Source: Cyclobacteriaceae bacterium (GTDB taxonomy: Bacteria > Bacteroidota > Bacteroidia > Cytophagales > Cyclobacteriaceae). Taken from it: 64,000 nt of DNA. Location: assembly GCA_022842845.1 (NCBI GenBank), contig JALHOT010000003.1, forward strand, positions 62,001 through 126,000. The letters are read 5' to 3'. The position numbers and the translations under genes are program-made. Shown here piece after piece: positions 1 to 64,000 of this stretch. Position 1 is the first letter of the stretch. Each line of letters begins with the position of its first letter. The notes beneath the pieces are model-generated. The model did no database searches and was not told where the DNA came from. It saw only the letters and a program-made list of their open reading frames with translations.

Positions 1-1
1 C

Positions 2-997
2 GAAGCAATACGAATTCTTACTTCCGGACAAGTAGGCATAGGCTCCACGCCCATATCCGCTCAGCTGGATGTGTCCAGTGCCACTAACATCATTGGTATC
101 CATGCTGCCACTACTGCCCCTAGTGCAGTTCAAAACAGAGGGCTACAAGCAGATGCTGCTGGATCAACTGGCCAAAACATAGGTGTATATAGTACAGGTT
201 ATATTGACGGTTCGAACGGAGCCATAGGTGTGTACGGAGAGGCCATCGGCAATGGCACCAGTGATGCCTATGGGTTATACGGGGTAACAAACAATTTTAC
301 GGCCACCACCGGAAAGACCTATGGCGTATACGCTTCTGCGGAAAACGGCTCTACTAACTGGGCCGGCTACTTTAACAGTGGCAACGTACACATTAAAAAT
401 GCGCTTTCGGTAGGTGCTACCGATGGCACTTTTGGTACTGCCGGAGAGGTGCTTACTTCTCAAGGAAGTGGTGCGGCTCCTATATGGGCCCCCTTGTTGC
501 CCTACACTATCAACACAGCCTCTGCCGGTACGCTGCTGGATGTGACAAATTCTTCTGGTGGTATGGCTGCCTCTTTCACCTCTTCTAATGGCTCACAATC
601 CTTATATGTACTGAATACGGGATCAGGCCGCGCAGGCATGTTTAACGGAAGCCCCAATGCAGAGGGGGTATTAACCTCCCAGAGTGGTGGTGCCGGAGCA
701 GCACTCTCGCTATTTCACCTCGCTAATGGATATGCCATTGATATCCAATCGGGTGGATTGAGGTTATCCAATACTACTGTCGTAGCCCCCACTACCATCA
801 CCACAAAAGCAATTTTATATCGCGTAACTGGTTCCGGTAATGTGAACCTGATAGGGGGTGCTCAGATTGGAGAAACCTGCTGGGTATCTAATGAAACCGC
901 CACAGCTATTGACATTAACGGTGTTATTGGAGCCGTGGGACCCAACACTATCAGACAATTTGTATTCATTGGTAGTGGATGGAGAATCGTTAACTAA
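2..997 (+). CDS. Partial CDS (5' end outside window): secreted/tail-fibre-like repetitive protein
   Basis: Frame is open from base 2 (EAIRILTSGQVGIGSTPISAQLDVSSATNIIG...), so the GTG start at 71 in the ORF track is probably artificial. 'GQVGIGSTPISAQLDVS' resembles the start of many Bacteroidota tail-fibre/adhesin-like proteins. Stop at 995-997. Confidence 0.7.
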   Translation, partial: EAIRILTSGQVGIGSTPISAQLDVSSATNIIGIHAATTAPSAVQNRGLQADAAGSTGQNIGVYSTGYIDGSNGAIGVYGEAIGNGTSDAYGLYGVTNNFTATTGKTYGVYASAENGSTNWAGYFNSGNVHIKNALSVGATDGTFGTAGEVLTSQGSGAAPIWAPLLPYTINTASAGTLLDVTNSSGGMAASFTSSNGSQSLYVLNTGSGRAGMFNGSPNAEGVLTSQSGGAGAALSLFHLANGYAIDIQSGGLRLSNTTVVAPTTITTKAILYRVTGSGNVNLIGGAQIGETCWVSNETATAIDINGVIGAVGPNTIRQFVFIGSGWRIVN

Positions 998-1074
998 TTA
1001 GTCAAATACTCAAAAGCAGGTATTGATTGTTTAGACTTTTAAGAAGAACTTGTCCCATTATTAATGGCTTTATC

Positions 1075-3492
1075 ATGAGAAGATTTTCACTGTTTGCCTT
1101 TGCTTTGATGCTGGCCTCGCAAGTGCAGGCACAATTCATTGTGAACAATGGCATTAGCATGACTAACAACACCAACATTGTTACCAACGGTGATTGGGTG
1201 AATAATGCCGGATCCATTACCAAAAACGATGGAATCATTACCACTTCTGAAACTTTTACGAATAATGGAACGCTCGATCCTGCTAGCACAGGGGGGTTCG
1301 TTTTAAATTATTCTACTAACAAAACTTTCAGCCCAGGGGGTACCAGCTTTGGTTTCTTAACCAAGGCAGGTACTGGTAATGCTACCATCATAGGCCAGTT
1401 TACCGTACGCGATAGTCTATCGTTGCAAGGTGGGCTCTTAACACCGGCCTCACCCACCGATTTAATTACAGTGGCAGAAACAGGTTCCGTGATTAGTGTT
1501 CCAGGGTCATTTGTAGATGGGGGCAATTTAGTGCGCAATGGAACTGGCGATTTATTCTTCCCGGTGGGAAAAGACGGAATCGAATTGCCCATCACTTTTT
1601 TGAATGTACGGGGAACTAACCCAAGCGTAACCGTTGAAGTGATTGATGCCCCCGCGGGGTACAGTGCTGGAGCCGGCATCGATGCCTTAATTGCTTTTCC
1701 TTACGCCTGGAGTACCACAAAATCGAATGTAGCCGATACAGCTTCTTACGTTGAAGTACAATACCCAAATACTTTACCCAATGCCACAAATGGAATTCTT
1801 ACAAGAAAAGTAGGAACAGCAAGTTATGAAGGTATGGGAGCCCGAATTTATTCAAACACGGGCGGTCTTGTGCGAATTCGTAGCTATTCACGTGGTTTAC
1901 AAGGTTTATTTTCTGTGGCCAGAGGCTTTGCAGGCAATCTTGAAACCGACTCACTGGCACTGGTTGATTTCTATAATGCCACAGGCGCCACTGCCTGGAC
2001 AAAAGACAACAATTGGCTTACCGGACCCATTAGAACCTGGCAGGGGGTAACGGAAACTGGAGGTGCTATCACTTCACTTAACCTAGATTCCGCCAATATA
2101 AGAGGAGTCATGAATGCAGAAGTAGCCGATATTCTCAGCTTGCAAAACGTGAATTTATCAAGAAATAACCTCACCTCTATTCCAGATTTCTCTTCCCTAC
2201 CCTTAATAAGCCTTAATGTATCTCGCAACAATTTGGATTTTTCTTCCTTAGAAGGAAATGCAAGCTTGGGAGGATCGGTAATTAATTACAGTAATCAAAA
2301 ACTAATAGACCTACAATTAGGTGACAGTGTTTTGGTTGCAGCAGGGACTAATTACACCTTGATGACCAATGTTGGCGGCACGCAAAATACTTATGACTTT
2401 AGACGGAATGGGGCCTCTGTTACTTCAGGTACCCAAGGAAGCTACACTATTTCTGCAATTAACAGAAATAACATGGGCACCTACCAGGTATCTGTTACAA
2501 ACCCCCTGGTTCCTAACCTTACGCTCCGCACCATCCCAACTCCCATTTTAGCGGTGGCAGATATCTCTGGTCGCATGCTCATAAACGCCACTACACCTGC
2601 TCAGGCAGGCACCATGGATTTATTCAGAATTACGACATCAGGCGGATATGATTCCATTAAGAACATCACCATTGCTAACAATGGAAGCTACCTTTTTGAA
2701 AAGGTTGTACTGGATGATTACCTGGTACTGTGTAAGCCAAGCGCAACCTTGTATCCGCTGGCTATCCCCACCTATTATGCCAATACCATTTTCTGGGAGG
2801 AAGCCAGCCCTTTAAACGTAACCGCTAATATTGCTGCCTTAGATATCACGGCACAGTTCATTGCTGCCAATGTTCCTAAAGGCACAGGTTCCCTCAGTGG
2901 GTATTTGGAAGAAGATGATGGCGCTGGTAGAGTAGAGAGAACGAAGCGTGTAGGGGGAGCTGGGGTCACCGCAAGAAGGGCCCAGGGAACTGGTCGTGGT
3001 GAAGAAACCATATATGAAGTAATCTCTTATGTAGAGACGGATGAGGACGGAGAATTCTCTATGCCAGAGTTGCCCAATGGCCAGTACAGACTGAATATTC
3101 AGTATCCTGGATTCCCTATGGACGAGAGCTCTTTTGTTGAGTTTACCATCAGCAGCAATCCCTTGGAAAATCAAATTCAAGTAGCTGCTGCGGTTGACGG
3201 TAATAAAATTACAGTGCGCCAATTGGTAATTACCGGATTGTATGAGACCATCGATTACCCTGTATCACTCTATCCAAATCCTGCTGTAGAAAGCATTCGG
3301 ATTAGCTTTGAAAGCGAGGCACAACAACGCGAGTTGATTTTGCTCGATGCTAATGGTAAGCCTTTGATCAAGCAAGAATCTAATGCCACAGAGGCCACGA
3401 TGAACGTTTCTGCAATGCCCTCAGGCACTTACTTGCTACAAGTAAAAGACAAGAATGCAGTAAAGAAAATAGTGCGGGTGGTGATTGAATAA
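1075..3492 (+). CDS. Secreted protein with LRR-like and Ig-like segments and C-terminal T9SS type A sorting domain
   Basis: Signal peptide MRRFSLFAFALMLASQVQAQ begins at ATG 1075 (ORF-track start 1027 is too early). C-terminus YPNPAVESIRISFES...LLQVKDKNAVKKIVRVVIE is typical of T9SS sorting domains. Confidence 0.85.
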   Translation: MRRFSLFAFALMLASQVQAQFIVNNGISMTNNTNIVTNGDWVNNAGSITKNDGIITTSETFTNNGTLDPASTGGFVLNYSTNKTFSPGGTSFGFLTKAGTGNATIIGQFTVRDSLSLQGGLLTPASPTDLITVAETGSVISVPGSFVDGGNLVRNGTGDLFFPVGKDGIELPITFLNVRGTNPSVTVEVIDAPAGYSAGAGIDALIAFPYAWSTTKSNVADTASYVEVQYPNTLPNATNGILTRKVGTASYEGMGARIYSNTGGLVRIRSYSRGLQGLFSVARGFAGNLETDSLALVDFYNATGATAWTKDNNWLTGPIRTWQGVTETGGAITSLNLDSANIRGVMNAEVADILSLQNVNLSRNNLTSIPDFSSLPLISLNVSRNNLDFSSLEGNASLGGSVINYSNQKLIDLQLGDSVLVAAGTNYTLMTNVGGTQNTYDFRRNGASVTSGTQGSYTISAINRNNMGTYQVSVTNPLVPNLTLRTIPTPILAVADISGRMLINATTPAQAGTMDLFRITTSGGYDSIKNITIANNGSYLFEKVVLDDYLVLCKPSATLYPLAIPTYYANTIFWEEASPLNVTANIAALDITAQFIAANVPKGTGSLSGYLEEDDGAGRVERTKRVGGAGVTARRAQGTGRGEETIYEVISYVETDEDGEFSMPELPNGQYRLNIQYPGFPMDESSFVEFTISSNPLENQIQVAAAVDGNKITVRQLVITGLYETIDYPVSLYPNPAVESIRISFESEAQQRELILLDANGKPLIKQESNATEATMNVSAMPSGTYLLQVKDKNAVKKIVRVVIE

Positions 3493-3516
3493 AAAGAGGC
3501 TATTACCACACCATAG

Positions 3517-3550
3517 TCCCATGGAGACAATATCTTCATGGGATTTTTTT
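3517..3550 (+). terminator. Rho-independent terminator
   Basis: TCCCATG-13 nt-CATGGGA followed by TTTTTTT, 24 nt after the stop at 3492. Confidence 0.75.
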
Positions 3551-3789
3551 GAGCTCAGCAATAGCTAATGATACCAGTCAAGTCCTTGGCAAAGGCATTA
3601 TCAAATAGCCGGCTACTTTGTGGCTCAAAAGACCTTAGCTGATTTCTTGCGACTCATATGCACTGGCAATCCTAAAAAAATAGTTTGTTTAGCGGGTGAC
3701 CTTGGTCTGAAGATTTCCTAAAATACATATTAATAGGTATTGCAGACACCCTGTCTTCAGGGTATCTTAGATACTCAAAATAGACCCTT

Positions 3790-4251
3790 ATGAAAACGAT
3801 ACGGATAGCACTTCTATTCTTTGCCCTTGGAACTCTATTGATCAACTGCGGTGACGATGGCCCAACAAAAACGAAAGCAGAAGTACGCGCGGCTATCCTA
3901 GCCAGTGGCACAGGCAAATGGACACCAAGCAGCGGGAGTCCGGTTACTGTTAATAATCTGGCCGTACCAGAGCTATTCGAAGACTTCACCATCACTTTTA
4001 CCAGCACTGGTAAAGGTGGTACTTATACCACCACCGGCACTACCCCTGTTTGGCCCCGCAGCGGCACTTGGGAGTTTGTGGATGATGAAGGCTTGAAGTT
4101 TAAAAGAGACGATGACCTTGAAATATCTATTAGTGATATCACTGACAAATCATTGAAACTAAGTTTGGAGTGGGATGCAACTACCTTTGAAGAACCTACA
4201 GGACGATCCAAGTCTTTAGCTGGCACAACGGTATTTACGCTCAGTAAATAA
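3790..4251 (+). CDS. Small hypothetical lipoprotein
   Basis: MKTIRIALLFFALGTLLINCGDDG: signal peptide with lipobox-like LINC; lipocalin/META-like composition but no family firmly recognised. Confidence 0.75.
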   Translation: MKTIRIALLFFALGTLLINCGDDGPTKTKAEVRAAILASGTGKWTPSSGSPVTVNNLAVPELFEDFTITFTSTGKGGTYTTTGTTPVWPRSGTWEFVDDEGLKFKRDDDLEISISDITDKSLKLSLEWDATTFEEPTGRSKSLAGTTVFTLSK

Positions 4252-4389
4252 TTGATCTGGTCCTTAAGTTTTATGGTATTGCACGAAGCGCTTTACTGTA
4301 AACTGTTTTATGATTGCTTTCTCTTGAACCCATTTTAGACTGATTCATTAGCTCTTTTTTTCCTTTTTCGTGGAATTAACCTGATTGAT

Positions 4390-7300
4390 ATGAGAACTCA
4401 AACTATGCTTTTGGTCTTTGTTTCAATGGTTTCAACAAGGCTCATGGCTCAGGAGCTACCCTATGCCTGGAATTTTACTTCCCAAACAATTACTCCTGAT
4501 GTCAACAGCACTTATAACGTAACAGGTTCTACAATTGATAACAGCGGAGACTTGTACATAGTTGGCTTCTTTACCGGTACATTAGATTTTGATCCAACCG
4601 CTGGAACATCCAATCTTACCTCCAGCGGTGGCAGCCAGGATATATTCTTTGCTAAGTACAACCCACAGGGCCAATTAGTAGGCACACCTAAGCGGCTAGG
4701 TACGGCAGGCGCTGAAACAAGTGGCAACATCTTTTTTGACAACGTAACAAGCTCAATTTATTTGACAGGATCGTTTACCGGCACTGCCGATTTCAATCCT
4801 TCCGGCACAGTTAATAACCTGGTTTCGGCAGGGGGCACGGATGCCTTTATTGCTCGGTATGACGCGGACGGAAATTTTCTGGGAGCGTCTGCAATTGGTG
4901 GAACTTTGGCAGATGCCGGAGGCAGCGTACGTGTTTATGGAGGAGATGTTTATATTACCGGCACCTACAACGGTACAGTGGACTTTGATCCGACTGCTGG
5001 TGTCACCAACCTCATCTCTGCAGGTAGTGCTGACGTATTCTTTGCCCGTTATACAGGTGCGGGCACCCTAGTGTGGGCTAAATCAATTGGTGGACTTGGT
5101 TTTGAAAATTTCGGTGCGCTTAGAATTGCCAACAATGCTATTTACCTATCAGTTCCGGTATCGGGATTTACGGTAGACTTCGACCCAGGACCAGGTGTAA
5201 GCAATCTTACAGGTTTTAATGGAACGTCAGATTTTACTTTTGCCAGTTATGATTTAAACGGAAACCTGAATTGGGCAAGGAAAATAGGAGGAGCAGGCTT
5301 TGAAAGTGGAACTCTTCACATCATTGATGGATCGGATTTATATGTAGCCGGTGGGTTTGAACAAACTGTTGACCTTGATCCCGGTGCAGGTGTAACCAGT
5401 GTAACGAGTAGTAGCGGACAAGATGCTTTTCTCTGCCGAATTAACGCTAGCGGTGATTTGGTATGGTCGAAGACATGGAGTGCTCCCGGCAATACAACGG
5501 CCAGTATTCAACAGGTACTGCCCAATAACACCTTACTTCTTACCGGTACTTTTGAAGGTACGATGGATTTAGACCCTAATAGCGGGGTATTCAATCAAAC
5601 CTCTAACGGGCTATCCGATGGGTATTTTCTGCGCATGACTACAGCCGGTAATTTAATCGATGGATTTTCTATGGGCAGTACGGCAGCAGACCCTGCTCCG
5701 GGTGCCATTTCAAATGTGGCCCTTACAAATTTTTATATGGCAGCCTTCTACACAACCCCAGTTGATCTTGACCCTACCACAGATGTCAATGGTGTTTCCA
5801 TCCTAAATGGCGGCTCTGGATTAAGCCAGTATTTTGCCACAAGCTATTCGCTGCTTTCTACGGTGCCCACAGCACAGCCGACAGGCCTTACCTTCAACAC
5901 ACCTACCGCTGACTCCTTTAACTTTCTATTTACCGCTGCCGCTGGAAGCCCTGATGGATACCTAGTAGTACGCAGAGCTGCATCATCACCTACAGGTGTG
6001 CCAAAAGATGGAAAGGAATACTTCCCTGGCGATCATCTGGGTGATGGTGTGGTGGTTCAATCCTCCGTTTTAACGAACGGCACTTCCACATTAATGGCAG
6101 CGAACACTACGTATCACCTTGATGTATTTGCATTCAACGGGGCAGGCAACTCTACAAATTACTTTACAATCGCCCCACTAGAAGGAAGTTTCACAACTTC
6201 CTCTATTGGTAACGATCGTGTTTCAGATTCTCTTGCCCTTCGAAGTATCTATACTGCTTTGGGCGGGCCGGGTTGGTTGAATAACTCGAACTGGCTTGTT
6301 GGTAGCATTGACACTTGGTTTGGGGTAACTGTTACTGCCAACAGGGTTACTTCAATCCAGCTTAGCGCCAATAGCATGTTTGGTCAGTTACCATCAACCC
6401 TGAATAACCTTACCAACCTGCAAACCTTAAACTTGTCTAACAACTTTATTTCTGGAGGTATACCCAGTGAGGTAGGAAATCTTCCAAATCTAGCAACGCT
6501 AAACTTATACAATAACCGACTCACGGGGAGTATTCCACCTACACTAGGCAACCTCAGCAACTTAACATTTTTGAGCCTTGGCGTAAATAAACTATCAGGC
6601 AGTATACCGATCTCTCTCGGAAATCTCGCGCTCCTTCAAATGTTGCATCTGGATGATAATATACTCAGTGGCTCAATTCCTATTGAGTTGGGGAACTTAT
6701 CAAACCTACTACAACTAAGATTAAGTAATAATGACTTAAGTGGGTCAATACCCTTGGAGCTTGCTGGCCTTACCAGTTTAACCAATTTTGAACTTGACCG
6801 AAATCTACTCACCGGTAGCATTCCTAACGAATTAGGCAATCTGACCGCTGCAACAATTTTTTATTTGTATTCCAATAAGCTATCCGGTTCTATACCCACT
6901 CAATTGGGGAACCTCGCCAGCGTACAGCAGCTAATTTTACACACCAATGATTTTACAGGTTCCATTCCAACAGAATTGGGTAACCTCACTAACTTAACTG
7001 ACTTAAGAATTTCAGCAACAAAAGTCTCAGGGGCAATACCCTCATCGCTCGGAAACCTCACCAATCTTCAGATTCTCTACCTCGGATTAAATAAAGATTT
7101 AACCGGAGCAGTACCTGCATCATTTACCAACCTTACCAACCTGGTACAATTAGATGTACAGGACAATAAGTTAGATTCCCTACCCAATTTATCAGGACTG
7201 GTTAACCTCACCACTTTAGTCGTTAGAAACAATAGGTTCACCTTCGAAGACTTAGAACCGAATATTTCAAAACTGGGAGCAGTCACTAATTATTCTCCGC

Positions 7301-10300
7301 AAGCAACTTTCGGTACACTACAAAGCATTGATGTAGTGGCAGGGCAAGCGTTGAATTTAACGGCCTCAGTAGGTGGTGTCAACAATATTTACCAATGGAA
7401 AAAAGTATCAACAAACGTGGGTACAAACTCAATCACCTTTACCATTCCTACAACGGTGTTGACCGATGCTGCAACGTATACCCTAACAGTTACAAATAGT
7501 ATTGTTCCATCCTTAACGCTTACTTCGGCAAATTTCAATGTTAAAATTAAAGCTGAATCCTTTTTTGAATGGATTTCCAACGCAGGGGATCTCACCACGG
7601 AAGGCTTGGCCCCCCCGGTTAACCAAGTTACTGACCAAAATTACAGTGGCAGTTGGGGAGATTTCAATAATGATGGACTTGAAGACCTTTATGTGATGGG
7701 CTTTGCAACCCAAGAAAGAGGATTTATCTATAAAAACAATGGCGATGGTACTTTTTCTAAACTGCCCAACAGTTCGTATTTCTTTGCTTCGGGCCGCAGT
7801 GCTACTTGGGCCGATTATAACAATGACGGATTCTTAGATTGCTTTGCTCCAGGTGGAAACACGACTGCCACTGATTCCATTTCTTTTGCCTCTGTCTATA
7901 AAAATAATGGCAACGAAACGTTTACACGGATTCCCTTACCTACAACCGCTTCGGCAGGCACCTGGTCTGATACGGATAATGATGGTGACGTGGATCTTAT
8001 CACCAATGGTGGTGGTGCCTTCCCCACACTTTTTCGAAACGAGGGGAACGATAGTTTTATGGCGCTTCCTGTATTCTCCACCAATGCCAGTGCCCAATGG
8101 AATATTATTACCGTGGATGTGAACAATGACAATATAGCAGACGTCTATATTCCTGACGACACGCAGCGAAATTTTTATGTTGGAAATGGAGACAACACCT
8201 TTACCCTAAACGCCACCACTCCGCTGGTGACAGATGTTCTGGCTGGCGCTCGAGGCATTTCGTGGGCCGACATTGACAACGATGGTGATTTCGATGCCTA
8301 CATCATGGGCAATTCCGTGGGCAATCGTTTCTATATAAATGATGGAGCCGGTAACTTTACCTTTCAGCCCACCACAACTATTTTAGGCGAAACCATAATA
8401 GGCTCTCGTGGTAGTGCCTTTGCCGATTATGATAATGATGGTTATGTAGATTTACTCAGTATACAAAGTCAGGCCCCTGCCGGGTGGTACTTATTTAAAA
8501 ATAATGGGAATGGCACCTTTACGAAACAACTAACTCAAAGCTTTAAAGGAGGTGGGGGTTTAGTAGGTGCCTCCTTTGGTGATTATGATAATGATGGGTT
8601 TTTGGATATTGTGTCCGCCTCCTTCGGTCTTGATTTTAACGGCCTCTACAAAAATAAAGGCAACAGCAACAACTGGTTGCAAGTGAAGTTAACCGGTACG
8701 ATGTCTAATCGCAGCGCCATCGGTGCCAAAGTGAGTGTAAAAGCTGGGGGATTCTGGAGACATGCGCAAGTGCTCACTGCCAATGGTTTTGCTAACCAAA
8801 ATTCACTGATTCAACAGTTTGGGTTGGGTGCTTCCACCACCGCTGATTCAGTCGTTATCAAATGGCCTTCGGGTGCCATTCAAACAGAATTGAACATAGC
8901 AGCCAACCAGCGTATTAACATCACGGAGGAAAATGCAGACTTAGAGGCCCTTGTGGCTCTTTACGACTCAACCGGTGGAGCAACCTGGACGAACAAAACG
9001 AACTGGCTGACGGGCCACGTTACTACTTGGTACGGTGTACGGGTGGCAAATGGAAGGGTGACCGATGTTAGGCTTCCAAATAACAACCTGACGGGCTCTA
9101 TTCCTCCAGCCATCGGCAACCTAAACGCCCTGGATTCACTGGAACTTGGCGGCAACCAATTGACGAATGGTATACCAGATGTTTTTTCAACTTTCAGCAA
9201 ACTGAAATACATCAATTTCGGTAGCAACCAACTTACTGGGGGCATACCCTCTACCCTGTTACAGTTAGATAGTTTAAGGACTTTAGGAATGGCCAGGAAT
9301 AATTTATCAAACACTATTCCGGCTGCCATTGGAAACCTCACGAGCCTTCGAAAGTTATGGTTAGATGAAAACCAGTTCAGCGGCCCTCTTCCAAACGAAT
9401 TGGGCAACCTCACGAGCCTAACTGATTTGTATGTACAAAAAAACCAATTAACCGGGGCCGTCCCTGCTTCCTTCGCCAACCTCACCAACCTGGTGGGTTG
9501 CGGATTGGATGACAACTCCTTTACCTCTTTACCCATTCTTACAGCACTTTCGAACCTAACCTACTTTAACATTACGGGTAATCAATTCACCTTCGAATCG
9601 TTAGAGCCCAATGTGGGTGTACCTGGAATCTTTTATACACCTCAAGATAGTCTGGGACTTGCTGACACCGTTTTAATTCCGACCAACCAGCCATATACCC
9701 TTAGCTATACCGTTGGTGGCAGTGCCAATACTTATGAATGGAAAAAGAACAATACCACCATCAATGGCATAACAGGTAACGGCCTTACCATCGGCACCCC
9801 TGTCTTTGCCGATGAAGGCACCTACAGACTTGAGGTACAAAGTCCATTGGTGCCCGGTCTTACCTTGTTTACTCGGCCAGTGCTGGTGAAAGTCTCATCA
9901 CTGAAAAGAGATTCCATCGCGCTAGCTAAATTGTATGCGGCAACAAACGGCAACAACTGGACCACCAAAACCAATTGGAATACTACTCCTATTTCCACCG
10001 GCAATTGGTTTGGGGTAACCATTACGGCTAATCGTGTCACACAAGTAAACTTGCCTTCAAACAAGTTGCAGGGACCAGTGCCCAGTGAATTTGCAGATTT
10101 GGAAGGAGTCACTACCATTAACCTGTCAAACAATTCCATTACCTCCTTACCCAATTTCACCACCTATCCTAACATTACCTCATTGAATGTGTCGGGAAAT
10201 AACCTTGACTTTGCCTCCTTAGAAGGAAATAGAAATCTGACCGGGATAAATTTTTCCGGCCAGAAAAATCCGGTGTTGGGTCCTGATACAATCCTCGTGG

Positions 10301-11457
10301 AGTCCGGAAAAGATTTTGTTTTACCTACTGATATTGGCGGTAGCGCAAATCGATATCAATGGAAAAGAGCGGGTGTAGCAGTGAGCGGTGCCATAGCCGA
10401 TAGTTTGGTCATTCAGGATATTGGCAGGGCAAATATGGGCATCTATGTAGTAGAGGTCAGCAATAACCTTGTTCCATCTCTCACATTAGTTTCTAAGCCT
10501 GTATCCATCTTAGCAACCGCTAACCTGTCTGGAAAGCTTCTGGTTGCTGAAGGCCCTGCAAAAGGAGGTATAGCCCGCTTATTAAGGGTAACCTCTTCCA
10601 ATGGCTATGATACTATTGATAATCAAAAAATAAATACAACGGGTGACTATGCTTTTAATCAGGTGGTATTGGATGATTATCAGATTGTGGGTTTTGCCGA
10701 TACCTTGGTAGCCGGACAAGAGCGTGCTTTACCTACTTACTACGAGAGCACCATTTATTGGGAGGAGGCTGATACGCTTTTTGTGCAGAACTCACTCATT
10801 GGCCTAAATATCACTTCGCTCCTAAAACCAGGGGCACCGCTCACAGGAAAGGGTTCTATCGCGGGTGTTGTGGTAGAAGATGATGGTGCAGGGGCGCGCA
10901 CGGCTAAAACCAAACGCGTTGGGGGAGCCGGAGTATCCGCCCGAAGAGTACAAGGGACGGGCCGCGGTCTCGTTCTAGGCCCCCTGGTAGCCTACGTTTT
11001 CACTAATGATGAAGGTGAATTTAATCTGGCAGATTTACCTGTAGGCACATACCGTATCAATATTCAGTACCCCGGTTATCCTATGGATCCTAACTCTTTT
11101 GTCGACATACCCATCGGCAGCTCAGCCCTCAATGAGAATGTGAATGTTGAGGCATTAGTAGCAGAGGGCAAAGTTACAGTACGGCAATTAATAATCACCA
11201 GCATAGAAACTGGCAGTTATGCGGCAGATGTCTATCCCAATCCCAGCACAGGTAACGTTGTCATAATCTTTGAAGAAAGTTCCTCACAGCGTAGCCTGAA
11301 CTTATTCGATATGCAAGGAATTGAAATATTAACGAAGCTTGCCGGTGAAAAAACAGTCAGCCTTGACCTGAATTCTCTTCAGGCTGGATTGTACCTGTTA
11401 AAGATAAAGATTGATGGACTCACCGCTAAATCTGTTCGAATATCCATTCAACGGTAG
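4390..11457 (+). CDS. Giant secreted multidomain protein: SBBP-like repeats, plant-type LRRs, FG-GAP/VCBS repeats, ASPIC/UnbV-like segment, Ig-like segments, T9SS sorting domain
   Basis: 2355 aa. N-terminal repeats 'GDLYIVGFFTGTLDFDPTAG..'; LRRs 'LTGSIPxxLGNLSNLxxLxLxxNxLSGSIP'; 'DYNNDGFLD/DIDNDGDFDAYI' calcium-loop repeats; 'NNWLQVKLTGT..RSAIGAKVSV' ASPIC-like; C-terminus 'AADVYPNPSTGNVVIIFEES...LLKIKIDGLTAKSVRISIQR'. Confidence 0.88.
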   Translation: MRTQTMLLVFVSMVSTRLMAQELPYAWNFTSQTITPDVNSTYNVTGSTIDNSGDLYIVGFFTGTLDFDPTAGTSNLTSSGGSQDIFFAKYNPQGQLVGTPKRLGTAGAETSGNIFFDNVTSSIYLTGSFTGTADFNPSGTVNNLVSAGGTDAFIARYDADGNFLGASAIGGTLADAGGSVRVYGGDVYITGTYNGTVDFDPTAGVTNLISAGSADVFFARYTGAGTLVWAKSIGGLGFENFGALRIANNAIYLSVPVSGFTVDFDPGPGVSNLTGFNGTSDFTFASYDLNGNLNWARKIGGAGFESGTLHIIDGSDLYVAGGFEQTVDLDPGAGVTSVTSSSGQDAFLCRINASGDLVWSKTWSAPGNTTASIQQVLPNNTLLLTGTFEGTMDLDPNSGVFNQTSNGLSDGYFLRMTTAGNLIDGFSMGSTAADPAPGAISNVALTNFYMAAFYTTPVDLDPTTDVNGVSILNGGSGLSQYFATSYSLLSTVPTAQPTGLTFNTPTADSFNFLFTAAAGSPDGYLVVRRAASSPTGVPKDGKEYFPGDHLGDGVVVQSSVLTNGTSTLMAANTTYHLDVFAFNGAGNSTNYFTIAPLEGSFTTSSIGNDRVSDSLALRSIYTALGGPGWLNNSNWLVGSIDTWFGVTVTANRVTSIQLSANSMFGQLPSTLNNLTNLQTLNLSNNFISGGIPSEVGNLPNLATLNLYNNRLTGSIPPTLGNLSNLTFLSLGVNKLSGSIPISLGNLALLQMLHLDDNILSGSIPIELGNLSNLLQLRLSNNDLSGSIPLELAGLTSLTNFELDRNLLTGSIPNELGNLTAATIFYLYSNKLSGSIPTQLGNLASVQQLILHTNDFTGSIPTELGNLTNLTDLRISATKVSGAIPSSLGNLTNLQILYLGLNKDLTGAVPASFTNLTNLVQLDVQDNKLDSLPNLSGLVNLTTLVVRNNRFTFEDLEPNISKLGAVTNYSPQATFGTLQSIDVVAGQALNLTASVGGVNNIYQWKKVSTNVGTNSITFTIPTTVLTDAATYTLTVTNSIVPSLTLTSANFNVKIKAESFFEWISNAGDLTTEGLAPPVNQVTDQNYSGSWGDFNNDGLEDLYVMGFATQERGFIYKNNGDGTFSKLPNSSYFFASGRSATWADYNNDGFLDCFAPGGNTTATDSISFASVYKNNGNETFTRIPLPTTASAGTWSDTDNDGDVDLITNGGGAFPTLFRNEGNDSFMALPVFSTNASAQWNIITVDVNNDNIADVYIPDDTQRNFYVGNGDNTFTLNATTPLVTDVLAGARGISWADIDNDGDFDAYIMGNSVGNRFYINDGAGNFTFQPTTTILGETIIGSRGSAFADYDNDGYVDLLSIQSQAPAGWYLFKNNGNGTFTKQLTQSFKGGGGLVGASFGDYDNDGFLDIVSASFGLDFNGLYKNKGNSNNWLQVKLTGTMSNRSAIGAKVSVKAGGFWRHAQVLTANGFANQNSLIQQFGLGASTTADSVVIKWPSGAIQTELNIAANQRINITEENADLEALVALYDSTGGATWTNKTNWLTGHVTTWYGVRVANGRVTDVRLPNNNLTGSIPPAIGNLNALDSLELGGNQLTNGIPDVFSTFSKLKYINFGSNQLTGGIPSTLLQLDSLRTLGMARNNLSNTIPAAIGNLTSLRKLWLDENQFSGPLPNELGNLTSLTDLYVQKNQLTGAVPASFANLTNLVGCGLDDNSFTSLPILTALSNLTYFNITGNQFTFESLEPNVGVPGIFYTPQDSLGLADTVLIPTNQPYTLSYTVGGSANTYEWKKNNTTINGITGNGLTIGTPVFADEGTYRLEVQSPLVPGLTLFTRPVLVKVSSLKRDSIALAKLYAATNGNNWTTKTNWNTTPISTGNWFGVTITANRVTQVNLPSNKLQGPVPSEFADLEGVTTINLSNNSITSLPNFTTYPNITSLNVSGNNLDFASLEGNRNLTGINFSGQKNPVLGPDTILVESGKDFVLPTDIGGSANRYQWKRAGVAVSGAIADSLVIQDIGRANMGIYVVEVSNNLVPSLTLVSKPVSILATANLSGKLLVAEGPAKGGIARLLRVTSSNGYDTIDNQKINTTGDYAFNQVVLDDYQIVGFADTLVAGQERALPTYYESTIYWEEADTLFVQNSLIGLNITSLLKPGAPLTGKGSIAGVVVEDDGAGARTAKTKRVGGAGVSARRVQGTGRGLVLGPLVAYVFTNDEGEFNLADLPVGTYRINIQYPGYPMDPNSFVDIPIGSSALNENVNVEALVAEGKVTVRQLIITSIETGSYAADVYPNPSTGNVVIIFEESSSQRSLNLFDMQGIEILTKLAGEKTVSLDLNSLQAGLYLLKIKIDGLTAKSVRISIQR

Positions 11458-11481
11458 TGTTTCAACGAAAACAGAACCTTT

Positions 11482-11509
11482 ACCCCCTGCTTAATGATTA
11501 GCGGGGGGT
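11482..11509 (+). terminator. Hairpin terminator between the giant T9SS cargo gene and the CHAT gene
   Basis: ACCCCCTGC-TTAATGATTA-GCGGGGGGT (9-bp stem with one G-U) followed by ATTTCTTTGTATTTTT. Confidence 0.6.
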
Positions 11510-11547
11510 ATTTCTTTGTATTTTTAAACTTCTTTAAAGCATATCCT

Positions 11548-14500
11548 ATGAAAACAGTCGTCTCCTGTTTTTTATCATTTTTGATCTCCCACGCAGTGTT
11601 GGCACAAGAGATTCCGAAACAATACATTGTATTGGAACAGCATTACAATAATGGAAACTACTCGGCTTGCAGTAAGATGGAACAAGACGTGTTATCGATG
11701 GCCTCACAAAGAAAAGATACACTGGTAGCCAATAGCCTCTTTTACATCGGAAGCGCCTTCTTAGAGTTAGGGAAATCAGAAAAAGCCATAGCCTACTTTG
11801 AGAAAGAAAAAAACCTGAGAGCCGAACTGGGCCTCACCTCTTCAGAAGACTATAGCAATAGTCTTTCTAATTTGGTTTTTCTTTACATCGAAACTAGAAA
11901 CTACGCAGAATCCGGCAAACTACTTTCGGAGCTAATAAGTAACGATAAAAAGATCTTTGGTGCTACAGGAGACACTTACATTCAAACCGTCATCAACGCG
12001 TCTGAAACATTGCTTAACCTGGATCGAGTGGACGATGCTGAAGCATTATTACAAACTACGCTCAAGCAACAAGCCAAGGGCTCTGGAAATTATGGACTCC
12101 TTTTATCCAAGATGGGAGATATTTACACCTACTCAGGAAAATACTCGAAGGCGAATGCCGCACTTGCGGAGGCCTTGCCTATTTTAGAAAAATCATTTGG
12201 TACCAACTCTAATGAACAAATTTTGGCCTTGTTCAACCTGGGAACTCTTTACATGGCGCAAGGCAAGTATCCAGAAGCTGAAGAAGTGTTTGACTCTGTT
12301 TTGGACTTGGCAGACCCTAAACAACAAACCTATATTTCTACTCTTAATAACCAAGCACTCGTTTATCGTAGGCTCGGCTTTTTGGAAAAAGCTGAGCATA
12401 CATTTTCTGAGATAAAAACACTTGATAGCGCAACAGTTGGAATTGGCCATCCAGATTATGCCATCACGCTATCCAACATTGCCTTGGTGCAGACAGATGA
12501 AGGGAAATATGCAGCAGCTGAAAAAAATCTGCTAGAGGCTATAGATGTTCAGAGAAAAAATAAAGAAACAAAAACTGTTTCGTATGCACGAAAGGAAACC
12601 AACTTGGCACGGGTTTACCAGCTTTCTGGTCAAGCTAATAAAGCCATTCCTCTGTTAGAACGAGCTGCGGCCTCTTTCAAAAGCAATATGGGAGAAAAGA
12701 GTCCTGAATATGCAACTGCCCTTTTCAATTTAGGCATGGCCTATTGGAAAGCTGGAAAGGGGACAGAAGGCATTAAACTACTTAAAGCGTCTTCATCTAT
12801 ACGAGCTTCTTTACTTGGAAAAAAACATCCACTCTACGCAGAGAGTGCACAAAAAATTGCGGAGTACCAATGGCTGCAAAAGCAAAATAAGGAAGCCCAG
12901 CAAACCTTTGGCGAGGTTTTTAATAACTATTACAACCAAATCGATCTTACCTTTCCTGCATTAACCGAAGAAGAGAAAGCAAAATTCTATTACAATAATA
13001 TTCGTCCTTCCTTCGATAAGTTCAATGCCTTTGCCGTGCAGACCAGAGCTGAAATTCCATCAGTGCTAAGCGAAGTGTACAACCATCAGCTCAATACCAA
13101 GGGGGTAATTATGATGGCAACCGAAAAGGTAAAGCAAGGCATACAAAGTATGAATGACCCTGCGCTACTTGCACAATTTGAAGCATGGCAAGATTTGAAA
13201 GAACAAATAGCCAAACTCTATGGTCAGCATGACCAACCTGAAGTTTTGGATTCTTTAGTGCAAAGAGCCAACCTACTTGAGAAAGAACTTACCAGGAAGT
13301 CAGCTGCTTTTGCGAGTCAGTATGTTAAGAAAAAATATACCTGGGAGGAAGTGCAGCAGAAATTAAAACCAGGAGAAGCGGCCGTGGAAGTGATCCGCTT
13401 CATCAACTACACTCCCGATTTAGGCGGTAGCTTTCTTGAAGAAATTAAATACGCATTTTTGGTCATCACCCCACAAAGCAAAGGCCAGCCCGATTTGATT
13501 TTACTTAACAATGGCAAAGAGCTTGAAACCAAATTCATTAATTTTTACCGCAATAGCATACGCTTTCAGCAAGAGGATCGCTACTCCTATAAAAATTATT
13601 TTGAGCCTTTGGCCGATTACCTGAAGAACAATACAATTCAAAAAGTATTCTTTTCACCAGAGGGTGTTTACAATCAGATTAATCTGAATAGTGTTCGCAA
13701 TCCATTTACCCAACAATATATTCTAGATGAGTATGACATCCACCTACTCACCAATACAAAAGACCTAATTGCGCCTATTGCCGATAAGCGTGTCGGGCAA
13801 AGCCCAGTGCTGTTGGGTTTCCCTAAATTCAATTTAGAAGATAGCGGAAACACGAAGATTGCCGAAACAAGAGGCACTCGTGGAACGACCAGAGGTGGCA
13901 CTACCCGTGGGGGTATCAGCCGTGGCTTCAGAGGAGGTTTGCTTCGTTACATGCGCGGAGAACAAGATGGCATTTCTGTTTTACCAGGCACGCAAAAAGA
14001 AATTAATGAGATCTCCACTTTGTTTACAGACGCCCCAGCGGTGTATATGGAAGCGCAAGCAGCAGAACATACCATTAAGGCAGTTAATAATCCACGCATT
14101 TTACACATTGCTACACACGGCTATTTTTTAGAAGATGAAGTGACCGCCAGCGAAGGCAATAAAGCGCAATACATATCCAATCCCTTGTTAAAGGCAGGAT
14201 TAATTTTAGCTGGTGCCGAAAACTTTCTTACAACGGGTGATCCGGTGAATGAAGCCGGTGATGACGGTATCCTCACTGCTTATGAAGCCATGAACCTGAC
14301 CTTAGACAATACAGATTTGGTGGTATTATCGGCTTGCGAAACAGGCTTAGGGCAGGTAAAAAATGGTGAAGGTGTATATGGCTTACAGCGCGCCTTCCGG
14401 TTGGCTGGCACCAAAAACATTGTGATGAGTTTATGGAGTGTAGATGATGAGGCTACACAAGAATTGATGTCTTTGTTTTATAAAGAGATGCTTACTAATC

Positions 14501-14598
14501 CATCGCAACACGATGCATTCCGCATTGCGCAACAAAAACTTAAAGAAAAATTCAAGCAGCCTTTTTACTGGGGTGCCTTCATCATGGTAGGTAGATAA
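11548..14598 (+). CDS. TPR-repeat CHAT (caspase HetF-associated) domain protein, exported
   Basis: Signal peptide MKTVVSCFLSFLISHAVLAQ at ATG 11548 (track start 11494 lies in the terminator loop). Kinesin-light-chain-like TPRs; CHAT motifs ILHIATHGYF (His codon 14116-14118) and LVVLSACETGLG (Cys codon 14335-14337), GEGVYGLQRAF, MSLWSVDD. Confidence 0.9.
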   Translation: MKTVVSCFLSFLISHAVLAQEIPKQYIVLEQHYNNGNYSACSKMEQDVLSMASQRKDTLVANSLFYIGSAFLELGKSEKAIAYFEKEKNLRAELGLTSSEDYSNSLSNLVFLYIETRNYAESGKLLSELISNDKKIFGATGDTYIQTVINASETLLNLDRVDDAEALLQTTLKQQAKGSGNYGLLLSKMGDIYTYSGKYSKANAALAEALPILEKSFGTNSNEQILALFNLGTLYMAQGKYPEAEEVFDSVLDLADPKQQTYISTLNNQALVYRRLGFLEKAEHTFSEIKTLDSATVGIGHPDYAITLSNIALVQTDEGKYAAAEKNLLEAIDVQRKNKETKTVSYARKETNLARVYQLSGQANKAIPLLERAAASFKSNMGEKSPEYATALFNLGMAYWKAGKGTEGIKLLKASSSIRASLLGKKHPLYAESAQKIAEYQWLQKQNKEAQQTFGEVFNNYYNQIDLTFPALTEEEKAKFYYNNIRPSFDKFNAFAVQTRAEIPSVLSEVYNHQLNTKGVIMMATEKVKQGIQSMNDPALLAQFEAWQDLKEQIAKLYGQHDQPEVLDSLVQRANLLEKELTRKSAAFASQYVKKKYTWEEVQQKLKPGEAAVEVIRFINYTPDLGGSFLEEIKYAFLVITPQSKGQPDLILLNNGKELETKFINFYRNSIRFQQEDRYSYKNYFEPLADYLKNNTIQKVFFSPEGVYNQINLNSVRNPFTQQYILDEYDIHLLTNTKDLIAPIADKRVGQSPVLLGFPKFNLEDSGNTKIAETRGTRGTTRGGTTRGGISRGFRGGLLRYMRGEQDGISVLPGTQKEINEISTLFTDAPAVYMEAQAAEHTIKAVNNPRILHIATHGYFLEDEVTASEGNKAQYISNPLLKAGLILAGAENFLTTGDPVNEAGDDGILTAYEAMNLTLDNTDLVVLSACETGLGQVKNGEGVYGLQRAFRLAGTKNIVMSLWSVDDEATQELMSLFYKEMLTNPSQHDAFRIAQQKLKEKFKQPFYWGAFIMVGR

Positions 14599-14620
14599 AG
14601 CTTAAACTATCATCAAAATA

Positions 14621-14654
14621 AAAGGGGTTGTCCAACTTGTTGTACAACCCCTTT
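14621..14654. terminator. Bidirectional terminator between convergent genes
   Basis: AAAGGGGTTGT / ACAACCCCTTT inverted repeat (11-bp perfect stem) between convergent CDSs ending at 14598 and 14671. Confidence 0.7.
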
Positions 14655-14670
14655 ACGTATGCGACTATTC

Positions 14671-15618
14671 TTAATTACTTTCTAACAGTTTAAAGAGTTC
14701 ATCTAAATCAGGGGTAATGATAATCTCTGTTCTTCTGTTCTTCTGTTTATTTTGAGGCGTATCGTTACTCATCAAGGGTGAAAACTCACCTTTGCCTGCT
14801 GCCACAATCTGCTTAGGCGCTACACCACCTTTCACCAATATTTTGGTAATGGATGTAGCCCGCATCACACTCAAATCCCAGTTGTCCTGCATATAGGCAG
14901 ATTTCTTGGAAATCGGCACGTTGTCTGTATGGCCTTCTACCATAATATTGATATCGCGCTGATCTTTTAAGGCCTTCGCTAATTGCTGCAATGCCCCTAC
15001 CCCTTTTTGATCAACTTCAATACTACCGGAGCCAAAAAGCAACTGCTCTGCCAAGGAGACATATACTTTTCCATTCTTAACTTTAACCGTTAAATCATTT
15101 TCCTTAAAATTTAATAAGGCATTGCTGATGCGCGCTTTAAGGTCTTGTACCGCCTTGTCTTTGTTAGCAAGAATTTGCTCCAATTCATTTACCTTCTTTT
15201 CACGCTCCGCCAAACTGCTGCTCAATGAATCATTCTGCCTTCTTGTTTTTTCTAAACTTTCCTGAATGGCTAACAACTGCTGTTGTTGCTGGGTCAGATC
15301 GCGGTTCATTTTACCACTGTTGCTTAACAGATTTTTGTATAAAGTATTAAGCTGTTCATGCTCCTTTTCAAGTGAACTAAGCTTGCGCTGGTTCTGTCGC
15401 AGGTTAGTGCCTAAGGCCCCCGTATCAGCCTTTAATTGATCAAACTGCTGGTTTAAACTTGAATATTTACCGGTGAGTGAATCTAATTGGGCTGTTCTTT
15501 CGTTAAGGTCAGCCTCTGTCCTAACCTTTTGGGCCAGCATATCATCAAATTTCTTTTTAGAAACGATGCAGCTGCTTAAAAAAATGGTCAGTGTGAAAAA
15601 TAAAAAAATTCTTTTCAT
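14671..15618 (-). CDS. OmpA family lipoprotein/peptidoglycan-binding protein with coiled coil
   Basis: MKRIFLFFTLTIFLSSCIVSKKKFDDML (lipobox), long coiled coil, C-terminal OmpA motif 'INIMVEGHTDNVPISKKSAYMQDNWDLSVMRATSITKILVKGGV...NRRTEIII'. Confidence 0.9.
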   Translation of the reverse strand: MKRIFLFFTLTIFLSSCIVSKKKFDDMLAQKVRTEADLNERTAQLDSLTGKYSSLNQQFDQLKADTGALGTNLRQNQRKLSSLEKEHEQLNTLYKNLLSNSGKMNRDLTQQQQQLLAIQESLEKTRRQNDSLSSSLAEREKKVNELEQILANKDKAVQDLKARISNALLNFKENDLTVKVKNGKVYVSLAEQLLFGSGSIEVDQKGVGALQQLAKALKDQRDINIMVEGHTDNVPISKKSAYMQDNWDLSVMRATSITKILVKGGVAPKQIVAAGKGEFSPLMSNDTPQNKQKNRRTEIIITPDLDELFKLLESN

Positions 15619-15705
15619 ATGCTATTGACGGTTACTTCGTTAATACATTCAAAATTAATGACAATTCCCTTTAAATCTAGCTTACTATCACATTAACCTA
15701 TATAT

Positions 15706-16782
15706 ATGTCAAGACAAAGTATTTACCTGTTTACATTCTTTTTTACGGCCATGGTTCTTTTTACCAGTTGCGAAAAAGAAGAGACGATACGATTATCCTC
15801 CACAGATGCGAAAGAATCGTTCCGTGACGTAGACTTTACCCTTTCTGCAGAATTGGAAAACTTCAGCAATGCAGAAGGATTTAAAGCCCTGGAAACCCTT
15901 GCCTCCCTGACCAATGGTGGCTCTCTGTTTACGACAGCCCGGATGAAGGATGCCAGAAAAAATCCGGCTGCTTACGTAAGGAAAACGATTAGCAATTTTC
16001 AGCACATGATTAGCGAGCCTAGTGCTGAGAGCCGTGCGCAGGGCAATGAACCCTTTAATTATACCCAGCATAAAGGTATTTATACCTGGAAGCCTTCCAT
16101 TCAAGATTTTGAATACACCGGACAGTCAAACATTATTGAATTACGTTTCCCAACTAATGGAAGCACTACCAACAATGCCGTTTTCAGATTAACCAATTAT
16201 GCAGAAGTAGAAACGCCTTTTGGAGATGAAGCTTATAGTCCAACAGCCATCGAGGCCACCCTCGACATTAACAATGTTAAACAAGCCTCTTTAAGTTTAT
16301 CGGCAACTTACAAAGCCGATGGTACGGATGATCCGGTGTTTGCTGATATTTCCTATTTTGTAAGTCCTTATACATTGGATATTAATTTAGATGATACCAA
16401 ACCTTCCATCACCACATTTTCTCAATACCTGAGCAAGAATAATGATAAACTGATAGGATGGGCTTTAACCGCCAGCTATAAAGGGGCAAAAATTGAAACA
16501 AATCTCAGCAAGTTAGAAGGGACGGTTCAACTGGCTTCTGCCATCTTTACGATTGTTATCACAGCCCCTGAAGATCCAACAGGGGTACCTGATCTCAACG
16601 ATATCATTAAGATCAATGTAACGGTAGATGGCAAGCTTGCCGGAAAAGTGATTTGGGTGACCGAAGCTGGTGCAACTGAACCCAGCCCTTACCTTCAATA
16701 CAATGATGGCAGCCAACAAAAGCTATCAGATATTTTTAAATCGCTGGAAGTTGCCCTCAGCGGCTTAACAACGATGGTTTAG
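15706..16782 (+). CDS. Hypothetical lipoprotein
   Basis: MSRQSIYLFTFFFTAMVLFTSCEKEETI: lipobox after signal sequence; family not recognised. Confidence 0.8.
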   Translation: MSRQSIYLFTFFFTAMVLFTSCEKEETIRLSSTDAKESFRDVDFTLSAELENFSNAEGFKALETLASLTNGGSLFTTARMKDARKNPAAYVRKTISNFQHMISEPSAESRAQGNEPFNYTQHKGIYTWKPSIQDFEYTGQSNIIELRFPTNGSTTNNAVFRLTNYAEVETPFGDEAYSPTAIEATLDINNVKQASLSLSATYKADGTDDPVFADISYFVSPYTLDINLDDTKPSITTFSQYLSKNNDKLIGWALTASYKGAKIETNLSKLEGTVQLASAIFTIVITAPEDPTGVPDLNDIIKINVTVDGKLAGKVIWVTEAGATEPSPYLQYNDGSQQKLSDIFKSLEVALSGLTTMV

Positions 16783-16800
16783 GCTATTTAGAAATAGATA

Positions 16801-16826
16801 AAAAGGAGCTCACGGGCTCCTTTTTT
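16801..16826 (+). terminator. Rho-independent terminator
   Basis: AAAAGGAGC-TCACGG-GCTCCTTTT then TT, 18 nt after the stop at 16782. Confidence 0.75.
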
Positions 16827-16851
16827 ATTTTCTACCTTTCTGAAAAATTGC

Positions 16852-17712
16852 GTGTATATGGAAGGCATGTTAAAACCCGGATCATTAAAAGATAAAACAA
16901 TTGTTATTACTGGTGGTGGTACAGGCTTAGGACGTTCTATAGGTAAATACTGTCTCGAGTTGGGTGCTAATCTTGTCATCACCTCGCGGAAAAAAGAAGT
17001 CATTGATAAAACGGCTGCGGATCTCATGCAGGAAACAGGTGGGCAAGTACTGGCCATCCCAGCTGATGTACGCAAATATGAAGAAATAGAAAATGTATTG
17101 AAACAGGCAGATCAGCGCTTCGGTCAGATACATGCAGTATTGAATAATGCAGCCGGCAACTTCATCAGTCCTACCGAACGCCTATCGCACAGAGCCTTTG
17201 ATATTATTGTTGATATTGTATTGAAAGGAACCTACTACACTACCTTAGCTGCAGGCAAAAACTGGATCAACAAAAAACAAGGAGGTACTTTTTTAAACAT
17301 TGTCACCACCTACGCCTGGACTGGTTCCGGTTATGTAGTGCCCTCTGCTTGCAGTAAAGCAGGTGTATTGGCCCTTACGCGCTCACTGGCACAAGAGTGG
17401 GCCAAGTACGGCATCAGAAGTAACGCCATTGCTCCGGGGCCCTTTCCAACAGAAGGTGCGTGGAGCCGCCTGCTGCCTGGCGATCTCGTTAAGAAATTTG
17501 ATCCGGCAGAGCGCGTTCCCTTAAAACGGGTTGGTGAGCATCAGGAACTGGCAAACCTCGCAGCTTATTTACTATCTGACTATTCTGCCTATGTTAATGG
17601 CGAAGTCATCACGATCGATGGTGGGGAATGGTTGAGAAGTGGCGGTGAGTTCAGTCATCTGGAAGCCATACCGGATGACGTGTGGGATATGATTGAGAAA
17701 AATAGGAAGTAA
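16852..17712 (+). CDS. SDR family oxidoreductase (2,4-dienoyl-CoA reductase-like)
   Basis: Rossmann motif IVITGGGTGLGRSIG, NNAAGNF, YxxxK-type 'SACSKAGVLALTRSLAQEWAKYGIRSNAIAPGPFPTEGAW'. Start may be ATG 16852, 16858 or 16867. Confidence 0.88.
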   Translation: MYMEGMLKPGSLKDKTIVITGGGTGLGRSIGKYCLELGANLVITSRKKEVIDKTAADLMQETGGQVLAIPADVRKYEEIENVLKQADQRFGQIHAVLNNAAGNFISPTERLSHRAFDIIVDIVLKGTYYTTLAAGKNWINKKQGGTFLNIVTTYAWTGSGYVVPSACSKAGVLALTRSLAQEWAKYGIRSNAIAPGPFPTEGAWSRLLPGDLVKKFDPAERVPLKRVGEHQELANLAAYLLSDYSAYVNGEVITIDGGEWLRSGGEFSHLEAIPDDVWDMIEKNRK

Positions 17713-17741
17713 ATAACAAGCCACATTATACTTTAATTTCC

Positions 17742-18563
17742 ATGCTGAATTTTATTAAACATAAAATCGAAAGATATAAATCAAAAAGAACATTTCAGGA
17801 ATACGGGTACCAGGTCAATGAATTTATTATTGACAAAGTAGGTAAAGTCAAATATGCACAGTGGCTTCATCCGCTGGAAAGCGTCAAGGAAATCACAAGC
17901 ACTAACGTGGGCTTTTATAAAGGCTTGGTTCGACCCGGTGCTACCATCATTGATATTGGCGCTCATACTGGTGACACTACCGTACCCATGGCACTAGCAT
18001 GCGGAAAAAATGGAATAGTCATAGCCCTTGAGCCTAACCCATATGTGTATAAAATACTTGAGGCTAACTCAAAACTTAATCCCGAAACAACCAACATCGC
18101 TCCGCATTGCTTTGCGGCCACTCAAACAGAGGGAGATTTTATTTTTAATTACTCTGACGCTTCCTTCTGTAATGGAGGGTTTCTGACACAACTAAAAAAT
18201 CAAAAACACAATCACAGCTATACGCTTACTGTAAAGGGTAAAAATCTGCAAGACTATCTATTTGATAATTATCAAGATCGCTTATCAAGACTTGAGTTGC
18301 TAAAGGTGGATGCAGAAGGTTATGACAAAGAAATATTAAAAACACTAACTAAAATTATTTCAACTTATAAACCTACCATAATGGCAGAGTGCTATAAAAA
18401 ACTCACTATTCAAGAGAGAGGGGAATTATTTGATGTCCTTGACGACTGTGGGTATGAACTTTTCTATTTGGAGAGTTTTGAAGAAAATTCAAAAAAAATA
18501 AAAATAGAGAAAGTAAATATGGGAGACAGGAAACACTTCGAAATTCTGGCATTTCCTAAATAA
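17742..18563 (+). CDS. FkbM family methyltransferase
   Basis: 'GATIIDIGAHTGDTTVPMALACGKNGIVIALEPNPYVYKILEANSKLNP' and 'RLELLKVDAEGYDKEILK' match the FkbM methyltransferase pattern. Confidence 0.85.
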   Translation: MLNFIKHKIERYKSKRTFQEYGYQVNEFIIDKVGKVKYAQWLHPLESVKEITSTNVGFYKGLVRPGATIIDIGAHTGDTTVPMALACGKNGIVIALEPNPYVYKILEANSKLNPETTNIAPHCFAATQTEGDFIFNYSDASFCNGGFLTQLKNQKHNHSYTLTVKGKNLQDYLFDNYQDRLSRLELLKVDAEGYDKEILKTLTKIISTYKPTIMAECYKKLTIQERGELFDVLDDCGYELFYLESFEENSKKIKIEKVNMGDRKHFEILAFPK

Positions 18564-18694
18564 ACCAGGACGTCTAAGTGTTTAATATGGGCCCATCCAT
18601 CAATGGTACCTTTTTTCACAAAGGCAAGAACAGAGATTAAGTATCACATTCTTTATATTGCGCAATCTATTCAACAGACATCAGAATAAACAAT

Positions 18695-19840
18695 ATGAAA
18701 TTCGCTACCAAAGCAGTACACGCAGGTGTTGCGCCCGATCCATCTACCGGTGCTATTATGACACCCATTTTCCAAACATCAACCTATGTGCAAGAGGGAC
18801 CGGCTCAACATAAAGGTTATGCCTATGCAAGAGGTGCTAACCCTACGCGCGCCAGTCTACAAAAAAGCATTGCCGCCCTGGAGAACGGGAAGTTTGCACT
18901 TTGTTTTTCATCAGGCATGGGTGCAACTGATGCGGTGGTTAAATTATTGAAGCCAGGCGATGAGGTGATTACCAGCAATGACTTGTATGGTGGTACTTAT
19001 CGCATGTTTACCAAGATCTATGAAAAATTTGGTATAAAATTTCATTTCATCGATCTGACCAACAGCGCTAACATACAGCCGCTGGTGAATGATAAAACAA
19101 AATTGATTTGGGTAGAGACCCCTACCAATCCTTTAATGAATATTGTTGACATCCGTGCATGTGCTGCTATTGCCAAAAAGCACAGCCTGTTACTGGCTGT
19201 CGATAATACTTTCGCTTCGCCTTATTTACAAAATCCATTAGACCTGGGGGCTGATATTGTCATGCACTCCGTGACTAAATATTTGGGTGGTCACTCCGAT
19301 GTGATCATGGGTGCATTGGTGGTTAATGATGAAAAACTTCACCAGGAGCTTGCCTTTATCCATAACTCTTGTGGTGCTGTACCAGGTCCCCAAGATTCTT
19401 TCCTGGTGTTGCGTGGTATCAAAACACTGCACTTGCGCATGGAAAGACATTGTATCAACGGAAAGAAAATTGCTGATTTTTTAAAAGCACATCCAAAAGT
19501 GGGGCGTGTATACTGGCCGGGTTTTACAGATCACCCCAACCATGCTATTGCTAAGAGTCAGATGAAAGATTTTGGTGGCATGCTGTCATTTACTTTAAAA
19601 GACGACAGCATTGAAAAAGCCCATACCTTGATGAAGAGTGTCGAGCTATTCGCCCTGGCAGAATCTTTAGGTGGTGTTGAATCATTGATCAATCACCCGG
19701 CTTCTATGACACACGCCAGTATTCCTAAAGAAGAAAGATTGAAAAGTGGTTTGGTTGATTCACTCATGCGCTTGAGCATTGGCGTAGAAGACGCTGATGA
19801 TTTAATCAGTGATCTGGAACAAGCCCTGACAAAAGTTTAA
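18695..19840 (+). CDS. Trans-sulfuration PLP enzyme (cystathionine gamma-synthase / gamma-lyase type)
   Basis: 'YARGANPTRASLQKSIAALENGKFALCFSSGMGA', PLP-lysine motif 'DIVMHSVTKYLGGHSDVIMG', 'SLGGVESLINHPASMTHASIPKEER'. Synthase versus lyase cannot be settled by eye. Confidence 0.9.
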   Translation: MKFATKAVHAGVAPDPSTGAIMTPIFQTSTYVQEGPAQHKGYAYARGANPTRASLQKSIAALENGKFALCFSSGMGATDAVVKLLKPGDEVITSNDLYGGTYRMFTKIYEKFGIKFHFIDLTNSANIQPLVNDKTKLIWVETPTNPLMNIVDIRACAAIAKKHSLLLAVDNTFASPYLQNPLDLGADIVMHSVTKYLGGHSDVIMGALVVNDEKLHQELAFIHNSCGAVPGPQDSFLVLRGIKTLHLRMERHCINGKKIADFLKAHPKVGRVYWPGFTDHPNHAIAKSQMKDFGGMLSFTLKDDSIEKAHTLMKSVELFALAESLGGVESLINHPASMTHASIPKEERLKSGLVDSLMRLSIGVEDADDLISDLEQALTKV

Positions 19841-19854
19841 ATTATATCAAATAA

Positions 19855-19895
19855 GAAAAGAGTCTCTTGGCGTTAAGCATCAAGAGACTCTTTTC
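19855..19895. terminator. Bidirectional terminator between convergent genes
   Basis: GAAAAGAGTCTCTTG / CAAGAGACTCTTTTC: 15-bp perfect stem, 11-nt loop. Confidence 0.85.
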
Positions 19896-19897
19896 TT

Positions 19898-20212
19898 TTA
19901 TCCTCGTTTCTGCATGTTGTTGTTTCGGGCTCTATGAATGGCATGATTGGCACGGTGCTGTTTACGTTGCAGTTCACGTCTTTCGTGCATAGTTACCACA
20001 CCATCTGCTTTAGCTATACACTCGCTATTTCTGATGTGTCTTTGTTGTTTATTTAAGAGAACTGCCTCTCCCGGTGTAATCTCACCCTGCTGTCTTCCCT
20101 GAGCTATGCGAACACGCTGTGCTCTTTGTCGGCTGTTAATAGGTGCGTTAACTTGTGCCTCTGCTATGATGACTCCCAATAACAGACCTGCGATAATGAC
20201 TATCTTTTTCAT
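19898..20212 (-). CDS. Small, very basic exported protein with two internal repeats
   Basis: MKKIVIIAGLLLGVIIAEAQ signal peptide, then Arg/Gln/His-rich body with repeated 'GEITPGEAVLLNKQQ' / 'GVVTMHERRELQRKQ'. Confidence 0.75.
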   Translation of the reverse strand: MKKIVIIAGLLLGVIIAEAQVNAPINSRQRAQRVRIAQGRQQGEITPGEAVLLNKQQRHIRNSECIAKADGVVTMHERRELQRKQHRANHAIHRARNNNMQKRG

Positions 20213-20275
20213 AAGCATTTTTATGACTTTGACTTAAGAAGTCAGCAAAGGTTTAATACCGTAGTATAAATATTT

Positions 20276-22345
20276 TTAGGCGATGGGGAATTTGATGATG
20301 AACTCACTGCCCTTACCCGGTGCGCTGTTCAATATTATATCGCCTTGCAGGCGATCCACCAATGTCTTCACAATGGCTAAGCCCAGGCCATTAGAACTTT
20401 CCCCCCCTGTAGGCCTTGCGCTTAAACGCTTAAACTTTTGATATATCAGTTTTTTATCAAAATCCTGAAAGCCCGGCCCTTGATCTTTCACTGCAATCCA
20501 CGCCATATTTCCTTCTATACCAGATGACAGCTGAATTACTGAACCTTTTGGTGAAAATTTGATGGCATTAGAAATTAAGTTATCCAGAATTCTGCTCAGG
20601 TATTCAACATCCGATTGTACCTCTTCAAGGGCTCCATCTTCCAGTTTAATATCCATGCCTTTGGCAAGTGCAACTGATCGGAAAATATCAAGCCTGGCTT
20701 TCATAAAAGCATTGATATTGATGGGCGCCTTCAATACATTTCTATTCTCCTCTATTTCATGCACATCCAATAAATCGGTGATTAGGTCAATACCCGATTG
20801 TGTAGAACTCTCAATCATTTTGAGCAACTTGGCTTGTTCTTCATTCAGCTTGCCATCTAAACGAATTACTTCTACCAAACCCCGAATTCGATTAAGCGGT
20901 GATTTTAAATCGTGGGCCACAATACTCATCAAAGTATCCTTCTCATGATTCAAATCAGAGAGTTTATGATTCTGTCGCGCCAATTCCTCGTTTTGCTGGA
21001 GAATTTCAACACGCTGTTTTTCTATTTCAGCATTTTGCTGCGCCAAGGCATTGTTCACCGCTTCTCTTTTTCTTCCATTTCTCCAAATGACAAAACCTAG
21101 TAAAAGGAAAGATGAAGCCACTACAATTAAAGCAATGTTTTGATAACGTTGCTGTGTAATAATGGCCTGATTGCGCTCTTCATTAAGTTTCAATAACTTA
21201 TTCTCCTGATCCTTTTTCTCTATCTGTAATTCAAACTGTAGCCTTTCAATTTGCCTCGCAACATCAAGATCTTTCAACGAATCTCTCAAAATAAGATACT
21301 TATTATAGTTGCTTAACTGATCGGAGGGGAGTGATAATTTACCGGCTACCTTAGACAAATAAAGGTGTGCCTCCATTTGCAAAACAAGGTCTTTGATATC
21401 CTTGGCTATTCGAAGTCCCCTTTCGAATTCTGTTTTCGCTTTGGCGTAGTCACCCTTCAGAAAATTAATCTTACCCAAGGTAATGTGGGCTCTTGGTTGA
21501 AACCGAACGAGTGCACTTCTGCTAATAACATCGTATCCGATCTTAAAAATTTCTTCCGCTTCTTTAATTTTATTGTCTTCGATGAAATTCTCTGCCAGGA
21601 ATATTCTTATCTCCGCCAGGTTAATTTCATCATGCGTTGCCGTGTAGCCGGAGTCTGCCTTCAGATAACATTCTGTGGCTTTACCATAATCGCCCGCTTC
21701 ATTATACAGTCGACCCAGGTAAGTCCAGGCAGACATAATATCGCGGGTATTCTTTAAGTCCAGGCGTATGACCAATGCCTTTTTGAAGAATTCTTCAGAC
21801 TTGATGTAATCTCTCTGTGTTTTGTACAAACTGGCCAGGCTTTGATAGCCATAGGCCATGCCTGTTGAATCGGGCAATGATTCAAATAATGGGATTGCTT
21901 CAAGAAAATAATTGTAGGCGCGGGAGAGTAAGCCCTGATCAAAAAAGATACGCCCCAAATTATTTTTTGCATGGGCAATTTGAAGGGTATCTTTTTGTTC
22001 TATCCCAATTTCAAGGGCTTTGGTATAAGCATCATAGGCTGCCAGTCTATCGCCTTTATAATTGAAAGCAACCCCTATAAAATTATAAGGTCGGGCCAAT
22101 CCCAGGCCGAGCTTGAGCTTTTCGCCTAATTCCCTGGCTTTGTTGCTATAAAATATAGTGCTGTCGGGGTGTGCAAAACGATATTCAAAGGCCAGGTCAC
22201 CTAAAAGTGCAAACTGCTCTACGCCATCGGTGGTGGCTGCCAATTGTGCCTTTATTTTGTTGATTCGTTCATAATTCTGCGACCAAACTGCGAAAGGCAG
22301 TATTAAAAAAATGAAAACAGCGATTAAAGTAAATCTCAAAGACAT
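20276..22345 (-). CDS. Sensor histidine kinase with N-terminal signal peptide and TPR repeats
   Basis: MSLRFTLIAVFIFLILPFAVWSQ, TPRs, TM 'IALIVVASSFLLLGFVIW', H-box 'LMSIVAHDLKSPLNRIRGL', N/G boxes 'LDNLISNAIKFS', 'GPGF..', 'SNGLGLAIVKTLVDRLQGDI'. Confidence 0.92.
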   Translation of the reverse strand: MSLRFTLIAVFIFLILPFAVWSQNYERINKIKAQLAATTDGVEQFALLGDLAFEYRFAHPDSTIFYSNKARELGEKLKLGLGLARPYNFIGVAFNYKGDRLAAYDAYTKALEIGIEQKDTLQIAHAKNNLGRIFFDQGLLSRAYNYFLEAIPLFESLPDSTGMAYGYQSLASLYKTQRDYIKSEEFFKKALVIRLDLKNTRDIMSAWTYLGRLYNEAGDYGKATECYLKADSGYTATHDEINLAEIRIFLAENFIEDNKIKEAEEIFKIGYDVISRSALVRFQPRAHITLGKINFLKGDYAKAKTEFERGLRIAKDIKDLVLQMEAHLYLSKVAGKLSLPSDQLSNYNKYLILRDSLKDLDVARQIERLQFELQIEKKDQENKLLKLNEERNQAIITQQRYQNIALIVVASSFLLLGFVIWRNGRKREAVNNALAQQNAEIEKQRVEILQQNEELARQNHKLSDLNHEKDTLMSIVAHDLKSPLNRIRGLVEVIRLDGKLNEEQAKLLKMIESSTQSGIDLITDLLDVHEIEENRNVLKAPININAFMKARLDIFRSVALAKGMDIKLEDGALEEVQSDVEYLSRILDNLISNAIKFSPKGSVIQLSSGIEGNMAWIAVKDQGPGFQDFDKKLIYQKFKRLSARPTGGESSNGLGLAIVKTLVDRLQGDIILNSAPGKGSEFIIKFPIA

Positions 22346-22737
22346 CTTATACAAAACTACCTAAAATAATGGCGTACCCGGAATGCTTTTGCTGAAGCCC
22401 TGCAAATTTTTTATGAGGTTTTTCAAAGTGTCCCTATTTATCTGGTGATACTGTTATCTGCCTCTTTTACAATTAATCAGCAGGAAGAACTTCAATAAAG
22501 GTAGAAAGCCCGTGCGTTCAAAGATTCTTTATTTCTTGTCTGCCTCAAATTCTTTCATCACTCCTCATCACGTAGATTTGGTAGTTAAGGTTTCAATTTT
22601 GTCCAAAGCTTTTGCTCAATTTTTCTTTGATACAATTCATCGGCTGAATTAAAGGTTGCTGAGTAAGATATCATTTCACCCAAAAAAAATGGCTTGCGGC
22701 CCAAGTGCTATGGGTAATGACATTGCTTTTAGATACA

Positions 22738-23961
22738 TTAATCCTTCTCGATAAAATTCAAGTCACGGGCAAAGGTTTCATTTAAAAAGCGCAAAGCAAT
22801 CAAGGCTATCACAATAGTCCCACTTCCTACAACAAAAGCACCCCAGGTAATACCCACAACAGGGCGCAGCAAGCCAAAAATGGCTACTAAAGGAACAACA
22901 GTGCCGCGGATGAAATTGGGAACAGAGGTAGCTACGGTTGAGCGCAAATTAGTGCCGAATTGCTCAGCTGCAATCGTTACGAATAAGGCCCAATAACCGG
23001 TGCCTACACCTAAGCCGAAGCAAATTACATAGAATACAGTAGGCGAATCTGATGGATTAAAAAGATAGGCTATGATAAACACAAAAGTGATGATGATGTA
23101 GAGCAACACCACTTTTCGCCTTGATTGTAGCCATTGACTGATCAAACCACTACTCAAATCGCCCACAGCTAAGCCGATATAACTAAACATCACGGCATCA
23201 CCTGCAATGATGGTACCTGTTACCCCAAGGGCTTTGGCAAATTCTGGTGAGAAACTGATAAGAATGCCAATGACAAACCAAATGGGCAAACCAATAAAAA
23301 TGCAAGAAACGAATCGTTGAAGCCTATCGCGATTGGTAAACAACTGAAAAAAATTACCCCGTGCTACATTCTCCGACTTTAGCTTTTCGAACATGCCCGA
23401 TTCAAAAATGCTTACCCGCGCAATCAATAATAATAAACCTAAGCCTCCACCAATAAAGTAGGCAACCTGCCAATCAAATTGACGCGCAACAATGTTGGCC
23501 AACACGGCACCCATTAAGCCCACAGAAGCTACAATGGTGGTACCATAGCCACGCAATTCTTTTGATAATACTTCTGATACGAGTGTAATACCCGCCCCTA
23601 ACTCACCTGCCAAACCAATACCTGCTATAAAACGAAGCAAGGCGTATTGATCTACCGTTGTAACAAAACCATTACCAATGTTCGCCAATGAGTAGAGTAA
23701 GATGGAACCGAAGAGCACTGATAAGCGACCTCGCTTATCTCCCATAATTCCCCAAATAATGCCCCCCACGAGCAAACCAAACATTTGTGCCTGTATCAGG
23801 AATTCACCTGTGCTCATCAAGGCATCTTCTGGTACCCCCAAACTTCTAAGGCTGGTAATGCGAACTATACTGAATAAGAGCAAGTCGTAGATATCTACAA
23901 AATAACCAAGTGCGGCAACGACAACTGGAACAGAATAGAGAGAACGGTAGTCTGGTTTCAT
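22738..23961 (-). CDS. MFS transporter
   Basis: 12-TM-like hydrophobic profile; 'GIIWGIMGDKRGRLSVLFGSILLYS' MFS loop motif. Confidence 0.9.
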   Translation of the reverse strand: MKPDYRSLYSVPVVVAALGYFVDIYDLLLFSIVRITSLRSLGVPEDALMSTGEFLIQAQMFGLLVGGIIWGIMGDKRGRLSVLFGSILLYSLANIGNGFVTTVDQYALLRFIAGIGLAGELGAGITLVSEVLSKELRGYGTTIVASVGLMGAVLANIVARQFDWQVAYFIGGGLGLLLLIARVSIFESGMFEKLKSENVARGNFFQLFTNRDRLQRFVSCIFIGLPIWFVIGILISFSPEFAKALGVTGTIIAGDAVMFSYIGLAVGDLSSGLISQWLQSRRKVVLLYIIITFVFIIAYLFNPSDSPTVFYVICFGLGVGTGYWALFVTIAAEQFGTNLRSTVATSVPNFIRGTVVPLVAIFGLLRPVVGITWGAFVVGSGTIVIALIALRFLNETFARDLNFIEKD

Positions 23962-24153
23962 TATTTTTATGGGGTCATTCTTCTGCTAAGAAGCGTTTTT
24001 GGTAAATTATAAGGTTCAGCCAGTGTAAGCCTGACAGTAGTTAGGCTCCCAAAAAACGAAATTTACCATTCATAAAAAAGCACCATTTTCTCCGCCTCTT
24101 AATTAGTAACTCATTACTCGTAAAAAACCGATCAATCGGAAAACCAAAACACT

Positions 24154-27100
24154 ATGAAGAAAATTGTTCTACTCAGTTTCGTGCTGGCTTTTATGGCTTA
24201 TGCAGGCCTGGCACAGAAAAAGAGCAGTGCCCCCGCCAAGGCTACTGTTTCTTACGATGAAAAACTTTACGCAGGCATGGAGTGGCGCAGCATCGGCCCG
24301 TACCGTGGGGGCCGCTCAGCAGCTGTCACAGGAGTGCCTGGCAAGTCAAACCTGTTTTATATGGGATCTGTGGGTAGTGGTTTGTGGCGCACTACAGATG
24401 GTGGAGGTAGTTGGGAAAATATTTCCGATGGATTCTTCGGTAATTCAATAGGCGCTGTGGCCGTAAGCGAATGGGACAATAACGTGATTTACGTTGGTGG
24501 CGGAGAAGTAACGGTACGCGGTAATGTGTCTTTTGGTGAAGGTGTTTACAAATCACTCGATGCCGGTAAAACCTGGAGCCATATTGGTTTGAAAGACTCT
24601 AAGCATGTAGTGCGCTTGCGCATTCATCCAAAAAATCCTGATGTTGTATATGCTGCTGTGTTGGGTGATTTGTTTAAATCATCTGACGATAGAGGCGTTT
24701 ACAAAACAGAAGATGGTGGAAAAAGCTGGAAGCGTGTGCTCTTCGCCAATGCTGATGCCGGTGCAACCGATCTTTGCTTTGATCCTAACAACCCACGTGT
24801 GCTCTACGCGTCAACCTGGCGCATTCGCAGAACACCTTACAGCCTGGAGAGTGGTGGTGAAGGTTCTGCCCTTTGGAAAAGTACCGATGCCGGTGAAACA
24901 TGGACTAACATATCAGCTAACAATGGGCTACCCAAAGGTGTTTGGGGCATTTCTGGCGTAACTGTTTCTCCGGTTAATTCAAACCGCGTGTATGCTATTA
25001 TAGAAAATGACAATGGCGGTGTGTACCGCTCTGATGATGCAGGCAAAACCTGGAGAAAGATGAATGACGACCGTGCCCTTCGCCAAAGAGCCTGGTACTA
25101 CTCACGCATTTATGCTGACACTAAAGAGGAAGATATGGTATACGTTGTAAACGTAGCTTATCATCGTTCCAAAGATGGTGGCAAAACTTTCCAGGCATTT
25201 AATGCTGCGCATGGCGACCATCACGATATGTGGATTGCTCCAGAAGACAATCAGCGCATGATTATGGCAGATGATGGTGGCGGAAGCATTTCGTATGATG
25301 GTGGCAATAACTGGTCAACCTACCATAACCAGCCAACTGCTCAGTTCTACAGAGTGATCACAGACAACCACTTCCCCTACAGAATTTATGGTGCACAACA
25401 AGATAACTCTACCGTAAGAATTCTGCACCGTACGGATGGCTCCAGCATTGGTGAACGCGATTGGGAAGAAACAGCCGGAGGAGAAAGCGGACACATTGCT
25501 GTAGACCCAACTGATTTAGATGTGGTGTATGGTGGCAGTTATGATGGTTACTTAACACGTCTCAACCACCGTACAAAAGAAGAACGCAGCATCAATGCCT
25601 GGCCTGATAACCCTATGGGTCATGGGGCAGAAGGCGCTAAGTATCGCTTTCAGTGGAACTTCCCAATCTTCTTTTCTCCACACGACAATAAAAAATTATA
25701 TGCTGCCTCCAACGTATTGCACGTAACACGCAACGGTGGCGAGAGCTGGGAAATTATCAGCCCGGATTTAACCCGTAATGATGCCAGCAAAATGGGGCCG
25801 AGCGGTGGTCCTGTTACAAAAGACAATACTAGCGTTGAATACTACTGTACCATTTTTGCTGTGGGCGAATCGCCTTATGAAAAAGATGTTATTGTAGCCG
25901 GTTCAGATGATGGTTTACTACACATCACAAAAGATGGTGGTAAGAATTGGGAAAAGATTACACCAGCCGGCATGCCAGAATGGACGATGTTTAACAGTGT
26001 AGAGTTTGATCCGCATAGCAAAGGCGGTTTGTATGTTGCCGGTACGCGTTATAAGTCTGGCGACTATGAGCCTTACTTGTATAAATCAAAAGACTATGGA
26101 AAAACCTGGGCGAAAATTACTGATGGCATCAAAGCTCCGCACTTTACGCGTGTGTTGCGCGTAGATCCTAAAAGAGCAGGTTTGCTGTATGCCGGAACTG
26201 AGTTTGGCATGTACGTATCCTTTGATGATGGTGCCAGCTGGAAACCCTTCCAGTTAAACTTACCAAAAGTGCCCATAACAGATTTAACCATCAAGAACGA
26301 CAACCTGATTGCTGCCACTCAAGGTAGAAGCTTCTGGATTATCGATGATTTAACACCACTGCATCAGCTAAATGAAAATGTTGCGAAAGCAGATTTTCAT
26401 TTATTCAAACCTATGCCCAGCTACCGCATGAATGGCAGCCAGGGTGGATGGAGAGGCGAATCGAAAACCGAAGGAAAAAATCATCCTAATGGTGTTATGA
26501 TTCATTACTTCGTGAAAGACACCGCTAAACTTGCAGCTTCAATAGAGATTATGGAGTTAAATGGTACCCTGATTAAAAAATTCAGCACCAAGCCAGATAA
26601 AAAGGCAAAGGAAGAAGAGCTGCGCGTGAAAGCAGGTTTCAACCGATACGTCTGGAATATGCGTTATCCAAATGCTGATGGCTTCGATGGTTTGATTATG
26701 TGGGGCGGTGGTTTGAATGGACCAAAAGCGGTGCCAGGCAAATACAAAGCTCGCTTAACCGTTAATGGCAAAACACAAGAAACAGAATTTGAAATTGTAA
26801 AAGATCCACGCACTGAAGGTACCGCTGCGGATATGAAGGCGCAATTCGATTTCTTAATTCAGGTGCGCGACAAACTCAGCGAGACCAACAATGCAGTGAA
26901 GCGAATCCGCTCAGCACGCGAGCAGATCAATCGCGTAACTGAACCGATGAAGGGCAAAGAAGATATGAAGGATGTAACTGAACTTGCCAAAACCATTTTA
27001 AGCGATATGAAGAAAATTGAAGAAGCTTTGTATCAGACTAAAAACAGAAGCGGACAAGATCCACTAAACTTCCCTATACGCTTAAACAACAAACTTGCCG

Positions 27101-27291
27101 GCCTCAGCGGTGAAGCCAGTGGCAGCGATTACAAACCTACTGAACAAGTTAAAGCTGTTTATAAAGAAATCAGTGGTAAGATTGATGAGCAATTAGCAGC
27201 CTTCAATAAAATTGTAACCCAAGACGTACCTAAGCTGAACACTCTGGTGAAACAGAAAAATGTTGATGCCGTTGTGTTGTCAGAACAATAA
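24154..27291 (+). CDS. Exported VPS10/sortilin-like BNR-repeat protein
   Basis: Signal peptide; repeated Asp-box motifs 'YKSLDAGKTWSHI', 'YKTEDGGKSWKRV', 'WKSTDAGETWTNI', 'YRSDDAGKTWRKM', 'YKSKDYGKTWAKI'; start 'EWRSIGPYRGGRSAAVTGV'. Confidence 0.9.
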   Translation: MKKIVLLSFVLAFMAYAGLAQKKSSAPAKATVSYDEKLYAGMEWRSIGPYRGGRSAAVTGVPGKSNLFYMGSVGSGLWRTTDGGGSWENISDGFFGNSIGAVAVSEWDNNVIYVGGGEVTVRGNVSFGEGVYKSLDAGKTWSHIGLKDSKHVVRLRIHPKNPDVVYAAVLGDLFKSSDDRGVYKTEDGGKSWKRVLFANADAGATDLCFDPNNPRVLYASTWRIRRTPYSLESGGEGSALWKSTDAGETWTNISANNGLPKGVWGISGVTVSPVNSNRVYAIIENDNGGVYRSDDAGKTWRKMNDDRALRQRAWYYSRIYADTKEEDMVYVVNVAYHRSKDGGKTFQAFNAAHGDHHDMWIAPEDNQRMIMADDGGGSISYDGGNNWSTYHNQPTAQFYRVITDNHFPYRIYGAQQDNSTVRILHRTDGSSIGERDWEETAGGESGHIAVDPTDLDVVYGGSYDGYLTRLNHRTKEERSINAWPDNPMGHGAEGAKYRFQWNFPIFFSPHDNKKLYAASNVLHVTRNGGESWEIISPDLTRNDASKMGPSGGPVTKDNTSVEYYCTIFAVGESPYEKDVIVAGSDDGLLHITKDGGKNWEKITPAGMPEWTMFNSVEFDPHSKGGLYVAGTRYKSGDYEPYLYKSKDYGKTWAKITDGIKAPHFTRVLRVDPKRAGLLYAGTEFGMYVSFDDGASWKPFQLNLPKVPITDLTIKNDNLIAATQGRSFWIIDDLTPLHQLNENVAKADFHLFKPMPSYRMNGSQGGWRGESKTEGKNHPNGVMIHYFVKDTAKLAASIEIMELNGTLIKKFSTKPDKKAKEEELRVKAGFNRYVWNMRYPNADGFDGLIMWGGGLNGPKAVPGKYKARLTVNGKTQETEFEIVKDPRTEGTAADMKAQFDFLIQVRDKLSETNNAVKRIRSAREQINRVTEPMKGKEDMKDVTELAKTILSDMKKIEEALYQTKNRSGQDPLNFPIRLNNKLAGLSGEASGSDYKPTEQVKAVYKEISGKIDEQLAAFNKIVTQDVPKLNTLVKQKNVDAVVLSEQ

Positions 27292-27341
27292 ATTGATCTT
27301 TACGTAAGAGCCTTGCGCGATGCAGGATTCTTCAAAAGGTT

Positions 27342-27770
27342 TCAACTAATAACAGAAAGTAGCCGCTCAGGAATAGCGGCTACTTTTCTTTTTTCATAAT
27401 CAAAACAAACAATACCTGTTTTACCTCTTGCTACCTCTTTACCGCTTGCTTCATTCAACACGAGGTACAGTAAATCAAAACCATATTTGTTAATATCGGC
27501 TACAGCCAGTTGAATAGACAATACATCTCCCAAAAAGGCCTCTGCTTTATAAATCACCAAAGCATCTGATATAATCTGGCCCACACTGCCTTCAAAGCTT
27601 ACCTCATCTTTAAAACCATGCGCTCGGTAAAAATTAATACGGGCCTGTTGCATCAGCACCAGCATGTTATCATTGCCTACATGCGCTCCGTAGTTGAGGT
27701 CGTTCACACGTACGGTGAGGCTCGTAGCATAGATAAAGTGTTCAGGAAGGTCCAGTTGAAGGCGTGCCAT
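27342..27770 (-). CDS. Acyl-CoA thioesterase-like (4HBT hotdog-fold) protein
   Basis: 'VRVNDLNYGAHVGNDNMLVLMQQARINFYRAHGF' is typical of the hotdog thioesterase family. Confidence 0.82.
   Translation of the reverse strand: MARLQLDLPEHFIYATSLTVRVNDLNYGAHVGNDNMLVLMQQARINFYRAHGFKDEVSFEGSVGQIISDALVIYKAEAFLGDVLSIQLAVADINKYGFDLLYLVLNEASGKEVARGKTGIVCFDYEKRKVAAIPERLLSVIS
27356..27393 (+). terminator. Rho-independent terminator of the 24154-27291 gene, inside the 3' end of the convergent CDS
   Basis: AAAGTAGCCGCT-CAGGAAT-AGCGGCTACTTT followed by TCTTTTTTC. Confidence 0.75.
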
Positions 27771-27923
27771 ATTCTTTTTCCAAAACTACACAGCTTTAGG
27801 CATATCCAAATCAGGCTCCGTTACACGAATTGCCGATCATTGCAAAATACCGTCCAGCACGTATTGTTTTCATCATACCATACTATCACTTTTAGAGTGA
27901 ATTCTCTTCTGTTTTCTACCGGT

Positions 27924-30900
27924 ATGGCTGTTCTTCGTTTATCCATTTTTCTCCTGCTTCTGAGCTTCTCACTCACGGCTCAGCGCAATCCCTTTCCAGT
28001 ATCTGCTAACGCCTTAACAGCGAATGGAAAGAAAATAGGGCACTGGACCTTACTCTACACGAAAGAATGGAAACAAGTAATTGACCCGGACTCCGCTGAA
28101 TTTTACCGATTGATTTACTTCGAAGAGGGCATCCCCTCTGGCAAAGTGCGCGACTTCTTTCGCAACGGAACAAAACAATGGGAGGGCTATCTACAATCTG
28201 TAGATCCAGATATAAAAGTGAACGAAGCAAAATACTATTTCGAAAATGGAAAGGTGCAATACGAAGTAGTCTACAAAAACAATTTGCTGGATGGCCCTTT
28301 AAAAGAGTACAACCCTCAGGGAAAATTACTCTCTCAGGGACACATGAAAAGCGACACAGCCTACGGGCAATGGTCTACCTATCGGGAAGATGGGAGTTTA
28401 TTTACCGTGAACATTCGAAAACATGATGTAGTTGATGGTCCCCTTACGGTATACTATTCTTCCGGAAAAGTGGAAAAAAAAGGTACCAAGAAAATGGGGA
28501 AGACCCATGGCTGGTGGGACGAGTTCTATGAAAATGGTACGCTGAAAAGTCACGAGTACTTTGAGCATGACTTGATGGAAGGATTGGCCGAAACCTACTA
28601 TGAAAACGGACAGCTGGAAACAAAAGGTACTTACCTACACGGTAATAAAATTGGCGAATGGTGGTTTTACTACGAGAATGGTGTAGTCTCTAAAACAGGT
28701 TTGTACGACTCGGCAGGCAACACCACGGGACTGTGGCAATACAACTACACGAACGGAAATCGAAACTTACTAGCGGAGCGAAGAGATGGTAAATTACATG
28801 GCTTATATGAAGATTATTACGAAAGTGGTAAGCTAAAAAGTAAATCGCAATGTGTAAACGATTTATGGCAAGGTAATTTTGAAGCTTACTTTGAAAATGG
28901 TGTGCTGAGTAAAAAAGGCAACTACATTGGCGACAGTCTAACAGGAGAATGGGTTTACTACAATGAAAACGGAACCCTTGTTGTGCAAGGAAGTTTTATA
29001 GACAATAAGAAAAACGGAAAATGGATCTATAATTTTCCAAACGGCCAGACTGAATCCCTAGAGAACTTTGTGCTGGGTGCATTGGAGGGGGCCTATGAAT
29101 CTTATCACGAAAATGGAGTGCTTGCCAATAGAAAAACCTATCATCACAACCAGTTTCATGGTTTGTCAGAATCGTATTACAACAATGGTCAACTGGAGTC
29201 TGTTGGAGTTTATATTAACGGAAAAAGAAATGGGCTATGGAAGTGGTACCATGCCAATGGCCAATTAAAAACCGAAGAGAATTACTCACAAGGAATATGG
29301 GATGGGCCGTATACAGAGTATCATGTCAATGGAAACAAAAAATCAGAAGGCACTGCAGTGAAGCAGCTTCGTGAAGGCGCCTACACTGGTTACTATTATT
29401 CAGGGAGCAAGCGTAGCAGTGGTCATTACAAAAATGATGTACGCGATGGCTATTGGATCTACTATGATTCACTCAAGGGTTTCAAAGAATCAGAAGGGCT
29501 TTACGTAGCGGGAAAATTTCACAAACAGTGGAAGTTTTACGATGAACGTGGAAAGCGTACAGGAATTGGTTACTACACGAATGGTTTTTTGGAAAATTTC
29601 TTCTCTTTAGAAGACAGTTTAAAAACACTTTCACAACTAGGCCTGATTGAAAAGGAATGGGAAGTAGTAAAGCGGTTGGATGAGGTGAGAAAACGGGATT
29701 CTCCTAAGAACGAACTGCGCAAGAATATGATGTATTTCTGGAAAGGGTATGTCTATGGCGATGCCGGCAAACATGAAGAAGCCATTGCAGAATATGCCAG
29801 CTACATCCGAGGCTTGCGTAAATTAAAAGCAGATACCTCTTTCGACTACTCCAGCGCCATCAACAACATGGCTATTTCCTACAGCGCTCTTGGTAAGCAC
29901 CACGAGGCCCTGGCACACTACAATGACCTCACTCCCTTTTACAGCAAACGGAAAATAGAAAACAGAGACGAGGTGGTACACCACTGCAACATTGCCTACG
30001 AGAGAGGAAAGCTATACCACCTGAGGGACCAAGAACGTTACCTGATCAAGTACAAAGACTCACGAGAAAAAACAAGCAGAGTCAATCCGGAAAACACTCT
30101 CATTCTTTTAAATAATCTGGGAACATTTTATCTCAATGATACCAGCCTCTATGATCAAGCCATTTGCACATATGAACAAATACTTTCACTTACAGAAAAG
30201 CAAGCCTTAGAAAAAAAGGATCGCTATGGACTGGCACTTTACAATATTGGCTTAGCTCATAGAGCCAAGTACAACTTCACAGAAGCCATACGCTGGTTCA
30301 AAAAAGCAGAGCAGTTTTTTGCTACCGATCTTTCGAGTTGGGGTGGTGCCTATCTGAATGTGCTTGACAGGATGGGGAATACCTATGTGGGCAATCGACA
30401 ACTGGACAGTACACGCATGACGTATACAAGAATGCTTAACACCATCGAAAAGTTGGGATGGCAACACGACCGCTGGCAGGCCCTGGCGCTGGATGGGCTT
30501 GCTGAAGTCTATCATTATGAGTATGAAGAACAAAAAGCATACGAAATATGGATGGAAGCCAAACAATTGCTGGAAAAGCTTAATATGGAAAACAGCATAC
30601 TCTATGCAGACATACTTCAATCACTCAGCATTTGTCTTCCGCTTGTGCATCCGGCAGAAGTTGCCGTAGCTGAGCGGTACTTACTAAAAAGTCTTGGTCT
30701 GATGGAAAAGATCCAGGGCAAAGGGTGGCAATACAGAAATATTTTAATGGCCTTGGCCGAGTTCTACACAGGACGCGATCAATACGAAAAAGCCTATGCC
30801 CTTTTACAAGAAGTGTTAACACTCACAGAACAAATAGAAGGCAAGCAATCCTTAAAATATGCAGCAGCCCTTAACAGCTTAGGCGATTTATATTATGAAC

Positions 30901-33900
30901 AAGAAAGCTACTCGAAAGCAATTGACTCCTACCAGAAAGCCATACCCATTGCCAGACTCTATGAGAAGAATAACCCCAACACCCTCATTACCATTCTGGC
31001 CAACCTAAGTGCTGTAGAGCGTAAGTTGTTGCATTATGAAGTCGCAGAAAAGTATCAACGTGAGAGCATGCAACTGACTAAAAACACCAATGGCCTGCAA
31101 AGCACAGAGTACATAACCAAATTATTGGACATGGCTTTCTTAAAGAGAAGCCAGAACTTGTACACCGAGGCAGAACACTATTATATTGAGGCGCTACACC
31201 GAACCGATACCTTGATGGGCAAAAAAAGTTTTCGTTACGCATCCATTGTTCGCAACCTGGGAAAAGTGTACCAAGACAACGCTCAATACAAAAAGGCAGA
31301 AGCACAATACAAATTAAATCAGCAGTTGGTGCTGGAATTGGTAGGTGAAAAATCGTCTGAGAACCTATTGGTGATTTCTGACTTTGCCTTGCTTTATAAA
31401 TACATGGATAAGTTGAAGGAAGCTGAAGCTTATTACCTGCAGTCGGTTTCACTGGGTGGAGAAGTGTTTGGAAATTCCAGCATGGAGTATGCCTACAAAC
31501 TCAGCAACACCAGCAATTTTTATTTTCAGAATAATCAACTCTTTCTGGCAGAAAAATACGGCAGGCAAGCCATTGACATCGCCCTGTCTGTGCTAGGTGA
31601 GAATAGCATTGCCTATGCTGGTTTTTTGCTGGACATGGCTAGCATCTACATGCAAGTAGATAAAAATAAAGAAGCAGAAGAGGCCTACTTAAAAGCCATA
31701 GCCATTTACAAAATAAATCAAGTCGACAATTTTGGCGGGTATATAGCTGCACTTCAAAACATTCAGGGATTTTACCTAAAGTTTGGGCAGCATGAAGATG
31801 CGCTGCACTACTCATCTCTTGCCTTAACTCTTATTGACCAACGCTGGGGCAAAGAATACAAGTATGCTGAAAACTTGTTGAGTCGTGCACGCATCCATTT
31901 TGAGGTAGAAAATTATGACTCTGCGCGCCACTACGCTACCCAGGGGCTCTTGCTTTTTACAGATATAGTTAGCCCCAATCATTGGCAAGTATTGGAGGCC
32001 CACAATATTCTGGGGCTTGCCGATATTAAGCAACAAAATCTAACAGAAGCAGAACAACATTTTCGTTTCTGTATTGAGCAGCGAAACCTCTCCCATACGG
32101 CTGGCAGCTTTCAACAAGCCAGTTCGCTGCACAACTTAGCAGCGGTCTTACTGGAACGAGGGGAGTTCATTCAAGCAGAAAAACTCTACAATCAGTCGAA
32201 AGCGCTTTCCGATTCTCTCCAGATAGAAGATGCGAATACCTACGCCTCTTATCATCTTAACAAAGCAAAATTGTACAATGCCTGGGGAAAACCTGCATTG
32301 GCTGAAAAACACATGAGCCTGGCTACAGAGCGCATCAAAGCGTATGTGATGTCTAACTTCTACTTTCTGAGTGATAATGAAAAAGCACAGTATTGGAAAA
32401 ACTACCGTTTCTATTTTGAGTACTTTCAGTCAATGGCCGTACAGCATTCCAAACAGAATCCGTCACTGTTGGGTGATCTATATAACCTGCAATTAGAAAC
32501 AAAAGGTATCTTACTTTCTACCTCCAACAAAATACGAAAGCGTATCCTCAGCAGTGGCGATTCACTTATGACCAATCAGTACTATCAGTGGGTGAACCAA
32601 CGCAATCAGCTGGCACAATGGTATACACTCTCCAAAGAAGAGCAGAAAAAAAATAAGCTCTCCATCGACTCACTCGAACTTCTCTCCAGAAAAATTGAAA
32701 AAGAGTTGAACATCACCGCAGAAGAAGTGGAGAAAGACAGGGGAAAAAGCATTACCTGGCGCGATGTACAAAAGGCGTTAAAACCGGACGAGGCAGCCAT
32801 TGAATTTATGCGCGTTCGCCACCACACCACTCGCCCTACTGATAGCATTGTGTATGTGGCACTGATCTTAACAAGCGAAATGACGAAAGGTCCTGCTCTG
32901 GCGGTTTTACCCGATGGTATCACACTCGAAGGGCGCGTGTATCGCTATTACAAAAATGCTATGCAGGCGCAGGTAACGGACACTTCTTCTTATCACCAAT
33001 ATTGGGCGGCTGTGGCGCCTTTCGTAAAAACAAAAAACAGGCTTTACATTTCATTAGATGGTGTGTACAACTCTATCAACCTTAACTCCTTGTTACTACC
33101 TAATAACAATTTTCTGGCCGATGAGAAAACAATCAGTTTGTTGGCTAACACCAAGGAGTTGGTCTTGCTGAAAAAATCATCTGTACGCTTTACACGCATC
33201 AACGCCAGGCTATTCGGCTTCCCCAAATATTTCCTGGGTGCAGATAAAATGAAAGAGAAAGCGGGGGAAGAACGGAATGCCGACCTGAGTTTACTTTCGA
33301 CAGAAGATAATAGCGGCATTGCATCTTTGCCAGGTACAAAAACAGAAATTGAGAAAGTGTCGAACATTCTGGAGAGTCATCACTGGCAAGTCAATTCAAT
33401 GCTTGATGAACACGCCACAGAAGAAGCAGTAAAAGAAATTCGTCAACCACGCTTGTTGCACATTGCCACCCATGGATTTTTTACAGACGAGCGTAGCAGT
33501 AGTACGCTAGGTACTAACGATCCTATGCTTCGCGCGGGTTTACTCTTTAGCGGGGCGGCTAATTTTGTACAAGATCATCTTCAACTGCCGGGTGACAACG
33601 GAATTCTTACTGCTTATGAAGCGGCCAACCTAAATCTTGATAACACTGAAATGGTCGTGCTCAGTGCGTGCGAAACAGCTAAGGGTGAAATTCAAAATGG
33701 AGAAGGCGTGTATGGTTTGCAGCGTGCCTTCCAAACAGCCGGTGCTAAATCCATTATCATGAGTTTATGGAAAGTAGACGATGCTGCCACGCAAAAACTG
33801 ATGACGGGTTTTTATGAGCAATGGACCAGTGGCAAAACTAAATCGGAGGCTTTCAAAACAGCTCAGCTCAATCTTAAAAAAGAGTATCCGCATCCTTACT

Positions 33901-33932
33901 ATTGGGGCGCTTTTGTGTTGATGGGTGAGTAA
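27924..33932 (+). CDS. MORN/YwqK-repeat + TPR + CHAT-domain giant exported protein (~2002 aa)
   Basis: Signal peptide MAVLRLSIFLLLLSFSLTAQ at ATG 27924 (track start 27618 overlaps the divergent thioesterase). ~27990-29590 encodes many MORN_2 units ('YYENGQLETKGTYLHGNKIGEWWFYYENG'), ~29690-32330 TPRs, ~32750-33929 CHAT with LLHIATHGFF (His 33471-33473) and MVVLSACETAKG (Cys 33669-33671). Confidence 0.9.
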   Translation: MAVLRLSIFLLLLSFSLTAQRNPFPVSANALTANGKKIGHWTLLYTKEWKQVIDPDSAEFYRLIYFEEGIPSGKVRDFFRNGTKQWEGYLQSVDPDIKVNEAKYYFENGKVQYEVVYKNNLLDGPLKEYNPQGKLLSQGHMKSDTAYGQWSTYREDGSLFTVNIRKHDVVDGPLTVYYSSGKVEKKGTKKMGKTHGWWDEFYENGTLKSHEYFEHDLMEGLAETYYENGQLETKGTYLHGNKIGEWWFYYENGVVSKTGLYDSAGNTTGLWQYNYTNGNRNLLAERRDGKLHGLYEDYYESGKLKSKSQCVNDLWQGNFEAYFENGVLSKKGNYIGDSLTGEWVYYNENGTLVVQGSFIDNKKNGKWIYNFPNGQTESLENFVLGALEGAYESYHENGVLANRKTYHHNQFHGLSESYYNNGQLESVGVYINGKRNGLWKWYHANGQLKTEENYSQGIWDGPYTEYHVNGNKKSEGTAVKQLREGAYTGYYYSGSKRSSGHYKNDVRDGYWIYYDSLKGFKESEGLYVAGKFHKQWKFYDERGKRTGIGYYTNGFLENFFSLEDSLKTLSQLGLIEKEWEVVKRLDEVRKRDSPKNELRKNMMYFWKGYVYGDAGKHEEAIAEYASYIRGLRKLKADTSFDYSSAINNMAISYSALGKHHEALAHYNDLTPFYSKRKIENRDEVVHHCNIAYERGKLYHLRDQERYLIKYKDSREKTSRVNPENTLILLNNLGTFYLNDTSLYDQAICTYEQILSLTEKQALEKKDRYGLALYNIGLAHRAKYNFTEAIRWFKKAEQFFATDLSSWGGAYLNVLDRMGNTYVGNRQLDSTRMTYTRMLNTIEKLGWQHDRWQALALDGLAEVYHYEYEEQKAYEIWMEAKQLLEKLNMENSILYADILQSLSICLPLVHPAEVAVAERYLLKSLGLMEKIQGKGWQYRNILMALAEFYTGRDQYEKAYALLQEVLTLTEQIEGKQSLKYAAALNSLGDLYYEQESYSKAIDSYQKAIPIARLYEKNNPNTLITILANLSAVERKLLHYEVAEKYQRESMQLTKNTNGLQSTEYITKLLDMAFLKRSQNLYTEAEHYYIEALHRTDTLMGKKSFRYASIVRNLGKVYQDNAQYKKAEAQYKLNQQLVLELVGEKSSENLLVISDFALLYKYMDKLKEAEAYYLQSVSLGGEVFGNSSMEYAYKLSNTSNFYFQNNQLFLAEKYGRQAIDIALSVLGENSIAYAGFLLDMASIYMQVDKNKEAEEAYLKAIAIYKINQVDNFGGYIAALQNIQGFYLKFGQHEDALHYSSLALTLIDQRWGKEYKYAENLLSRARIHFEVENYDSARHYATQGLLLFTDIVSPNHWQVLEAHNILGLADIKQQNLTEAEQHFRFCIEQRNLSHTAGSFQQASSLHNLAAVLLERGEFIQAEKLYNQSKALSDSLQIEDANTYASYHLNKAKLYNAWGKPALAEKHMSLATERIKAYVMSNFYFLSDNEKAQYWKNYRFYFEYFQSMAVQHSKQNPSLLGDLYNLQLETKGILLSTSNKIRKRILSSGDSLMTNQYYQWVNQRNQLAQWYTLSKEEQKKNKLSIDSLELLSRKIEKELNITAEEVEKDRGKSITWRDVQKALKPDEAAIEFMRVRHHTTRPTDSIVYVALILTSEMTKGPALAVLPDGITLEGRVYRYYKNAMQAQVTDTSSYHQYWAAVAPFVKTKNRLYISLDGVYNSINLNSLLLPNNNFLADEKTISLLANTKELVLLKKSSVRFTRINARLFGFPKYFLGADKMKEKAGEERNADLSLLSTEDNSGIASLPGTKTEIEKVSNILESHHWQVNSMLDEHATEEAVKEIRQPRLLHIATHGFFTDERSSSTLGTNDPMLRAGLLFSGAANFVQDHLQLPGDNGILTAYEAANLNLDNTEMVVLSACETAKGEIQNGEGVYGLQRAFQTAGAKSIIMSLWKVDDAATQKLMTGFYEQWTSGKTKSEAFKTAQLNLKKEYPHPYYWGAFVLMGE

Positions 33933-34033
33933 ATCTTTTGCTGCTTGCACCTGACATTGAAATTGGAGAAGATACTTTCCTAATAATAGCGATTTTGTTT
34001 TGTTGACAAATCCCTAACTTCGTTTCTCTTAAC

Positions 34034-34612
34034 ATGACTTCTCTTGAACAATACATCATCCAAAGCATAACTCTCTCGCCCGAGAATCTGAAGGCAATTG
34101 CCGCCTACTTTAAACCAAGTGAATTAAAGAAGGGCGATTTCTTTGCGCGGTCGGGCCGCTATTGCGAAAAGCTAAGTTTTATTCAGAGCGGATACATGCG
34201 AGTATTCTTTGAAGCGAATGATCGGGAAGTTACACAGTGGATATCACCACCCGGTTATTTCATGACAGATCTCTCCAGTTACATCTACCGCCAACCCGGG
34301 CGCTGGAATATTCAGGCACTCACCGATTGTACGATGTTGGATTTAAGTCGCGATGCCTATGATGCGCTCAGTAAAGAAGTACCCGTGTGGAAAGATCTCG
34401 ACCGACTCTTCATTGTAAAATGTTTTGGCATGCTGGAGGAACGCGTATTCAGTCATTTATATATGAGTACAGAGGAGCGTTTCAATCTCCTAATGAAAAC
34501 GCAGCCGGAACTCTTTAATATAGTTCCTCTGCAATACCTGGCCTCCATGTTGGGTATGACACCCGAAACCCTGAGCCGACTCAGAAAAAAATCCACTTCC
34601 CTCACTTCTTGA
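34034..34612 (+). CDS. Crp/Fnr family transcriptional regulator
   Basis: cNMP-binding-like fold 'LKKGDFFARSGRYCEKLSFIQSGYMRVFFEANDREVTQWISPPGYFMTDLSSYIYRQPGRWNIQALTDCTMLDLS' and C-terminal 'YLASMLGMTPETLSRLRKK' HTH. Confidence 0.9.
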   Translation: MTSLEQYIIQSITLSPENLKAIAAYFKPSELKKGDFFARSGRYCEKLSFIQSGYMRVFFEANDREVTQWISPPGYFMTDLSSYIYRQPGRWNIQALTDCTMLDLSRDAYDALSKEVPVWKDLDRLFIVKCFGMLEERVFSHLYMSTEERFNLLMKTQPELFNIVPLQYLASMLGMTPETLSRLRKKSTSLTS

Positions 34613-34674
34613 TTTTTGTCAAGAGCACGAGCGGTTAATTCGCACACCTTTGACGCATCAACAACACAGCCTGT

Positions 34675-35133
34675 ATGAGTCAAATAAAAAAAGAAATCCG
34701 CACCGAGTTAGTCATAAAAGCCAGTCCAGCCATTGTTTGGTCAGTGCTGACTGATTTTGAAAAATATCCTTCCTGGAATCCATTCATTAAATGGATCAAA
34801 GGCGAAGTCATAGAAGGATCAACAATCACAGCGCGCATCGAACCGCCCAATGCTTCGGGCATGACCTTTAAGCCTGTATTACTCAGTGTAAAACCACAAA
34901 AAGAATTTCGCTGGCTAGGTCATCTATTTATTCCTGGTCTTTTTGATGGCGAGCATATTTTTGAACTCTACGAAAACTCCGATGGTTCCACCACCTTTGT
35001 GCAGCGAGAAAAATTTAATGGATTACTGGTAGGTCTTTTCGCAAAAATGCTTGATACCAACACCTTACAGGGCTTTGATGCAATGAATAAAAAGTTGAAA
35101 GAAAGGGCAGAAGGGATGCTTATTGATGGCTGA
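34675..35133 (+). CDS. SRPBCC family (polyketide cyclase/START-like) protein
   Basis: 'ELVIKASPAIVWSVLTDFEKYPSWNPFIKWIKGEVIEGSTITARIEPP..' is typical of SRPBCC proteins. Confidence 0.88.
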   Translation: MSQIKKEIRTELVIKASPAIVWSVLTDFEKYPSWNPFIKWIKGEVIEGSTITARIEPPNASGMTFKPVLLSVKPQKEFRWLGHLFIPGLFDGEHIFELYENSDGSTTFVQREKFNGLLVGLFAKMLDTNTLQGFDAMNKKLKERAEGMLIDG

Positions 35134-35407
35134 TTTCCCTCTTTAAAAATGTGCTGATTTGAAGGTTTGAGAATGGGTGTAGTGGAGTAATTTAGTGAGG
35201 TAGCTACTAAGACAATCATTCCGGAAAGAACTTCACTGCCACTGGCCTCAATCTTTACTAAGGTGGACAAGTCAGAATTAGAAGGTTGCTGACAATTCGT
35301 AGTAATAAATTATTATCCTCATTATCAGTTAGTTATGAATTTAAATGAAGAAATAATGCCAATTTACTAAACACTGTTCATAAAATTTTCGTTGTTTTGT
35401 GTCAGAT

Positions 35408-36055
35408 ATGGGAGTAGCCGAAAGAAAAGAACGCCACAAGGAAGATCTGAAAAAAGATATCCTGACAGCTGCAAAGCAATTGTTTACTGAAAAAGGCTTT
35501 GAGGCAACGTCCATTCGTGCCATTGCAGAAAAAATTGAATACTCACCCGCTACCATCTACCTCTACTATAAAGACAAAAACGAAATTGTTCATGCCCTGC
35601 ATCAAGACGGCTTCAACTTATTGATGCAGCACTTTAGCAAAATCGATTTCTCTCAACCAGCCTTTGCAAGACTCATCGCCCTGGGAAGGGCATATATGCA
35701 ATTTGCCTTCGAACACCCTGATGTCTATGCACTGATATTCTCCATGAAAGAGCCCATGCAACATGTAGCAGAATGTGAAAAAGAATGGCATGAGGGAGAT
35801 CGTGCTTTTTCCATGCTATACAAAACGGTAGAAGCATGCAAAGAGGAGGGCTATTTTAAGCATATGGAATCCGTTGGTTTGTCTTTCATCATTTGGAGTA
35901 CCATGCACGGACTTTGCACTTTACATAAAACCGGACATTTAGAACATATGGCCCTTTCTTGTGCCGAGGTTACCACATTGAACATGGATGTAAATGCATT
36001 GCTCGATCACAACTTTGAAACCTTCGTCAACTTGCTTGAAAAACTAAAAAACTAA
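35408..36055 (+). CDS. TetR/AcrR family transcriptional regulator
   Basis: 'DILTAAKQLFTEKGFEATSIRAIAEKIEYSPATIYLYYKDKNEIVHAL' TetR HTH. ATG 35408 preferred over GTG 35399. Confidence 0.92.
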   Translation: MGVAERKERHKEDLKKDILTAAKQLFTEKGFEATSIRAIAEKIEYSPATIYLYYKDKNEIVHALHQDGFNLLMQHFSKIDFSQPAFARLIALGRAYMQFAFEHPDVYALIFSMKEPMQHVAECEKEWHEGDRAFSMLYKTVEACKEEGYFKHMESVGLSFIIWSTMHGLCTLHKTGHLEHMALSCAEVTTLNMDVNALLDHNFETFVNLLEKLKN

Positions 36056-36087
36056 ATTTTTTACCCACACACTTAACACTGTTTAGT

Positions 36088-37464
36088 ATGAGAACACCAT
36101 TTATAAAAAGCCTCTCAACGCTCCTGCTAGGTGTTTTGCTTCTTGCTATCCCCGCAAAAGCACAAACAACTAGCGTACTAGATCAATACGTTGAAAAGGG
36201 CATTGCTTCAAACTTGGTTTTGCAGCAAAAGAACGTTGCTTTGGAAAAGGCCATACTCTCACTGAAAATAGCGAATGGCATGTTCGTACCCTCTTTGGCG
36301 CTTATTGGCAACTATACCACGGGCGATGGTGGCCGCAGTATTGCATTTCCGGTAGGTGACCTACTCAACCCGGTCTATGCTACCTTGAACCAACTCACCA
36401 GCAGTGACCAGTTTCCTCAAATAGAAAATGTGAATCAAAATTTCTTCCCCAGAAATTTCTATGATGTTCGCGTAAGAGCCTCTGTGCCTATTGTTAACAC
36501 AGACCTGGTTTTCAATAAAAAAATTCAGCATCAACAGCAACTAATGCAAGAATACGAGGTGCTGATTTATAAGCGAGAGCTTGTTAAAAACATAAAAGTG
36601 GCCTACTACAATTACCTCAGTGCAAACGAAGCTAAAGGCATTTATGAAAGCGCCCTGAAACGAGCTGAAGAAAGTAAACGTGTAAATGAATCTTTACTTA
36701 ACCATGGCAAAGGTCTGCCTGCCTACATACTTCGTTCTGAAAGTGAAATTGAAAATACCAGGGCTCAGCTTATAGAGGCAGAACAGCAGACCGTTAACGC
36801 TAAGTTGTATTTTAACTTTCTTTTAAACAGAGAAGCTGCTGAGGATATTTCCGTTGACCCCATAGAGCCGAAGGTGTTCGAAAATATTACTGGACTTATC
36901 AGTGGTACCAATACGCCTCTTCAACGAGAAGAACTTTTCCAAATAAAAGGAGCAGCAGAACTCAATACATTATCACTCAAAATGAAAGAAGCGTTTTGGG
37001 TACCAAAGCTAAGCGGCTTTGCAGACTTGGGTGCTCAGGCAGAAGATCTTCGTTATAATCAAAATGCTAATTATTACCTGATTGGTCTTCAGCTGGATAT
37101 GCCTCTGTTCAACGGATTTAATAACCGGCATCGCATACAACAATCCAGGCTTGATGTGAAGTCGACCGACTTAACAAAAAACCTGGTTCAAAATCAAGTT
37201 GCCATGAACACTGCCATGGCGCGGAATAGCTTAACCAGCGCATACCAACATTTTCTTTCTGCACAAAAACAAGTTGAGGCAGCGCAAAGCTATCAAAAGC
37301 TTATTGAAAAAGGTTTCAAAGAGGGTGTCAGTACATTTATTGAAAGTATTGATGCCCGAAATCAACTCACCAGTGCTCACCTTCTACTAAATATCAAACG
37401 CTATCAGGTACTAATGGCAGCTGCCCATGTAGAACGGGAATCAGCTTCGTATCAATTCAAGTAA
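36088..37464 (+). CDS. TolC family outer membrane efflux protein
   Basis: Signal peptide MRTPFIKSLSTLLLGVLLLAIPAKAQ; OEP-type coiled-coil pattern; operon with MFP and RND genes. Confidence 0.88.
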   Translation: MRTPFIKSLSTLLLGVLLLAIPAKAQTTSVLDQYVEKGIASNLVLQQKNVALEKAILSLKIANGMFVPSLALIGNYTTGDGGRSIAFPVGDLLNPVYATLNQLTSSDQFPQIENVNQNFFPRNFYDVRVRASVPIVNTDLVFNKKIQHQQQLMQEYEVLIYKRELVKNIKVAYYNYLSANEAKGIYESALKRAEESKRVNESLLNHGKGLPAYILRSESEIENTRAQLIEAEQQTVNAKLYFNFLLNREAAEDISVDPIEPKVFENITGLISGTNTPLQREELFQIKGAAELNTLSLKMKEAFWVPKLSGFADLGAQAEDLRYNQNANYYLIGLQLDMPLFNGFNNRHRIQQSRLDVKSTDLTKNLVQNQVAMNTAMARNSLTSAYQHFLSAQKQVEAAQSYQKLIEKGFKEGVSTFIESIDARNQLTSAHLLLNIKRYQVLMAAAHVERESASYQFK

Positions 37465-37510
37465 TCAAATTCGTATTCCATTAGATTTTAAAATAACAAA
37501 ACATATCATT

Positions 37511-38557
37511 ATGAAAGTCACCTCTCTCCTATTCACCTTTACCATGATTGGACTGCTGCAAGCATGCAGTACAGGCAATGGAAATGACCCAATACAACAA
37601 GTTGATGATGCTATTCCAGTAAGTACTATCCCACTACAAAAGGAGGCCATCGATGTTGAGATTCAAACTTCAGGCTTGTTCACCACAGATGATGAAACAA
37701 ATTTATCCTTTAAGACAGGCGGAATAATCGAAAAAATCTATGTTAAAGAAGGAGATGCGGTTAAGAAGAATCAGGTATTGGCAACCCTTAATCTTACTGA
37801 AATAGCTGCTCAGGTAAAACAAGCAAAGCTGGGATTTGAAAAAGCCAATCGCGATTATACCCGTGCGGAAAACTTGTATAAAGACAGTGTAGCCACACTT
37901 GAACAATTTCAAAATGCCAAAACAGCTATGCAGGTAGCACAGCAACAAGTAGAGGCTGCAGAGTTTAATTTATCGTATTCACAAATAAGGGCCAACAAAG
38001 ATGGATTTGTGCTTCGCAAAATGGCTAACGAAGGACAAGTTATTTCAGCAGGTACAACGGTTTTACAAATCAATGGTGCCGCAAACAAGTTATGGAAAAT
38101 GAAAGTGGGCGTAAGTGACCGCGAATGGAGCCGCATTAGTATTGGTGATGAGGCCCTTCTACAAAGTGATGCCTTTCCTGAAAAAGTAATGAAAGCTATT
38201 GTAAGTCGTAAATCTGAAGGCAGCGATGTGATGAACGGAACATTCAACATCGACTTGAGTCTTACTGAAAGCAATGATCAACTAGCCAGCGGATTATTTG
38301 GAACTGCTATTATAAAAACTTCTAAAAAGCAAGAAGGCTGGCGCATACCCTATGCTGCTTTACTAGACGGAAATGCCAAGCATGGTTATGTCTTTACAAG
38401 TAACGATCTGAAAACAGTTGAAAGGGTAAATGTTGTGGTTGGGTCTATTGAAAGAAATGAAGTTATAGTCATATCTGGCTTAGCCGAAAAAAAGCATCTG
38501 ATTGTAAGCGGTAGTGCCTACCTGAAAGATGGATCATCCATTCGCGCAAATCAATAA
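37511..38557 (+). CDS. RND efflux periplasmic adaptor (membrane fusion) lipoprotein
   Basis: Lipobox LLQACSTG; 'GGIIEKIYVKEGDAVKKNQVLATLNLTEIAAQVKQAKLGFEKANRDYTRAENLY' biotinyl-lipoyl/HlyD signature. Confidence 0.9.
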   Translation: MKVTSLLFTFTMIGLLQACSTGNGNDPIQQVDDAIPVSTIPLQKEAIDVEIQTSGLFTTDDETNLSFKTGGIIEKIYVKEGDAVKKNQVLATLNLTEIAAQVKQAKLGFEKANRDYTRAENLYKDSVATLEQFQNAKTAMQVAQQQVEAAEFNLSYSQIRANKDGFVLRKMANEGQVISAGTTVLQINGAANKLWKMKVGVSDREWSRISIGDEALLQSDAFPEKVMKAIVSRKSEGSDVMNGTFNIDLSLTESNDQLASGLFGTAIIKTSKKQEGWRIPYAALLDGNAKHGYVFTSNDLKTVERVNVVVGSIERNEVIVISGLAEKKHLIVSGSAYLKDGSSIRANQ

Positions 38558-38591
38558 GCAAGTCAACCTCCTCATTAGCCGTTAAATTAAT

Positions 38592-41500
38592 ATGAAAATA
38601 TCTGACTATGCTGTAAAAAATTATCAGTTTACCCTGGTGATTTTTCTGATGATCGTTGCCTTAGGTATAACAACGATTGTAAACATGCCCCGCTCAGAAG
38701 ATCCGGAATTGCACGCTCCCCAATATCCAATTGTGGCGGTGTTTCCTGGTACCAGCCCTAAGGACATGGAAGAATTGGTGGTTGAACCACTTGAACAAAA
38801 AATTTCCGAGCTAGAAGGTATTAAGAGAATCAAAACTAATATTTCTGATGGCGTAGCTGTACTTTTTGTTGAATACAAATACGAAAGTGACGTAGACGAC
38901 AAGTATGCAGAGCTGGTAAGAGAAGTCAATGGATTACGCAGCAGCTTGCCTCAAAACCTATCAAGCCTTGAAGTACGCAGGGTTTTGCCTTCTGATGTTA
39001 ACATTATACAAATTGCCCTCGTATCAGAAAACGCCTCTCGTGATAAGCTAAAAAGTGCCGCTGAAGATTTACAAGACAAGTTGGAGCAAATCAAGTCACT
39101 GAAGAATATAAAAATTCATGGTTTGCCCGATCGTATTGTGCGCATCGACTTACAGCTTGATAAAATGGCACAATTGCGCATCCCGCTGGATGCAGTAACA
39201 GGAAACTTACAAAGCGAAATAGCCAACATTCCAGGAGGAAGTGTAGATGCTGGGAGTAAATCCTTTAATATCAAAACAAGTGGTAACTATAAAAGTGTTG
39301 AGGAAATACAGAATACCATTATTCTATCTGTTGGCAACAAAAATGTATTGCTTAAAGATATTGCCTCAGTCTATTACACATACGAAGAGGATACTCATAT
39401 CACAAGGTTAAACGGCCATCGTAGTGTATTTATCACAGCTGCACAAAAGCCAGGTGAAAACATTTCAAAAACCCAGGAGATGTACCAGCCGGTGATTGCT
39501 GCATTTAAAGAACAGTTACCTGCTAATATCGACTTAGTACATCATTTCGATCAAGCTAATAATGTGAACAAACGCTTGAGTGGACTGGGCTTTGATTTTG
39601 TGATTGCAATTTTATTGGTAGCGATCACTCTTTTACCCTTAGGGCAACGCGCTGCTGTTATTGTAATGATCTCCATACCCCTTTCGTTGGCCATCGGCAT
39701 TGTGTTAATGAATGCCTTGGGTTATAACTTGAATCAGCTCAGCATTGTTGGCTTAGTAGTGGCTTTGGGTCTTCTGGTTGATGATAGCATTGTTGTTGTC
39801 GAAAATATTGAGCGATGGCTGAGAGAAGGCTACTCCAGAATGGAGGCAACACTAAAAGCCACCCAGCAAATTGGCTTAGCGGTAATTGGATGCACCGCAA
39901 CCTTAATCATTGCCTTCCTTCCCCTTGTTTTCTTACCTGAGGCAGCTGGAGAATTCATCAGAAGCTTACCTATGGGAGTCATTACTTCGGTATTAGCCTC
40001 GATGCTTGTTTCGCTCACCATCATTCCTTTTTTATCAAGCAGATTGTTAAAAGAGAATCATGGACATCCGGATGGAAATATATTTATGCGCGCCTTAAAG
40101 AAAGGAATACAAGGAAGCTATGCACCATTTCTTGATAAAGCGCTGGCTAAACCCTGGTGGACGATTGGCATTGCTGCAGTAATCTTCATCGGATCTCTAC
40201 AGTTATTTCCGGTTATTGGTTTCAGTTTATTTCCAGCCTCAGAAAAGCCACAGTTCTTAGTAGAAATTACTACACCACTTCAATCAAACTTGAGTTATAC
40301 AGACAGTATTACCAAGATTATTGAAAAAGAACTGCGCACCCATAAAGAAATACAGTACGTAGCTACCAATGTTGGTAAAGGTAATCCTCGCATCTATTAC
40401 AATGTAATTCCCGAAAATGAGCGTACTGACTATACACAAATCTTTGTTCAATTATATGAAAATACATCTCCTATAAGAAAACTGGAACTTATTGAAGAAT
40501 TGCGCAAGCTTTGGACACCCTACCCGGGCGCAAAAGTGGAAGTGAAAAATTTTGAGCAAGGTCCACCCATAAATGCCCCTGTAGAAGTACGGCTCTTTGG
40601 TGATAATCTAGACACGCTGCGCAACTTGGCTGCGCGAGTAGAGAAATCCTTGGAGCAAACACCCGGTACTTTATACATCAACAACCCTGTGATGCATTTG
40701 AAATCTGACATAAAGGTAGATATACAAAAAGAAAAAGCACAGATGTTGGGTATCCCCACCGTCACAATAGATCGAACTGTGCGTTTAGCAGTAGCGGGAT
40801 TGAATGTAGGTAAATTCTCCGATGAAAACGGTGATGATGTTGAAATCATTGTTTCAAAAGCCAACGCAGGACAATCAACCTTACGGGCCTTGGAAAATTT
40901 ATACGTTAATAATCAGCAGGGCAGAGCCATTCCACTAAACCAGGTAGCCAATCTTCATCTTGAATCCTCTCCCATCAGCATCAATCACTTCGATAAGATC
41001 AGAATGGTATCAATAACAGCTTTTGTTGGTAAAGGATTTTTGGTAGACAAGGTTATCAATGAAGTAACTAAAAATATGGATGCCATGTCACTGCCCGCAG
41101 GTTATACATATGCGATGGGCGGAGAGGTGGAAAGCAGACAAGAATCGTTTGGAGGTTTTGAAAGTGTTATCATCGTTACCATATTTTTATTCATTGCAGT
41201 GCTCATTCTTGAATTCAGAACCTTTAAAAGTACGCTCATTGTTTTATCGGTTATTCCGCTGGGTATAGTGGGGGCAGTACTAGCCTTGCTAATTACTGGT
41301 AATTCACTCTCCTTTGTTGCCATCATTGGGTTAATAGCTTTAGCCGGTATTGAAGTAAAGAATACCATTTTACTTGTTGATTTCACCAATCAACTAAGGG
41401 AACAAGGTAAGTCATTAGAAGAAGCCATTCGTGAAGCCGGGGAAGTTCGCTTCCTTCCAATTATTCTCACATCAATGACAGCCATTGGTGGACTATTACC

Positions 41501-41639
41501 TATTGCATGGTCATCTAATCCGCTCATTTCACCATTGGCAATCGTACTCATCGGTGGGCTTATTAGTTCAACTCTATTATCGCGAGTCGTAACACCTGTA
41601 GTTTATAAGCTAATCCCTCCTCGTATAGAGCGCGCATAA
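38592..41639 (+). CDS. RND efflux transporter permease (AcrB/MexB-like)
   Basis: 1015 aa; 'NMPRSEDPELHAPQYPIVAVFPGTSPKDMEELVVEPLE', 'GLVVALGLLVDDSIVVVENIERWL', 'GLIALAGIEVKNTILLVDF'. Confidence 0.95.
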   Translation: MKISDYAVKNYQFTLVIFLMIVALGITTIVNMPRSEDPELHAPQYPIVAVFPGTSPKDMEELVVEPLEQKISELEGIKRIKTNISDGVAVLFVEYKYESDVDDKYAELVREVNGLRSSLPQNLSSLEVRRVLPSDVNIIQIALVSENASRDKLKSAAEDLQDKLEQIKSLKNIKIHGLPDRIVRIDLQLDKMAQLRIPLDAVTGNLQSEIANIPGGSVDAGSKSFNIKTSGNYKSVEEIQNTIILSVGNKNVLLKDIASVYYTYEEDTHITRLNGHRSVFITAAQKPGENISKTQEMYQPVIAAFKEQLPANIDLVHHFDQANNVNKRLSGLGFDFVIAILLVAITLLPLGQRAAVIVMISIPLSLAIGIVLMNALGYNLNQLSIVGLVVALGLLVDDSIVVVENIERWLREGYSRMEATLKATQQIGLAVIGCTATLIIAFLPLVFLPEAAGEFIRSLPMGVITSVLASMLVSLTIIPFLSSRLLKENHGHPDGNIFMRALKKGIQGSYAPFLDKALAKPWWTIGIAAVIFIGSLQLFPVIGFSLFPASEKPQFLVEITTPLQSNLSYTDSITKIIEKELRTHKEIQYVATNVGKGNPRIYYNVIPENERTDYTQIFVQLYENTSPIRKLELIEELRKLWTPYPGAKVEVKNFEQGPPINAPVEVRLFGDNLDTLRNLAARVEKSLEQTPGTLYINNPVMHLKSDIKVDIQKEKAQMLGIPTVTIDRTVRLAVAGLNVGKFSDENGDDVEIIVSKANAGQSTLRALENLYVNNQQGRAIPLNQVANLHLESSPISINHFDKIRMVSITAFVGKGFLVDKVINEVTKNMDAMSLPAGYTYAMGGEVESRQESFGGFESVIIVTIFLFIAVLILEFRTFKSTLIVLSVIPLGIVGAVLALLITGNSLSFVAIIGLIALAGIEVKNTILLVDFTNQLREQGKSLEEAIREAGEVRFLPIILTSMTAIGGLLPIAWSSNPLISPLAIVLIGGLISSTLLSRVVTPVVYKLIPPRIERA

Positions 41640-41666
41640 TTTAAATTCTATATCACATTCGTTAGT

Positions 41667-41708
41667 ATATGCTTGCTTTCATCGCTGATGAGAGCAAGCA
41701 TATTTTTT
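41667..41708 (+). terminator. Terminator of the RND efflux operon
   Basis: ATATGCTTGCT ... AGCAAGCATAT followed by TTTTT; loop contains CATC/GATG. Confidence 0.8.
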
Positions 41709-41829
41709 GGGCTTAGTATAGCGTTTATTGATTCTGGAGTACGTTTATCGAAGCATGCGGTTAATGATCTGTGAAACAGGTTAAAATACCCTATTGGTTG
41801 CGTTATAATGCCAACTAAATAAACAACCT

Positions 41830-42582
41830 ATGGATACATTAAAAAATTTAGCAATTAGCGCTGGCATTATGGTAATGATCTGGGGCTGTAACGTGAAAGA
41901 GAACAAACAACTCAGGGCTACTGTGGATTCTCTTAAAACCGAATTACAAACAAGTGTAGAGATTGCGCAAACACTGAATGATGTCGGTGTTCTCATTGAC
42001 TCCATTGATATCAGTCGCAATTCATTAAACTTAAATATGGTAGAAGGGACAAGCTATGCCAATTATACGGAGCGGCTGAACAACATCAATGACTATGTCA
42101 AAGTGACGATGAGCAAGATTGCCAGCATGGAGGCTACAATCAAAAAGTCAAAAGTGGATAATCGTTACTATGCCAATGCCATTAAAAAGCTGAAGGAAAA
42201 TCTTGAATCAAGTACTGCGCAATTAGCAGCCCTACAAGAAGAAGTACAAAGAGTAAGACAAACAAATAGTGAGCTCCTGCTAAGCGTTAAGAGCAAAGAG
42301 GAAGAGTTAGTCCAAAAAAATGAAATTATCCAGCTCAATCAACAGAGCATTACTTCTTTGCAAGAAAAAGTTGATGGATTAGTTCACAAGACTTCAGATA
42401 CACAAGCTGAATCCTATTTCAAACAGGCTCAGGCCTTAGAAACAGCGGCACAAAGAACGAAACTCGCTCCGCGTAAAAAGAAAGCAACGCAGCTAGAAGC
42501 ACTTGAGCTTTATAAGCTAGCCGCAACCATGGGCTATCCGGAAGCAGATCTAAGAGTATTAGTGCTGGAAAAAAGTATTTAA
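41830..42582 (+). CDS. Coiled-coil lipoprotein with C-terminal Sel1/TPR-like helix
   Basis: MDTLKNLAISAGIMVMIWGCNVKENK lipobox-like; long heptad region; end 'QLEALELYKLAATMGYPEADLRVLVLEK'. Confidence 0.75.
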   Translation: MDTLKNLAISAGIMVMIWGCNVKENKQLRATVDSLKTELQTSVEIAQTLNDVGVLIDSIDISRNSLNLNMVEGTSYANYTERLNNINDYVKVTMSKIASMEATIKKSKVDNRYYANAIKKLKENLESSTAQLAALQEEVQRVRQTNSELLLSVKSKEEELVQKNEIIQLNQQSITSLQEKVDGLVHKTSDTQAESYFKQAQALETAAQRTKLAPRKKKATQLEALELYKLAATMGYPEADLRVLVLEKSI

Positions 42583-42590
42583 CAGGTTAT

Positions 42591-42619
42591 AAGCCATCGG
42601 AGATGATCTCCGATGGCTT
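42591..42619 (+). terminator. Hairpin terminator
   Basis: AAGCCATCGGAG-ATGAT-CTCCGATGGCTT (12-bp perfect stem) just after the stop at 42582; weak T tract. Confidence 0.65.
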
Positions 42620-42748
42620 GTTTAAGATCTAAAAATAAATAGTAAGAGGGTTGTTAGCCTGGAAAATGGCCTAAATGCTCCTTAATTCATAAGTTTAATT
42701 GAGTTAATACTTCTTTAAATTAATGGAGTTCATTACTTTTCAGGAGTA

Positions 42749-44632
42749 ATGAAAAGTACTGGCTTTTACATCTTCTTAATAATATTTGCAGGCACAATTT
42801 GTCATGCCCAAATCAAAGAGGATAGTACCGCTATTTACCGTTTATTGCAAAACGCCCAAAACATTCGTCTCAACAAACCCGACAGTACTATTTACTATGC
42901 CAAGCAAGTACTGCCCCAGTTGACTCCAGAGAATTATTACCTCAATGGTTTTGCCTATTACCAACTTGCCTACAGCAATTGGGTAAAAGCCAATTATAAG
43001 TTGAGTGCCGAGTATGGCTACCGAGCCTTGAAATACATGGAACATACAGACCATGATTATGAAAAGTCACTCATATTACTCGAACTAGCGCGCACATTTA
43101 TTGATCTTAATAATGATGTGGAAGGCCGTAAATATTTATCTAAAGTTTACAAACTGGCCATGAATCATCCGGAAAACCCTGTAATACTCGCAAACTATTA
43201 TCGTGAATTGTCGCTTTACTATGCAGAAACAAACCAAAATGATTCAGCCTTGTATGTATCCGATAAAGCGATTGAAATTTATGAACTCCGCGGAGACACA
43301 CTGAACAAAAGTGTGTTGATAGGTCGTAAGGCGCGTATACTCTTATCGCAGCTTAAATTCAAAGAAGCCATGGCTTTATCGCGTAAAGCCACCATACTCG
43401 ATAGTCTGGTTAATAACAAACGAGCCCTGGGTATTAGCAACCTGCAGATGGCTACTGCCTTGGTGGGACTTAAGAATTATGATAGCGCGATTATATACCT
43501 TAATAAGTCCATAAGACTTAGCGGAGAACTTAACAATTGGCTCGCGCTCTACAGAGCTCACAATACGATGAGTAAAGTATACTTAGAAAAGAAAGAGCCC
43601 TATTTAGCCATCAATCATTTGAAACAAGCTGAGCAATATAAAGACAGCATGTACAACGCAAGTGCCTCAGGACAAATTGAGGAAATGAAAATTTTATATG
43701 AAACAGAGCAGAAGGACAATATGATTACTCTGTTGGAAAAAGAAAATGAGTTAAAACAACAACAAGGTAAAACACAAAAAATCCTTGTCATCTCCTTAGT
43801 TCTCTTTATTATTTTATTATGGGCCCTGTTGTTTCTTCAAATGCGATCACAGCGCATTCAAAGAAAAGCCAATGAAGAATTATTTCTTCGAAATGTTTCA
43901 ATAGAACAGCAGAAAGAGGAAATGCAATTGCAAGCCGAGAAATTACAAGACCTTAATCAACTTAAGTCAAAGTTATTCTCCGTTATCAGTCACGATTTGC
44001 GTGGCCCTATCAATAATTTACAATCACTACTTGATCTATTATCGAGAAACCTCCTTTCGCAAGAAGAGTTTTTGAAACACTCTGATAAGTTACGGGCCAG
44101 TGTTAATGTAACGCAACGCACCCTTGAAAATCTGCTGAATTGGTCATTAAGCCAAATGGAAGGCATACGCACCCGTCCCACTATCATTGATATCAAGAAT
44201 TCAATAGAGGAAGCCTCACGCTTGCTTAATGATATCGCTTCAAGAAAAGAAATCTGTATTAAAAATGAATTGAAGGATTCTCTGCTTGTTTATGCAGACC
44301 CCGATCAGGTGCAGGTTATTTTAAGAAACTTAATTCACAACGGCATCAAATTTTCCAAAGCTGGAACGTGCGTTACTATTACTGCACTTGTTCAGGACAA
44401 AATGTGCTCCATCACTGTTCAGGATCAGGGCATTGGCATGTCACCAGAAGAATTGTTGCGCCTGGAAATTAGCAAAGATCATTTTACTAAAATTGGTACA
44501 CTCCAGGAAAAGGGAACAGGTCTCGGATTTTTGTTGTGTCGCGAATTTGTTCACCATAACGAAGGCAAACTCAGTGTGAGCAGTGAAACAGGTGCAGGCA
44601 CAAAAGTTACTTTTACCCTGCCACTCGCTTAG
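42749..44632 (+). CDS. TPR-containing sensor histidine kinase
   Basis: Signal peptide, TPRs, TM 'ILVISLVLFIILLWALLFLQ', H-box 'LFSVISHDLRGPINNLQSL', 'LRNLIHNGIKFS', 'GIGM', 'GTGLGFLLCREFV'. Confidence 0.92.
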   Translation: MKSTGFYIFLIIFAGTICHAQIKEDSTAIYRLLQNAQNIRLNKPDSTIYYAKQVLPQLTPENYYLNGFAYYQLAYSNWVKANYKLSAEYGYRALKYMEHTDHDYEKSLILLELARTFIDLNNDVEGRKYLSKVYKLAMNHPENPVILANYYRELSLYYAETNQNDSALYVSDKAIEIYELRGDTLNKSVLIGRKARILLSQLKFKEAMALSRKATILDSLVNNKRALGISNLQMATALVGLKNYDSAIIYLNKSIRLSGELNNWLALYRAHNTMSKVYLEKKEPYLAINHLKQAEQYKDSMYNASASGQIEEMKILYETEQKDNMITLLEKENELKQQQGKTQKILVISLVLFIILLWALLFLQMRSQRIQRKANEELFLRNVSIEQQKEEMQLQAEKLQDLNQLKSKLFSVISHDLRGPINNLQSLLDLLSRNLLSQEEFLKHSDKLRASVNVTQRTLENLLNWSLSQMEGIRTRPTIIDIKNSIEEASRLLNDIASRKEICIKNELKDSLLVYADPDQVQVILRNLIHNGIKFSKAGTCVTITALVQDKMCSITVQDQGIGMSPEELLRLEISKDHFTKIGTLQEKGTGLGFLLCREFVHHNEGKLSVSSETGAGTKVTFTLPLA

Positions 44633-45057
44633 GCAATAAAATCTATTTTTTTGTGGCTACCATCACAGAAAGGCTTATTACCTGAAGCTCCGCAACGACA
44701 GAAGGCTGTTACATTATTCTTTTTGCTCAGCACACCATCAGCATTTTTAATCACCACATTGCCATAAACAAGCAGCGGGCCATTAGGTGATGGCTCTACG
44801 ATGGTTTCAGCATGAACCGAAACGGGTGCACTATCGGCTGACTGATTCATGAAATAACTAAGTGCACCACTAGGACACTTCTTTACTTGTTCAATAATTT
44901 TTTCTGTTGTGGATTTCTCAGGGGTAACCCAGGGTCTTTTTCTTGGATCAAACACTTCTCCCAAGCCTTTAAAGCAAATAGTAGAATGAATACAGGCTTT
45001 TGGTTTCCAAACAATCGTTACTTCACCATTGCTATATTTTTTTTCAATGTCCTTCAT
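44629..45057 (-). CDS. Divergent Fer4 (Fer4_19-type) + CDGSH iron-sulfur domain protein
   Basis: N-terminal 'CIHSTICFKGLGEVFDPRKRPWV...VKKCPSGALSY'; C-terminal 'AFCRCGASGNKPFCDGSHKKIDF' CDGSH motif. Confidence 0.9.
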   Translation of the reverse strand: MKDIEKKYSNGEVTIVWKPKACIHSTICFKGLGEVFDPRKRPWVTPEKSTTEKIIEQVKKCPSGALSYFMNQSADSAPVSVHAETIVEPSPNGPLLVYGNVVIKNADGVLSKKNNVTAFCRCGASGNKPFCDGSHKKIDFIA

Positions 45058-45470
45058 GCCTTTGACGATTCGTTGATGACTGAAAGCATAGTATTAATCT
45101 CTATCGGATGCGTTAATGCTTTATGAACAGGACATAATTTAGCAATTTGAAGCATGCGCTGGCGCTGAGCTTCCTGTAAATCTCCAAAAATCTGGATGTC
45201 GGAATCAAAAGCAGTGCCTCCTTCTACCTCTCTGGAAGTTACTGCTACTTCAATTCGGTTTACGGCAAAACCTTTTCTGTTAGCATACATGCGCAAGGTG
45301 ATGGCCGTGCAAGAGGCTAGCGACATCCTTAAAAAATCGCCAGGCCTTGGGCCAGTATCCTTTCCCCCCGCATCTAAAGGTTCATCGGCAATTACATGAT
45401 GTTGTCTTGCCACCATCTCTGTTCTATAAAGGTCTGTACCAATGGTGGCAACCGCAATTTTTTCTTCCAT
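45054..45470 (-). CDS. OsmC family protein
   Basis: 'GGKDTGPRPGDFLRMSLASCTAITLRMYANRKG' and 'LCPVHKALTHPIEI' are OsmC-like. ATG at 45470 preferred (after the upstream TAG). Confidence 0.87.
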   Translation of the reverse strand: MEEKIAVATIGTDLYRTEMVARQHHVIADEPLDAGGKDTGPRPGDFLRMSLASCTAITLRMYANRKGFAVNRIEVAVTSREVEGGTAFDSDIQIFGDLQEAQRQRMLQIAKLCPVHKALTHPIEINTMLSVINESSKA

Positions 45471-45471
45471 G

Positions 45472-46077
45472 CTAGAAGATACCATTTTTTATAAAGGCTT
45501 CTTGCGCATATCGTTCGCGCGCAGCAAGCTCTTTTGTTCTTACCGCTTCTGGTAAGGTATCAACGGGTGCCGGATAACCGACCGCTAACATCACACCCAG
45601 GTCAAACTCATCAGGAATATTAAGTACCTGGCGGGCCTTCTCATGATCATAACCAGCCATCTGTCTTACCTGCAAACCAAGGGCTACTGCCTGCAAAGCA
45701 ATGGATGTGTTAGCTGCTCCCAAATCATACAATGCGTAGGCATTGGGTGAATTAAAGCGTTTGAAACTTTTTCTACTAATACTAAAAATTAAGAGAGGTA
45801 CATTTTCAACCCAAACCTTATTTCCATCATTCAATAGGCTAAAGAATTTTTCCCACAAAACACTCTGATCTCTGGTAGCATATAAATAATGCCAAGGCTG
45901 CTCATTCATACTTGATGCTGACCAACGGGCGGCTTCAAATAAGGAATTAATTTTTTCTGACTCTATGGCTTTACTAGAAAAGGCCCTGGTGCTTTTTCTG
46001 TTTTTAATCAAATCTGCTATCTCAAACTGGACAGCGCTGGATTTCTGTTTCTCCACAATTTCTGTTGTCATAACCAT
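45472..46077 (-). CDS. Nitroreductase family protein
   Basis: 'LIKNRKSTRAFSSKAIESEKINSLFEAARWSASSMNEQPWHYLYATR', 'VMLAVGYPA' nitroreductase signatures. Confidence 0.92.
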   Translation of the reverse strand: MVMTTEIVEKQKSSAVQFEIADLIKNRKSTRAFSSKAIESEKINSLFEAARWSASSMNEQPWHYLYATRDQSVLWEKFFSLLNDGNKVWVENVPLLIFSISRKSFKRFNSPNAYALYDLGAANTSIALQAVALGLQVRQMAGYDHEKARQVLNIPDEFDLGVMLAVGYPAPVDTLPEAVRTKELAARERYAQEAFIKNGIF

Positions 46078-46101
46078 CTAACAAGTTGGAATGCATTCGG
46101 T

Positions 46102-46506
46102 TTACTTACTCCACTTAGGAATTCCCCAAATAGCCAGAAATCCTGAGAAAAGGTGCATAGGACCTGTTAAAAGAGGAAAAGTTTCATCCAATACAGTACC
46201 ATCGGGAAGTTGTGTGCTGGTAAAAACTGGGTAAAAGCTAAAGAGTACAAAGGCGATGCTAATGACCATCCAAAGTAATTGGCCTTTGGGCATATATCGC
46301 TTAAAAATAAAGTACAAGAAAGCCCCAATGAGGACAGGAAGCAGAGAGGAGATTGTAACGGCCACCGCAAAACCCGGAGGAATGGTAGCACCAAGTACGC
46401 CAGCCAAAAAACTCCATAAGTGATTGACGCCAGCACCGATCAGTCCGGCTATTAATCCAGCCTTCAGTGCGCTTGATAATGTAATCGTGTTTGATTGTGT
46501 CATCAT
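46102..46506 (-). CDS. Four-TM membrane protein (DUF6069-like)
   Basis: Hydrophobic 134-aa ORF with 4 predicted TM stretches, tightly spaced within the operon. Confidence 0.75.
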   Translation of the reverse strand: MMTQSNTITLSSALKAGLIAGLIGAGVNHLWSFLAGVLGATIPPGFAVAVTISSLLPVLIGAFLYFIFKRYMPKGQLLWMVISIAFVLFSFYPVFTSTQLPDGTVLDETFPLLTGPMHLFSGFLAIWGIPKWSK

Positions 46507-46512
46507 ATATAT

Positions 46513-47382
46513 TTAGGATTCAATTAGTACACCCATTTTTCCCATTTGATAATCTCGCATGGCTTCCATGATTTGGGTTTGATTGTTCATCACAAAAGGT
46601 CCATGCGATACGACTGGTTCATCCAATGGTTCACCACTTAACACCAGCATGCGTGTATCTTCCAATGCTTCGAAGGATATTCCATCACCATCCTGTTTAA
46701 AAAATACTGCATGCAATCCTTCCACCAGGCCATATCCTTCTAATGAAATTTTACCATCGAGTAAATACAACAGCACCTGGTGGTTGTCTGGGAGCTGATA
46801 ACTCATCTTACCACCTTTTTTAGCATAAACAGTAGCTGCATTTACTGGACTGAGCGTGGGTATTTTTCCATTAACACCAGCCAAGGTTCCTGCAAATACA
46901 TGATTGCTTACCAGCCCGTCATCAGAAAGTACAGTGGGCACTTCTGCTGTTTGAATTGGAAAGTATGATGGTTGATCCATTTTATGCTTCGCTGGACTGT
47001 TGATCCATAGTTGTATGATCTCCTGTCTTCCACCAATTTCATGAATATCGTGAGGCGGCCTTTCACTATGAATGATACCTCTGCCTGCATGCATCCATTG
47101 AGCCCCTCCTGCATATACAACATTGTTATTACCACGGCTGTCGCGATGGTGAACTCCTCCTTGAAAAACAAAGGTTACCGGAGAGAAGCCACGATGTGGA
47201 TGTGGATCTACACCACTGTGCAGCGCTGAACGCAACACCGGTACTTTTATGTTAGCATGATGCAATAATAAGAAAGGATCAACCTGTTGTACATTTTGCG
47301 TTGGCAAAGGTTGCCGTATAGGTAGACCACCCATATCCATCGGGTGGGCATATAATAAATGAGAGACAGTTCTTGATTTCAT
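46513..47382 (-). CDS. Pirin family protein (cytoplasmic)
   Basis: 'SGVDPHPHRGFSPVTFVFQGGVHHRDSRGNNNVVYAGGAQWMHAGRGIIHSERP' pirin motif with metal-binding His residues. Confidence 0.92.
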   Translation of the reverse strand: MKSRTVSHLLYAHPMDMGGLPIRQPLPTQNVQQVDPFLLLHHANIKVPVLRSALHSGVDPHPHRGFSPVTFVFQGGVHHRDSRGNNNVVYAGGAQWMHAGRGIIHSERPPHDIHEIGGRQEIIQLWINSPAKHKMDQPSYFPIQTAEVPTVLSDDGLVSNHVFAGTLAGVNGKIPTLSPVNAATVYAKKGGKMSYQLPDNHQVLLYLLDGKISLEGYGLVEGLHAVFFKQDGDGISFEALEDTRMLVLSGEPLDEPVVSHGPFVMNNQTQIMEAMRDYQMGKMGVLIES

Positions 47383-47406
47383 GATGACAAAACAGTTAAT
47401 GATTGT

Positions 47407-48210
47407 TTATTTCATGGGTACTTCCATTAATAAAATTTGCGCATCGCTTTCTGCTGTGAAGTTTAGCTTGTCTACATCCCATACACCGAGTCCGTCACGC
47501 TTATTCAATTTCTGATCATTGACAGTGACATCGCCTTCTATAATAAAGATATACACACCATGGCCGCTCTTGTTAAGCTTGTATTCGGTTCGCTTTCCCT
47601 TCAAGAAATTACCCAGTGAAAACCAGGCTTCCTGATGGATCCAAAGTGCCTCTGTATTTTGAAATGGCGATACAATGTTTTGCCATTGATTATTGCGCCC
47701 TTCGACTTGAAAAGACTTTTGATCGTATCGTGGCTTTACATTTCTCACATTTGGGAACACCCATATCTGAAGCAGGTTCACTTCTTCTTTTGCTGAAGCA
47801 TTCACTTCACTGTGCAAAACCCCGGTGCCTGCACTCATTACCTGCACCTCTCCTGCTTTAATAATGCCTTGACCTCCTGTATTGTCTTTATGCTGCAGGG
47901 CTCCTCGCAAGGGGATTGTAATAATCTCCATATTATCATGGGGATGCTCGCCAAAACCACGGCCACCAGCTACGATGTCGTCATTCAATACACGCAAGGC
48001 ACCAAATTGAATGCGGTTGCGATCATAATAATTGGCAAAACTGAAAGTATGGTGTGCATCCAACCAGCCGTGGTTGGCATGACCGCGCGTATTCGCTTTG
48101 TGTAATACACTTTTCATCATCTTTTGATTGCTATTTGAGCCCTGGCCCTGTGCGGAAAACACGACAATCGTTAACAAAAGGGCAAAAGCGCTGTTTTTTA
48201 ATGTTTTCAT
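47407..48210 (-). CDS. Pirin family protein (YhaK-like) with N-terminal signal peptide
   Basis: MKTLKNSAFALLLTIVVFSAQGQ then 'KANTRGHANHGWLDAHHTFSFANYYDRNRIQFGALRVLNDD' and 'HPHDNMEIITIPLRGALQHKDNTG'. Confidence 0.9.
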   Translation of the reverse strand: MKTLKNSAFALLLTIVVFSAQGQGSNSNQKMMKSVLHKANTRGHANHGWLDAHHTFSFANYYDRNRIQFGALRVLNDDIVAGGRGFGEHPHDNMEIITIPLRGALQHKDNTGGQGIIKAGEVQVMSAGTGVLHSEVNASAKEEVNLLQIWVFPNVRNVKPRYDQKSFQVEGRNNQWQNIVSPFQNTEALWIHQEAWFSLGNFLKGKRTEYKLNKSGHGVYIFIIEGDVTVNDQKLNKRDGLGVWDVDKLNFTAESDAQILLMEVPMK

Positions 48211-48256
48211 CGTTATTGTCTAGCTAGTACACGTAAAGCATAAATTAAAGTTACAA

Positions 48257-48280
48257 CAATTATTGTATATACAACTATTT
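48257..48280. promoter_or_regulatory. Candidate MarR operator in the divergent promoter region
   Basis: CAATTATTGTATATACAACTATTT containing perfect palindrome TTGTATATACAA (48263-48274); near-identical 24-mer upstream of marR at 54128-54151. Confidence 0.65.
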
Positions 48281-48349
48281 TCCCGGTAATTCGTTCATTA
48301 ATTGTAAAAGGTCTAAAAGATCTTTATCAAACAAAAGCTACGAGACACT

Positions 48350-49309
48350 ATGAATAAACAATTGATAACCGGCATACACCACGTAACGGCACTGGCCGAT
48401 GACGCCCAAAAAAACGTTGATTTCTACACAGGCATATTAGGCTTACGCATGGTGAAGAAAACAGTAAACTTCGATGCACCGGATGTTTACCACCTATATT
48501 ATGGTAACGAAACAGGCAGTCCCGGTACTATCATGACCTTCTTTCCCTTTCAGGGGATGATGAAGGGAAGACACGGCAAAGGCCAGATGACGGCCACTTC
48601 GTTTTCTGTACCCGATACAAGCCTTGACTACTGGTTAAAACGCCTTAAAAAATTCGGTATACAACACACAGCACCCCAACAACGCTTTGATGATGAGCTA
48701 TTCATCTATTTTGAAGATATACACGGCTTAGGCTTAGAGCTTGTCTTTAATAAGGAAGACCAAAGACCCGGATTTACCTATGGTCAAACTCCCATGGAAC
48801 ATGCCGTGAAAGGTTTCCATGGTGTGGCACTAACTGAAGAGGGCTACGAACGCACTGCTGCTTTGCTTTTACAAGGGATGGATCATCAGCTCGTAAAAGA
48901 AAAAGGAAATCGTTACCGTATGTCTGCCAGCGGTGTACCTGGCGATTTTGTTGATATCATTCATTCACCGCAAGACAGTCGAGGGTTGGGTGGCAGCGGC
49001 ACCATTCATCACTTAGCCTTTGCCACACCCGATGATGATACCCAACTCCTTGTCAGGGATAAACTATTATCTAAAGGATTTAATGTTACGCCAGTACTCG
49101 ACCGGCAATATTTTCATAGCATTTATTTCCGCGAACCGGGAGGTATTTTATTTGAAGTAGCCACTAATCCACCAGGCTTTGCCATTGATGAACATCCTGC
49201 ACACTTAGGGGAAGCGTTGAAATTACCACCTTGGCAGGAAGCATCCAGAGCAACGATTGAAAAAGGATTACAGCCTATACAAGTCAACACCGATAAATTT
49301 ATGGACTAA
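48350..49309 (+). CDS. Ring-cleaving dioxygenase, VOC family (MhqO-like)
   Basis: 'GIHHVTALADDAQKNVDFYTGILGLRMVKKTVNFDAPDVYHLYYGNETGSPGTIMTFFPF' characteristic of the MhqO/LinE-like VOC family. Confidence 0.92.
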   Translation: MNKQLITGIHHVTALADDAQKNVDFYTGILGLRMVKKTVNFDAPDVYHLYYGNETGSPGTIMTFFPFQGMMKGRHGKGQMTATSFSVPDTSLDYWLKRLKKFGIQHTAPQQRFDDELFIYFEDIHGLGLELVFNKEDQRPGFTYGQTPMEHAVKGFHGVALTEEGYERTAALLLQGMDHQLVKEKGNRYRMSASGVPGDFVDIIHSPQDSRGLGGSGTIHHLAFATPDDDTQLLVRDKLLSKGFNVTPVLDRQYFHSIYFREPGGILFEVATNPPGFAIDEHPAHLGEALKLPPWQEASRATIEKGLQPIQVNTDKFMD

Positions 49310-49929
49310 TGGAACACATTAAGCAGTTAGTAGAAATTGGTTTACCTCTTAATCAAGCGAAGAAAGCTTTGGTATTGTTACATGGAAGAGGAGGATCAGC
49401 AGAAGACATTATTAGTCTTGCCAGCCATTTACCTGTCCAGGATTTTTATGTGGTAGCTCCACAAGCCACTAACCATACGTGGTATCCTTACAGCTTTTTA
49501 GCGCCTATTCCTCAAAACGAACCTTGGTTTAGCAGCGCCTTAAAACTTGTTAAAACTATAACTGACAATATACAAAAAGCAGGTATCAATGCTGAGAATA
49601 TTTATATCGGTGGGTTCTCGCAAGGTGCCTGCCTTACTTTAGAATTCTCCACCCGATATGCCCAGCGCTGGGGTGGTATTTTTGCATTAACAGGTGGCTT
49701 AATTGGAGATAACATCTATCCCAATCACTATCAGGGCAACTTTGCAGGAACATATGTTTTCATTAGCAATAGCCAGAACGACCCACATGTGCCGCTGAGC
49801 AGAAGCGAAGACTCAAAGCGACTGATGGAAAAAATGGGCGCCAATGTTACGCTGGATGTGTATCATAACCGACCGCACACCATTTTGGCTGAAGAGTTAC
49901 AAAAGGCATCTGTTCTATTTAAAGGTTAA
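49309..49929 (+). CDS. Alpha/beta hydrolase, carboxylesterase/phospholipase family (MhqD-like)
   Basis: 'ALVLLHGRGGSAEDIISLASHL', nucleophile 'IYIGGFSQGACLTLEF'; overlaps the previous stop by 1 nt. Confidence 0.9.
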   Translation: MEHIKQLVEIGLPLNQAKKALVLLHGRGGSAEDIISLASHLPVQDFYVVAPQATNHTWYPYSFLAPIPQNEPWFSSALKLVKTITDNIQKAGINAENIYIGGFSQGACLTLEFSTRYAQRWGGIFALTGGLIGDNIYPNHYQGNFAGTYVFISNSQNDPHVPLSRSEDSKRLMEKMGANVTLDVYHNRPHTILAEELQKASVLFKG

Positions 49930-49949
49930 TACGTAGGCTTGTTGTATGA

Positions 49950-51128
49950 TTAGCTCAACCACTTGAGTATGGCTATCACACTCATGCCACTCATGGCCAT
50001 GACCACTAGCCAACCAAAAACGACAAGCCATCGAGGATGTTTGTAATCAGGCATCATCGAATGTTTTGTAGCAGCTATTAAAACAACGGCTAAGGCTACT
50101 GGCAAAATTAAACCGTTAATAGCTCCGGCTGATACCAAGAGTCGAACAGGATTGCCCAAGTACATAAAGAGTCCGCAGGAAAGAACAATAAAAAAAGAAA
50201 TCATGCTGCGCTGATGGCGATCAAAAAAAGGATGGAGGCCTTTTAAAAAAGATACAGAGGTATATGCGCAACCCACCACAGAGGTGATAGCAGCACACCA
50301 CATAACAATACCAAAAAATTTGTAACCTACATTTCCGGCTGCGTATTGAAAGACAGATGCCGCGGGATTTGTACTCGTGAGTACTGCCCCACCACTCACT
50401 ACACCAAGTACTGCCATAAATAATATGATACGCATAATACCGGTAATGATGATACCACTCACAGCACTGTTACTCACAGCGGGTAAATGCTCTTTACCCT
50501 TCATGCCCGCTGCCAACAAGCGATGTGCCCCCGCAAAACTGATATAGCCACCAACGGTCCCGCCTACCAATGTAACAATGGCTAAGGCATCTATCCTCTC
50601 AGGAATAAAAGTTTTAAAGACTGCCTCCACCAAAGGTGGTTGTGATGCAATGGCCACATAAAGTGTGAGCACTATCATGGTAATGCCCAACCATTTGGTG
50701 AATACATCTAATGCTTTACCAAATTCTTTTATCCAAAATAAAGTTAAAGCTACGAGACAACTAATGCCTGCGCCCACCTCGTTACTGAGGCCGGTAATAA
50801 CGGACATACCCAAACCACATCCACCCATGTTGGCTATGTTGAACACGAGGCCCCCTGCCAAAATTAAAAATGCTAAGCAATAGCCTAATCCCGGCAATAC
50901 ATGATTGGCCAATACTTGCGCATGCATTTCACTTTGCGTTAGTATTCTCCAGATATTTAACTGAGCGCCAATATCCAGTAGAATAGAAATTAAAATGACG
51001 AAGCCAAAACTGGCCAGCAGACTTTGTGTAAATACAGTTGTTTGCGTAAGAAAACCAGGACCAATAGCAGAGGTGGCCATTAAAAAGGCAGCACCTATCA
51101 GAGCCGATGAACGTTTAATTTTTGTCAC
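49950..51128 (-). CDS. NRAMP-family membrane transporter associated with 5-oxoprolinase genes
   Basis: Multi-TM, 'ATSAIGPGFLTQTTVFTQ' matching NRAMP-like TM1 (DPGN region altered); 4-bp overlap with pxpA. Confidence 0.87.
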   Translation of the reverse strand: MTKIKRSSALIGAAFLMATSAIGPGFLTQTTVFTQSLLASFGFVILISILLDIGAQLNIWRILTQSEMHAQVLANHVLPGLGYCLAFLILAGGLVFNIANMGGCGLGMSVITGLSNEVGAGISCLVALTLFWIKEFGKALDVFTKWLGITMIVLTLYVAIASQPPLVEAVFKTFIPERIDALAIVTLVGGTVGGYISFAGAHRLLAAGMKGKEHLPAVSNSAVSGIIITGIMRIILFMAVLGVVSGGAVLTSTNPAASVFQYAAGNVGYKFFGIVMWCAAITSVVGCAYTSVSFLKGLHPFFDRHQRSMISFFIVLSCGLFMYLGNPVRLLVSAGAINGLILPVALAVVLIAATKHSMMPDYKHPRWLVVFGWLVVMAMSGMSVIAILKWLS

Positions 51129-51877
51129 GCTCGTATTGTTTGAATATCAATTGCATTCGCTTCCAGAAAATGTCGGATGATTTGCGCAAACGAAACGGCA
51201 TGATCACCATCACCATGCAGACAAATGGTTTCTACCGCTAAGGATATTTCTTGCCCCGACACTGCCTTAACACGCTTTTGCTTTACCATCATCATTACTT
51301 GTGCCAGCGAGGCCTGTTGATTTGTTATCAGTGCATTAGGTTGTGTGCGGGGTGTTAATGATCCGTCATCCTGATACGTTCGGTCCGCAAATACTTCGCT
51401 GGCTGTAATCAAACCTTGAAGCGATGCCTGTAAAGTAGTTTGGCTACCGCTTAAGCCATACACAATCAGCGATGCATCAATTTCTCTCACGGTCCGCGCA
51501 AAAACCTCACTGATCTCTGCACTTCTTGCAGCCATATTGTACAAAGCACCATGGAGTTTTACATGGTGTAACCTGGCGCCTGCGCTTGCACAATGCTTCC
51601 TTATTAAATGTATTTGTTCTGCAATTAAATCTTGCAGGGCAACCGATGATAAAGACATTTCTACTCTGCCAAAATTTTCTTTGTCACGAAAACCAGGGTG
51701 AGCGCCAATGGCCACTTGATGCTTCAAACAAAGTTCTATGGTTTTCTGCATGGTTGCCTCAGTACCAGCATGAAAGCCACAGGCAATATTAGCACTGCTC
51801 ATATAATTCATCAGCGCTTCATCGTTGGGCATGTCTTCCCCCACGTCACAATTCAAATCAATTGTCTGATTGCTCAT
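51125..51877 (-). CDS. pxpA: 5-oxoprolinase subunit PxpA (LamB/YcsF family)
   Basis: 'IDLNCDVGEDMPNDEALMNYMSSANIACGFHAGTEATMQKTIELCLKHQVAIGAHPGFRD'. Confidence 0.95.
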   Translation of the reverse strand: MSNQTIDLNCDVGEDMPNDEALMNYMSSANIACGFHAGTEATMQKTIELCLKHQVAIGAHPGFRDKENFGRVEMSLSSVALQDLIAEQIHLIRKHCASAGARLHHVKLHGALYNMAARSAEISEVFARTVREIDASLIVYGLSGSQTTLQASLQGLITASEVFADRTYQDDGSLTPRTQPNALITNQQASLAQVMMMVKQKRVKAVSGQEISLAVETICLHGDGDHAVSFAQIIRHFLEANAIDIQTIRA

Positions 51878-52853
51878 AAAGCTCCGATATTACATCTTTT
51901 AACCGAAATGAAATAGAAAAGGCAAGCTGCTCTATGTGGGTGACTTGCTGCATGAAATACATTTCAGCTTCCTGATGGCTGACAACACTAAAATAAAGCG
52001 ATGCACCAATAGCCCTTTGTGCCAACCGGCTGCGGTCTGCACTCGCCACATGGGCGATACGCGGATAGCCACCCGTTGTCTGGTGGTCGGCCATTAAAAT
52101 AATCAACTGACCATCGGGCAATAATTGAACGGTGCCAAAGTTCACTGCAGCAGAGGGTAACTCCTCATTTTTGCTTTTTAGCAGAGCCTTACCAAGCAGC
52201 CGATAGCCCATGCGATCGCTTTGTTTGCTCACCACAAACTTTATTTTACAAAAGTCCTTCTGTGCAGACTTGTTTAACCACAACCACTCTATTCCGGTAA
52301 CACAACGAATCGTATCAGATTCCTGCATAAATTGCCTGACATCTGCATACCAGGGAAATATTCTCAGGGTATTAACTTCTCTGGCCTTTCTTTTAAAATT
52401 AATAACATCACCCTTTAAGAGCCTCCTGCCATTAAAACCACCTGCCTTTACTTTTGTATGAGTACTTGTACTTGCTAACCAGTCATCAAGTTCATATCCT
52501 CCATGTACGGCCAGATAAGCGTAAGCGCCTTGTTTCCATGTTGCAAAAGATAATACAGTACCTGCTGCTACAACGAAAGGCTTGCATCCAACCAAGTGAG
52601 CATTGTTGAGCTTCGCCTCAAAATCAGCTCCTCCTACTACTAACAGAGCGGCCTGGTTAAACTGAATAACGGGAGCTGGAAAAGTGAACTCCAAAACACC
52701 TTCATCGGGCTTGTTGCCCACCACTATATTGGCCACTTGCATAGATGCCAGATCCATGGCTCCACCAACGTTAATCCCTACATGCTGCCACCCCTTTCTT
52801 CCTCCATCCTGAAAGGTATCATGCAAGCCAGCTTTAAGAATCAACATACTCAT
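51858..52853 (-). CDS. pxpC: 5-oxoprolinase subunit PxpC (biotin-dependent carboxyltransferase-like)
   Basis: 'LHDTFQDGGRKGWQHVGINVGGAMDLASMQVANIVVGN', 'ADHQTTGGYPRIAHVASADRSRLAQ'. Confidence 0.93.
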   Translation of the reverse strand: MSMLILKAGLHDTFQDGGRKGWQHVGINVGGAMDLASMQVANIVVGNKPDEGVLEFTFPAPVIQFNQAALLVVGGADFEAKLNNAHLVGCKPFVVAAGTVLSFATWKQGAYAYLAVHGGYELDDWLASTSTHTKVKAGGFNGRRLLKGDVINFKRKAREVNTLRIFPWYADVRQFMQESDTIRCVTGIEWLWLNKSAQKDFCKIKFVVSKQSDRMGYRLLGKALLKSKNEELPSAAVNFGTVQLLPDGQLIILMADHQTTGGYPRIAHVASADRSRLAQRAIGASLYFSVVSHQEAEMYFMQQVTHIEQLAFSISFRLKDVISELYEQSDN

Positions 52854-53572
52854 GACTTGTTGGATTTTAAAGACGACACTTCCTCAAACTCACTTTTTGA
52901 AATTTCATAAAACCGTACCGAATCTCCTGGTTGCAGATAAGAAGGCTCCTCTTTTGAAATATCAAACAATTGAATCGGGGTTCTGCCTATGATATTCCAG
53001 CCGCCTGGTGATTGCAATGGATAGATTCCTGTTTGATTCGCTGCTATGCCAACACTGCCAGCAGGAACAGCAGTTCGTGGCTTATCCAGTCGCGGGCCTG
53101 CGATGCGTTTATCAACGGTGCCCATATAGGCAAAGCCAGGAAGAAAACCCAACATGTAAACATGATATCGAATACCGGTATGCAGTTGAATAAGTTCTCG
53201 TACACTTATGCTGCACTTCTTGCTATAAGCAACTATATCTAAACCGTATTCAGGATGGTAACATACAGGCATATCAACACTTCTGGCAGATCGTGTTTCC
53301 GTTGGGAGCAGGGATGCCAGGCAGGTAGCTACATAACCCTTCACAAAGTGGTAGGGAGATTGTCCGTACTTTTTAAATAAAGTAGAAGCATCATACAAGA
53401 GTGTTAGTGAATTGTAAGCAGGAATCAAGTCAGTCCAGCACGGCTCAGCATCATTTAACAATGTAGCGTAGAGTTGATAGACGGCTTCATTGATCTCTAG
53501 ATTAATTTCATGACCAAAGCTTACTAGAAGCGCCTGATCACCTAATGGATGGAATGTAGGCTTGGTTTGCAT
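52850..53572 (-). CDS. pxpB: 5-oxoprolinase subunit PxpB (KipI family)
   Basis: 'HPLGDQALLVSFGHEINLEINEAVYQL', 'YHVYMLGFLPGFAYMGTVDKRIAGPRLDKPRTAVPAGSVGIAANQTGIYPLQSPGGWNIIGRTP'. Confidence 0.95.
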   Translation of the reverse strand: MQTKPTFHPLGDQALLVSFGHEINLEINEAVYQLYATLLNDAEPCWTDLIPAYNSLTLLYDASTLFKKYGQSPYHFVKGYVATCLASLLPTETRSARSVDMPVCYHPEYGLDIVAYSKKCSISVRELIQLHTGIRYHVYMLGFLPGFAYMGTVDKRIAGPRLDKPRTAVPAGSVGIAANQTGIYPLQSPGGWNIIGRTPIQLFDISKEEPSYLQPGDSVRFYEISKSEFEEVSSLKSNKS

Positions 53573-53649
53573 GGCGAGCTAAAAGATACAGAAAACAACA
53601 TGCCACAGCAAACTTATTGATACTCACTTAATACAACTATCCTAAAAAA

Positions 53650-54102
53650 TTATGAGCTCCTCAATTTATCCAACATTCTATTCAGCTCTCGCGCTTCCTG
53701 CTTCGAAAGTTTATCCATCGCTTCTTTGAGTAGTGATGAATCTGCATCAATTTTTTTTAACAAGGTCAAGCCCTTGTCTGTGATGGAAATATCAACCTGC
53801 CTGCGGTTATTCTCACAAATTTCTCTTTGCACAAAATGCTTTTGCCTGAGTTTTTCTACAAGCCTGGTACAGTTACTGCTTTTATCAATCATTCTGCCAG
53901 TAATCTCAGATAGCATCAGTTTTTTAGGATGACTCCCCCTCAGAATACGCAATACATTAAACTGTTCAGGGGTGATATCAAATTTCTTCAGGTAAGAAGC
54001 ATTGATGCTATGCAGCCAGCTACTGGTAAACATGATGTTAATGGCTGCTTTGTGCTGCTCACTCTGAAACTTATCCTGTTTAATATCCTCTTCTAACGAC
54101 AT
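53650..54102 (-). CDS. MarR family transcriptional regulator
   Basis: 'YLKKFDITPEQFNVLRILRGSHPKKLMLSEITGRMIDKSSNCTRLVEKLRQKHFVQREICENNRRQVDISITDKGLTLLKKID' wHTH. Confidence 0.92.
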   Translation of the reverse strand: MSLEEDIKQDKFQSEQHKAAINIMFTSSWLHSINASYLKKFDITPEQFNVLRILRGSHPKKLMLSEITGRMIDKSSNCTRLVEKLRQKHFVQREICENNRRQVDISITDKGLTLLKKIDADSSLLKEAMDKLSKQEARELNRMLDKLRSS

Positions 54103-54127
54103 ATGCCTTCTAACGTGAAATTACCAT

Positions 54128-54151
54128 CAATTGTTGTATATACAAGTATTT
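54128..54151. promoter_or_regulatory. Candidate MarR operator upstream of marR
   Basis: CAATTGTTGTATATACAAGTATTT with palindrome TTGTATATACAA (54134-54145); 22/24 identical to 48257-48280. Confidence 0.65.
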
Positions 54152-54153
54152 AG

Positions 54154-55980
54154 ATGATAATCTGCTTGCATGGTTGCCCATATCATTTCATTTTTGGAGT
54201 AAATCTACTGGCATTGATAGAAAGGATTAATCGATTGGCCCGCGCAGCCATTTATCTGAGACATCATTTAAGTGATAAGCAGTTTCTGATTGTCAGTAGT
54301 ATTATTGTTGGTTTACTTTCGGGTGGAGCGGCTGTTGTCTTAAAATCATTTGTACACAGCATACAACATTGGCTTGAGCGTTACTCGTATCAGGACTTCT
54401 TACTGGTAAGTTTCTTCCCGTTGCTGGGGATTATATTGACCGTATTACTTATTCATACTTTCTGGAAAGTCTCCTTCAAAAAAGGCAGTGCAGAGATTAC
54501 TTATGCCATCACTAAGAAATCAAGTCAGTTACCACTCAGCCAAAGTTACTCGCACATTATAACCAGTGCCCTTACAGTAGGCTTTGGTGGTTCCACCGGA
54601 TTGGAGTCTCCCATGGTAAGTACTGGTTCTGCCATAGGTTCGAACGTAGCCCGTGGGTTCCGTCTATCATATAAAGAGAAAACAATTTTACTAGCCTGTG
54701 GCGCTGCTGCGGGTATAGGGGCAGCCTTCAACTCTCCTATTGCTGGTGTTTTATTCGCCATTGAAGTATTACTGGCCGATATCAGTGCAGCAGCTTTCAT
54801 TCCGCTCATTATTGCGGCAGCTACCGGTGCGCTGCTATCAAAAATTATATTAGCCGAAGGTGTACTACTCTCTTTTGTATTGGTCAGGCCTTTCGATTAT
54901 TACAATACACACTATTACCTATTACTTGGATTTCTATCTGGCCTGGTGGCTTTGTATTATGCAAAGTCCTTTGAGTTCTTTGATCAAATAATGAAAAATA
55001 TTTCGCGTACCTGGTTACGTGTAGTAATCGGTGGTGTGGTGTTAGCTTTTCTGATCATGCTCTTCCCTTCCTTGTTTGGTGAGGGGTATGATTCCATCAA
55101 AACTTTGGCCAGCCTGCAAACCGAAACGATTTTTGATCGCAGCTTGCTAGCCCCTTGGATACAAAATGACTACGCTATCCTTATTTTTTTAGCACTTGTT
55201 ACGATGCTGAAATCGGTGGCAGCGGCCATTACTATTGGCAGTGGTGGTAATGGAGGAAGTTTTGGACCCTCTCTCTTTATGGGTGCCTACATGGGCTTTG
55301 TGTTCGCACGCCTGCTCAATATTACGCTGGGTACTGACATACCCGAAGTGAACTTTGCCCTGGTGGGCATGGCAGGTATGTTGAGTGGTGTTTTCTATGC
55401 GCCCCTTACAGCCATATTTCTAATTGCAGAAATTACCGGAGGCTATGGGCTCATCATTCCCCTCATGATTGTTTCAGCCATCAGTTTAGCTGTTGCCAAC
55501 TATTTCCAGCCCAAAAGCATGGAAGCAAAAAAATTAGCCAAACTTCTGAACGCCAACATCGATGACCGCGATCAGTATTTATTAAGCAGGCTCGACCTGA
55601 CTCAACTCATTGAAACCAACTTTTTGACTTTGCGCCCTAACGATAACCTCCATGCACTGCGTAAAGCCATTGCGGCCTCCAGCCGTAATACGTTTGCTGT
55701 TACAGGCGAACAGGGTGAACTCCTGGGAATCATTCAGCTAGATGATGTGCGGCAAATCATTTTCTCTAGCGAAGGAGCAGAATCAATTGTAGTAAAAGAC
55801 CTGATGAACCTCCCCTCCGGCCAATTAACTACAGAAGATAATCTGCAAACTGCTCTGAAAAAATTTGATAGCACCGGTTTATGGAATCTGCCAGTGGTGG
55901 AAGGTAAGCGTTATGTCGGCTTCATCTCCAAATCATCATTACTAGCACGATACCGAACTGAATTGATTCGGTCTACCTAG
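54154..55980 (+). CDS. ClC family chloride channel/transporter with C-terminal CBS domains
   Basis: 'GFGGSTGLESPMVSTGSAIGSNVAR', 'GIGAAFNSPIAGVLFAIEVLL', 'GSGGNGGSFGPSLFMGAYMG' ClC filter motifs; two CBS-like repeats. True start may be downstream (e.g. TTG 54214). Confidence 0.92.
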   Translation: MIICLHGCPYHFIFGVNLLALIERINRLARAAIYLRHHLSDKQFLIVSSIIVGLLSGGAAVVLKSFVHSIQHWLERYSYQDFLLVSFFPLLGIILTVLLIHTFWKVSFKKGSAEITYAITKKSSQLPLSQSYSHIITSALTVGFGGSTGLESPMVSTGSAIGSNVARGFRLSYKEKTILLACGAAAGIGAAFNSPIAGVLFAIEVLLADISAAAFIPLIIAAATGALLSKIILAEGVLLSFVLVRPFDYYNTHYYLLLGFLSGLVALYYAKSFEFFDQIMKNISRTWLRVVIGGVVLAFLIMLFPSLFGEGYDSIKTLASLQTETIFDRSLLAPWIQNDYAILIFLALVTMLKSVAAAITIGSGGNGGSFGPSLFMGAYMGFVFARLLNITLGTDIPEVNFALVGMAGMLSGVFYAPLTAIFLIAEITGGYGLIIPLMIVSAISLAVANYFQPKSMEAKKLAKLLNANIDDRDQYLLSRLDLTQLIETNFLTLRPNDNLHALRKAIAASSRNTFAVTGEQGELLGIIQLDDVRQIIFSSEGAESIVVKDLMNLPSGQLTTEDNLQTALKKFDSTGLWNLPVVEGKRYVGFISKSSLLARYRTELIRST

Positions 55981-56075
55981 GTGGCTTCATACTTCCTTTC
56001 AAAAAAAATCGTTCATTATCAACGCTTTGCTATCAAAGCAAGTACTGGCAAATTAGAGTGGGCAGGGTAAGAAAC

Positions 56076-56100
56076 AAAAAAAGCCTCAGTTTCCTGAGGC
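56076..56100 (-). terminator. Terminator downstream of tRNA-Val
   Basis: Minus strand GCCTCAG-GAAA-CTGAGGC-TTTTTTT. Confidence 0.85.
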
Positions 56101-56105
56101 TTTGT

Positions 56106-56179
56106 GGGAGTTGAGGGATTCGAACCCCCGACCCTCTGCTTGTAAGGCAGATGCTCTGAACCAGCTGAGCTAAACTCCC
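56106..56179 (-). tRNA. tRNA-Val (anticodon TAC)
   Basis: Reverse complement GGGAGTT TA GCTC AGCTGGTTCA GAGC A TCTGC CTTACAA GCAGA GGGTC GGGGG TTCGAAT CCCTC AACTCCC folds as a cloverleaf; loop CTTACAA gives anticodon TAC. Confidence 0.95.
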
Positions 56180-56288
56180 TTCGATTTGGGACTGCAAAAG
56201 TAGTACAGTTTTTGATTTGTACAAATCTGATCAAGCCTAAGCAATAATTTTTTTAAAAAAACTACCTTTATACGTCATTTTTTAAGCT

Positions 56289-58757
56289 TTGAAGAACCTA
56301 AAGAGAATTTTTCTGTATGCCATCGCCTTGTTGGCAGCCCTGGCCTTGGGCTTAACCATATCGGTATTCCTGTTTAAAGACAGGATCATCCAGCAATTTA
56401 TACGAGAGGCGAACAAAAATCTGAACACACCTGTCAGCATTACTAAAATAGAAGTAACCCTGCTGGAAGATTTTCCCAACTTGAGTATCGTATGCAGGGA
56501 GGTGAGTATTGAGGATAGTTATCCCGGTAAAGAAGCCTTGTTCACTGCTAAGTCGGTAGCTTTTCAGCTGCATCCCTGGGAAGTGTGGAAGGGAAATTAT
56601 ACCATTAAGGGTCTCACCATCCGCGATAGCGAAACACATTTAAAAATTAACCGAAAAGGCGAAAGCAATTTTAATATTCTGAAAAAAAGTGAGGATGCCA
56701 AGACTACTTCTTCAGTCCGGTTTTCGCTCAAAAATGTACGCCTGTCCAGCAGTGTGGTGTACTATACCGATACAAAATCGGCATATGATTTCGAATTGAT
56801 TACCACAGAACTCATATCAAGCATCAGCAGCCAGGATGATGTTTATCTAATCGATGCCAAGGGCGATCTTTCAACAGGCCAGTTCAAAGTTGGCAAAACC
56901 GAGATAATGGCCAATAAAGATTTCGATATCGAGACGAGCATCCGCTATTTTGATAAAGACCTTCGACTGCAAATTGAACCTAGTCTGCTAAAATTAGCTC
57001 AAGCTGCTTTTGAAATAAAAGGAGAATATGCCTGGCAATCAAAAAATGTGATTGATCTGAAAGTTGAAGGACAGCAAAGTGATATTCAAACTTTACTATC
57101 TCTACTCCCTGCGTCTACAGCCGCTTCATTAAGCAAGTATCAAAGTGCAGGTGATGTTTACTTTAAAGGATCGCTACGCGGAGAAATCAGTCAGCAAAAG
57201 AATCCGGCTATATCTGTTGAATTCGGATTTAACAAAGCCACGATTTCGCATCCTGATTATCCTGTTAAAGTTGAAAATGCTGTGTTGAATGGATCGTATG
57301 CCAGCAACGATGTAATGAAAACAGAGGAAGCTTCCCTAATCCTGAACGACATCAGTGGTTCCTTAAACGGTGAAACCTTCAATGCAAAACTTATTTTTCA
57401 AAATTTATCCGATCCGGATGTCATGCTTCAATTTAAAGGAAGTCTAGATGCACAATCGCTTCTTGCTTTCTACCCTGTTCCAGGCCTCAGTGAGGCATCT
57501 GGCAGCATTTTGGCGGATATTGCCTTTGAAGGCAAACCTTCCTGGCTACAGTCCAAAAGCACAGCACAAAAAGCGACCGCTACCGGTACCATAGAAATTA
57601 ATAATCTAAGTTTTGTTTATGGCACTGCGCAAATACCATTCAAAAATCTACAAGGTAATCTGCAGTTTAATAACAACGACTTAGCATTGAGTGGGCTGAA
57701 AGGCGAAGTAGGCAAGAGCGATTTTGTCATGAATGGCTTCTTTAAAAATATCATCACCTTTTTGTTATTTGAAAATCAGCCGATAGGCATTGAAACAGAT
57801 TTAAAGTCGCACTTTATTGATTTGGATGAACTGTTTGCCTATGGATTTGCCACCGAACAGGAAGGAAAAGAATACGAATTCAATATTTCTCCCAACATAT
57901 ACTTAAACTTTAATTGCCAAATTGACCAACTTAATTATAAACGCTTTAATGCCTCTGCCATTAAAGGAGATTTGCTTGTTAAAAATCAAGTGGCGGTATC
58001 ACGCAACCTAACGCTGAACACCATGCAGGGCAACATGACCCTTAACGGAATTATGGATGCTAACAACCCTAAGGCGATTGATGTGGTGAGCTCTTTTAAG
58101 ATGAATGAAATTGCTGTCGATAGCGTTTTCTATGTGTTTGAAGATTTTGATCAGGAATTTATCAAAGCAAGCCATTTAAAAGGCATCACCACAGCTGATG
58201 TTTCACTGGAGATGACACTGGACCAGCATCTACAATTATTTCCAGAAACCTTGGTTGCTGATATCAGCGCCACCATACGAAAAGGCGAGCTCAATAATTT
58301 CGAACCCTTGCAGGCCTTAAATAAATACCTGGATGACGAAGGCCTGGCACAACTTCGCTTCGCTGAGTTAAAAAATGATATCCATATAGAAAACAAAACC
58401 ATTTACATACCACAAATGGAAATACGGAGCAACGTAACCGTTATGCAGCTGAGTGGCACCCATACTTTCGATCAGCAGTTGAACTACCGGGTAGTGGCAC
58501 CCTTGCGCAATAAAAAGAAGATTAACATAGAAGAAGCTGGCAGTGCCCTCGAAGAGATGGAGGGAAAAACCAAGGTGTATTTAAAAATAACCGGCACTAC
58601 GGATGACTACGATGTACAGTATGATACAGAGGCCGTCAGAAAAAAATTAGCCAATGATTTTAAGAAAGAAGTACAGGAACTAAAAGACGCTTTCAAGCTA
58701 AAAGGCAAACAAAAAAAGAAAGAGTTAGAAGTGTCAGACGAAGAGTTTGATTGGTAG
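56289..58757 (+). CDS. AsmA family outer-membrane-biogenesis-like protein
   Basis: N-terminal TM; 'NLNTPVSITKIEVTLLEDFPNLSIVCREVSIED', AsmA-like C-terminal 'MEIRSNVTVMQLSGTHTFDQQLNYRVVAPL'. Confidence 0.85.
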   Translation: MKNLKRIFLYAIALLAALALGLTISVFLFKDRIIQQFIREANKNLNTPVSITKIEVTLLEDFPNLSIVCREVSIEDSYPGKEALFTAKSVAFQLHPWEVWKGNYTIKGLTIRDSETHLKINRKGESNFNILKKSEDAKTTSSVRFSLKNVRLSSSVVYYTDTKSAYDFELITTELISSISSQDDVYLIDAKGDLSTGQFKVGKTEIMANKDFDIETSIRYFDKDLRLQIEPSLLKLAQAAFEIKGEYAWQSKNVIDLKVEGQQSDIQTLLSLLPASTAASLSKYQSAGDVYFKGSLRGEISQQKNPAISVEFGFNKATISHPDYPVKVENAVLNGSYASNDVMKTEEASLILNDISGSLNGETFNAKLIFQNLSDPDVMLQFKGSLDAQSLLAFYPVPGLSEASGSILADIAFEGKPSWLQSKSTAQKATATGTIEINNLSFVYGTAQIPFKNLQGNLQFNNNDLALSGLKGEVGKSDFVMNGFFKNIITFLLFENQPIGIETDLKSHFIDLDELFAYGFATEQEGKEYEFNISPNIYLNFNCQIDQLNYKRFNASAIKGDLLVKNQVAVSRNLTLNTMQGNMTLNGIMDANNPKAIDVVSSFKMNEIAVDSVFYVFEDFDQEFIKASHLKGITTADVSLEMTLDQHLQLFPETLVADISATIRKGELNNFEPLQALNKYLDDEGLAQLRFAELKNDIHIENKTIYIPQMEIRSNVTVMQLSGTHTFDQQLNYRVVAPLRNKKKINIEEAGSALEEMEGKTKVYLKITGTTDDYDVQYDTEAVRKKLANDFKKEVQELKDAFKLKGKQKKKELEVSDEEFDW

Positions 58758-58761
58758 GGCA

Positions 58762-61587
58762 TTATCTTCCATAATAAACGAATGGCGCCCAGTAATTAGG
58801 ATGCTTAAATGCATCGCCAAATGCACCTTTTATAAATTTTCTTTTCAATTCATTAATGACAGGTACATAGGTCTTACCCTTGGCACTCTCTCTGTATAAA
58901 CCTGTCATAAATTGCATGGTGGCATTGTCGTTTACAGGCCATAAAGAAACCAAAGCAGCATTTGAACCTGCCACTAACAGTGATTGAGTAAGGCCTGTTA
59001 CACCTTCGCCCGAATAAATTTTACCTAAAGCGGTCTGGCAAGCCGAAAGAACTGTTAAGTCTGCATTCAATTGCAAAGAGGCAATTTCATCAACAGTCAC
59101 GTAGCCATCTTCTCCAGCTTGCTCATTGGCAAAAATGCTCATGGCAATGCCGGATAAATCAGGAATGTCATTCACCACGAAACCATGAGTGGCTAAATGT
59201 AAAACCTTGTAACGCGTTAACTGGCCACTGACAGAGAGTTGTTTCAATCTGTTCTCCGTCATCTGTGCTCCTAAAAAGATATCTGCCTGTGGTACTATGG
59301 CGCTGATATTCTTAACCTCTTCCACAGTACCTGGCAAAGCATCCATGGCTTGTGTACCAAAAATTGCTGCGTATGCTTTTCGCTGCGACAATTTTTTACT
59401 CAGATTTTCGGCTACATCAATTTGCAATTGGTTTTTATCTTTCTGGTTTTTTAAAGGTGCCGCTTCTATCTTCATATCTTCAAAAACTGCACCTCCCATA
59501 GCAAGCAGTCCCTTTCGATCAGCAGCATAGTTACGTTGTTGCAATTGCTGCAAAGCGCCTACTGAATGCAGGTATTTAACATCATATTTTTCAACCAGGT
59601 ATTTACCATCCTGCGCCATGAGTGCCTCAAAAGGCAGGAAGTTCAATACACCATCGGGAGAAATCATTAGCTTTTTAATGCCAGTCAACCGATTTAATAT
59701 CGGAACAATTAAAAAGCGGTAGTAACCCTGCAAATACTCCTGCAAAATATTATCTGCCATTCCTGGCCGCTCGAAAAATTTGCGTGTTAACTGTGTAACT
59801 TTATTAAAGTCAGACACCTGCACTCGTCTGTCAGGATCGTAATCCTCTTCTCCTTCCAAACCTTTGCGCTCACCATGCTCCTGGTTCAATTTATCAAGGT
59901 ACTTATCTTTTATACCTCCCATAAAAGTATTGTCGCTATGAAAAAGAACTTGGGCACTTTTTTTGGTGACCACCAAAATGGAAACCTCATGCCCTGAAAA
60001 AAGAGAATACATAAGGCAAGCTTCATCAGCTGCCAACATGTTTTGTAAGTCAGACAAAGCAGCACGCTTTATTGCTTTACCCTTTGCCAGTCTTTCGGTT
60101 AATACCCGGCTGCGACTCGCCTCCATGCTTTGAAATGCCCTTGCTGGCTGATTGAGATGCGCATAGCTAGCCGTTAGAAAGTCGTACGCTCCAATCTGTG
60201 CCTGGTAAAAACTTAATTTATCTTCAAAGGAGAGTTGGCCTATTTCACGCTCTGCCATCCTGATCGACTCTTCAAAAATTTTAGCAGCCTCTGCATAATC
60301 CTTACCCTGATGAAACATAATGGCTCCATAATTATTCATGGTTTCGGCTGCCCGATTATATTGCCCCTTTGCCTTGTAGTATTTGGTTAAACCACCAAGG
60401 GTGGTAAAGCACTTGGCCACACCATCAGTAGTACCCAGTCGTAAATAAGCAATGGCTAAATAGTTATACATACCATAGGCTACATCATCAAAGTGGTATG
60501 AGAATGCATAATCCTGAGCCATCTCACCAAATTGAACTATTTCTGTAGGCGAGAGCACGCCAACTTTAAACGCGTTGACAAAAACTGCTTCGTAACCCAA
60601 TACCAAAGCATAGCCGAAGCCATATTTCTGTGCAAACTGAACCGTGAGCCCTGCCAAGGTTTTGGCTTCTTCAGGTTTATTCAAACCATCATAAGCTTTG
60701 CTTGCGGCCAACAAGCCGAGTATATCATACACATGGAGATCGCATTTTGTAGCCAGGGTGGTTAGTTCTTCCACATGTTGAATCACTCTTTCATAATTAC
60801 CTACAGCATCGTATGATGCGATAAGTTGATAAATCATACAAGAGGCTATCAAAGCATTTTGACGATACCCATTTTTATAGTAGTATGAATAGCCCTTTTG
60901 CGCCACCTCTAATGACTGGCTTAAATGTCCGTAACCTCTTAACCAATTTGCAGCGCTTACGTAGGCAGCCAATGCCATTTCGTGCCAAGCTTGTTGTTCA
61001 TAGATGGCAGCATAACGATTGGCCTCTTGCAGCAAACCAGCAGGGTTGTTCTGCACCAATTGAGCATAATGTGCGTTTACCTGATCAAGACTTATGTAGC
61101 GTTCAGTTACCTTACGCTGTTCTTGTTCATACCAACTGGCCAGTGCATTAAATTGTGCATCCATTTTGAGTACCTGGCCAACAGCGACTATGTCCTCCTT
61201 CGCTTCGTGCATTGTGAAATTCTGAGGGAAAACTTTTAATGATTCCTTCAAATAAGATTGTGCCGAAGTTTCATTACCCTTTGCCGCGAAATAAAGGCCA
61301 CAGTTTACAAACATGGCATAAGCGCTTGGGTCTAATTGCAATCCAAGAGTGATATAAGGACCTGCCTCATCTACCTTCCCTAAATGCAATAAATTATGGG
61401 AAGAGAGAATGTAAACATTGAGCATATCCGGTTGAGCTGCCCTCACCTTTTCAACCATCTCTTGCGATGCACTAAATTTCTTGTCTCCTGATAAACGAAA
61501 AGCCACTTGCATGAGGCTATCGTAGTATTGCCCATAGACATTACCGACTGTAACTACCGCTAAAAGAAATAAAAACAGTTTTCTCAT
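58762..61587 (-). CDS. TPR-repeat CHAT domain protein, exported
   Basis: Signal peptide MRKLFLFLLAVVTVGNVYGQ; TPRs; CHAT motifs VLHLATHGFV (His codon complement 59185-59187) and LTVLSACQTALG (Cys codon complement 59038-59040), GEGVTGLTQSLLVAGSNAALVSLWPVND. Confidence 0.9.
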   Translation of the reverse strand: MRKLFLFLLAVVTVGNVYGQYYDSLMQVAFRLSGDKKFSASQEMVEKVRAAQPDMLNVYILSSHNLLHLGKVDEAGPYITLGLQLDPSAYAMFVNCGLYFAAKGNETSAQSYLKESLKVFPQNFTMHEAKEDIVAVGQVLKMDAQFNALASWYEQEQRKVTERYISLDQVNAHYAQLVQNNPAGLLQEANRYAAIYEQQAWHEMALAAYVSAANWLRGYGHLSQSLEVAQKGYSYYYKNGYRQNALIASCMIYQLIASYDAVGNYERVIQHVEELTTLATKCDLHVYDILGLLAASKAYDGLNKPEEAKTLAGLTVQFAQKYGFGYALVLGYEAVFVNAFKVGVLSPTEIVQFGEMAQDYAFSYHFDDVAYGMYNYLAIAYLRLGTTDGVAKCFTTLGGLTKYYKAKGQYNRAAETMNNYGAIMFHQGKDYAEAAKIFEESIRMAEREIGQLSFEDKLSFYQAQIGAYDFLTASYAHLNQPARAFQSMEASRSRVLTERLAKGKAIKRAALSDLQNMLAADEACLMYSLFSGHEVSILVVTKKSAQVLFHSDNTFMGGIKDKYLDKLNQEHGERKGLEGEEDYDPDRRVQVSDFNKVTQLTRKFFERPGMADNILQEYLQGYYRFLIVPILNRLTGIKKLMISPDGVLNFLPFEALMAQDGKYLVEKYDVKYLHSVGALQQLQQRNYAADRKGLLAMGGAVFEDMKIEAAPLKNQKDKNQLQIDVAENLSKKLSQRKAYAAIFGTQAMDALPGTVEEVKNISAIVPQADIFLGAQMTENRLKQLSVSGQLTRYKVLHLATHGFVVNDIPDLSGIAMSIFANEQAGEDGYVTVDEIASLQLNADLTVLSACQTALGKIYSGEGVTGLTQSLLVAGSNAALVSLWPVNDNATMQFMTGLYRESAKGKTYVPVINELKRKFIKGAFGDAFKHPNYWAPFVYYGR

Positions 61588-61593
61588 GACTGC

Positions 61594-62721
61594 TTAATTA
61601 CAAAGTGCTGTATTATAACGAACACTACTTTTGTTTTTATTACCGTTATGGAAAGTTTCTGTTGCCTCGATATTCATCACTTTGGCGTCTTTATAGACTT
61701 TAAAATCAATGACTTTGAAAAAATCACCATGTTCTTTTACCATAGATCCAATTTCACGCTCTTGGATCAACTTCCCATTACTATCAAAAACAGCCACAAA
61801 AAAACGTGAAATATCCTGGCTGTTGATTTGGTAACGGTTCATCATCAACAAAGCTATGCCATCGCCACATTCGCTCAGCTGGCACATAGCCCACATTTGA
61901 TTGTTCCTTACACTAGCTGTTACGTATTGATAAAAGCTTTCCTGCACCAGTGGTATTGAAGACACATCAACGCCTTGCGCATTTTGTGGCGAGAAATAGT
62001 AAGGAAAGGCTACGCGTGGAAATTGATCAAGAAAGTTTTGAAAATCTGTAGAATAACTCTTTCTAGAATTACCAAGGCCACTATCAAACATACTATTTGA
62101 AGCTTGCACGATTTCCTGACGCCCCTGCTTCGGATCATAGAGCTGAACTTCATCTGTCTTCATTAACAGATTCTGATTAGCCATAACACCAAAAAGCGGC
62201 CCGTGAAAACTTTTAATCTTGGCTTCGTGCACCTGTTTATCGTTAATTAGAAATTTATAGGTGCTGCCTTTCTTAATAACCGTAAGCGAATTATAATCGT
62301 AGGGCTTTACAACTTGCGAAACGGATTGTCTTATTACTTCATACTTTTTGCCTACTCTTTCTGAAATCAGAAAACCCTTATCGTTATTGTAAGTAAAAGT
62401 GCAATAGCGGTCTGCTTCTGCATTCATATTAAAGCGTATGCCCATCCAGCCTGTATGATCACCCTTTAAGAAAATCATATTGGCGTGATAGACAACCTCG
62501 TCATCTTCATGCAGGTCAAAAGACTTAAAGGTATGAATGGCACTGCCATACGCGTTCATGACTAAATGCCCCTCCTCGATACTGATACTATAGTTTTCGC
62601 CCACACCCAAGAAGGGCCATTGATGTTGATTATTAGTAAAATCCTCTACAAAAGGTTGTATCTGACCTGTTGCAGAAAAAATCGTTAGTAAACTAATTGC
62701 TAATGAATTGATGAGTTTCAT
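61594..62721 (-). CDS. Exported protein with N-terminal LamG/concanavalin-like segment, C-terminus of unknown family
   Basis: Signal peptide MKLINSLAISLLTIFSATGQ; 'FVEDFTNNQHQWPFLGVGENYSISIEEGHLVMNA...GWMGIRFNMNAEADRYCTFTYNNDKGF' jelly-roll-like. 6 nt upstream of the CHAT gene. Confidence 0.75.
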   Translation of the reverse strand: MKLINSLAISLLTIFSATGQIQPFVEDFTNNQHQWPFLGVGENYSISIEEGHLVMNAYGSAIHTFKSFDLHEDDEVVYHANMIFLKGDHTGWMGIRFNMNAEADRYCTFTYNNDKGFLISERVGKKYEVIRQSVSQVVKPYDYNSLTVIKKGSTYKFLINDKQVHEAKIKSFHGPLFGVMANQNLLMKTDEVQLYDPKQGRQEIVQASNSMFDSGLGNSRKSYSTDFQNFLDQFPRVAFPYYFSPQNAQGVDVSSIPLVQESFYQYVTASVRNNQMWAMCQLSECGDGIALLMMNRYQINSQDISRFFVAVFDSNGKLIQEREIGSMVKEHGDFFKVIDFKVYKDAKVMNIEATETFHNGNKNKSSVRYNTALCN

Positions 62722-62729
62722 TCTTTACA

Positions 62730-63476
62730 TTAATCATACCGTAACCTGCGATAGCCTATAGAAAAATCTACGCGTGTGGCGGATCGCTTATTATCACCCC
62801 TGTCTAATAGTTGATTGATACGAATTCCGCCAAAAATATTTTTACTGGTACACACATTCACTGTGAGGTTTACAAAGAATGGTCTCGGATAGCCTACAAT
62901 TCTTTCATACCTGTTTCTATCGCTACTGTGTTTAACACCTGCACCGATATCCCAATTCAAGAAACCATCAAGCCAAACATCTTTGTTAAGCAAATAGCTG
63001 GCTTTAACTGCTGGCCCTATATGCAAATAGTAACCATTGGGCTCAAGGGTATAGGCAGTATTATCCCCAAAAATATAATCACCAAAACTTAAACCTGGTG
63101 CTACTATTAACCTATCCTCCGAAACGACATTGTAGTATGATTGGAACCAACCTAACAAGCCAGAAGTAAACACCTGGGTATTTGTGGTGGACTTTCCGTA
63201 ATTTAATATTCTCCAAATCAAATCACCGGCCCAGGGATTTTCCCAATAAAAACTGATCTCTCCCTTTTCATGGTCAACCTCTGCTATTGATGCGTTTATG
63301 GTAAATCCATTAACCGAGGTAGTACCCTTACCACTAATTGAAGTGTACCTAAGCATCCAGTTAACATAAGCATTATCATATGGATTTCTGCCTTTGGCAG
63401 TTTGCAAGTCGGTAAAAGATTGAGCATTTACTTCACATGAAATAAAAAAAATAAGCAGCAGAAAGCAGCATTTCAT
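62730..63476 (-). CDS. Exported hypothetical protein, probable outer-membrane beta-barrel
   Basis: Signal peptide MKCCFLLLIFFISCEVNAQ at ATG 63476 (track start 63563 is too early); alternating amphipathic strands, C-terminal 'RVDFSIGYRRLRYD'. Confidence 0.7.
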   Translation of the reverse strand: MKCCFLLLIFFISCEVNAQSFTDLQTAKGRNPYDNAYVNWMLRYTSISGKGTTSVNGFTINASIAEVDHEKGEISFYWENPWAGDLIWRILNYGKSTTNTQVFTSGLLGWFQSYYNVVSEDRLIVAPGLSFGDYIFGDNTAYTLEPNGYYLHIGPAVKASYLLNKDVWLDGFLNWDIGAGVKHSSDRNRYERIVGYPRPFFVNLTVNVCTSKNIFGGIRINQLLDRGDNKRSATRVDFSIGYRRLRYD

Positions 63477-63568
63477 AAAGAGGGTCTTTAGGTGGATTGA
63501 GCTACAATGATCAAGAGACACAAATAAACCAGATGCTGATAGCAGCACCTGGTTTCCTTGCAAGTCAA

Positions 63569-64000
63569 TTATTTATCAAGGTTTACACGTACAAACCAGA
63601 GCACACTTCCCTTTTTGTTTTCTCCCAAAAAACTAACCTGGTTGGTGTTGGTAAACTTCAGATAATTAAGCGTGTTGTAGTGTACAAAATTTTCGCCTTT
63701 ACCATACTCTGTGTATTTATCAAATGTGCCTGTTGCTAAATTGATCTTACCCATTTTTGGAACCGCCAAAGGCTTTTCTACTATCAGATCCAGTTCTTTC
63801 ACCTGTTTGGTTGATACATTATCGAAGTACGACCAATATAAAGACTTGCCATCTGAACTGAATTCAAAGAACTGTCCATCGGGGGCGATGCTCTTTTGTT
63901 TCTTGTTCATGGTGTACTGCGAAATCAGTTGTCCCTTGCTATCGAAATGGAACATAACCAGATCTTCATACTCTCTACCAATAGCCTGGCCTTTAGCATT
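63569..64000 (-). CDS. Partial CDS (5' end outside window): WD/beta-propeller-like hypothetical protein
   Basis: Open frame to the window edge (NAKGQAIGREYEDLVMFHFDSKGQLISQYTMNKKQKSIAPDGQFFEFSSDGKSLYWSYFD...). Confidence 0.6.
   Translation of the reverse strand, partial: NAKGQAIGREYEDLVMFHFDSKGQLISQYTMNKKQKSIAPDGQFFEFSSDGKSLYWSYFDNVSTKQVKELDLIVEKPLAVPKMGKINLATGTFDKYTEYGKGENFVHYNTLNYLKFTNTNQVSFLGENKKGSVLWFVRVNLDK

Follow-up and report, generated by a model that had tools for sequence, protein, structure and literature searches.

A single intact frame on the forward strand of the window, by which we mean the whole 64,000-nucleotide stretch of Cyclobacteriaceae DNA that was analysed, encodes a 2002-aa protein in which a MORN_2 repeat array, a TPR region and a C-terminal CHAT domain follow one another behind a predicted signal peptide (Table 1). 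This MORN-TPR-CHAT architecture is real and conserved, but rare. We consider the chances about even that the protein is a CHAT-type endopeptidase of the caspase/separase cysteine protease clan, encoded by one gene and Sec-exported to the periplasm, where it would be docked by its MORN repeats, gated by its TPR region and directed against a specific envelope protein.

Table 1. Features of the MORN-TPR-CHAT gene in the window (aa, residues of the encoded protein)
Feature	Position	Strand	Basis or remark
MORN-TPR-CHAT gene	27924-33932	+	Mature mass ~228 kDa; homologues with the same architecture
Predicted Sec signal peptide, MAVLRLSIFLLLLSFSLTAQ	27924-27983	+	Residues 1-20, read by eye from the sequence
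N-terminal cap, aa 24-100	27993-28223	+	Invariant residues in aligned members
MORN_2 array, ~21 beta-hairpins of 24 residues, aa 37-552	28032-29579	+	Pfam, period, model, MORN1 fold matches
Helical TPR region, aa 559-1460	29598-32303	+	Pfam TPR_12, kinesin-light-chain-like matches, first helices in model
Helical pre-CHAT segment, aa 1461-1618	32304-32777	+	Model of aa 1461-2002; conserved in 66 sequences
Alpha/beta caspase-like region, aa 1623-2002	32790-33929	+	Pfam CHAT match to aa 1703-2002, model, Foldseek
Putative catalytic His codon, H1850 (HIATHG)	33471-33473	+	Invariant, 66/66
Putative catalytic Cys codon, C1916 (SACET)	33669-33671	+	Invariant, 66/66

The frame opens with an ATG at 27924 and closes with a stop codon at 33930-33932. 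The ORF finder's longer frame, starting at 27618, was rejected because its additional part runs into a thioesterase gene (27342-27770) on the opposite strand. A signal-peptide-like N-terminus, recognized by eye, is present at ATG 27924, in keeping with the exported start put forward in the initial annotation, and reading of the sequences revealed a hydrophobic N-terminal segment in the six relatives first examined as well. Judged from these N-termini, the protein is probably Sec-exported and periplasmic. The Pfam scan gave no match to Por_Secre_tail, the C-terminal sorting domain of type IX secretion, and the CHAT domain forms the C-terminal end of the protein. Behind the signal peptide lies an N-terminal cap in which P25, N29, K84, Q85, G88, L90, S92 and P95 are identical in all seven members of the first alignment, whereas stand-alone MORN proteins match only from profile position 36 or later, most of them well beyond it. 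The division into three blocks, as originally annotated, was borne out by Pfam matches to MORN_2, TPR_12 and CHAT.

The MORN_2 match (PF07661; E 2.3e-34, 113.8 bits against a cut-off of 29.6) covers units repeated in tandem with a 24-residue period. An AlphaFold2 model of aa 24-640 (mean pLDDT 93, pTM 0.63) contains 42 consecutive strands, or about 21 hairpins spanning aa 37-552, followed by helices. MORN1 crystal structures were among its Foldseek matches, with TM-scores of up to 0.69 by target length; matches to Rhs and teneurin shells were treated as generic beta-strand matches because their TM-scores were ~0.1. MORN repeats have been re-evaluated as protein-protein and dimerization modules (PMC7725318), which supports protein contact or dimerization as the role of the array, and this published work argues against lipid binding. 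The sensing of an envelope polymer or lipid by the array, put forward in the initial annotation, is not supported. Compared unit by unit, the array has an identity of 0.30 to its counterpart in the distant G009 relative, which does not improve on a repeat-consensus baseline (0.28); conservation of a specific ligand surface across the whole clade is thus not supported. Raw identities to the G077 relative (39% for MORN, 22% for TPR) hinted that MORN is more conserved than TPR; this idea was dropped, since the control showed much of the MORN identity to be repeat consensus and since dN/dS is similar in both blocks (MORN 0.097, TPR 0.109). Stand-alone MORN_2 (YwqK-like) arrays from the same order share the 24-residue units with the window protein but, unlike it, are open frames of 433-711 aa that lack a CHAT domain. 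A stand-alone MORN_2 protein of ~596 aa with a signal-peptide-like start is found in the same genome as the window (L099:4979-6790).

The TPR region matches TPR_12 in seven stretches (E 6.8e-56, Pfam) and has kinesin-light-chain-like matches. The CHAT match (PF12770; E 1.3e-60, 205.7 bits against a cut-off of 24) extends over aa 1703-2002. Both residues of the dyad are retained at exactly the codons named in the initial annotation, and H1850 and C1916 occur without exception in the 66 aligned CHAT modules. A model of aa 1461-2002, built with 66 sequences, is confident (pLDDT 90.4, pTM 0.90), and in it each of the two residues follows a core strand. The best PDB matches of the module in Foldseek were Csx29 in Craspase, then separase, DdvA and gingipain R, with E-values for Csx29, separase and gingipain ranging from 3.7e-12 (Csx29) to 2.9e-6; the TM-scores, ~0.5 or less by query length, indicate common domains that are arranged differently. 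A CHAT fold had been claimed from the sequence, together with a likeness to the TPR-CHAT protein Csx29, and both claims agree with this confident model and its resemblance to Csx29 and separase. Catalysis by the CHAT domain is likely because the dyad is invariant, the predicted fold is confident and the CHAT region is under strong selection. We infer, with good support, that the protein is a protease.

At least 13 relatives, from assemblies of Cytophagales or of unplaced Bacteroidetes in every case, share the architecture from end to end, with identities of 29-45% in other genomes. Six came from whole-genome searches (G077, G136, G201, G229, G378 and G009) and others from named assemblies (L171-L177) with the domain order unchanged; L178, taken to be the G009 sequence, was not counted separately. 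With the window protein included, the members number at least 14, from searches in which the two to three best candidates were scored per genome. The scan of named genomes returned no relatives with a single-protein query and recovered them with an alignment query. Since the architecture recurs in other genomes, a chance or misassembled fusion was rejected. In two relatives, L174 (first frame 1335 aa) and L177 (1324 aa), the reading frame is broken although the CHAT region can still be read, through either decay or an error of assembly. MORN-TPR-CHAT proteins occur in 6 of the 390 genomes of the order sample, the window's own genome included; no further one was found among the two to three best candidates per genome in the class sample (388 genomes) or, with a MORN query, in the phylum sample (396 genomes). 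At the threshold applied, MORN matches were absent from a genome of the same genus (G004). The closest pair of copies, G378 and G201, is under purifying selection, with a dN/dS of 0.089 overall and of 0.027 in the CHAT block. The MORN-TPR-CHAT variant is probably active.

The initial annotation treated the protein as isolated, which it is not: exported TPR-CHAT proteins form a large paralogous family in the lineage, and the MORN arm alone is unusual. The window genome (3.76 Mb) encodes eight CHAT proteins in all, six others of which have signal-peptide-like starts. Exported TPR-CHAT proteins of Cytophagales and Bacteroidota (PF12770 plus TPR) share with the window protein the signal-peptide-like start, the TPR region, the pre-CHAT/CHAT module and the dyad, but lack the MORN array and the N-terminal cap. 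A phylogeny of 60 CHAT modules contains a branch that separates the 14 MORN members from all the others (UFBoot 96, SH-aLRT 65; recovered in 98% of 200 bootstrap replicates); when seven MORN members were included, in an earlier tree, the SH-aLRT was 88. Identity of the CHAT module is 45-65% within this clade, against at most ~44% between the window protein and TPR-CHAT proteins without MORN. Repeated independent fusion is not needed when all 14 members form one clade, and the simplest account would be a fusion that arose once among the exported TPR-CHAT proteins and was later lost or transferred. Novelty lies in the MORN arm; both the TPR-CHAT core and the families to which the blocks belong were known before. 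In a literature search that covered few subscription journals, we found no paper bringing together MORN, TPR and a CHAT domain, in line with the initial annotation, and no functional study or activity data for exported Bacteroidota TPR-CHAT proteins. To our knowledge, no MORN-gated protease has been characterized.

In the endopeptidase proposal, the MORN ribbon would serve as a long docking or dimerization arm and the TPR region would bind a protein or peptide partner. By analogy with Csx29, the TPR region may keep the C-terminal CHAT domain inactive until that partner binds, whereupon the His1850/Cys1916 dyad would cut a specific envelope protein. The models cover aa 24-640 and aa 1461-2002 separately. 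Csx29, the protease of the type III-E CRISPR Craspase, is a TPR-gated CHAT cysteine protease whose TPR domain passes an activating signal to the catalytic residues (PMC10028731). Unlike the window protein, it acts with Cas7-11 and RNA and has no MORN repeats, and type III-E cas genes are absent among the neighbours scanned at the locus. A profile search against Csx29 chains was weak (E ~0.12), in contrast to the strong structural match, and Csx29 is probably an analogue in fold rather than close kin. HetF, a cyanobacterial CHAT protein with roles in the divisome and in heterocysts, is a putative protease whose function needs the active site, and the part of the source consulted does not mention MORN repeats (PMC8406250). 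A further reading, in which one chain would be both receptor and protease, the MORN ribbon taking up an envelope signal, the TPR region relaying it and the CHAT domain cutting a specific envelope protein, is tentative and rather less likely than not. Exported TPR-CHAT proteins are abundant in the lineage and, if they are regulated proteases, the periplasm would have a caspase-like signalling layer of its own. As the sensor-like arm of the MORN subclade could be truncated away, the question of gating is testable; were the proposal true, MORN repeats would gain a role beyond known scaffolds.

DdvA of Myxococcus xanthus, a transmembrane anti-sigma factor that is inactivated by an external signal (PMC4374960), matches the CHAT module in structure (PDB 8rot; 8rot_A, E 2.8e-8). 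It lends some weight to an alternative in which the window protein, as a TPR-CHAT sensor in the periplasm, would pass on its signal through binding and not through cleavage; the same may be true of DdvA, and catalysis would be secondary or unused. The window protein has a signal-peptide-like start instead of the transmembrane character of DdvA; the Pfam scan gave only MORN_2, TPR and CHAT, with no anti-sigma domain; and a purely binding domain would not need both dyad residues to be invariant across 66 paralogues. We regard this explanation as unlikely. A similarly low probability is assigned to an ungated protease of envelope maturation or turnover, in which MORN and TPR would merely anchor the enzyme and choose its substrates: gingipain R, an exported Bacteroidota cysteine protease, is a fold match of the CHAT module, and no partner gene conserved across genera was found, but ~1430 repeat residues under purifying selection exceed what simple anchoring should require. 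That the protein is the effector of a conflict or self-killing system, its repeats recognizing non-self and releasing CHAT, is very improbable: CHAT peptidases are effectors of bacterial conflict systems (PMC10907252) and the distribution in the order sample is patchy, but PADLOC gave no match, defence genes are absent among the scanned neighbours, the protein appears to be exported and not cytoplasmic, and a fast-evolving sensor block is absent from the G378/G201 pair.

In the window, the gene is accompanied by genes for a BNR-repeat protein, the thioesterase, a cNMP-binding regulator and a polyketide-cyclase-like protein and by an efflux operon. Flanking genes vary between genera, and no neighbour conserved across genera was found beside the MORN-TPR-CHAT relatives checked, which is consistent with a stand-alone protein. 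PD40-OmpA was rejected as a dedicated partner, as it adjoins the gene in a single genus (genomes G201, G229 and G378) and in none of the other relatives checked. Of the 58 CHAT genes collected, 8, from about three lineages, have an OmpA-type gene directly beside them, and the window genome has 20 OmpA-domain matches; this adjacency is a hint concerning the wider CHAT family rather than the MORN clade.

Two more TPR-CHAT genes with signal-peptide-like starts are located in the window, at 11494-14598 (+) and 58762-61587 (-). The first is preceded by a gene (4390-11457, +) for a 2355-aa protein that combines LRR, FG-GAP and UnbV_ASPIC with a type IX sorting tail, which ends ~36 bases upstream, and is followed 73 bases downstream by a convergent OmpA-domain gene (14671-15618, -). 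The second lies in an apparent operon (58762-63955, -) with three genes (61594-62721, 62730-63563 and 63569-63955), none of which matched a Pfam, NCBIfam or PADLOC family. Elsewhere, the order TPR-CHAT, PD40-OmpA and a 737-750-aa protein without a Pfam match recurs at three loci (L095:2072-10383, L150:2215-10464 and L153:4541-12861), with 9-14 bases separating the CHAT gene from the next one. In Cyclobacterium plantarum, TPR-CHAT matches led to three stretches of a single contig that overlap one another (L204, L208 and L219), which suggests a tandem cluster.
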